From Nitrospirota bacterium (GTDB taxonomy: Bacteria; Nitrospirota_A; Leptospirillia; Leptospirillales; Leptospirillaceae): a DNA stretch of 31,311 bases. Made by a program: the position numbers and the translations under genes. Below are positions 1-31,311 of this stretch, piece by piece. The notes under the pieces were generated by a model, which was given only the letters and a program-made list of their open reading frames with translations, did not search any database and was not told where the DNA came from. The stretch spans positions 1 to 31,311 of the forward strand of contig JAKCCY010000019.1 in assembly GCA_021838765.1 (NCBI GenBank), written 5' to 3'. How positions within the stretch are numbered: position 1 is the stretch's first letter; each line of letters starts with the position of its first letter.

Positions 1-332
1 TCTCGATAAGCCGCAATGTCTTTTCCTTGCAGAGCGGCCATCGATCGTTTCGATAATGGATGACGTTTCCAAATCCGGATCCGCATTCGCTCCTGGACGG
101 CCCCTTTTTTCGAAGGGATGACTTCCCGCTCGTAGCGGTCAAGAGCTTCGGAAAGAGTCGTGTTTTCCGCTTCTTTCCGAGAAACAAATATTCCGCGGTC
201 CATTTCGTTTTCAATCACCCTGGCCCAGATCTCTGCCTCGCACTTCGTGTCGAATGTGCGTGTGAATCGTTCGAAGCCTTTCTTTGTGACGATTGCTCGC
301 CATGCCCCAGAACGTTTCTGGAAAGTGGCCAT
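1..332 (-). CDS. Tyrosine-type site-specific integrase, N-terminal part (cut by window edge)
   Basis: Reading the minus strand from an ATG at 332 gives about 110 residues that stay open to the window edge. The protein begins MATFQKRSGAWRAIV and continues with KGFERFTRTFDTKCEAE and a basic segment ending KGKDIAAYR-like. This matches the N-terminal arm-binding and core-binding region of phage-type tyrosine recombinases; the catalytic domain lies outside the window. An SD sequence (GGAGGAG, complement of 335-341) precedes the start at short spacing. A tRNA 3' fragment at 455-503 lies just upstream, the usual arrangement of int next to its attachment site. The product would integrate and excise a genomic island lying to the left. 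Domain assignment is from sequence resemblance; whether the gene is intact cannot be seen. Confidence 0.85.
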   Translation of the reverse strand, partial: MATFQKRSGAWRAIVTKKGFERFTRTFDTKCEAEIWARVIENEMDRGIFVSRKEAENTTLSEALDRYEREVIPSKKGAVQERMRIRIWKRHPLSKRSMAALQGKDIAAYR

Positions 333-353
333 ATCTCCTCCAAAAATCATTTT

Positions 354-373
354 ATTACACCACCATTACACCA
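354..373. repeat. Pair of 9-bp direct repeats upstream of the integrase
   Basis: ATTACACCA occurs at 354-362 and again at 365-373, so the copies start 11 bp apart, about one helical turn. They lie between the integrase start and the tRNA-derived attachment site. Arm-type integrase or excisionase binding sites are often short direct repeats in this position; that role is an inference. Confidence 0.4.
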
Positions 374-454
374 AACGCCCCCCTTAATCATGAAATATTT
401 TCTGCATCATGTCAATAAATAAGGATAAAATTAATAATAAACAGTTCAACAATA

Positions 455-503
455 CGGTTTCCTAAACCTTGTGTCGGGTGTTCGAGTCACCCCGGGGGCA
501 CCA
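455..503 (+). other. Attachment site: 3' part of a tRNA-Arg(CCT) gene
   Basis: The sequence reads as the 3' half of a tRNA: anticodon loop TTCCTAA (459-465) with anticodon CCT, five-base variable loop, T stem GGGTG/CACCC (476-480 and 488-492) around loop TTCGAGT, acceptor strand CGGGGGC (493-499) and an encoded ACCA (500-503). Upstream bases are AT-rich and carry no D arm or 5' acceptor strand, so this is not a whole gene. Integrative elements duplicate the 3' end of their target tRNA, so this is probably the right-hand attachment copy. The intact tRNA would then lie at the left end of the element, outside the window. Confidence 0.72.
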
Positions 504-565
504 CTTTTAAAAAAAAATATCTTGTATCCATAACAACAAAACTCTACCCGAAATGTTTTATTTTC

Positions 566-1139
566 TCACTCAAAGTCTAAGTCACGGGATCTGATAAACT
601 TTTCGGGAATGGTTTGTTTCGCCCAATCAGGCATCTTCTTTGAAAGATGCTTGACTCGACTATGCTCAATGGAAAACAGAAACTTATGTTTTTCTCCCGT
701 ATTGTCAAGGATAAAAGTTCGTTCGGCAATATTCAGACCGTTAGATTACTGAGGCTTCTCTCAAAACGCCTTCTCACGTCTCTGGCCGGTACGGAGTGTC
801 CTCCGCTCGAAACGCGCTCTTCTATCCGAACCTGACATAGGGCTGCACTAGAAAGACAGATGAAAATCAGGTTGACTGTAAATCCTGCCGCTCTTGCCCG
901 TCTCATCAAATGAATTTCGCGGTTTCCGGAAAAAGTAGTATCCACGGCAAAACTGATTCCGGAAGCGAATAGTCGCTCCTGTTCTCGAACAGCAGCCCTC
1001 CCTGCTTGCATGGGACTCAGACCATGAATCGCTGCCAAATTGTCCGGAGAGACCACGGGAATACGTGAAGCCAGGCAACGCTCGGCAATTGTCGTTTTCC
1101 CGCCCCGTTCGGTCCGGAGACAATCCACAACTGCGGCAT
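566..1139 (-). pseudogene. Zeta-toxin-like kinase (UDP-GlcNAc kinase family), broken by two frameshifts
   Basis: From ATG 1139 the minus strand starts MPQLWIVSGPNGAGK, a P-loop as in zeta toxins, then shifts frame inside that motif. The next frame gives GKTTIAERCLASRIPVV and continues through VDTTFSGNREIHLMRRARAAG and the RIEERVSSGGHSV segment to about 735. There a second shift moves the reading to LNIAERTFILDNTGEKH, ending at a TGA at 566-568. Joined, the three pieces give about 190 residues, the usual length of this family. The first break looks like loss of one A from a run; the second also fits a one-base loss. Functional relatives phosphorylate UDP-N-acetylglucosamine and poison wall synthesis. 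Unless there are sequencing errors, this copy is inactive. Confidence 0.72.
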
Positions 1140-1336
1140 TACAGATCCCGAAGCACTGTCATTTTCCCATTGGGGTCCACTGAAACAAGCTGTTGACGTC
1201 TAACCGGATATTTTTTAATGATTTTTCCAGGATAGCGATCGTCGCCGTAATAAATGGGCCGCCCTGCCGCCAGATGCTGTTGTGCGGCTCGACCGTCATC
1301 GTGGGCTAGAGCATTTGCAAACTCTGCCGACAGCAA
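1139..1336 (-). CDS. Small upstream partner of the zeta-like toxin, possibly 5'-truncated
   Basis: This ORF encodes about 65 residues, including AHDDGRAAQQHLAAGRPIYY and a KIIKKYP segment. Proteins of this type often sit directly upstream of chromosomal zeta-like kinases and may be their antidote. Its TAA stop overlaps the ATG of the kinase pseudogene (TAATG), showing translational coupling. The only usable start seen is TTG at 1334-1336. The frame stays open upstream (reading NTPLSQVENH) back to a TGA without an ATG, so the 5' end may have been lost or the start may be non-canonical. The partner role is inferred from context and remembered gene neighbourhoods. Confidence 0.5.
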   Translation of the reverse strand: MLSAEFANALAHDDGRAAQQHLAAGRPIYYGDDRYPGKIIKKYPVRRQQLVSVDPNGKMTVLRDL

Positions 1337-1848
1337 GTGATTCTCAACCTGAGAGAGAGGGGTGTTCTGATCGATTTTTCCTGTGAGATTTTTCCTCCGA
1401 TGGATGATTCAATTCTCTGGCATATTTTGGACCTGTTCTTCAGCAGTCGTTGTTCTTCCGGATCTTTTTCTGGGTCTCGATGGACATTTCCAGATTCCGG
1501 TCAACCGTTTTCAGCCACGGATCGTGGTTGTCGCAAAGATCCCTGACCTCGGCTGGGATCCGGGTTTGGGGTACAGTCCGATGCCGTATTCTGAATGCCT
1601 TGGATCCCATTTTTTACTGATCACGACCGAAATCATTTCAATCTCTCCGCCCAATCTTTGACCTTCAAATGAAGCTACCGTTTTAAATTCCGGATGATCT
1701 TCTGCCTGCTAAAGAAGTTAACCTGCAATGGGTTCAGCCCCTTTTCAAAGAATCAGATTGAAATGCGTGCGGATATTCGAGTCACCCCCTGTACACAATC
1801 CTTCATTCGCAAAATCGCCAGAATCTCTCCTTTGGACTCCATGACCGT
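1337..1848. other. Gene-poor stretch with a short ORF fragment and a degenerate tRNA T-arm copy
   Basis: No convincing complete gene is seen. On the minus strand an open frame of about 65 codons (1511-1708, ATG possible at 1636) reads ISVVISKKWDPRHSEYGIG then LYPKPGSQPRSG and stops. It looks protein-like but matches no family I recognise and may be a gene remnant. At 1776-1788 the sequence TTCGAGTCACCCC is identical to 481-493 in the attachment site. With the preceding bases from about 1766 the match is longer, with one gap and two substitutions. The stretch is most simply read as debris at the edge of the mobile element. Confidence 0.45.
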
Positions 1849-2643
1849 TCAGGGAATCTCTACCAAGCATCTGGGGTCCCAGTCGACATTTGTTTCAAGC
1901 CCATGATACCCAAAGGGATTACAAAGGATTCGTGTCTTTCCAATGCGATAGTCACTACTCGAGTGATGGTGGCCGTGTATCCAGAGATCAGGGGAGAATC
2001 GCTCGATCACGTCTTCAAGATCACTTGAAAACGCTCCGGAGATCGGCGAGCCAGAAAACTCTGGAGCATCTGAAAGAAACGATGGCGCATGATGGGTGAT
2101 CACCACCGTGGGACCGGAAAACTCCTCGGAAAGCCGGGAGGTCAGCCAATGGAGACTTTCCTGATATCGTTCAAGGACATCCTGCCAACGGATAGGGGTC
2201 CCTTCGCTTTTCAGGATTTTTCTGAAGTCCAGAAGTCCCCCATCATAGTCATATCCGGCCTGTGCCGCCTCTCCCTGGGTCTGGTTCTTGAAATCGCTCC
2301 AGAGTGTGCTCCCCAGAAAACGGACTCCACCAAGAATAACCTCATCGTCATCGAGAAAATGAAGATAGGGATCCTTGTCACGTGACATCGCATCTCTGTA
2401 CTGGTTCCGTCCCCGGGCAAGCTCGTACCCGTAAAATTCATGGTTTCCAAGAATCACGATGAGGGGAATCCTTCCGGAAAGGGCTTTCAGATAAGATCGA
2501 AGGCCGGTGGTGCTTCCTGCAATATCTCCGGCCAATACCATCACATCACCCACAAGATCGTTTTTACGGATTGGCCGGAAATCAAACTCGGTATGAAGAT
2601 CTGATGCATATTGGATTTTCAACTTGCTCTCCCGTCTGCTCAT
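1849..2643 (-). CDS. Calcineurin-like metallophosphoesterase
   Basis: This 264-aa cytoplasmic protein carries the metallophosphoesterase signature in order: SDLH (D-x-H, residues 14-17), AGDIAG (38-43), GNHE (66-69), THHAPS in the C-terminal half and the closing IHGHHHSS. These residues bind the two metal ions of the phosphohydrolase centre. No signal peptide is visible. The substrate cannot be told from sequence; relatives include putative nucleotide and cyclic-nucleotide phosphodiesterases. The gene lies 30 bases after the tandem KdpD-like gene on the same strand, so the two are probably cotranscribed. The SD is weak and distant (GGAG about 15 bases before ATG), so the start is less sure than the family. 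Confidence 0.85.
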   Translation of the reverse strand: MSRRESKLKIQYASDLHTEFDFRPIRKNDLVGDVMVLAGDIAGSTTGLRSYLKALSGRIPLIVILGNHEFYGYELARGRNQYRDAMSRDKDPYLHFLDDDEVILGGVRFLGSTLWSDFKNQTQGEAAQAGYDYDGGLLDFRKILKSEGTPIRWQDVLERYQESLHWLTSRLSEEFSGPTVVITHHAPSFLSDAPEFSGSPISGAFSSDLEDVIERFSPDLWIHGHHHSSSDYRIGKTRILCNPFGYHGLETNVDWDPRCLVEIP

Positions 2644-2673
2644 TGATTTTGAGGAAAGTCTCCATAAAAAAAT

Positions 2674-4896
2674 TTATTTTTCAACCACATGATCCCGTAT
2701 ATCCAGGGGAATAATCAAAAGAGGAAACTGGTTCAGGTTCCTAGCAATGATTTCAGCGGTGGATTCAAAACCTGGCCTCCATGCCGATTGACCAAGAAGA
2801 ACAAGGCTCGGATTGATATCATGACACCGTTCAACGAAATGCTCATTCCACTTTTTCCCGGAAACCTCCGATAAAAAAATACCTCCAAAAGATTGCGTCA
2901 AATCCAGAAGCATTTTGGAATACAGTCCCTCGCCTGGCTCCCTCCGAACAGAGAGAACGCAAAGCTCAAGGTTGAGCCTGTCCGATAGAACCGCCCCTCT
3001 CCGAATGAGAGCGGCGTCTTCCGGACGGTCGGAGACACCTGCAAGAATACGCCCTCCACGACCGCTTCGGATCACTCGTCCACGACCACCGCCCAAAACA
3101 CATTGCATGGCCAACTCTCTTAAGGCCGTGAGATTATTTTTGGTGAAAAAATTCCTGAGAGCTTCCTCCACCTTTTGGAGGGGATAGACCTTCCCTTCCA
3201 TCAACCGTGACTGTAAAGCCTCTGCAGTCAGGTCCACCAGAACAATCTCCGAGGCCAGGAGGACGGTGCTGTCAGGAACCGTTTCATGAACCCTGATTCC
3301 GGTCTGGAACTCGATGAGATCGTTCAGACTCTCCAAATGCTGGACATTCAACGTTGTAAAGACATGGATTCCCGCTTCCAGAAAAAGGAGTACGTCCTGG
3401 TAGCGCTTTTTGTTCAAAAAGCCCGGAGGATTGCTATGGGCCAGCTCATCGACAAGAACCAGCTCCGGTTTTAGTCGGAGAATTTCATCGACATCCATCT
3501 CACCAAGCACAAGACCATGATAGGAAATCATTTTTCGCGGAATCACCCGAAGGCCTTCGGCCATCTGCTGGGTCTCCTGCCGCCGATGGGTTTCCAGATA
3601 GCCCACAACCACATCTGTCCCACTGGTTTTACGATCCTGGGCTTCCTGAAGCATCCTGTAGGTTTTTCCAATACCAGCAGCCGCGCCCAGAAAAAGGGTC
3701 AGCCGCCCCTTCATGCCGGAAGAGACGGGAAGGAAGGAATCCGATTCAGGGGCAGATTCGACAGGGTGGGGCTGGCCAAGGGTCGGAATAAGATGTATCT
3801 CCACATCAATTCGGGAAAAGTATCGGAGAACGGAACGGACAAGGGATTTTCTCCAGGGGCTTTGTGTTCCCGCATGACCCATGACCAGTCTGGTTGTCTT
3901 TGTCCTCTGAATGAATCTCCATAATGTCCATCCGGGATTTCTTGTCCAGAGGATAGAGAACTTTCCACCGGCCCCTCTCGCCTCCTGCTGGAATCGGGAT
4001 AAAATCTCCTGGTCGGGAGGGGACCTCTTTCCTAAAAAAGAAATCTTTCTCAGATGCAGGACAAGAAGCTCCCCTCCCATTCTCCTGGAGAGGTTTCCAG
4101 CATAACCAACAAGTCGTTCGAGCGATGGAGTGTGCTCCGACACCAGAACAGTGATTCTCTCATAGACTCCTTTTTTCCCTCCCTGCCTGGTCAACTGGGA
4201 ATCGAGGACCTTTGCCATGAACTCAAGGGTCATCCCCCTGAGCTTTATGAGGTTGGACTCTCTGAAAGCTCCCTTCAGGGCCCGTTCGATCTGTTCTTTG
4301 GGGAAAACATTCCCTTCCCTGATCCGGATGGTGAGCTCCGACGGAGGGAGATCCACAACAACCACCTCGTCCGCCCGCTTGATAAAATCCACAGGAACGA
4401 TTTCCTGGACAGGGTATCCGAGAATTCCCCCAGCGGCCTCCGAAAGATCCTGGACATGCATCGAGTTCAAGGTCGTTACAACACTGATGCCGGCATCCAG
4501 AATCTCTTCAATATCCTCCCATCGGTTCTGGTGTCGTGATCCCAGAACATTTCCATGAGCCAGCTCATCGACAAATACAGTGGAAGGCCTCCTTTTGAGA
4601 ATGAACTCAAGATCCATTTCCGGAAAGGACTCTGATCCGATATGGATCCCGACAGGGGGAATCGTCTCGAACATCTCCGATAACCGGAAGACATCCGGAC
4701 GGAGATTTTCCTCGATCCACCCGATAACGACATCAACGCCTCTCTCTTTCATCGCGTTCAGATCCAGAAGGGCCCGCCTTGTTTTACCGGTTCCGGGAGC
4801 CCACCCAAGATAGATCTTCAGTCGCCCTTTGCCCATTTTGAGGATCGTCCCCAGAAATGGGTCAAAGCGTGAAAAATCCTCTAGTTTTTCATTCAA
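2674..4896 (-). CDS. Tandem-duplicated KdpD sensor/USP protein without kinase domain
   Basis: The protein (about 740 aa) consists of two KdpD N-terminal units in a row. Unit 1 (about 25-375) has P-loop GWAPGTGKT, Walker-B-like TVFVDELAH and a universal-stress-protein (USP) fold; unit 2 (about 395-740) has GAAAGIGKT, LVLVDELAHSN, the TTLNVQHLESLND signature and a second USP region. Full KdpD follows this part with four membrane helices and a histidine kinase; both are absent here. The USP part of KdpD is known in some bacteria to bind c-di-AMP, and the P-loop region binds ATP. Single-unit short KdpD proteins are known from cyanobacterial kdp loci; a double unit is unusual. Start: TTG 4894-4896 has GGAGG eight bases upstream; TTG 4911 and ATG 4836 are alternatives. 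It lies divergent to the kdp operon. Confidence 0.85.
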   Translation of the reverse strand: MNEKLEDFSRFDPFLGTILKMGKGRLKIYLGWAPGTGKTRRALLDLNAMKERGVDVVIGWIEENLRPDVFRLSEMFETIPPVGIHIGSESFPEMDLEFILKRRPSTVFVDELAHGNVLGSRHQNRWEDIEEILDAGISVVTTLNSMHVQDLSEAAGGILGYPVQEIVPVDFIKRADEVVVVDLPPSELTIRIREGNVFPKEQIERALKGAFRESNLIKLRGMTLEFMAKVLDSQLTRQGGKKGVYERITVLVSEHTPSLERLVGYAGNLSRRMGGELLVLHLRKISFLGKRSPPDQEILSRFQQEARGAGGKFSILWTRNPGWTLWRFIQRTKTTRLVMGHAGTQSPWRKSLVRSVLRYFSRIDVEIHLIPTLGQPHPVESAPESDSFLPVSSGMKGRLTLFLGAAAGIGKTYRMLQEAQDRKTSGTDVVVGYLETHRRQETQQMAEGLRVIPRKMISYHGLVLGEMDVDEILRLKPELVLVDELAHSNPPGFLNKKRYQDVLLFLEAGIHVFTTLNVQHLESLNDLIEFQTGIRVHETVPDSTVLLASEIVLVDLTAEALQSRLMEGKVYPLQKVEEALRNFFTKNNLTALRELAMQCVLGGGRGRVIRSGRGGRILAGVSDRPEDAALIRRGAVLSDRLNLELCVLSVRREPGEGLYSKMLLDLTQSFGGIFLSEVSGKKWNEHFVERCHDINPSLVLLGQSAWRPGFESTAEIIARNLNQFPLLIIPLDIRDHVVEK

Positions 4897-5087
4897 GGGA
4901 AAATCCTCCAAAACTTATCTTCACCCTTTTAAGACGAAACCAGACTTCCATGGGAGTTTTTCAAAGATAGCATACAAGATCTCTCTTCCATCTTGGTCAT
5001 ATGGCCAATGGTTTCCAAAAATTTTCGAGGGTAGCCTTTTGAAGGCAGCAGGATCATTTCGCTGGTCATCACAAAAAATGCCACCCC

Positions 5088-5118
5088 CTCCTCCCGATCG
5101 CATCACTTTCGGGAGGAG
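5088..5118 (+). promoter_or_regulatory. Perfect 10-bp inverted repeat in the leader of the exported-protein gene
   Basis: CTCCTCCCGA (5088-5097) and TCGGGAGGAG (5109-5118) are perfect complements around an 11-base loop. The right arm resembles an extended SD sequence and ends 22 bases before ATG 5141. There is no following T-run, so it is not a standard terminator. It could be an operator between the divergent genes or an mRNA hairpin affecting translation; the choice is inference. Confidence 0.5.
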
Positions 5119-5140
5119 AGGCTTAATCGGAGAACGTGAA

Positions 5141-5719
5141 ATGAAATGGTTGGTTTTGGCTTCCCGCACTCAAGAACGGATCGGGTCAGCCATGAAACTT
5201 CTTGCGGGAGTGCTGTTTTCCTTGACGGGTCTTTTTTTCGGACAATCCTTTGCCGCCTCTATCGGGGATGAAAAATTCCTGTTGACCGGAAAAGCGTCAA
5301 AACTTCTGGGAGGCATTGTTGTCAGGATCCAAAAAGGGGACTTGTCGGATCATGGGACATTTCTGATGAATCTTGTCCCCATCACCCAAACGGGACGACC
5401 TCTTTGCCGGAAGCCATCCGGACATCTGGTCACGGTTTTCAAGGATCGAATGGTCCGATCCTTGAGAGATCACAGTGCCTTTATCGTAATGGGACCTCAG
5501 GGTTTCTCCCCTTTCCCGCATCTCACAGTCGGGGATTGCCTGACGGTTGCGGCACGAAAGCTGACCCCCCTTTCAGAAATTGAGACAAGAAACGAGGACC
5601 AAATCCGGATTTTTCCATCTGGAAATTCTCGAGAGAAATCTTTCTTCCAGGCTTTTCGAATCAAGCTCTGGCAAAAAGATCCGCCAGAGCCTTCCAGGGG
5701 ATTTTTTTCACGACGATAA
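5141..5719 (+). CDS. Small exported protein of unknown function upstream of kdpB
   Basis: This ORF encodes 192 aa from ATG 5141, which has GGAG eight bases upstream. An internal ATG at 5192 would give a textbook signal peptide, MKLLAGVLFSLTGLFFG, followed by a likely cleavage after QSFA, and a 175-aa product. The mature part has no recognised domain. It contains hydrophobic beta-like stretches, two cysteines (in PLCRKPSG and VGDCLTVAA) and a basic C-terminus ending SRR. No metal or catalytic motif is evident. Its location between the divergent KdpD-like gene and kdpB, about 120 bases before kdpB in the same direction, suggests a periplasmic role in the potassium locus, but that is context only. 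The coding call rests on the signal peptide and open length. Confidence 0.6.
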   Translation: MKWLVLASRTQERIGSAMKLLAGVLFSLTGLFFGQSFAASIGDEKFLLTGKASKLLGGIVVRIQKGDLSDHGTFLMNLVPITQTGRPLCRKPSGHLVTVFKDRMVRSLRDHSAFIVMGPQGFSPFPHLTVGDCLTVAARKLTPLSEIETRNEDQIRIFPSGNSREKSFFQAFRIKLWQKDPPEPSRGFFSRR

Positions 5720-5748
5720 CCTGTCGGATCTTTGGTGCGGAACCTGAA

Positions 5749-5792
5749 TGGCCATTTGGCCAATTGTAACGTTTTTCATCGGGGTCTATACA
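5749..5792 (+). promoter_or_regulatory. Candidate promoter and operator for the kdp operon
   Basis: A sigma70-like pair is visible: TTGTAA (5764-5769), 17 bases, then TATACA (5787-5792), about 47 bases before the kdpB ATG. Directly upstream, TGGCCA occurs twice (5749-5754 and 5757-5762) separated by TT; each copy is a palindrome and the pair abuts the -35 box. This is a plausible activator site, for instance for the LuxR-type regulator encoded at 15589. Assignment is by eye only. Confidence 0.45.
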
Positions 5793-5838
5793 GGGACTTG
5801 TTGATTATTTTCATACAAATATTCTTTTTTGGGGAAAA

Positions 5839-7851
5839 ATGATGAAACAAAAGGAAATGCAAAATCCAGACATCTACAGGGAAGCCATCTTTCAGTCTCT
5901 TGCCATGTTGAATCCGGTCAAACTCTACAAAAACCCGGTCATGTTTATTGTGGAGATTGGAAGCATCCTGACAACATCACTGGCCATTCATTCCGGATGG
6001 ACCCATTCGGGAGAAGCCGCTTTTGGAGCGATGATTTCGATCTGGCTCTGGCTTACGATCGCATTTGCCAATTTTGCGGAAGCACTTGCCGAACTTCGGG
6101 GAAAAGCCCAGGCATCGACCCTCAGATCCACACGCGCTGAAACCACGGCACGACTTGTGACACCGATAGGATTTTCCCATATTCCGGGAAGCGAACTGAA
6201 AAAGAAAGATCAATTTTTGGTGGAAGCCGGAGAAATCATCCCCACTGACGGAGAAATCATTGAAGGAGTCGCAAGCATCGATGAATCCGCCATTACCGGA
6301 GAGTCGGCTCCGGTCATTCGTGAATCCGGGGGAGACCGGTCCGGGGTAACAGGAGGAACAAGGGTTCTCGCCGGAAAGCTCAGGGTCTCGGTCAGCAACA
6401 ATCCGGGAGAAACCTTTCTCGACCGCATGATCTCTCTCGTGGAAGGTGCAAACCGGCAAAAGTCCCCGAACGAGATTGCCCTGACCATCCTGCTTGTCGG
6501 ACTCACCCTGATCTTTCTTTTTGTCGTGGCCTCCATCCCGGCGTTTTCTTCCTATGCGGGAATCCAATCATCTCCAACGATTCTGATCGCCCTGCTGGTT
6601 TGCCTCATCCCGACCACGATCGCCGGTCTACTGCCCGCAATCGGAATCGCCGGAATTGACCGGGCCTTTCGGGCCAATGTCATCGCCAAATCCGGAAAAG
6701 CGGTTGAAGTCGCCGGAGACATCGACATTTTACTCCTGGACAAAACCGGGACGATTACTTTCGGGAACCGTCAGGCAGTCCAGTTTATCCCTGTTCCGGG
6801 CGTTTCAGAGAAGGAGGTTGCCAGGGAAAGCTATTTTGCCTCCTTGTCGGATGAAACACCTGAAGGGAAAAGCATCGTTCTGCTGGCAGCGCCGCTCCTG
6901 GACGCCAAAACACCCCCGAATGGACTGGTGGCGATTCCTTTTACTCCTGAAACCCGGATGAGTGGCGCCGACAGCATCGAAGGAGAAATCCGAAAGGGAG
7001 CGGAAGATGCGGTCAACGCTTATGTCGGAACCCCTTTCTCAAGCGAGATCAAGGAGATTATCTCCGCTATCGCCAAATCCGGGGGAACTCCCCTGGTCGT
7101 TGCAAAAAACAAAAAACCGCTGGGAGTGGTCCACTTGAAGGACATCATCAAGCCAGGGCTGAAAGAACGTTTTGCAAGGCTCCGCAAGATGGGCGTCACA
7201 ACGGTCATGGTGACAGGAGACAACCCACTCACGGCCAAAGCTATCGCCGAAGAGGCGGGCCTCGATGATTTTTTCGCCCAGGCCAAGCCGGAAGACAAGA
7301 TGGCTCTTATTAAAAAGGAGCAGGAAAAGGGCCGACTTGTCGCCATGACAGGCGACGGAACAAATGATGCCCCCTCACTGGCCCAGGCGGACGTCGCCCT
7401 TGCCATGAACTCCGGCACCCAGGCCGCCAAGGAAGCGGGAAACATGGTCGATCTCGATTCCGATCCCACAAAGATCATCGAGGTCGTCGAGATCGGGAAA
7501 CAGCTTCTGATCACCAGGGGGGCCCTTACAACCTTTTCAATCGCAAATGATGTCGCCAAATATTTCGCCATCCTTCCGGCGATGTTTGTAGTGGCCTATC
7601 CACAGCTGAAGGTTTTGAACATCATGGGACTTGCCACCCCCGAGTCGGCGGTCACTTCCGCCATCATCTTTAATGCCCTGATCATCCCCGCACTGATTCC
7701 CCTGGCGTTAAAGGGCGTTTCCTACAGACCGGTCGGAGCGTCCGCCCTTCTCAGGAGAAACCTCCTGATCTACGGACTCGGAGGGATTCTTGTCCCGTTT
7801 TTGGGAATCAAGCTGATCGACATGGCACTTGTGATTTTGCACTTTACCTGA
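5839..7851 (+). CDS. kdpB: Potassium-transporting P-type ATPase subunit B
   Basis: KdpB is the ATP-hydrolysing subunit of the inner-membrane KdpFABC pump. At 670 aa it is close to the usual length of about 680. Visible P-type ATPase motifs are TGES (153-156) in the actuator domain, DKTGTIT with phosphorylated Asp301, and the hinge [17 protein letters not shown], followed by membrane segments including the [17 protein letters not shown] helix. Hydrophobic helices lie at about 30-80 and 215-275. The Ser of TGES is the residue that is inhibited by phosphorylation in the E. coli enzyme. Two ATGs in tandem (5839 and 5842) follow a GGGG element. It is the first structural gene of the operon, unlike the common kdpFABC order. 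Confidence 0.97.
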
Positions 7852-7865
7852 AAGGAGAGAGTTAG

Positions 7866-7952
7866 ATGGGACATTACCTGTTGATGCTGACATTGGGAAT
7901 TGGGGTCTTTGTGGGAATGCGGGCTTATATCGGATTCCTTGAGCGAATCTGA
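7866..7952 (+). CDS. 28-aa membrane microprotein between kdpB and kdpF
   Basis: ATG 7866 follows AAGGAGA (7852-7858) at seven bases, a strong ribosome site placed directly after the kdpB stop. The peptide begins MGHYLLMLTLGIGVFVGM and ends RAYIGFLERI: one hydrophobic helix with a basic, aromatic C-terminal end. It does not carry the NAE ending typical of KdpF, which the next small gene has. It may be an additional stabilising subunit of the KdpABC complex, comparable in position to the small non-KdpF peptides reported in cyanobacterial kdp operons. That comparison is by position and size only. Confidence 0.65.
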   Translation: MGHYLLMLTLGIGVFVGMRAYIGFLERI

Positions 7953-7982
7953 TTATAGGAAAAAAAGTAGGAGGTACCGGTC

Positions 7983-8066
7983 GTGATCTGGGACATTCTT
8001 GGTTTGGTCGTTCTTGTTTTGGTGATTTACCTTTTTGCCACATTGCTCAATGCGGAGAAACTCTAA
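7983..8066 (+). CDS. kdpF: KdpF-like stabilising peptide of the K+ ATPase
   Basis: GTG 7983 follows GTAGGAGG at suitable spacing. The 27-aa peptide MIWDILGLVVLVLVIYLF plus ATLLNAEKL is a single membrane helix ending in the NAE-x-hydrophobic tail seen in KdpF (E. coli ends ALINAEAF). KdpF sits between KdpA and KdpB in the membrane and stabilises the complex. The stop is one base from the kdpA ATG, so the two are tightly coupled. It is too short for routine gene calling and easily missed. Confidence 0.85.
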   Translation: MIWDILGLVVLVLVIYLFATLLNAEKL

Positions 8067-8067
8067 C

Positions 8068-9774
8068 ATGATGATTGCAAATGACTGGATTCAAATATTG
8101 GTTTCACTTTCAGCGGTTGTTCTGATATCCCCACTCGTTGGGCGTTACCTGGCCTGGATCTACCAGAGCCACACTCTCCTTCCGGAGCGGATCATCTACC
8201 GTCTTCTGAAGATCGATCCGGCAAAGGAGATGACCTGGAAAGAATATAGCGTGGCCATCATAGCGTCAAACGGAGTGTTCTTCGCCGCGGGATTTCTCGT
8301 TCTCTGGGGACAGGCGTTTCTTCCCCTCAACCCGAGGCACCTTTCGCCCCTGACCGCCGAGGTCACGTTCAATACGGCCGCGAGTTTTGTTACCAACACC
8401 AACTGGCAGGCTTATGCGGGAGAAGCTCAACTCTCAAACTTCTCTCAGATGGTGGCGATCACATTCCTCATGTTTGTCGGTGCCAATACAGGCATGGCGG
8501 CGCTTGTCGCCATCTTTCGGGGATTCACCCGATCGGGAATTTCCACGCTGGGAAACTATTGGTCGGACTTTTTCCGTTTTTTCGTCAGGGCCTTTCTTCC
8601 CGCCTGTTTTTTGATGGCACTCGTCCACATATGGCAGGGAACCCCCCAGACGCTTGAAACGACAGTATCGGCAAAAACACTCGAAGGAGCCAATCAGACA
8701 CTAATCGTCGGGCCAGTCGCCTCTCTCGAGGCCGTCAAGAATCTGGGAACCAACGGAGGGGGATTCTACAACGCAAACGGCGCCCATCCCTATGAAAACC
8801 CGACCCCCCTGACCAATACGCTGGAATTTCTGGAAATGGGGGTCTTTACCTTCTCTCTTCCCTTTTTCTTCGGCCGCATGATTGGCCGTCCCCGTCAGGG
8901 TCAGGTGTTCTTCGTGATCGTTTTTTCCCTCTATCTCGCCGGTCTTGGTCTGATCGAGCATTCGGAAAAAGCAAAAAACCCGCTTCTTTCTCCTGCCCAT
9001 ATCGCACAAGGGACGACTCCACTTCAAGACGGAGGGAATACCGAAGGGAAAGAGGTGCGTCTTGGCATCACCCAGACCAGCCTTTTTTCAAATACGACCA
9101 TTGCTGCCACCACCGGAGCGGTGGACGGAGCCATGGACAGCATGAACCCCCTGTCGGTCCTCGTCTATCTGGTCCATATGTTCCTGAATGAAGAGCCGGG
9201 AGGAAAAGGGGTCGGGTTTGCGGGCCTCCTCAAGGAAGCCATCCTTGCCGTTTTTCTGGCGGGTCTGATGGTGGGACGCACCCCGGAATTCCTCGGAAAA
9301 AAAATCGAGTCCAGGGAAATCAAGCTATCGGCCTTGTCCCTTCTTGTGACGCCACTTCTTGTATTGGGGCTCACCGCTGTTTCGGTTGTGATCCCCGCGG
9401 GAAAAAGCTCCATGGACAATCCTGGCCCCCATGGATTCATGGAGGTTCTCTACGCATTTGCCTCCGGGAACGCCAACAACGGTTCCGCCATGGCAGGGCT
9501 CAATGTATCGACACCCTATTACGCCATTTTAATCGGTGTCGAAATGATCCTTGGACGATTTCTTCCCCTTCTCCCCCTGCTGGCGATGGCATCTTCCCTT
9601 GCCAGAAAGAAAACGCTCCCGGAAACATCCGGAACCTTCAAAACCGATACACCGCTATTTGTGGTTCTTCTTTTGGGATTCATGATTCTCTTTGCCGCGC
9701 TGACCTTCCTTCCTCCCCTCATTCTGGGTCCGCTCCTGGAGCATCTGTCGATTCTCCATGGGGTCTCTTTCTGA
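8068..9774 (+). CDS. kdpA: Potassium-transporting ATPase subunit A (K+ channel-like)
   Basis: KdpA is the K+-selective, channel-like subunit of the inner-membrane pump. The 568-aa product has the four selectivity-filter loops: SFVTNTNWQ, KNLGTNGGGFYNANG followed by HPYENPT, the third loop near TTIAATTGAVDGAMDS, and GNANNGSAMAGL. NPGPHGFMEVLYA and GLMVGRTPEFLGKKIE are also family hallmarks. About ten membrane segments are evident. ATG 8068 lies ten bases after GGAG; the frame is open slightly upstream to 8035, but that would overlap kdpF, so 8068 (or 8071) is preferred. The length agrees with the usual 555-590. Confidence 0.97.
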   Translation: MMIANDWIQILVSLSAVVLISPLVGRYLAWIYQSHTLLPERIIYRLLKIDPAKEMTWKEYSVAIIASNGVFFAAGFLVLWGQAFLPLNPRHLSPLTAEVTFNTAASFVTNTNWQAYAGEAQLSNFSQMVAITFLMFVGANTGMAALVAIFRGFTRSGISTLGNYWSDFFRFFVRAFLPACFLMALVHIWQGTPQTLETTVSAKTLEGANQTLIVGPVASLEAVKNLGTNGGGFYNANGAHPYENPTPLTNTLEFLEMGVFTFSLPFFFGRMIGRPRQGQVFFVIVFSLYLAGLGLIEHSEKAKNPLLSPAHIAQGTTPLQDGGNTEGKEVRLGITQTSLFSNTTIAATTGAVDGAMDSMNPLSVLVYLVHMFLNEEPGGKGVGFAGLLKEAILAVFLAGLMVGRTPEFLGKKIESREIKLSALSLLVTPLLVLGLTAVSVVIPAGKSSMDNPGPHGFMEVLYAFASGNANNGSAMAGLNVSTPYYAILIGVEMILGRFLPLLPLLAMASSLARKKTLPETSGTFKTDTPLFVVLLLGFMILFAALTFLPPLILGPLLEHLSILHGVSF

Positions 9775-9779
9775 GAGAA

Positions 9780-9803
9780 GGATCGATTCGGAAAAAACGA
9801 TCC
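9780..9803 (+). other. Short hairpin in the kdpA-kdpC gap
   Basis: GGATCG (9780-9785) and CGATCC (9798-9803) pair perfectly around a 12-base loop. A TTGACA hexamer follows at 9807-9812, with only a poor -10 (AATATT at 9830). The hairpin may slow decay of the upstream message or reflect an internal promoter region; neither is certain. Confidence 0.3.
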
Positions 9804-9849
9804 ATATTGACATATGAAACAACTGAAAAAATATTGAAAGGCTAAATAA

Positions 9850-10467
9850 ATGAAACTCTTTGGACAATCATTGCGCGCCACCATTTTCCTGATGATCGTT
9901 TGCGGCATTTTTTATCCCATGGCGGTCACAGCCGTTGGAAAAACCCTCTTTTCCCGTCAGGCAAACGGGACGCTGATCCATGCAAAAGATGGACAAATCA
10001 TTGGATCCGCTCTCATCGCCCAGGGATTTCATGACCCAAAATACTTTCATCCCCGTCCATCGGCCGCCATGACTCCCGATGGATCCGCAGCCCAGCCTTA
10101 TGATGCGGCCTTTTCAAGTGCTTCCAATCTGGGTCCGGACAACAGTGCCCAGATCAAGGCGGCAACCGATGCGGCAAGTGCCTACCGCCTTGAAAACCAT
10201 CTCCCTCCCTCCACTGCCGTGCCCATCGATGCGGTCACGGCTTCCGGATCGGGTCTCGACCCGGACATCAGCCTCTTAAACGCCTATCTGCAGGCTCCGC
10301 GGATCGCCGAAAGCCGGCACATGACTCCTGAAGAGGTCAAAGCCCTGATCAGGGAAAAGATCACAAGACCCCAACTGGGATTTCTGGGAACAAGCCGGGT
10401 CAATGTCCTTGAGCTCAACCTGGCCCTGGACAAACGGCATGAGACCACAAAGGACAATCGACCATAA
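9850..10467 (+). CDS. kdpC: Potassium-transporting ATPase subunit C
   Basis: KdpC is the single-helix periplasmic subunit that boosts K+ and nucleotide affinity of the pump. The 205-aa protein has one N-terminal membrane helix (about 10-30), QANGTLI after it, then IGSALIAQGF, FHPRPSAA, the VTASGSGLDPDIS motif and a C-terminal LNLALDKRHE, all typical of KdpC. The ATG is preceded by AAAGG. It lies 75 bases after kdpA and 32 before the porin gene, in the same direction, and is probably in the same transcript. Confidence 0.96.
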   Translation: MKLFGQSLRATIFLMIVCGIFYPMAVTAVGKTLFSRQANGTLIHAKDGQIIGSALIAQGFHDPKYFHPRPSAAMTPDGSAAQPYDAAFSSASNLGPDNSAQIKAATDAASAYRLENHLPPSTAVPIDAVTASGSGLDPDISLLNAYLQAPRIAESRHMTPEEVKALIREKITRPQLGFLGTSRVNVLELNLALDKRHETTKDNRP

Positions 10468-10499
10468 AAGAACCTCAGACAACGGAAAGGTTTCCCTTC

Positions 10500-11951
10500 A
10501 TGTACAGAAATGCGCTCGACCTGAACAATCAAAGAATCCGTTCCAATAAAGTCGTTAGAACACCGTCCGCCGGTCTGGCTCTCGCTTCGGCGATTCTGAT
10601 CCTGGCCGGTCTCTCCTCCCCGCATCTTTCTTATGGGGACAGCTCCTCTCCTCAAACGACGACAACGGCTCCGGCCACATCCCCGGCACCTGTCACTCCG
10701 GCTGCTCCTCAAACGCCCGCTCCGGCAGCCACGCCAGCTCCAGCGCCGGATCTGATCCTTCCTTCGATGAATGTCCATTTCAAGGGCTTTATCGATGTGT
10801 ACGGGCAATATAACCCGACCAGCGCGTCGACAACGGATTTCCGGGCCTATGATTACGGCGCAAACTCCTTTAACCTCAACATGGCCCAGCTCAAACTCTG
10901 GCGTCCGGACGACGACGGGATCGGCTTTGTCCTCAGAACCGACTTCGGACCCGGCGCCTACGCATCCGCCCAGAATTTTTCTCCGGGGTACTTTGGAGCG
11001 CTTGGAGGCGGCCATGGCGGCTCGACCTCCGTGGGACTGGGAAGCGCCACCATGCCCTACTCCGACTTCTGGCTGGAGGAAGCGTATATCAACTTCTTCG
11101 TCCCCGACACCAACAAGGAGCTTGAGGCCTATGCCGGACAGTTCCAGACACTGGCGAACTTCGAAGTGATCCAGCCCACCGGGAACTGGATGATCTCCGA
11201 CGGTTACACCTTTTTGCTGGGACCCTATACCCACACCGGCGTCCGGATGCACTATGCCCCCAATGCCACCACGAATCTCTATCTCGGGGTGAACAACGGC
11301 TGGAACGGCAACATGCAATCCAACGAGGGGAGCTATTTCCAGGACATCGAGCTTGGTCTGGTGGCCAATCCCGTCTCCTGGCTCAACATCAACTTCTCCG
11401 GATATCTGGGCCCGCAGGTCAGAAACGTCTACTTTGATCCATTGTCCGGAGCCGCCGGAGGGATCGGAGGAGCCGGATCGAGCCTCGCCACAACCTATGG
11501 AGAGGCCAACACACCCACTTGGAGAAACTACAGCGCTTTTGTCATCGAGGTGGGTCCGATCGACCATTTATGGCTGGTCACAAATGAATCCTACGGATGG
11601 CAGGCACAGGGAGCCGTCAATTCATCCGGCACTCCCGTCGGCAATGCCTCCTGGTATTCCAGTGAAAACTTTCTCCGGTATGATCTCTCCGATACAATGG
11701 ACATTGTGGCCAGATACGAGGTCTATTACGATCCGAACGGTTTCATGACCGGAATGCCGGGAACCGCGATCAATGACGAGTCGGTGGACTACCAGTGGAA
11801 CTTCATGCCCAATGTCATCAGTCGTGTGGAGTATCGCCACGACAACGCCAACAATCCGCTTTTTGACAATCCCGCCTACAATGGCGGAAACCGGGGTCCC
11901 GCCCTTTATTCGCAGGATACGGTGGATGTGGAACTGATCTATTCGTTCTGA
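10500..11951 (+). CDS. Outer-membrane beta-barrel porin (OmpL-like, bbp2 type)
   Basis: The 483-aa protein has an N-terminal export signal (hydrophobic core about 24-38, ending near LSYG). A Thr/Pro/Ala-rich linker follows at about 52-82, with repeats such as TPAPAATPAPAPD, then a barrel of alternating amphipathic strands. Barrel segments include MNVHFKGFIDVYGQYN, EAYINFFVPDTN and the final VDVELIYSF, whose terminal Phe is the usual outer-membrane sorting signal. Relatives of the putative beta-barrel porin-2 family are found beside kdp genes in several phyla. The start has GGAAAGG nine bases upstream. The linker may reach through the periplasm or peptidoglycan. By context it would let K+ or another solute cross the outer membrane; substrate is inferred only. 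Confidence 0.85.
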   Translation: MYRNALDLNNQRIRSNKVVRTPSAGLALASAILILAGLSSPHLSYGDSSSPQTTTTAPATSPAPVTPAAPQTPAPAATPAPAPDLILPSMNVHFKGFIDVYGQYNPTSASTTDFRAYDYGANSFNLNMAQLKLWRPDDDGIGFVLRTDFGPGAYASAQNFSPGYFGALGGGHGGSTSVGLGSATMPYSDFWLEEAYINFFVPDTNKELEAYAGQFQTLANFEVIQPTGNWMISDGYTFLLGPYTHTGVRMHYAPNATTNLYLGVNNGWNGNMQSNEGSYFQDIELGLVANPVSWLNINFSGYLGPQVRNVYFDPLSGAAGGIGGAGSSLATTYGEANTPTWRNYSAFVIEVGPIDHLWLVTNESYGWQAQGAVNSSGTPVGNASWYSSENFLRYDLSDTMDIVARYEVYYDPNGFMTGMPGTAINDESVDYQWNFMPNVISRVEYRHDNANNPLFDNPAYNGGNRGPALYSQDTVDVELIYSF

Positions 11952-12051
11952 AGAAAAAGACCATTTGCCAAACTCCGCCATGAACCTTTTCGTGGAGAAA
12001 AGACCGGTTTGAAAATAAAACCACTCTTTTAAAACTCAAGGAGGATGTTTA

Positions 12052-14007
12052 TTGGCGATATTCAGGCTCTACCACGGAACCAGAAAAACCATCACACGTT
12101 TCCGGGAGTCCGTTCTCCAGAGAGTGGTCGGAATCGGTGCCCTGTTTTCATCGGGATATGGAGATGTCGGATCCTCCATCTATTTTGCTCTCGGAGTCAC
12201 AACCATCTACGCCGGCGGTGCGATGTTCCTGGCCATTTTCATCGCCGGCTTCTTTTTTATCGCGACGGTCCTGTCCTATGCCGAGCTCTCTTCGGCGATA
12301 CCGGAGGCGGGAGGCTCTTCCCTCTTTTCACAGCGGGCATTCGGTGACGGATGGGCTTTTTTTGCCGGTTGGGCCCTCCTTCTCGACTATGTCATCACGC
12401 TGGCGCTTTCCGCCTTTTCCGTGGGCCCGTATCTGGGATACTTTTTTCCGGTCCTGAAAGACAATGTTCAGGCCAATGTGACCTTTACCGGGGCACTGAT
12501 CCTTTGCCTCATCCTTTTAAATGTCTTCGGGCTCAAGGAGTCCTCCTGGTTCAGCCTCATGCTGGCGGGGTTTGACATCCTGACCCAACTTTCCCTCATG
12601 TTTCTCGGGATCTTTTTTCTCTTCAACGTCCCCAAGATCATGCATCAGTTTTCCCTGGGGACCAATCCGACCTGGCCTCATTTCCTGTACGGAATTTCCG
12701 TGGCCATGGTGGCCTACATCGGGATTGAGGCGATCAGCCAGATGTCTTCGGAAGCCAGGGATCCGGCCAAATCCGTCCCCAGAGCCATGTTTTTGACCAT
12801 GGGAACGACTGTTTTCCTCTATTCGGGAATCAGCCTCGTCGCCCTGTCGGCCATGGACCCGAAACTTCTTTCGACGGTATGGGTCAACGATCCGATCGCC
12901 GGAATCGCTCATTTCATTCCTCATGTGCACCATTTTCTTGGTCCCTGGATTGCCGTTCTGGGGGCCACGATCCTGACGGTTGCCGCCAATGCGGGGCTGA
13001 TTGGCGTTTCCCGGCTGGCCTATTCGATGTCGCACAATTTTCTGATCCATCCGATTTTCAGACATACCACCAGAAGATGGAAAACTCCGGTCTATTCCAT
13101 CGTGTTTTTTGGCGCCCTGTCGGCGACGGTCGTCGCCTTTTTTCCCTATCTTGAAGTTCTTGCCGATCTCTACAACTATGGAGCGATGCTCTCCTTCATG
13201 ATGACGCATCTGGCACTGATCAAGCTCCGCAACAAGGAGCCGGAACTTCCAAGGCCATTTCGTGTTCCCTTTTCTGTCCGGATCCGAAATTTTGAGATTC
13301 CCCTTCCGGCCATCTTTGGCCTTGTCGGAACCGGAGGGGTTTTCATCATGGTGCTCCTCTTTCACAAATACGGTCGGGTATTCGGGACAATCTGGATGAT
13401 TGTGGGAATCGTCTATTACTACTACTTCCGCCGCAGCACCCGCATGCCCCTGATGGGCCGGGTGGAGATCAGGGAGCTGGTGGAAAACGATTTCGAAAAA
13501 CCGGTTCCCCACCGGAACATTCTGGTGGCAACATCCCCTCATGCCCCCTCCCCGATCCTCCATGACATTGCCAAAATCGCAAAATCCGACAAGGCCAGGG
13601 TAACGGTTGTCACCGTTCTGGAAATCCCCCTCTCTCTTCCCCTGAACGCACCTCTTCCCGAAGAAGAAGCTATCGCGCAAAACACCCTGGAGCTCTGTCA
13701 GGCGATTGGAGTCGAGGGAGATATCCTCTTGGACACGCTTCTCATCCGAAGCCGTTCCATCGGGGACTCCCTCGTCCAGGTCTATACCAGACACAAGGCG
13801 GATACTCTGGTTTTTAACGATACAAACTCTTCCGTCTCCAAATCGATCGACGCGGCCATCGTCCGTTCCGGTGTCCCGGTGACCGTCTGGAAAATTCAGT
13901 CCATAATGGGCCGTTCCGGCAAAAAACCAGGCGACCAATCCATTCTTTCCTCCGGCCATGAGGTTCTGAAAACCTCTACAGACACTCCCTCCCTCCATGA
14001 AGACTGA
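12052..14007 (+). CDS. APC-superfamily permease with C-terminal USP-like domain; K+ importer candidate
   Basis: This is a 651-aa inner-membrane transporter. About twelve hydrophobic helices fill residues 20-455, including the first-helix motif SSGYGDVGSSIYFALG (the unwound GSSI-type binding site of APC carriers) and GIEAISQMSSEARDPAKSVP. A cytoplasmic tail (about 480-620) beginning HRNILVATSPHAPSP resembles a universal stress protein fold. APC proteins of this shape include amino-acid permeases and K+ importers of the KimA type. The kdp setting favours K+, but the substrate is not decided by sequence. Translation starts at TTG 12052, seven bases after a perfect AAGGAGG; no in-frame ATG fits better. 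Its 3' end overlaps the kinase gene by 11 bases. Confidence 0.82.
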   Translation: MAIFRLYHGTRKTITRFRESVLQRVVGIGALFSSGYGDVGSSIYFALGVTTIYAGGAMFLAIFIAGFFFIATVLSYAELSSAIPEAGGSSLFSQRAFGDGWAFFAGWALLLDYVITLALSAFSVGPYLGYFFPVLKDNVQANVTFTGALILCLILLNVFGLKESSWFSLMLAGFDILTQLSLMFLGIFFLFNVPKIMHQFSLGTNPTWPHFLYGISVAMVAYIGIEAISQMSSEARDPAKSVPRAMFLTMGTTVFLYSGISLVALSAMDPKLLSTVWVNDPIAGIAHFIPHVHHFLGPWIAVLGATILTVAANAGLIGVSRLAYSMSHNFLIHPIFRHTTRRWKTPVYSIVFFGALSATVVAFFPYLEVLADLYNYGAMLSFMMTHLALIKLRNKEPELPRPFRVPFSVRIRNFEIPLPAIFGLVGTGGVFIMVLLFHKYGRVFGTIWMIVGIVYYYYFRRSTRMPLMGRVEIRELVENDFEKPVPHRNILVATSPHAPSPILHDIAKIAKSDKARVTVVTVLEIPLSLPLNAPLPEEEAIAQNTLELCQAIGVEGDILLDTLLIRSRSIGDSLVQVYTRHKADTLVFNDTNSSVSKSIDAAIVRSGVPVTVWKIQSIMGRSGKKPGDQSILSSGHEVLKTSTDTPSLHED

Positions 14008-15592
14008 CTCCGAAAGCAATCATCCGGAAGGGTTGATCGAAACCGACCCCTTTCCCCAGGCCGCCAACAAAAATGTCCTTTTGTTGGCGGCTCTTCTCTT
14101 TCTTTTGATTTTTGTGACCGATGCTCTCACCCCCCAGAGCCTGGTCGTTTCCATCCTGCTGGACATTCCCATTGCACTGACCGGTCTGACACTCAGGAAA
14201 AAGGCAACCGTCTCCCTCGTCCTCCTTGGTCTTTTTGCCAATACCTTCGCCGGGATCATCAACGCCAGAACGGAAGGCTCCATCGATACCGTCGCCCTCC
14301 TGAACCGGATCTTTTCCGCCGTTTCCTTTTTTCTCGTGGGATACCTGACGCTGAAGGTCCAGGAAAACGCCCATGAAACAGGAGTGGCCTCATCCGAACG
14401 GAATCGTGCCATAAGAGAAAACAAGATCAGGACGTTTCTTGCAGGAATCAGTGCGCAAAACAGCCCTGACCGGCTTCTTCGGGAACTCACCGGCCATTTG
14501 CTCACCCTTTTTTCAGCAAGAGGCGTCATTATCTCCCCGTCCGATCATGACCGGTGGCGGTCGGCAACCTATTCCTCTCCGGATGGACTCTGGTTCTGGG
14601 AAGCGGGAGAATCCCTTCCCGGAGGATTATCCCTTCTTGCTCAAAAATCATTTTCTCCGACCTGGATCTCAAAGCCGAGCCTTTTTCCGATCCTTGACAA
14701 TAATCAAGTCTCAAAAGGCGTTGTTGCAAGAATTTCATTATCCCCAATCGACCAGGAGGCTGATTCGGGCCAGTTTCTCTATTTGTTTATTCTGGAACCG
14801 GGGGAAAACTCCATCCTGGCAATCCTTACAGAGATCGCGCCGATTATCGAGGAAGTCGTCGCCAGAGTCCGTCTTCTCTCCTACCTGACCCAGTACAACC
14901 AGGTGCTTCTCCATCGGAACAGCGTGATTCATGACCTGATTTACGGTGTCTCCCACGATATCCGCACTCCGTTGATCGCCAACAGCATCAATATGAAGCT
15001 TGCCCTAGACGGAGCCTACGGACCGATTTCCGATGAATTTTCCTCCGTCCTTGAGCAAACGATCCTCTCGAACCAGTCGATCCTTGAACTTTCAAACAGC
15101 CTGTTGCTCCTTTCCCGATTCGAGCTTGATGAGCTCAATCTGATTTTTGAAGCTGTCCGGATCGATTGTCTTTTAATGGAGGTGCTCTTCGATCTGGACC
15201 CTCTTTTACAATCGAAGTCCCTGTGTCTGGTGACCGACCTGGAAGAAATCACCCAAAATGGAGACGGAGCTTCGCTCAAAAGGATGTTTCAAAATCTCAT
15301 CGACAATGCCATCAAGTGGTCCCCTCATGGAGGAACCGTCAAGATATCCTCAAAAAGGGAGCGGTCGGGTGTTACCATTGATATCGTGGACGAAGGTCCG
15401 GGAGTGCCGGATTCGATGCATTCCAGACTGTTCACCCGGTTTGGGGGAATCCATTCCGGTTCCGGCTTTGGGCTGGGTCTTTATATCGCCCAGCAGATTG
15501 CGAAGCGTCACGACGCTCTGATCGAATATCATCCGTCATCTCCCGGAAGCTGTTTCCGGATTGTTTTCAGAACTCAGGAGATTCTGTTGTGA
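13997..15592 (+). CDS. Membrane sensor histidine kinase of the potassium locus
   Basis: The 531-aa protein has an N-terminal membrane region (about 26-120) with four hydrophobic segments, a linker and GAF-like region (about 140-290), and a HisKA domain with VSHDIRTPL in which His320 is the predicted phosphorylation site. An HATPase domain follows with N-box NLIDNAIKWSP, G1 DEGPGVP and G2 GSGFGLGLYIA. The membrane part resembles the four-helix sensor of KdpD, but the KdpD N-terminal sensor and USP parts are absent. Those parts are encoded separately at 2674-4896. The ATG overlaps the permease gene and the stop overlaps the regulator start, giving translational coupling on both sides. It is the likely kinase for the regulator that follows. 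Confidence 0.93.
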   Translation: MKTDSESNHPEGLIETDPFPQAANKNVLLLAALLFLLIFVTDALTPQSLVVSILLDIPIALTGLTLRKKATVSLVLLGLFANTFAGIINARTEGSIDTVALLNRIFSAVSFFLVGYLTLKVQENAHETGVASSERNRAIRENKIRTFLAGISAQNSPDRLLRELTGHLLTLFSARGVIISPSDHDRWRSATYSSPDGLWFWEAGESLPGGLSLLAQKSFSPTWISKPSLFPILDNNQVSKGVVARISLSPIDQEADSGQFLYLFILEPGENSILAILTEIAPIIEEVVARVRLLSYLTQYNQVLLHRNSVIHDLIYGVSHDIRTPLIANSINMKLALDGAYGPISDEFSSVLEQTILSNQSILELSNSLLLLSRFELDELNLIFEAVRIDCLLMEVLFDLDPLLQSKSLCLVTDLEEITQNGDGASLKRMFQNLIDNAIKWSPHGGTVKISSKRERSGVTIDIVDEGPGVPDSMHSRLFTRFGGIHSGSGFGLGLYIAQQIAKRHDALIEYHPSSPGSCFRIVFRTQEILL

Positions 15593-16227
15593 AAATACGT
15601 GTTTTTCTAGTCGAGGATCATCCGCTGATGATGTCCGCTCTCAAAAAATCACTGGAAAGAAATGATTCGATCGCATTCATGGGAGAAGCCCATTCGGGCG
15701 AAAAAGCGCTTGAGATCCTTTCGGAGATCCCTCGGGATATCGACGTCGTTGTCATGGATCTGGGACTTCCGGGAATGTCGGGGATCGAAACCACCAGACG
15801 TCTGAAAAAGGAGCACCCCGGGCTTCATGTCCTGATGTTTACGGTTCATCGGCTGGAAGAGGAAATCTTTTCGTCCTTTCAGTCCGGAGCTGACGGGTAT
15901 TGCCTGAAGGAAACCGATATTGTCAGTCTCCTTCTCGGCATCCAGGCTGTGTCCATGGGATCTTTGTATATCGACCCCCAAATCGCCCATCTCGCCGCCC
16001 GAAGGATCCAGTCCCCGACCTTTCGAGATGAGGGGAATCCCCTGACTCCCCGGGAAACCGAGGTCCTGAAACTCCTGTCGGAAGGATTTTCCAACAAGGA
16101 ACTGGCCATGGAGTTCCAGATCAGCCTGAGTACAGTCAAAGCCCACATACAGAGCATCCTCCAGAAGCTCTCTGCCACAACCCGGGCGGATGCGGCCGTC
16201 AAGGCCATCAAAAAAGGATTGATCTGA
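15589..16227 (+). CDS. NarL/LuxR-family response regulator
   Basis: The 212-aa regulator has a receiver domain (1-120) with acidic residues EDH at the N-terminus, phosphoacceptor Asp57 in VVVMDLGLPGMSG, the conserved Thr in MFTVHR and Lys in CLKE. A C-terminal LuxR-type helix-turn-helix follows (LTPRETEVLKLLSEGFSNKE, then STVKAHIQSILQKL). GTG at 15589 overlaps the kinase stop by four bases. The classical kdp regulator KdpE has an OmpR-type winged helix, so this is a different output family. It is presumably phosphorylated by the adjacent kinase and acts on the kdp and porin promoters; targets are inferred. Confidence 0.93.
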   Translation: MKIRVFLVEDHPLMMSALKKSLERNDSIAFMGEAHSGEKALEILSEIPRDIDVVVMDLGLPGMSGIETTRRLKKEHPGLHVLMFTVHRLEEEIFSSFQSGADGYCLKETDIVSLLLGIQAVSMGSLYIDPQIAHLAARRIQSPTFRDEGNPLTPRETEVLKLLSEGFSNKELAMEFQISLSTVKAHIQSILQKLSATTRADAAVKAIKKGLI

Positions 16228-16252
16228 TGATCATCCCCAAAAAAGGGACCCC

Positions 16253-17323
16253 ATGACCCGGAAGCCACCCACTCCTCCCCGGGGAAGGGGTGCCCTCAGC
16301 CAACCGGACAACCGATTTGAATCCCAAAAACGGGAATCGGTCGAAGAGGGTGCCGAGGAACAGTCTCTCCGGACACAGTTCCTCCCGGACGCGGCTCGAA
16401 CCATTATCAACCGGAACAACTCGCCGGATGTAGGGTTTTCCCTGTCGATCAACCCTTACCGGGGGTGCGAGCACGGATGCGTCTATTGTTTCGCCAGGCC
16501 GACCCATAGCTATCTCGGGCTGTCTCCCGGGCTTGACTTTGAAACGCGTATTTTTTTCAAACAGGATGCCTCTTCCCTTCTTCGGGTCGAACTCTCCAAA
16601 AAGGGCTATCGATGTGAGCCCATCGCTCTCGGAATCAATACAGACTCCTACCAGCCCGTCGAAGAAAAGATGGGGATCACCAGATCCATTCTGGAAGTTC
16701 TCGAGGAGTTTTCCCACCCGGTAACGATTGTCACGAAATCCTCACTCATCGAGAGGGATATCGATCTTCTCGCGAAGATGGCCAGGAAACAACTGGCCAA
16801 TGTGTTTCTTTCCATTCCGACCCTGAACGAAGAGCTTTCCCGTTCTCTCGAACCGAGAGCCGCCGCCCCATGGAGACGAATCGAGGTCATCAGGGCGCTC
16901 ACGGCCGCCGGGATACCGACCGGAGTTCTTGTCGCCCCTGTCATCCCGGTCCTTTCAGACCATGAACTGGAAAAGGTTCTCAGGGAGGCACGGGAGGCCG
17001 GAGCGATTTCCGCGGGATATGTTCTTTTGAGACTCCCTCTTGAGCTTCGGGAACTTTTTGGGGAATGGCTCGACTTCCATGTTCCCCTGTCTTCGCAGGC
17101 GGTTCTGGCTAGGATGAGGGAGTTTCATGGAGGAAAACTTTATGATCCCGGTTTTGGAGAGAGGATGCGGGGGAGCGGTCCGTTGGCGGAACTTTTGGAA
17201 CAGCGGTTTCGGATCATCAAAAGAAAGCTTGGATACAGGGAGATGCCGGTTCTTGAGACCTCTCTTTTCCGTCCCCCCTCCGCTTTATCCCGTGGCCGGC
17301 TCTTCCCCGACTTTCCGGGCTGA
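16253..17323 (+). CDS. PA0069/Rv2578c-family radical SAM protein
   Basis: The 356-aa protein carries the radical-SAM iron-sulfur motif as CEHGCVYC (Cys72, Cys76, Cys79) preceded by INPYRG. This is the arrangement of the PA0069/Rv2578c family, distantly related to spore photoproduct lyase. Other family features are the SPDVGFSLSINPYRG lead-in, GINTDSYQPVE and SIPTLNEEL segments. These enzymes bind [4Fe-4S] and S-adenosylmethionine; the substrate of this family is not established. The gene begins 25 bases after the response regulator and could be read from the same transcript, but a functional link with potassium is not evident. A terminator follows the stop. Confidence 0.88.
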   Translation: MTRKPPTPPRGRGALSQPDNRFESQKRESVEEGAEEQSLRTQFLPDAARTIINRNNSPDVGFSLSINPYRGCEHGCVYCFARPTHSYLGLSPGLDFETRIFFKQDASSLLRVELSKKGYRCEPIALGINTDSYQPVEEKMGITRSILEVLEEFSHPVTIVTKSSLIERDIDLLAKMARKQLANVFLSIPTLNEELSRSLEPRAAAPWRRIEVIRALTAAGIPTGVLVAPVIPVLSDHELEKVLREAREAGAISAGYVLLRLPLELRELFGEWLDFHVPLSSQAVLARMREFHGGKLYDPGFGERMRGSGPLAELLEQRFRIIKRKLGYREMPVLETSLFRPPSALSRGRLFPDFPG

Positions 17324-17369
17324 CCGGAAAACCCTTGAACTTGAATATGGAGGCCTGGTCAGCTTTTTT
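17319..17369 (+). terminator. Intrinsic terminator after the radical SAM gene
   Basis: GCTGACC (17319-17325) pairs perfectly with GGTCAGC (17357-17363) and is followed immediately by six T (17364-17369). The loop is long (31 bases). The structure overlaps both the radical SAM stop codon and the 3' end of the convergent c-di-GMP gene, and would end the rightward potassium-region transcript. Confidence 0.6.
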
Positions 17370-20300
17370 CGAGCGTCGACCGATAGAATTCGATCACTTC
17401 TTCAGGTGGCAACGGGTGGCCCCAAAGGAATCCCTGGAAAAGGTCGCATCCGATTTCCTGAAGGAAGATCCGTTCTTCCTCAAACTCAACCCCTTCCGCC
17501 ACAAGCGACAATCCAAGACTTTTGGCCATTGTCACAATCGCCCGGATCATGGACCTGGCGTTCCGGTCATGTCGGATGTCGCGAATGAACGACTGGTCGA
17601 TTTTGAGGGTATCCACTGGAAATCCCCGCAAAAGCGAGATCGAGGAGTAGCCTGTTCCAAAGTCATCGATCGAAATGCGAATCCCCATCTCCCGGAGCCT
17701 GACCAGGGTGTTCAGGGCATTTTCAGACTGGATGGGGCGACTTTCCGTGACTTCGAACTCGAGGCCGATCTCGCTGGCACTGATGCTGTTTTCATCGAGG
17801 ATCCTGACCACCATATCCAAGAAATCGGGGTTCAGGAGCTGGACCGGAGAGATGTTGATGGCAATCCGGAATGAAGAGTCCCAACCCGATTTTTTCCAGG
17901 ACTTGGCCTGCAGGATTCCCTCCCGGATAATCCTCTCGCCCAGGGCATGAATCATTCCGGTTTCCTCAAAAAGGGTGATGAAATCGCAGGGAAGAACGAT
18001 ATCAAAGGGCTGGCGCTTCCATCGGATCAGGGATTCCACTCCGACCATCCGGGTGTCTGACAACAAAAAGACCGGTTGGTAAAACAGCACAAACTCACCG
18101 TTTTCAAGACCGCTCCTGACGCTCTCGATGAGGGCGATCCTGTCGGCAGAAAGGTCTTCGCGAAAAAGCTCGAAATACTCGACTCTCCCGCCGCCCCTGT
18201 TTTTGGCCTTGTAAAGGGCAATATCGGATTTCCGGAGAAGGCCATCCAGATCTTCTCCATCTTCCGGGCAACTCACAGCTCCAATACTCACATCAATATG
18301 AATGGATTGATCCGAGAGCTGGAAAGGATCCCTGAAAAGATCCAGGATCCTCTCTCCGAGAGCGATGGCTTCCTCACGACTGCGGCTATCGGGTTGGACA
18401 TAGACAAACTCATCCCCTCCCAGCCTGGCGATCGTGTCCGACTCCCTTCCTGAGCGGAGAAGGCGCTCGGCAACGAGCTTCAAAAGCATATCTCCGATCT
18501 CATGGCCAAGAGTATCGTTCACATGCTTGAAATGGTCGAGGTCCAAAAACAGGAGGTTCACAACCCTGTTTTTCCGGAGAGACGACTCAATATCGCGAGT
18601 GACTCGCTCCCTCAGAAGATTCCGGTTGGCAAGCCCGGTCAGAGGATCATAATTGGCCATCCGCCAAATTCTGAGCTCGTTTTCCTTTTTGTGGGTAATA
18701 TCCCTTTGCACCGAAATGAATCGGTTGATCCTTCCGTCTTCAGCGACAAGGGGCGAGATGGTCTGGGCTGCCACAAACTCGCTCCCATCCTTTCTCCTGT
18801 TGATCACTTCGCACTCGAACACATTTCCGGAAAAGATCGTCCCCCAGAGATCTTCGTAAAACTCCTTTCCGTGATGGCCCGATTTGAGGATCCGATGATT
18901 ATGACCAATACATTCCTCCCTTGAATACCCCGTCAACTGGAGGAATGCATGGTTGACCCACCGGATGGCACCTTTGCGGTCGACCATGCTGATGGCCTCT
19001 CCCACAGCCTGGAGGGCTTCATATCCAAAACGGACCTCTTTTTGCTCTTCGGCCAAATCAAACAGCAAAGCAATCCGGTCCGAATATTTTTCAAGGATGG
19101 ACAGCTCCTCTGGTGCCGGACCAAACATATACCGGGAACCAGAGGTGATCGTTCCCATCACCTCTCCGTTTTTCTGTCTCAGGGGAATCGACCAGATAAA
19201 GCGGATTCCGACACTTTCCATTTCCTTTTTGAACACATCCGGATATTTGGAATCCGCAATGGAGATCATATGGGTTCTGCCCTCCCGAATGGCATGTCCG
19301 GACACCCCCATTCCCTGGGGTGAATGGTCCCATCTTGCGGGAGTATTGTTTTCATAGCGGATTTTTCCCTTGACATCCCCCGCGACAAGTTCTGTGGCTC
19401 CCTCCGGTTCCTTTTTCAGGATTCCCAGGTACATGAACGGGAAAAAGAAAACCAGGGCTTCGCAGAGATCGTCCAGAACCTTCTGGAGATTCTCTCCCAT
19501 CAGCACTTTCCGTTCCGCATCGGAAAGCATCCGTTCGATCAATTTTTCCCGCCTTTTAAGCGTTTTGTCCCGAATCAGAGTGAGCAGGAATCGCTCTCCG
19601 TCCTTTTCAAGGATCCTCGCGGAAACATCCACCAGGATTTCCCGGCCTTCCTTTGACAGGTGAACCGATTCGTAATCATGCTGACCCTTGGCCAGAAGAT
19701 TCGGAAACACCTCCCGGAGACATTCCTCCCTTTGCGCCGGAGACATCAGGTCCAGCATCCTGAGACTTTTGAACTCGGAAGAAGGATATCCATAAACAAG
19801 CTCTGCCCTGGAATTGGCTTCAAGGATCGTCGACAGGGTCCCGTCGGCATTGATCGAGGACAGAAATAATGGCTCTCCCACCATGGAAAAGAGCGTCTGA
19901 TACCATTCCCTTTCCCGAAGGATCACCTCCTTTTCATCGACAACCCCTGTAATATCCCTGGCGATGACAAGGAGATGATCTTTTTTGCCTTTCCCGATGA
20001 ACACGGGAATTCTCATGACAGAAAACACATGGATTTTTCCGGTCCGGGAATCCGTGAGCCGTTCGATAAGATCCAGACGGGACCCTTTTTCCCAGGCTTT
20101 TTGATCCGACTGGCAAAAATGCATCAGCTCTTTTTGGGTATTGGGGAAAAGATCAATGATCTGGAGATCCGTTTTTTCTTTCCAGTCGGATGTGGAGAGA
20201 CCAAGGAAAGCCAGCGCCTCATCGTTCGCAAATGTCCAGCGTCCCTCCCCATCCTTTAAAAAAACAAGATCCTTCAGATGAATGCTTAGAAGATCGAAGA

Positions 20301-20379
20301 AACTTTTTTCGATGGAGGAAGGTCTTTCCTTTTTCCTCAGCTTTTTGGTGTGCTTTTTAGTGTGCTTTTTGAGAATCAT
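17359..20379 (-). CDS. PAS-PAS-GAF-PAS-GGDEF-EAL c-di-GMP signalling protein
   Basis: This is a 1006-aa cytoplasmic protein with no membrane helix. Visible order: basic tail MILKKHTKKHTKKLRKK, PAS 1 (about 25-145), PAS 2 (160-275), GAF (290-445), PAS 3 (455-570), GGDEF (573-740) and EAL (745-1000). The GGDEF motif is intact (654-658) and is preceded by RESD, a product-inhibition I-site. In the EAL domain the signature is ESL (782-784), but INISP, DDFGTGYSS, KIDQSFI and AEGVE are kept, so hydrolysis of c-di-GMP remains plausible. The frame is open to 20586, but ATG 20379 follows GGGGGTG at good spacing and begins the lysine-rich tail. Ligands sensed by the PAS and GAF domains are unknown. Confidence 0.93.
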   Translation of the reverse strand: MILKKHTKKHTKKLRKKERPSSIEKSFFDLLSIHLKDLVFLKDGEGRWTFANDEALAFLGLSTSDWKEKTDLQIIDLFPNTQKELMHFCQSDQKAWEKGSRLDLIERLTDSRTGKIHVFSVMRIPVFIGKGKKDHLLVIARDITGVVDEKEVILREREWYQTLFSMVGEPLFLSSINADGTLSTILEANSRAELVYGYPSSEFKSLRMLDLMSPAQREECLREVFPNLLAKGQHDYESVHLSKEGREILVDVSARILEKDGERFLLTLIRDKTLKRREKLIERMLSDAERKVLMGENLQKVLDDLCEALVFFFPFMYLGILKKEPEGATELVAGDVKGKIRYENNTPARWDHSPQGMGVSGHAIREGRTHMISIADSKYPDVFKKEMESVGIRFIWSIPLRQKNGEVMGTITSGSRYMFGPAPEELSILEKYSDRIALLFDLAEEQKEVRFGYEALQAVGEAISMVDRKGAIRWVNHAFLQLTGYSREECIGHNHRILKSGHHGKEFYEDLWGTIFSGNVFECEVINRRKDGSEFVAAQTISPLVAEDGRINRFISVQRDITHKKENELRIWRMANYDPLTGLANRNLLRERVTRDIESSLRKNRVVNLLFLDLDHFKHVNDTLGHEIGDMLLKLVAERLLRSGRESDTIARLGGDEFVYVQPDSRSREEAIALGERILDLFRDPFQLSDQSIHIDVSIGAVSCPEDGEDLDGLLRKSDIALYKAKNRGGGRVEYFELFREDLSADRIALIESVRSGLENGEFVLFYQPVFLLSDTRMVGVESLIRWKRQPFDIVLPCDFITLFEETGMIHALGERIIREGILQAKSWKKSGWDSSFRIAINISPVQLLNPDFLDMVVRILDENSISASEIGLEFEVTESRPIQSENALNTLVRLREMGIRISIDDFGTGYSSISLLRGFPVDTLKIDQSFIRDIRHDRNARSMIRAIVTMAKSLGLSLVAEGVEFEEERIFLQEIGCDLFQGFLWGHPLPPEEVIEFYRSTLEKS

Positions 20380-21200
20380 TTCAGCACCCCCAATAGAAAA
20401 AAACGGGATAGGGACAAGAGTTGCCCCGAACGGTCGGAGCAGGAGTTTTTTGACCCGGAGTCCGCACGGAAGAAGCCGTCTTCCGTCTGAATGTCCTTTA
20501 CCCCGATGACTCCGCCAATCATGGTATGAACCTCCGGCTTTGATATATTTAAAAGCTGTTTTTTGAGGAACCACCCAATAAGTCAAACGATCCGGTTCCG
20601 GTTTTGCAGCGACTCATAAAAGAACGATTCTGATGTTTTTGATTTTTTCGGAAATGGGGAAATGGTGATTGAAAATCTGAACCCTGATTTTTTTCCTCTT
20701 TGAAAAAGACCAGGTATAATGCCCTTGCTTCCCGAATTCTATCATGATTTCATGCTGTTAAAAAAGATTTGAAGCGATCTGATGCCGGGGGAGCAATCCC
20801 ACCGAACGGCAAAATCCATATTCTCCCGAATCTTTTTTGGCCCGAATCAAAGATCGGGTGAAATCTTTCCAAAGCCTTTCCTTCACCCGATCATCCCGAT
20901 TTCCTTTCGACTCCGGTTCGATATATAATTACCAGAATCCAAAACCGATAGGGCTTTGGTTCGTAATTTCGATATAAGACTCCACTCTTCCGGGAGACGT
21001 ATCCCGGAACTCCGCGTGCCAGGGTTTCAAAACCCCTGTTCAAAACATTCTGTCTGATTCCGTAATCAGGACACCTCTCGACGAAGAGAGCATTCCCGCG
21101 CCCCCAAAAGTTCCCTTTTGAACCCAAAAAGTGCGTGATTTATCTGCCCGAAAACCGATTTTGCGATCCATGCGGCAAAATCCTATGAAGGAGAATCAAG
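20380..21200. other. Long gene-free divergent region rich in inverted repeats; candidate structured leader
   Basis: About 820 bases separate the c-di-GMP gene from the nifZ-like gene and no believable ORF is seen. A TATAAT lies at 20715-20720 and another at 20924-20929, neither with a good -35. Perfect inverted repeats follow one another: AAAAAAGATT/AATCTTTTTT (20760-20769, 20829-20838), GATCGGGTGAA/TTCACCCGATC (20852-20862, 20882-20892), TTCCGGGA/TCCCGGAA (20988-20995, 21002-21009), GGGTTT/AAACCC (21022-21035), CTGATT/AATCAG (21054-21069), CTCTC/GAGAG (21075-21090) and CAAAAG/CTTTTG (21105-21120). Inside the first pair, TGCCG/CGGCA (20783-20787, 20807-20811) competes with GGGAG/CTCCC. I do not recognise a known riboswitch. 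A structured leader of the nif accessory genes is an inference. Confidence 0.45.
20715..20720 (+). promoter_or_regulatory. Candidate -10 box for the nifZ-like transcript
   Basis: A perfect TATAAT precedes the chain of inverted repeats. The expected -35 position holds only T/C-rich sequence, so the promoter may be weak or activator-dependent. If used, the leader would be about 470 bases. No sigma54 -24/-12 element was found by eye in this region. Confidence 0.3.
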
Positions 21201-21443
21201 ATGATTGACCCGAGAGTCCCCCGTTTTGACTGGGGCATGGCCGTAACCGCCGTTTCCGACCTCTTTAACGACGGAAGTTATCCCGATCTTGAAAAAGAGG
21301 AAAAGATCGTTGCAAATGGAACCCGCGGAGAGATCGTAAGAGTTGGAACACATGAAGACTCGAACACTCCGGTTTACCTGGTGGAGTTTGAAGGCGGCAG
21401 GGTTGTCGGATGTCTGGAAGAAGAAATCAGGCCCTTGCTCTGA
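21201..21443 (+). CDS. nifZ: NifZ-like nitrogenase maturation protein
   Basis: This 80-aa protein has the NifZ fold signature: an N-terminal FDWGMAVTAVSDLFNDGSYP block, then the NGTRGEIVRVG turn and the closing VYLVEFEGGRVVGCLEEEI. NifZ assists formation of the second P-cluster of the nitrogenase MoFe protein. The length fits single-domain NifZ proteins. ATG 21201 follows GAAGGAGA. It leads a same-strand group with a TPR-like protein, a nitrogenase-associated ArsC-like protein and a nitroreductase-like protein, consistent with the edge of a nif cluster. The structural nif genes are not in the window. Confidence 0.82.
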   Translation: MIDPRVPRFDWGMAVTAVSDLFNDGSYPDLEKEEKIVANGTRGEIVRVGTHEDSNTPVYLVEFEGGRVVGCLEEEIRPLL

Positions 21444-21482
21444 GAGGTTCCCGGATAAAAAGATGTTCCAATCAGAAGCATG

Positions 21483-21501
21483 GTCCGCGTGAAAAGCGGA
21501 C
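21483..21501 (+). other. Small hairpin between the nifZ-like and TPR-like genes
   Basis: GTCCGC (21483-21488) and GCGGAC (21496-21501) form a perfect six-pair stem around GTGAAAA. There is no T-run. It may set the relative stability or translation of the two cistrons; this is speculative. Confidence 0.3.
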
Positions 21502-21543
21502 AGGGCCTTTAAGGAAAGACCCGCCGATCATGGAGGAGGGGTG

Positions 21544-22062
21544 ATGAAACTGGACAATATCATGAACGGAAAATCCTACTTTGGTGGTCCGCTCGATCCC
21601 GAAATTTCTTCCCTTCTGGAAGATGCGGCCATCCACTTTTCGGATACCGGCAAGGCGCTTTCCAGCCTTCTGGAAGCCAGGGAAAAAGCGCCTTATGCCC
21701 TGGCAGTCTTCTTTTCCCTATACAAGTTCTACTTCTATAAAAACCAGCTGGATCTTGCGGAGAAAACCGTGCGGGAATCCTTGTTTGAAGCTGCCTACCA
21801 AGGGGGATTTCCGGTGGAGCCGGCTCTCGTTGAAACCACGGGAAACCCTTGTTTTCTCGATCCTTCTTCTCCGCATTATTTTTATCTGTTTTCATCGAAG
21901 GCACTCTCCTTTATCCTGCTGAGACAGGGGCGTATCGATGAAGCCCAATCCTTGCTTTCCGAACTTTCAAGGCTCGATCCTTCAGACCGGGTCGGAAGTT
22001 CCGTCATCCGTGACTACTTGAAAGGCGCGACAAAGGGAGCGTCTCTTGATTCCGTTCACTAA
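21544..22062 (+). CDS. TPR-like protein of the nif accessory group
   Basis: The 172-aa soluble protein is mainly helical with tetratricopeptide-like pairs: ALSSLLEAREKAPYALAVFF, LYKFYFYKNQLDLAEKTVRE and a later pair, ALSFILLRQGRIDEAQSLL followed by SELSRLDP. No catalytic or metal motif is seen. The ORF opens at GTG 21541, but ATG 21544 has GGAGG (21532-21536) seven bases upstream and is preferred. TPR proteins are frequent in nif clusters and probably act as assembly or scaffolding factors. The role is inferred from its position between the nifZ-like gene and the nitrogenase-associated protein. Confidence 0.72.
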   Translation: MKLDNIMNGKSYFGGPLDPEISSLLEDAAIHFSDTGKALSSLLEAREKAPYALAVFFSLYKFYFYKNQLDLAEKTVRESLFEAAYQGGFPVEPALVETTGNPCFLDPSSPHYFYLFSSKALSFILLRQGRIDEAQSLLSELSRLDPSDRVGSSVIRDYLKGATKGASLDSVH

Positions 22063-22095
22063 AATCCCGTCTGAGCTTTGAAGGGAGGGTCCCTG

Positions 22096-22500
22096 ATGGC
22101 AACGATCATTTTTTACGAGAAACCGGGATGCCAGACGAACGGCCGGCAAAAGAAGATTCTTTCCGATTCTGGCCATACACTCATTGTCCGGGATCTTTTG
22201 TCGGAACCATGGTCTTTCGAAACACTGCTCCCTTTTTTGGAAAAATTGCCCGTTTCCCAATGGTTCAACCGGGCCTCTCCCCGGGTGAAATCAGGAGAAA
22301 TTTCCCCTGAAACACTGGATGCCAGACAATCGATGGAGTATTTGCTTTCGGACCATCTGCTGATCCGGCGTCCCCTCATCGAATGCATGGGAAAAAAATT
22401 GGCCGGTTTTGAAATGGATGAGATTTCCCGGTTGACCGGTCTGTCCGCCCGGATTCATGATGAGGATGTCACGGATTTTTCCGGCTGCGCGCAAGAATGA
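22096..22500 (+). CDS. ArsC/Spx-like nitrogenase-associated protein
   Basis: This 134-aa thioredoxin-fold protein begins MATIIFYEKPGCQTNGRQK, the ArsC-like active-site region with a single Cys (CQTN rather than CxxC). It continues through HTLIVRDLLSEPW, QWFNRASPRVKSGEI and LLIRRPLIECMG. That series marks the nitrogenase-associated branch of the ArsC/Spx family, found beside nif genes in many diazotrophs. Function is unproven; a redox or assembly role is usual speculation. The frame is open from 22078, but ATG 22096 has GGGAGGG seven bases upstream and starts at the conserved beta strand. The arsenate reductase Arg triad is not evident. Confidence 0.85.
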   Translation: MATIIFYEKPGCQTNGRQKKILSDSGHTLIVRDLLSEPWSFETLLPFLEKLPVSQWFNRASPRVKSGEISPETLDARQSMEYLLSDHLLIRRPLIECMGKKLAGFEMDEISRLTGLSARIHDEDVTDFSGCAQE

Positions 22501-22501
22501 C

Positions 22502-22587
22502 AGCGGCAATCGACTGCGAGATCTGTAAGCCGTCTCGCTCACCGAACAGCTTCACAGACAGAGCGTAACGCAAAGCGGCCAATCGAC
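22502..22587. repeat. Near-identical direct repeats and a hairpin upstream of the SagB-like gene
   Basis: AGCGGCAATCGAC (22502-22514) recurs as AGCGGCCAATCGAC (22574-22587), differing by one inserted C. Between them GCGAGA (22516-22521) and TCTCGC (22533-22538) can pair around 11 bases. The structure fills most of the 105-base gap. It may be a regulator site or mRNA structure; no known element is recognised. Confidence 0.35.
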
Positions 22588-22605
22588 GGCCACGGAGACG
22601 TTTCC

Positions 22606-24216
22606 TTGGATGAAAAATCGTTACAGATCATCAACTCCTATCACGAGAGGACAAAGCATCGATTTTCAGCCTATGCCCGGGGTCCGGAGTTTCTCGACTG
22701 GGACGATCAGCCCAATCCGTTCCGAAGCTTTTCGGCCACTTTGGCCACTCGGCTTCCCCTTTTTCCCGGCCATCCGGAAACATCTTATTCCGATCTGTTC
22801 GATCCGGAAAACAGGATCCCGCCCGTAGCGTTTGACCTGAACGCAATCGCTCTTCTTCTGGAAGTCTCCCTTGGTCTGTCTGCATGGAAAGCCTATGCCG
22901 GAACCAGATGGTCCCTTCGCTGCAATCCCTCGAGCGGCAACCTTCACCCCACCGAGGCCTATCTGATCACACCGACCCTTTCCGGCCTTTCCGGAGGAAT
23001 CTATCACTATCTGAGCCGGGATCACCTTCTGGAACGGAGAATGATCCCACCCGATTCCTGGGAGAAAGCCTGGAAAACGCCCGGGATCCTCCTGGGGCTC
23101 ACCTCGATTCACTGGCGAGAGGCCTGGAAGTATGGGGAAAGGGCTTTTCGCTATTGCCAGCATGATGTTGGCCATGCCATCGCGGCCATCCGTTATGCCG
23201 CCGGTGCAATGGGGTGGAATGCGACCGTCCTTGATGGCTGGAGTGACGGGATGATCTCCCGGATAACGGGAACCGATCGCCATCAGGAATTTCCGGAGGA
23301 TGAACAGGAGGTTTCTGAAGTGTTGATCTGGATTGGTGACCTTTTGGCGCCCCCAGACCCTTCCCTGCTCCTGGAAACAGCCGATGTTGGCACATGGGAG
23401 GGCAAGGCAAGCCAGCTGAGTCCGGATCATCTCGGGTGGCCGGTGATCGGAGAGGCGGAGTTCGCGACAAGAGATCACTCCCTCCCTCCCCAACAACCAC
23501 ATCGTCCCGTCGCCCGCCCCGCCCTTCCGAAGATTTCAGAACCTCTCCCTTCAGGACAGATCTTCCGTCAGAGGAGAAGCGCCCAACGATTTGATCCTAA
23601 CGGAGAACCCCTTCCCCATTCCCGATTCTTACGGATTCTGGACGCCCTCCTCCCCAGAGAAAAAATGCCTCCCTTTGACGTCCTGACATGGTCTCCGAGG
23701 ATTCATCCCGTCTTTTTTGTCTACAAGGTGGAGGGAATGGAACCGGGATGCTATCTGTTGCCCCGCCATTCGGCCGTGGAGGAACAGATTGCCCGGTCCC
23801 TGACGGCGGATTTCGTCCTGGAAAACTGTGGACAAATTCCCCCGCACATCCCGTTGAGGCTGCTGAGGAGAGGCGATACCCGTGATCTGTTCAGAAATAT
23901 CTGTTGCCGGCAGGCCATTGCCTCCCAATCGCTTTTTGGCGTGGCCATGCTCTCCGAGTTCGGGAGCTCCTTAAAAGAAGGTCCCTGGTGGTACCGAAGA
24001 CTTTTCTGGGAAGCGGGGGTGTTGGGACAAAGCCTCTACCTTGAAGCCGAGGCGGCAGGCGCAAGGGGCACCGGAATCGGCTGTTTTTTTGATGATGAGC
24101 TTCATTCCTGGCTGGGATTGACGACTCATGAATTCCAGAGCCTTTACCATTTTACCGTTGGCCGGCCGCTGGAGGATCCCCGTCTGGAGACATCTCCACC
24201 CTACCCTTCAGCTTAG
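22606..24216 (+). CDS. SagB/ThcOx-type nitroreductase-family protein with two domains
   Basis: The 536-aa protein has two nitroreductase-like halves. The first (about 80-250) holds RCNPSSGNLHPTEAYLI, the FMN-binding and SagB-type signature, then AFRYCQHDVGHAIAAIRYAA. The second (about 315-525) holds QRRSAQRFDPNGEPL, a long variable middle and FWEAGVLGQSLYLEAEAAG with GTGIGCFFDD near the end. SagB-type enzymes are FMN-dependent azoline dehydrogenases in peptide modification, but stand-alone double-domain relatives also occur in or near nif clusters with unknown function. No precursor peptide or cyclodehydratase gene is seen here, so a nif-related redox role is preferred. Start: TTG 22606 with GGAG eight bases upstream. 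The 3' end overlaps a convergent gene by nine bases. Confidence 0.8.
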   Translation: MDEKSLQIINSYHERTKHRFSAYARGPEFLDWDDQPNPFRSFSATLATRLPLFPGHPETSYSDLFDPENRIPPVAFDLNAIALLLEVSLGLSAWKAYAGTRWSLRCNPSSGNLHPTEAYLITPTLSGLSGGIYHYLSRDHLLERRMIPPDSWEKAWKTPGILLGLTSIHWREAWKYGERAFRYCQHDVGHAIAAIRYAAGAMGWNATVLDGWSDGMISRITGTDRHQEFPEDEQEVSEVLIWIGDLLAPPDPSLLLETADVGTWEGKASQLSPDHLGWPVIGEAEFATRDHSLPPQQPHRPVARPALPKISEPLPSGQIFRQRRSAQRFDPNGEPLPHSRFLRILDALLPREKMPPFDVLTWSPRIHPVFFVYKVEGMEPGCYLLPRHSAVEEQIARSLTADFVLENCGQIPPHIPLRLLRRGDTRDLFRNICCRQAIASQSLFGVAMLSEFGSSLKEGPWWYRRLFWEAGVLGQSLYLEAEAAGARGTGIGCFFDDELHSWLGLTTHEFQSLYHFTVGRPLEDPRLETSPPYPSA

Positions 24217-24456
24217 GTCGGCATTGCCGGTCTTTTTCAGCCTGTCCCAAAGGCTTTTGAAGCGGTCATCGAGCTCCGAGAGTTCTTCATCCTTGGCGAT
24301 CAGCTCTTTTGTCCGGGGAAAGGGTCTTTCGGAATTTTCGCTGTACCAGGCTTCCATCGAGGACTTTAAAAGCTCGCGCTCTCCGACGACCCGAATGATG
24401 GCCTCCCTCAGGAAGGCGAGCATTTCCTGGTCGCCAAGCTCATCGGAGCCGCTCAT
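24208..24456 (-). CDS. Small helical protein of unknown function (82 aa)
   Basis: The protein is charged and helical (EMLAFLREAIIRVVGERELL, then ELIAKDEELSELDDRFKSLW), possibly a coiled-coil pair. No family is recognised; short helical proteins are common in nif clusters, but a match is not clear. ATG 24456 overlaps the stop of the upstream minus-strand gene (ATGA), so the two form an operon. Its own 3' end runs nine bases into the end of the convergent SagB-like gene. Confidence 0.65.
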   Translation of the reverse strand: MSGSDELGDQEMLAFLREAIIRVVGERELLKSSMEAWYSENSERPFPRTKELIAKDEELSELDDRFKSLWDRLKKTGNADLS

Positions 24457-24839
24457 GAGATCTCCCCGCTTGCCGGATCGGGCAGAAGCTGGAGGTCCGT
24501 TTTGATCTCTCCGGCCGAAAGCCAGGCTTCAATGGCCAGAATGATCATTCCCGGATACTGGCTATGGGGTTTTAAAATGTCGAATTCGGCATAGCCGCTT
24601 TGATCGTTGTGAAAGATGATTTTCCCGCAGTCCATGCCGGAATCATTTTTCCAGACTCCGATCAGGCTGTCGAGACCACTGTACGGGTCGCGGGACAGGC
24701 TGAAACGGGCTCTACTCCAGTCTGCCACGACCTGTTTTGACGAGGCAACGCCCAGTCGGCTTGCCTTGTCCCGAAGTGCCTGACAAATCCGTTCTCCCTC
24801 GGGGGTGAGTCTCTCGATGGTTTTTTCGAGTGGTTCCAT
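24453..24839 (-). CDS. Conserved-looking protein of unknown function (about 128 aa)
   Basis: Starting at ATG 24839 (GGAGG just upstream, short spacing) the product begins MEPLEKTIERLTPEGERIC. It continues with a helical part and then a compact region, LIGVWKNDSGMDCGKIIF followed by YAEFDILKPHSQYP and a Trp-containing helix AIEAWLSAGEI. The frame is open to 24923, but that would run into the divergent mop-like gene. Two Cys and several aromatic residues are present, but no known metal motif. It is translationally coupled to the 82-aa gene. Its position between SagB-like and molybdenum genes suggests a nif-associated role; the function is not known. Confidence 0.68.
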   Translation of the reverse strand: MEPLEKTIERLTPEGERICQALRDKASRLGVASSKQVVADWSRARFSLSRDPYSGLDSLIGVWKNDSGMDCGKIIFHNDQSGYAEFDILKPHSQYPGMIILAIEAWLSAGEIKTDLQLLPDPASGEIS

Positions 24840-24909
24840 GCATCCTCCGTCGCGGTATTGTTGGAAACATTCATTTACGATTTTTTTATTAAAACACATC
24901 GGAGGTCTT

Positions 24910-25116
24910 ATGAAAACATCCATTCGTAATCATTTGTCTGGCAAAGTTGTCAAAATCATTAAAGGAACCGCGGCATCAGAAATAGAGGTTGAAACAGCGG
25001 CCGGGATCATTTCTTCGGTGATTACCACCAGAAGCCTTGAGGATCTGGCCCTTAAGGTCGGGGATTCGGTTCATGCCAGCATCAAATCGACTGAAGTCGG
25101 CATCGAAAAACCTTAA
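24910..25116 (+). CDS. mop: Molybdopterin/molybdate-binding Mop (TOBE-domain) protein
   Basis: The 68-aa protein begins MKTSIRNHLSGKVVKIIKGT and continues SEIEVETAAGIISSVITTRS, then LALKVGDSVHASIKSTEV. This is the complete single TOBE/Mop domain, a small beta barrel that oligomerises and stores or senses molybdate. ATG 24910 has GGAGG close upstream; the frame is open further left, but that part would overlap the divergent gene. With modD downstream, and nif accessory genes upstream, it most likely supplies molybdenum for the FeMo-cofactor. Confidence 0.88.
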   Translation: MKTSIRNHLSGKVVKIIKGTAASEIEVETAAGIISSVITTRSLEDLALKVGDSVHASIKSTEVGIEKP

Positions 25117-25149
25117 TCCGCCTTCTATTTCCAAAAGTCCATCACCGGA

Positions 25150-25179
25150 TTGGCCGCCTGGAGAGTTTCAGGTGGCCAA
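25150..25179 (+). promoter_or_regulatory. Eleven-pair hairpin between mop and modD
   Basis: TTGGCCGCCTG (25150-25160) and CAGGTGGCCAA (25169-25179) pair along their full length, with one G-U, around an eight-base loop. No T-run follows, so it is not a clear terminator. It lies 62 bases before modD and could be an mRNA control or processing element. Confidence 0.45.
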
Positions 25180-25241
25180 ACGGGATAAAAACCAACTCGA
25201 AACGACAATCGGAGCGTCGACTGGTTTCAGAGACGGAGCGC

Positions 25242-26111
25242 ATGATGCTTTCAGATAAGGCCAAGATTCAGGAATGGTATGAGGAAGATGTCCCCTATGG
25301 AGATCTCACAAGCGAGATTCTGGGGATCGGACAGGAGAAGGCCCGGATCCTTTTCCGTTCCCGTGGAGAATGGGTTGTTTCGGGAACGGAAATCGCGGGA
25401 GATGTTCTGGAACATGCCGGCATCCTGGTGGAATCCCTCATTCCTTCCGGCCAAAAGGGCTCTCCGGATCTCCTGATCCTGTCTGCCCGTGGCCCGGCCG
25501 CCTCGATCCATAAGGCCTGGAGAATCTGCCTGAACCTTCTTGAGTACTCAAGTGGGATCGCGACAAAGGCTTCCCGGCTTCTGGATGCAGCCCGTCTCGT
25601 AAAACCCGGCATTTGCGTCAATGGAACCCGGAAACACCTTCCGGGCCTCCGACGCTTTGCGACCGAAGCCGCAAAGGCCGGAGGCGTTCTTCCCCATCGT
25701 CTTGGTCTTTCCGAATCGATTCTGGTCTTTGATCAACATCTGGTCTTGATCGGAGGGATCAAAACCCTCGCAAACAGGTTAGTCGAGTTCAAATCCAAGG
25801 TTCCGGGCAAAAATATTCTCGTTGAGCTGAAAGGCGGCCCATCTCTCGAAGAAGAGGCCTGTCTTCTGGCCCGCTCCGGGGTTGACGGACTCCAGTTCGA
25901 CAAGGTTCGCCCGGAAGAATTGACCGGTCTTCTCAAAAAGCTTCGTCTCGAGAATCCCAAAATGATTTTTTTTGTCGCGGGTGGGATCGATGAAGACAAT
26001 ATTGGCCAGTATGCAGCCACCGGTGTCGACGCGATCGTGACATCGGCCGTCTACCATGCAACACCCGCCGATATCGGAGCCCAAATCATTCCCTTGGCCG
26101 GAGAATTCTGA
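25242..26111 (+). CDS. modD: ModD, quinolinate phosphoribosyltransferase-like molybdenum utilisation protein
   Basis: The protein (about 289 aa) has the NadC-like fold: DVPYGDLTSEILGIG at the N-terminus, the KAWRICLNLLEYSSGIATKA helix, then KPGICVNGTRKHLPG and AGGVLPHRLGLSESILVF, a motif typical of ModD rather than NadC, and FVAGGIDEDN near the C-terminus. ModD is found in molybdate transport loci; its exact reaction has not been shown. Tandem ATGs at 25242 and 25245 follow GGAG (25235-25238); the second has the better spacing. It is the last gene of the molybdenum group. A housekeeping nadC is the main alternative, but the sequence style and the mop neighbour favour ModD. Confidence 0.85.
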   Translation: MMLSDKAKIQEWYEEDVPYGDLTSEILGIGQEKARILFRSRGEWVVSGTEIAGDVLEHAGILVESLIPSGQKGSPDLLILSARGPAASIHKAWRICLNLLEYSSGIATKASRLLDAARLVKPGICVNGTRKHLPGLRRFATEAAKAGGVLPHRLGLSESILVFDQHLVLIGGIKTLANRLVEFKSKVPGKNILVELKGGPSLEEEACLLARSGVDGLQFDKVRPEELTGLLKKLRLENPKMIFFVAGGIDEDNIGQYAATGVDAIVTSAVYHATPADIGAQIIPLAGEF

Positions 26112-26247
26112 CAAACATCCAAAACGGGACAACCGGATCAAGCCTTTCATCCGTCGGAAGAACCCATCCCCCAATCCATGGTAGACTCAAAGGGAGGTCA
26201 GGCGAGCCTATCGCGTTTCCTATGGTTTGCAGGAAGGAATCCATCCG

Positions 26248-27666
26248 ATGGTCCGGTTTCGTGTATTTTCGTTCATTCTTTTATTCTGCTTCATTTTGTC
26301 CGGCCAATCGGGCGCTGAGCCACAGCCCCCGCCACCTTCCACAGTTTCTGCGACCGCTTCCAGGATCTGGATCTTCCCCCTGACCGGAGCTGTGGGGCCA
26401 CCCATGGCAAACGATCTTCACCGTTGGTTTGAAAAAGCCAAAAAAACGCCACCGGAGCTCATTATCCTCCAGATCGACACCCCTGGAGGCCTCTCCCGGG
26501 CCATGCGATCGATCGTACAGGATATTTTGGCCTCACCTGTCCCTGTCGTCGGATATGTCGCCCCCGGAGGTGCCCGGGCCGCCAGTGCCGGGACCTACAT
26601 CCTCTATGCCTGCCCCTTGGCGGCGATGGCAGAAGGAACCAATGTCGGTTCGGCGACTCCCATTCTGATCGGAGGTTCCCTTCCCCTTTTGCCCGGCAAT
26701 CCTCCAAAAAATCCGGCTCAAAAGAATGCTCCCCCCCAAAAGGGATCCAACTCCGGTGATACCGAGGAAAGAAAAATCGAAAACGATGCGGCTGCCTCGA
26801 TCCGAAGCCTGGCGGAAATGAATGGAAGGAATGCCATCTGGGCGGAAAAGGCCGTCCGTCAGGCCTCCAACCTTTCCGCCCGGGAGGCGCTTTCGGAGCA
26901 TGTCATCAATATGATGGCAGACGATATTCCCCATCTTCTGGCCAACCTTGATGGCAAAACAGTGAAGGTTCATGGGAGAACAGTGACCCTTCACCTCCTT
27001 CCCTTCCGGATACAGAATTTTCACCCGGATTTCAAGGATCAGCTCCTCATGGTCTTGTCCCGGCCGGATCTTGCCTATGTTCTCTTTCTTCTGGGAATCC
27101 TGGGGCTGGCATTCGAGTTTTCCCATCCGGGATTCATCCTCCCGGGATTTCTGGGAGTGGTCTCCTTGCTGCTTGCAGCGTTTGCCTTCATGGTGTTGCC
27201 TGTCAGCTGGGTCGGTCTCCTGCTGATCCTTCTGGGCATTTTCCTCATGGTTTCGGAGGTGATGATCGGAGCTTTTGGGATCCTGGGAATCGCCGGCATT
27301 GTGTCCTTTTTTCTGGGATCCCTTTTCTTGTATCGCCCCACTCTTCCCCGGTCGGAGAATCACCCGACCCTTCCGCTCATTCTTTTTCTTTCGGCCATTG
27401 TCGCCGTTTTTTTTCTGGGAGTTCTCCGTATTGCCGTAAAATCCCGATTCCGACCGGAGATTTCAGGAAAAAAGGCACTGATAGGAGAAAAATGCATATC
27501 GATTGAAGATTTTCAGGGAAAAGGCCGCGTCAAGGTCAACAGTGAGATCTGGTGGGCCACCTCTCCCGTTTCGGTCAAGGAGGGAGATGTGCTTCTCATC
27601 GTGGATGTTTCGGGGCTGACACTTCGTGTCAAGCCGATTCTGGAGGAAAAAACATGTCCAATCTGA
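26248..27666 (+). CDS. nfeD: NfeD-type membrane serine protease
   Basis: The 472-aa protein has a signal peptide (MVRFRVFSFILLFCFILSG) and a ClpP-class protease domain on the periplasmic side. The nucleophile Ser is in GARAASAGTY (about residue 113) and the likely base Lys in WAEKAV (about 201), matching the Ser-Lys dyad of the archaeal 1510-N protease. An insert rich in Pro, Asn and Lys lies at about 150-175. Several membrane helices (about 270-400) and a C-terminal beta domain follow (GEKCISIEDFQGKGRVKVN). ATG 26248 has AGGAAGGA upstream; a TTG at 26227 has none. It overlaps the slipin gene by 13 bases; NfeD cleaves the stomatin partner in the known archaeal pair. Confidence 0.9.
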   Translation: MVRFRVFSFILLFCFILSGQSGAEPQPPPPSTVSATASRIWIFPLTGAVGPPMANDLHRWFEKAKKTPPELIILQIDTPGGLSRAMRSIVQDILASPVPVVGYVAPGGARAASAGTYILYACPLAAMAEGTNVGSATPILIGGSLPLLPGNPPKNPAQKNAPPQKGSNSGDTEERKIENDAAASIRSLAEMNGRNAIWAEKAVRQASNLSAREALSEHVINMMADDIPHLLANLDGKTVKVHGRTVTLHLLPFRIQNFHPDFKDQLLMVLSRPDLAYVLFLLGILGLAFEFSHPGFILPGFLGVVSLLLAAFAFMVLPVSWVGLLLILLGIFLMVSEVMIGAFGILGIAGIVSFFLGSLFLYRPTLPRSENHPTLPLILFLSAIVAVFFLGVLRIAVKSRFRPEISGKKALIGEKCISIEDFQGKGRVKVNSEIWWATSPVSVKEGDVLLIVDVSGLTLRVKPILEEKTCPI

Positions 27667-28439
27667 TTCCGACCATTGTTCTTTTGGGTTTTGCCCTGAC
27701 CATCCTTTCACGATCGGTCAGGGTGCTGAGGGAATATGAACGAGGGGTTGTCTTTGTTCTGGGACGCTTCTGGAAGGTCAAGGGTCCTGGACTTGTCCTT
27801 CTGTTGCCGGTCGTGCAGCAGATGGTCAAGGTCGGACTTCGGACCGTCGTCATGGATATTCCAAGCCAGGATGTCATCTCAAAGGATAATGTCTCCGTCA
27901 AGGTCAGCGCTGTCGTCTACTTTCGGGTGATGGACCCCAAACTGGCCATCATTGCCGTTGAGAACTATGAAAATGCGATCAACCAGCTTTCCCAGACCAC
28001 ACTTCGTTCGGTTCTGGGGCAGCATGACCTCGATGAGATGCTGGCATCAAGAAACCAGCTGAATGCCGATATCCAGACGATTTTAGACGAACATACCGAT
28101 GCGTGGGGAATCAAGGTCTCAAATGTCGAGATCAAGCGGGTTGACCTTGACGAGAGCATGATCCGGGCCATTGCCCGCCAGGCGGAAGCCGAAAGGGAAA
28201 GACGGGCCAAAGTGATTTATGCAGACGGAGAGCTTCAGGCCTCCGGAAAATTTCTGGATGCAGCCGAAATCCTGTCAAAGGTCCCCGAGGCCATGCAACT
28301 CCGATATCTTCAGACGTTAAGCCAGATTGCGAGCGACAGGACCTCGACCATTGTCTTTCCCTTTCCGCTGGAGATGTTCAGGGAATTCATGAAAAAGACG
28401 GAACCGGACGGGCAGAGCAAACTTCCTCCCGACCCTTGA
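27654..28439 (+). CDS. Slipin/stomatin-family (SPFH) membrane protein
   Basis: The 261-aa protein begins with one membrane segment (MSNLIPTIVLLGFALTILS). It continues with the SPFH domain: REYERGVVFVLGRFWKVKG, VVMDIPSQDVISKDNVSV, VSAVVYFRV, and TTLRSVLGQHDLDEMLASR. A charged helix follows (ARQAEAERERRAKVIYADGE). Slipins form membrane microdomain scaffolds and are substrates or partners of NfeD. ATG 27654 has GGAGG seven bases upstream, inside the end of nfeD; the frame is open to 27552, but that start would sit deep inside nfeD. Confidence 0.93.
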   Translation: MSNLIPTIVLLGFALTILSRSVRVLREYERGVVFVLGRFWKVKGPGLVLLLPVVQQMVKVGLRTVVMDIPSQDVISKDNVSVKVSAVVYFRVMDPKLAIIAVENYENAINQLSQTTLRSVLGQHDLDEMLASRNQLNADIQTILDEHTDAWGIKVSNVEIKRVDLDESMIRAIARQAEAERERRAKVIYADGELQASGKFLDAAEILSKVPEAMQLRYLQTLSQIASDRTSTIVFPFPLEMFREFMKKTEPDGQSKLPPDP

Positions 28440-28760
28440 AGATCCCTCAACCGTGGGGTGGCCAAAAAGGTTGCAGGGCGGAGAAAAGACCGGAGACGAG
28501 CGAATCGGGTGTTTTCGACTGTCGGGTCGAACCCGGACGAATCCCTTTCCCTCTTCTCGGTCCCGGGAGACTCGCCACTGATCCCGTTAAAGAATAGAAA
28601 AAAAATCAATGGCCCAAGAAATGTTCTGGCAAAAAGACTTTTGCGGAAACATCCTTCTGAAAAGAGTCTCCATACTCCTTCCGGACCGGACATACCGGAC
28701 AATTCATTGGCTCTAAAACCGAGCCCGTCCACTTGTCTCTCACAGAAAAATTCCCGAACC
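28440..28760. other. Gap of about 320 bases without a convincing gene
   Basis: Open frames exist on both strands here (28458-28829 plus, 28310-28822 minus), but neither has recognisable domains, a convincing ribosome site or protein-like composition. I see no RNA gene and no clear terminator for the slipin transcript. Confidence 0.5.
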
Positions 28761-28788
28761 TTGACAACTCCCCTCGGGGTGGTACTGT
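28761..28788 (+). promoter_or_regulatory. Promoter of the 34-aa membrane microprotein
   Basis: A perfect TTGACA (28761-28766), 16 bases, then TACTGT (28783-28788) preceded by TGG, an extended -10. The spacer contains a small dyad, CCCC-TC-GGGG. Transcription would start about 30 bases before the coding ATG at 28826, giving a short leader with a strong SD. Confidence 0.5.
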
Positions 28789-28825
28789 CTAAACAGGTCC
28801 ACTTCCAAAGAGAAGGAGGCATGTC

Positions 28826-28930
28826 ATGAGAGACTACATCTGGCTTTTATTGGCGTTTGCCATTATGACCGTCACTTTTATCATCATGAAACTGGAAGCC
28901 AATAGCCCGAGAAGGCATCTCCACAAATAA
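28826..28930 (+). CDS. 34-aa single-helix membrane microprotein
   Basis: ATG 28826 follows AAGGAGG (28813-28819) at six bases, the strongest ribosome site in this part of the window, and a TTGACA promoter lies just upstream. The peptide MRDYIWLLLAFAIMTVTFII then MKLEANSPRRHLHK is one membrane helix with a basic cytoplasmic-type tail. No family is recognised. It stands alone between the slipin and SDR genes, and a hairpin follows at 28949. Single-helix proteins of this size often bind and modulate larger membrane complexes, but no partner is indicated here. Confidence 0.6.
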   Translation: MRDYIWLLLAFAIMTVTFIIMKLEANSPRRHLHK

Positions 28931-29237
28931 GGTCCTTAACCCGTAAGAGAGCCGGTGATAGGACGAACCGCCCGCAGGCCGGCTCCTCTGAAGCGTGTTT
29001 TTGGGGTTTCAGGCGGCACCCCATCTGTTTTGGGTTCTTAGCTGGGAGTTGCGTGTTTTTTCAGCCGCAAGTTTTTTCTTGAAGGTTATGGAAGCTTCTC
29101 TCCGTTCTCCCTGAGGGGGAAATCCGGCCGGGTCGTTTGCCTTCGCTCTTGACCGGTCTCTTTTGACGCCATCTTTGATCCCGGGTTATCCTGAGCATCT
29201 TTATAATATTGCAAACCGAATCTTTGAGGGGGGTCGT
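28931..29237 (+). other. Intergenic stretch with two hairpins and a TATAAT box
   Basis: GAGCCGG (28949-28955) pairs with CCGGCTC (28979-28985), extended outward by AGA/TCT across a bulged base. GGGGT (29003-29007) pairs with ACCCC (29018-29022), followed by a weak T-rich run. These may end the microprotein transcript. TATAAT at 29202-29207 lies about 30 bases before the SDR start, without a clear -35. No tRNA or ORF is supported. Confidence 0.4.
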
Positions 29238-29981
29238 GTGCGTCCAAAAATCGCAATCGTGACAGGAGCTTCATCCGGCATTGGCGAAGCAACGGCGAGA
29301 GCTCTTTCCCAAGCTGGCTACCACGTCATTCTGGGGGCCAGGAGAGTGGATCGGCTCCAGAAACTGGCACTGGAGATTTCCGGTGAGGGATATGTCCTTG
29401 ATGTTTCCGATTCCGATTCCGTCCAGAATTTTCTGGATCGGTTGCCCGAAAGGATCGATCTTCTGGTCAACAACGCCGGCGGGGCTCTCGGGCTCGATCC
29501 GGTCGTCTCTGCCGATGAAGAAAAATGGGTAGAGATGTTCCAGTCCAATGTCATGGGAACGCTCAGGATGACAAAAGGAGTCTTTCCACTTCTGGAGCGC
29601 TCTGGTGACGGGAGCCATGTCATCAATATCGGCTCTATCGCCGCATGGGAGACCTATCTTGGGGGAGCCGGGTATACGGCGGCAAAACACGCTCTCCGGG
29701 CGATCACCGAGACCATGCGGCTCGAATGGCTTGGCCTTCCTGTTCGCGTCACGGAAATCGACCCGGGTCTTGTCGATACGGAATTTTCGATCGTGAGATT
29801 TTCAGGAGATGAAACGAGAGCCAGAAAGGTCTACGAGGGAATGACCCCCCTTTCAGCCCGGGATATCGCCGAAGCCGTTGTCTGGGCGGCGCTCAGGCCA
29901 CCCCATGTCAACATCGACCAGATCCTGATCCGGCCAAGGGATCAGGCCCGTGCCGACAAGGTTTCAAGGGCGTCTTCCTGA
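29238..29981 (+). CDS. Short-chain dehydrogenase/reductase (classical SDR)
   Basis: The 247-aa oxidoreductase has TGASSGIG (dinucleotide-binding), NNAGGALG (strand-4 motif), the Ser of INIGSIAAW and the YTAAK catalytic Tyr/Lys, then IDPGLVDTEFS. An Arg in GARRVDR after the second strand favours NADP(H). The overall pattern and length are like YdfG-type serine/3-hydroxy acid dehydrogenases; the substrate is not certain. GTG 29238 follows GAGGGGGG and gives the normal N-terminus VRPKIAIVTGAS; the frame is open to 29163, but that part has no good ribosome site and is not family-like. It converges on the next gene. Confidence 0.88.
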   Translation: MRPKIAIVTGASSGIGEATARALSQAGYHVILGARRVDRLQKLALEISGEGYVLDVSDSDSVQNFLDRLPERIDLLVNNAGGALGLDPVVSADEEKWVEMFQSNVMGTLRMTKGVFPLLERSGDGSHVINIGSIAAWETYLGGAGYTAAKHALRAITETMRLEWLGLPVRVTEIDPGLVDTEFSIVRFSGDETRARKVYEGMTPLSARDIAEAVVWAALRPPHVNIDQILIRPRDQARADKVSRASS

Positions 29982-30017
29982 TTTTTGGGAGTGGATCAAA
30001 ACATTCAGGTCTCGAGG

Positions 30018-31311
30018 TTAAAAAGCCCTTTTCTCTGTGACCTGACGGGCGAGATTGTCGAGTTTTTCATGCAGGAGATCCGAGATCCCCAGAAGTCTCT
30101 GGAACTCAACCTTTGCAAGGGTGGTATTGCCTTCGGAAAGTCGCTTGAAAATGCGCCTCGAAGAAGCATGGATCCTGTCATGAATGGGTTCAATCTCGAA
30201 AAATCCGCCCAAATGCGAATAGCGACTTTTCCCGGAATGGTAATACCATTTTCCAAAACGACACTCCCCGGTCTCCATCTCCGGTTCTGGATCGATCTTC
30301 GATGAACCCTCGACCATCTGACGCACTTCCTCTACCCATCTTCTATGATCGATCTGGGCGTAAAGAAGCGTAAGATCCTCGCGGGTCCAGATGGTGCGTG
30401 TCGCTTTTTGCCAAAGAGGATCGGGGGACCAGCCCCGGACCCATGATGCGACCTTGTCGGCCGGCATAGGCCGGCTGATGGCATAGCCCTGCATCTGGTG
30501 GCATCCGATCTGGGCCAGGATGGTTCCTGTCTGGAGCGATTCCACTCCTTCTGCTGTCACCTCGCGCTGGAAGGTATTCGAAAGAGAGGTGATCGCCTCC
30601 ACAAGAGCCAGATCATTGATATTTTCATGGATATTGCGAACGAAACTCTGGTCGATCTTGATGGTTTTTGCCGGCAATTTCTGAAGATATGTCAGGGAGG
30701 AGTGGCCGGTTCCAAAATCGTCAAGCGTGAAACGTATTCCCAACCGGAGGGCCTCCTCCATGACGGGAACCACTTTGTCCAGATTCTCGAGAGCGGCTGA
30801 CTCGACGATCTCAAGATCGATCATATCGGGGGGAACTTCAGGAAAATGTTGGAGGCAGGCGATGAGATCCTCGATAAAATGGCCATTCTCCAGATGGCGC
30901 GGAGAAATATTGATTCCGACTCTGAAGTCCAGCCCCTGAGACCTCCAGAGACGCGCCTGCACCAAGGCGGAGTGCATGACAAACTTGCCGACGGGTGTGG
31001 CAAGATCGGAGTTTTCCACCAACGGCATGAAAGAGCCGGGAAAAAGCAGCCCCTCTTCCGGGTGTTGCCAGCGGATCAGCGCCTCCATCCCGATGACCAT
31101 CCCCCGGGAAATATCGACCTGAGGCTGATAATGAAGAAGGAATTCCCCGTTGGCGATTCCTTCCATGATCCGGTCAATCTGGGGAGACTGGGCTATCTCC
31201 TTGTCGATTTTTGTAAAATTCGCGACGTACCAGAAAATTTCACCTTTATGATTGCGAACGGCACTGATGGAAATTCTTTGAAGGTAGAGTTCCCCGTTTT
31301 TTTTTCCGGTT
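30018..31311 (-). CDS. PAS-EAL-CZB c-di-GMP phosphodiesterase-like protein (N-terminus beyond window)
   Basis: The frame runs from the window edge to a TAA at 30018. Visible order: end of a PAS domain (ISISAVRNHKGEIFWYVANF), a short linker, and an EAL domain with GMEALIRW, INISPRHLENG, the DDFGTGHSS metal site, KTIKIDQSF and TAEGVES. No GGDEF lies between PAS and EAL. The C-terminus is a chemoreceptor zinc-binding (CZB) domain: DHRRWVEE, ECRFGKWYY, and PIHDRIHASS supply the His/Cys zinc ligands. The key EAL residues are all seen, so c-di-GMP hydrolysis is likely, controlled by the PAS ligand and zinc or oxidants such as hypochlorite sensed by CZB. Confidence 0.9.
   Translation of the reverse strand, partial: TGKKNGELYLQRISISAVRNHKGEIFWYVANFTKIDKEIAQSPQIDRIMEGIANGEFLLHYQPQVDISRGMVIGMEALIRWQHPEEGLLFPGSFMPLVENSDLATPVGKFVMHSALVQARLWRSQGLDFRVGINISPRHLENGHFIEDLIACLQHFPEVPPDMIDLEIVESAALENLDKVVPVMEEALRLGIRFTLDDFGTGHSSLTYLQKLPAKTIKIDQSFVRNIHENINDLALVEAITSLSNTFQREVTAEGVESLQTGTILAQIGCHQMQGYAISRPMPADKVASWVRGWSPDPLWQKATRTIWTREDLTLLYAQIDHRRWVEEVRQMVEGSSKIDPEPEMETGECRFGKWYYHSGKSRYSHLGGFFEIEPIHDRIHASSRRIFKRLSEGNTTLAKVEFQRLLGISDLLHEKLDNLARQVTEKRAF

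Follow-up and report, generated by a model that had tools for sequence, protein, structure and literature searches.

Gene content of the kdp locus

The window, i.e., the whole stretch of 31,311 nucleotides that was analysed, carries a Leptospirillum-like kdp locus which lacks a full KdpD/KdpE (Table 1). The host is an iron-oxidising acidophile, in which K+ uptake presumably contributes to pH homeostasis. The kdpB, kdpA and kdpC genes together span positions 5839–10467. The same genes are found in the same order repeatedly across the Leptospirillaceae, so the arrangement is not due to chance.

Table 1. Genes and candidate regulatory sites of the kdp locus (positions in the window).
Feature	Position	Strand	Remarks
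Tandem short KdpD	2674..4911	-	745 aa; TTG start; PF02702 twice
Imperfect operator copy, 1 mismatch	4994..5007	.	83 bp from the KdpD start
Candidate operator of the response regulator, TGGCC-ATTT-GGCCA	5749..5762	.	Followed by ATTG, then a TATA-like box 30–31 bp from the operator centre
kdpB, ATPase	5839..7851	+	TGES serine present
kdpA	8035..9774	+	Profile matches
kdpC	9850..10467	+	Profile matches
BBP2-type outer-membrane porin	10500..11951	+	Synteny kept in most relatives
APC-superfamily transporter, Usp-like domain at C-terminus	12052..14007	+	
Histidine kinase (HK)	13997..15592	+	Four helices, GAF-like, DHp (SHDIRTP motif), CA
NarL/LuxR-type response regulator (RR)	15589..16227	+	Receiver and GerE/LuxR domains

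The product of the APC gene, considered as a possible KimA-type K+ transporter, scores higher against amino-acid transporters of the PDB (93 bits) than against KimA (62 bits). The APC permease of D. deserti was rejected as an ortholog (the two show no similarity), and its own comparison with the PDB gave no match. Control by a c-di-AMP (ydaO) riboswitch was rejected, since the window gives no Rfam match at gathering scores.

The tandem KdpD

A sequence-only reading of this DNA had described the KdpD sensor/USP region as a separate protein at 2674–4896. It is indeed separate, although with its TTG start the gene reaches to 4911. PF02702 matches the 745-aa protein in two stretches (whole-protein E 1e-159) and Pfam finds no HK domain in it. 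The layout by residue is KdpD1 (about 26–238), Usp1 (about 250–376), KdpD2 (399–610) and Usp2 (about 619–738). The Usp parts score just below the Pfam cut-off (21.6 against 24 bits), but their fold is KdpD-Usp-like. The NCBIfam model NF038185 (KdpD_non_kinase) also matches in two stretches, with 518.9 bits, below its curated cut-off of 550.

The two copies differ in their catalytic residues. In copy 2, the Walker A Lys, the Walker B DE, the aromatic residue (a Tyr at the position of E. coli W39) and the equivalent of R190 are invariant in 13/13 tandem KdpDs. This copy therefore has the residue set of the serine kinase, with GKT in Walker A, DE in Walker B and an aromatic + Arg pair that contacts adenine. 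Copy 1 retains the Walker A Lys, the DE of Walker B and the Arg that corresponds to R190, also in 13/13, but its motif histidine is replaced by Lys (11/13) or Asn (2/13), and the aromatic adenine-contact position is occupied by Arg (12/13) or His (1/13); taken alone it lacks the serine-kinase set, the aromatic being lost. Since Lys, DE and Arg are retained while the histidine and the aromatic are swapped, copy 1 is neither decaying nor identical to copy 2.

Tandem KdpDs also occur in a few lineages beyond the Leptospirillaceae. The asymmetry of one kept and one altered copy is also seen in tandem KdpDs of these other lineages (24/24 examined, many of them close kin), in a comparison for which 12 of the family's 30 tandem proteins and a selection of 19 single-copy rows were used. 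Judging from sequence, a doubled short KdpD with one intact and one consistently altered copy would be a feature new to us. A passage of PMC5772234 mentions "two copies of kdpD" in the type strain of L. ferriphilum, which may refer to this protein and the HK. A KdpD domain fused to an MgtE-type transporter was also found (P0107).

The histidine kinase and the response regulator

The separate four-helix kinase and the LuxR-type regulator, which is not OmpR-type, were both correctly recognised in the earlier reading, and domain searches place the two KdpD units, the HK and the GerE-type RR on separate chains. Pfam finds HisKA (E 1.3e-6) and HATPase_c (E 3e-21) in the HK. In its AlphaFold2 model, four helices start at residues 25, 48, 68 and 98, in a putative membrane part whose pLDDT is only about 50–75; next come an alpha/beta domain resembling GAF and then DHp and CA. 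The RR has its best NCBIfam score with NarL, below the cut-off; being of the GerE type, it is not an OmpR-type KdpE.

The HK sensor region shows a remote similarity to the 4TM+GAF sensor of KdpD over its full length (probability 39.9, E 5e-5), and that of the Deinococcota HKs gives 79.2 (E 1.8e-6). Among other HK sensor regions used as controls, 19/20 score ≤0.4; these are single sequences compared with profiles, which makes the control weaker. A fold search returned generic HKs, with the KdpD sensor absent from the best 50 rows. The scan of named genomes with the HK alignment found other HKs and some full KdpDs among the best 80 of 536 matches, because its patterns derive from the kinase core, and these matches served only as outgroup and controls.

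For the kinase core, a common origin with KdpD is not rejected by a one-clade test (p 0.26, with the KdpD-like row L119 included). Two earlier tests had rejected an origin from a severed KdpD, but both were confounded by what lay outside the tested group: full KdpDs in the one (p 1e-105), L119 in the other (p 0.04 and 0.015). On these comparisons, the HK and the tandem KdpD may be the parts of a split KdpD.

A candidate operator

The palindrome TGGCC-N4-GGCCA occurs in exact form in 12/15 Leptospirillaceae regions and 5/9 Deinococcota regions, and is present in an intergenic region of D. radiodurans. In 12/14 family regions a TATA-like box is also present, and its spacing from the palindrome takes one of two fixed values. 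The exact site is absent from genomes G004, G006 and G007 and from 4/9 Deinococcota regions, and the kdp region of G012, where the set is replaced (see below), also lacks it. The imperfect copy at 4994..5007 may be due to chance, as 11 of 400 shuffles of the region give a site with at most one mismatch. The palindrome is not enriched genome-wide: G001, the nearest genome, contains 5 exact sites, fewer than the 9 of the reversed-pattern control. Of 11 other sites inspected, 9 fall within reading frames. The motif was first noticed by eye, and the positional signal is the sole evidence for it; the RR of D. radiodurans also shifted a 38-bp fragment without the palindrome (PMC5716572), which counts against an operator role. 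TGGCC-N4-GGCCA is proposed as a candidate operator of the RR, new to us. It would give the LuxR-type branch an operator common to two distant phyla.

Distribution in the Leptospirillaceae

The tandem KdpD is present in 13 of the 21 Leptospirillaceae genomes. The HK ortholog is found in 12/13 kdpA-positive and 0/8 kdpA-negative genomes (Fisher p 4e-5, uncorrected for kinship and genome incompleteness). The RR is found in 11/21; among HK-positive genomes it is absent only from G005, whose contig terminates inside the HK. In G007, the HK–RR pair lies directly 3' of kdpC. The three proteins thus form one set, as expected if the sequence-only reading was right to link them. In G010 and G021 the tandem KdpD occurs without kdpA, HK or RR, on contigs of 3.8 and 5.1 kb, that of G010 ending in a partial kdpB.

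G012 is the sole kdpA-positive genome without the HK ortholog, and it also lacks the RR. It is the only one of the 21 to carry a one-chain KdpD, together with a KdpE that is 49% identical to that of E. coli (220 bits). This looks like a natural swap, in which the entire set was traded for a one-chain KdpD and KdpE. A complete KdpD/KdpE pair elsewhere in the genome would have spoken against the proposed split; G001 holds none, its best KdpE-like regulator being only 37–39% identical to E. coli KdpE (118 bits; 37% for the best), and its only PF02702 matches are the two halves of the tandem protein, with no second KdpD gene.

Relation to Deinococcus and other known systems

In E. coli, KdpD, DUF4118, GAF, HisKA and HATPase domains are found in one KdpD chain (Usp is below the same Pfam threshold) and KdpE is OmpR-type. 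The window shares with it the KdpD and Usp domains and a comparable HK sensor layout, but has neither a single chain running from KdpD to HATPase nor an OmpR-type regulator.

The kdp neighbours of D. radiodurans encode a KdpD-N (DR_B0088), a separate sensor kinase (DR_B0082) and a response regulator (DR_B0081) (Dani 2017, PMC5716572). Deletion of this regulator abolishes KdpB induction; its requirement for kdp induction at low K+ has been shown only in D. radiodurans (PMC5716572). The window likewise has a short KdpD on its own chain and a separate HK and NarL/LuxR-type RR beside kdp. Its HK (30% identity over 479 aa) and RR (45%) are orthologous to those of D. radiodurans, the HK forms a clade with Deinococcota (support 100/99.9, in a tree from which 9 of the 71 HK rows were left out for want of a usable match), and the sensor regions match with a probability of 100 (E 1e-37). 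All 23 plasmid records that match the HK at E 1e-20 are from Deinococcota. In this phylum, the HK–RR pair adjoins the kdp genes in 7/9 organisms and the RRs are of the GerE type in 9/9; two of the short KdpDs were assigned by Pfam, the remainder by annotation and length. The window thus holds the Deinococcus-type set: a KdpD-Usp chain without HK domains, although doubled, an orthologous HK and an adjacent NarL/LuxR-type RR. The two loci differ in that KdpD-N of D. radiodurans is single, has 365 aa and lies downstream of kdpC, whereas the 745-aa tandem is divergent from kdpB; in that the HK–RR genes are divergent from kdp in D. radiodurans but downstream and in the same direction in the window; and in that the D. 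radiodurans operon has no porin or APC gene.

Silberberg et al. identified the KdpD domain as a serine kinase that switches KdpB off, an activity independent of the HK domains (Silberberg 2024, PMC11018627). They also describe a recurring class in which the serine kinase and the HK are on different chains (PMC11018627). The D. geothermalis protein DgKdpD is, like the window protein, a KdpD-Usp without HK domains (PMC11018627), and the catalytic residues of copy 2, the TGES serine and diadenylate cyclase are all present as in that system; in contrast, the window chain has two KdpD-Usp units, the first of which is altered. The TGES serine is the target of the KdpD serine kinase in E. coli. TGES is conserved in all 10 KdpBs of the family that were examined, as it is in those of E. 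coli and D. radiodurans.

A Leptospirillum cluster with the same genes as the window is listed in PMC7231039 (kdpABC, BBP2 porin, "gadC2a" permease, "K+ sensing" HK and CitB-type RR), in a passage that does not mention tandem KdpD domains, an operator or orthology with Deinococcus. The earlier suggestion that the circuit was undescribed therefore fails, because the orthologous D. radiodurans set was known, the class is recurrent (PMC11018627) and the cluster had been listed (PMC7231039).

A model for the locus and its alternatives

We consider it probable that the locus encodes a two-branch, Deinococcus-type control of potassium, in which the HK and RR turn kdp on and the doubled KdpD turns the pump off. 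Gene set, linkage, orthology and the conservation of residues and operator come from the sequences, and we infer every biochemical step, what the ligand is and what copy 1 does. In the on-branch, the membrane HK would sense low K+ or osmotic stress and phosphorylate the NarL-type RR, which would bind TGGCC-N4-GGCCA directly upstream of the promoter and activate kdpBAC; via the same or a second site, it may also activate the tandem KdpD gene, which is transcribed divergently, together with the HK–RR genes. In the off-branch, the soluble tandem KdpD would phosphorylate the TGES serine of KdpB, which would stop the pump at high K+. Copy 2 would be an atypical serine kinase, and the Usp domains ligand sensors (c-di-AMP likely). 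Copy 1 would be a diverged P-loop unit which has kept its phosphate-binding residues, and which probably regulates copy 2 or serves as a built-in dimer partner. Transcription and pump inhibition, which are merged in E. coli KdpD, would then sit on separate proteins. The doubled kinase makes one ask how regulation works in a short KdpD that has neither membrane nor HK dimerisation parts.

The soluble tandem KdpD might instead be mainly a ligand sensor that gates the separate HK in trans, as a two-chain KdpD. The co-occurrence of the HK with kdpA and the tandem KdpD, the remote full-length similarity of the sensors and the one-clade test agree with this, but the activity demonstrated for the KdpD domain is the phosphorylation of the KdpB serine, for which HK domains are not needed (PMC11018627), and copy 2 retains all the tested catalytic residues, which fits an action on KdpB, so we find trans-gating rather unlikely. 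To about the same low degree, we entertain a fused asymmetric pair, in which an active KdpB kinase is joined to a P-loop partner repurposed for reading nucleotides, which couples inhibition to the HK/RR in trans; one soluble protein would then set both pump activity and transcription. Still less likely, both copies would be active serine kinases, copy 2 acting on KdpB and copy 1 on the HK or the APC-Usp transporter: copy 1 keeps its Walker residues and Arg, and the MgtE fusion hints at other targets, but it lacks the aromatic, the E. coli double mutant W39A/R190A is almost inactive (PMC11018627) and the target of copy 1 is only putative.

c-di-AMP and induction data

In the two-branch model, c-di-AMP is a plausible ligand, given that a gene for its synthase (DAC, diadenylate cyclase) is found in 19/21 family genomes. 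The short KdpD of D. geothermalis responds to c-di-AMP (PMC11018627). The c-di-AMP motif of the Usp domain of Firmicutes KdpDs, (A/G/C)XSXSX2N(Y/F) (PMC8214093), was absent from both copies and from D. radiodurans KdpD-N when the alignment was checked by eye. Its absence still allows binding, because KdpD-N of D. radiodurans also lacks it and the D. geothermalis protein responds.

The kdpC and kdpD genes of L. ferriphilum are induced 25- and 50-fold under NaCl (PMC6828654). This induction cannot be assigned to the window by DNA, because none of the published kdpC/kdpD primers tried (3 of 4) matches it. Passages of PMC11157003 and PMC9040811 add nothing further on the Leptospirillum kdp locus. 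The forward primer for kdpD, when translated manually, encodes LLVLHLR, a run of residues that copy 1 also has.

The kdp locus and its neighborhood

The kdp locus of the window comes from a Leptospirillum-like bacterium. G001, the closest genome compared, has 88% of sampled 31-mers in common with the window, the histidine kinases (HK) of the two are 99.8–100% identical, and a close database relative (P0003) bears the name Leptospirillum sp. The same Leptospirillum cluster is already listed in PMC7231039, where the APC transporter is named gadC2a. PMC5772234 gives two kdpD copies for the type strain of L. ferriphilum. In L. ferriphilum, kdpC and kdpD were induced 25- and 50-fold, 5 min after NaCl (PMC6828654).

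A domain search confirms the layout proposed in the sequence-only reading: a soluble double KdpD, a separate HK and a LuxR-type response regulator (RR). The "double sensor" indeed consists of two KdpD-Usp units in tandem; its structure model matches PDB 2r8r (P. syringae KdpD N-terminal domain, target-normalised TM 0.95) and 7ji4 (S. aureus KdpD-Usp with c-di-AMP, 0.78). The genes for the APC transporter, the HK and the RR overlap, by 11 and 4 bases, and are therefore probably co-transcribed. The kdpD/kdpB intergenic region is about 70% identical to that of G002 at the DNA level.

Features of the kdp locus and its flanks (positions in the window)
Feature	Position	Strand	Remarks
Integrase-like N-terminus	3-350	-	left edge; by eye; flanks the locus
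Tandem KdpD	2674-4911	-	745 aa, two KdpD domains, HK domain absent
Possible small exported protein	5192-5719		kdpD/kdpB intergenic; signal-peptide-like start, by eye
Candidate operator	5749-5762		TGGCC-N4-GGCCA
kdpB		+	
kdpA		+	
kdpC		+	
BBP2 porin		+	
APC transporter	12052-14007	+	Usp-like tail
HK	13997-15592	+	
RR	15589-16227	+	NarL/LuxR type
PAS-GAF-GGDEF-EAL protein	17359-20586	-	flanks the locus

Co-occurrence with the pump in Leptospirillaceae

Among 21 Leptospirillaceae genomes, several of which are only 64–81% complete, 13 encode the tandem KdpD, 13 kdpA, 12 an HK ortholog (>200 bits) and 11 the RR. The HK is found in 12/13 kdpA-positive and 0/8 kdpA-negative genomes (Fisher p 4e-5, uncorrected for kinship and incompleteness). 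In G005, which has the HK without the RR, the contig ends inside the HK. The absence of the tandem from G003 says little because the contig stops 94 bp past kdpB. Two genomes, G010 and G021, encode the tandem but show no kdpA; the contigs concerned measure 3.8 and 5.1 kb, and that of G010 runs into a partial kdpB. The system is real, well conserved and functionally coherent.

The kdp-linked type of APC-Usp transporter (at least 75% identical to that of the window) has a similar distribution (12/13 and 0/8, G012 included), and a second type (about 63–74% identity) occurs elsewhere, including in genomes that lack kdpA. G007 has neither a porin nor an APC gene at the locus, and HK-RR directly follow kdpC, so there the pair tracks the pump genes.

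In G012 (locus L094), kdpABC keeps its porin and APC neighbors and adjoins an 888-aa one-chain KdpD. Its KdpE, on a different contig, is 49% identical to that of E. coli, and neither an HK nor an RR ortholog was found in this genome, which is 81% complete. With that caveat, the whole separate-chain control set seems to have been naturally replaced in G012.

A known type of circuit, shared with Deinococcota

In D. radiodurans, KdpD-N, sensor kinase and RR are likewise encoded by separate genes, and deletion of the RR abolishes the induction of KdpB at low K+ (Dani 2017, PMC5716572). According to Silberberg 2024 (PMC11018627), serine kinase and HK on separate chains recur across several phyla. 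The proposal that the circuit was undescribed therefore fails. What appears to be new is the tandem serine-kinase chain and a candidate operator that crosses phyla.

A tblastn search of 72,556 plasmid records with the HK (E 1e-20) retrieved 23 records, all from Deinococcota (22 Deinococcus, one Allomeiothermus). One record was examined for each of nine organisms. The HK-RR pair adjoins kdp genes in seven: D. radiodurans, Allomeiothermus silvanus, D. ficus, and Deinococcus sp. QL22, D7000, AJ005 and KNUC1210. On D. deserti plasmid 3 (L190), the pair and an exact palindrome adjoin TrkH and an APC-family permease in place of kdp, which suggests a wider K+ regulon. For Deinococcus sp. NW-56, the annotation shows no potassium gene within 9 kb of the pair. 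All nine RRs are of the GerE type. In a tree of HK kinase cores, Leptospirillaceae and Deinococcota fall into a single clade (support 100/99.9), and the sensor regions of the two groups match with a probability of 100 (E 1e-37).

KdpD may be truly "split", as first proposed. The HK sensor has a remote, region-spanning similarity to the 4TM-GAF sensor of KdpD (E 5e-5 for Leptospirillaceae, 1.8e-6 for Deinococcota). Nineteen of 20 other HK sensor regions gave at most 0.4 against either profile, although these were single sequences and hence a weaker control than the test; the exception, L119 (99.9), is itself KdpD-like. One-clade tests of the kinase core with KdpD are confounded if KdpD-like rows stay outside the group; when all of these rows are grouped with it, a common origin is not rejected (p 0.26). 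The HK may thus be a very old KdpD half or a different kinase whose sensor is similar.

A candidate operator

The palindrome TGGCC-N4-GGCCA was first noticed by eye in divergent intergenic regions, and the pattern was then fixed before Deinococcota were checked. It is exact in 12/15 Leptospirillaceae regions (14 genomes), with one mismatch in G004 and G006 and two in G007, and exact in 5/9 Deinococcota regions. It is absent, at up to one mismatch, from the QL22, KNUC1210 and NW-56 regions; A. silvanus has it with one mismatch only, which 74/400 shuffles equal. It is also absent from the kdpA/KdpD region of G012 and from a stretch upstream of kdpA in G024. The exact pattern arises in at most 2/400 shuffles of any region (0/150 in two long regions).

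The pattern is not enriched genome-wide: G001 (2.56 Mb) has five exact sites, including that of kdp, versus nine for a reversed-pattern control, which is the commoner in 12/15 genomes searched. Of 11 other sites in 10 stretches examined, nine lie within reading frames. The evidence for the operator is therefore its position. Where the palindrome runs straight into ATTG, a TATA-like box lies 30–33 bp from its centre in 5/6 family regions (not G007). A third half-site intervenes in genus g3, where 7/8 regions (not G005) have the box 53–55 bp away. Exact sites also occur upstream of APC (G013, G020) and of the porin (G005). All five Deinococcus regions that carry a site have one centre at 44–46 bp from the annotated HK start; Dani places the D. 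radiodurans start elsewhere (PMC5716572). These positions fit an activator binding next to the promoter.

The published D. radiodurans binding assay speaks against the operator: a palindrome-free 38-bp fragment was also shifted, at micromolar protein (PMC5716572). The palindrome is expected on the 200-bp fragment of that assay, whose position is given as directly upstream of kdpB.

The doubled KdpD and a two-branch model

The tandem is not among the KdpD architectures in the text of Silberberg 2024 (PMC11018627), and none of the papers listed by literature searches dealt with one, judged by title and start of abstract. A database search with copy 1 scored at least 7999 candidates; among the best 120 of 159 matches, at least 42 proteins have two KdpD domains. 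Of the 42 listed, 30 are at least 52% identical to the protein of the window and 12 are more distant, two of them named Tyrphobacter and Xenobia; Pfam confirms the doubling in 10 of these 12.

The copies differ. In copy 2, the Walker lysine, the Walker B DE, the aromatic residue (Tyr) and the R190 equivalent are all present in 13/13 family members. Copy 1 also has the lysine, DE and arginine in 13/13, but its aromatic position is Arg or His, and the histidine of the ETHGR motif is Lys or Asn. Mean pairwise identity of the KdpD domains is 0.72 for copy 2 versus 0.58 for copy 1; the Usp parts are similarly conserved (0.63 and 0.60). Each of the 24 tandem proteins examined has the motif histidine in just one copy: copy 1 is altered in 20, copy 2 in four near-identical proteins (P0040-P0043), whose copy 2 also lacks the Walker lysine and whose copy 1 looks intact, a mirror image of the Leptospirillum case. 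The histidine is kept in 18/19 single-copy rows; one of these rows, P0039, clusters with a family copy 2 and probably represents part of a tandem protein. By the well-supported branches of the tree, the copy-1 label must have changed at least twice, with long-branch caveats, so the tree does not support a single origin of all tandems.

As an atypical serine kinase, the KdpD domain phosphorylates KdpB on Ser162, and the short KdpD of D. geothermalis is stimulated by c-di-AMP (Silberberg 2024, PMC11018627). The best-supported account is a two-branch control, each biochemical step of which is inferred from relatives. The HK/RR branch would induce the pump, and the tandem KdpD would inhibit it through the TGES serine of KdpB, probably under c-di-AMP. 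This serine is present in 10/10 family KdpBs examined, and 19/21 family genomes have a c-di-AMP synthase gene. Our preferred guess is that copy 1 serves as a built-in regulatory partner, because its phosphate-binding residues are kept and its adenine-contact and motif residues are altered consistently, not randomly lost.

Protein P0107 (Candidatus Saccharimonadales) joins KdpD-Usp units to CBS and MgtE domains, and P0044 (Thermoanaerobaculia) joins them to a PTS IIA domain; the serine-kinase domain may control other transporters as well.
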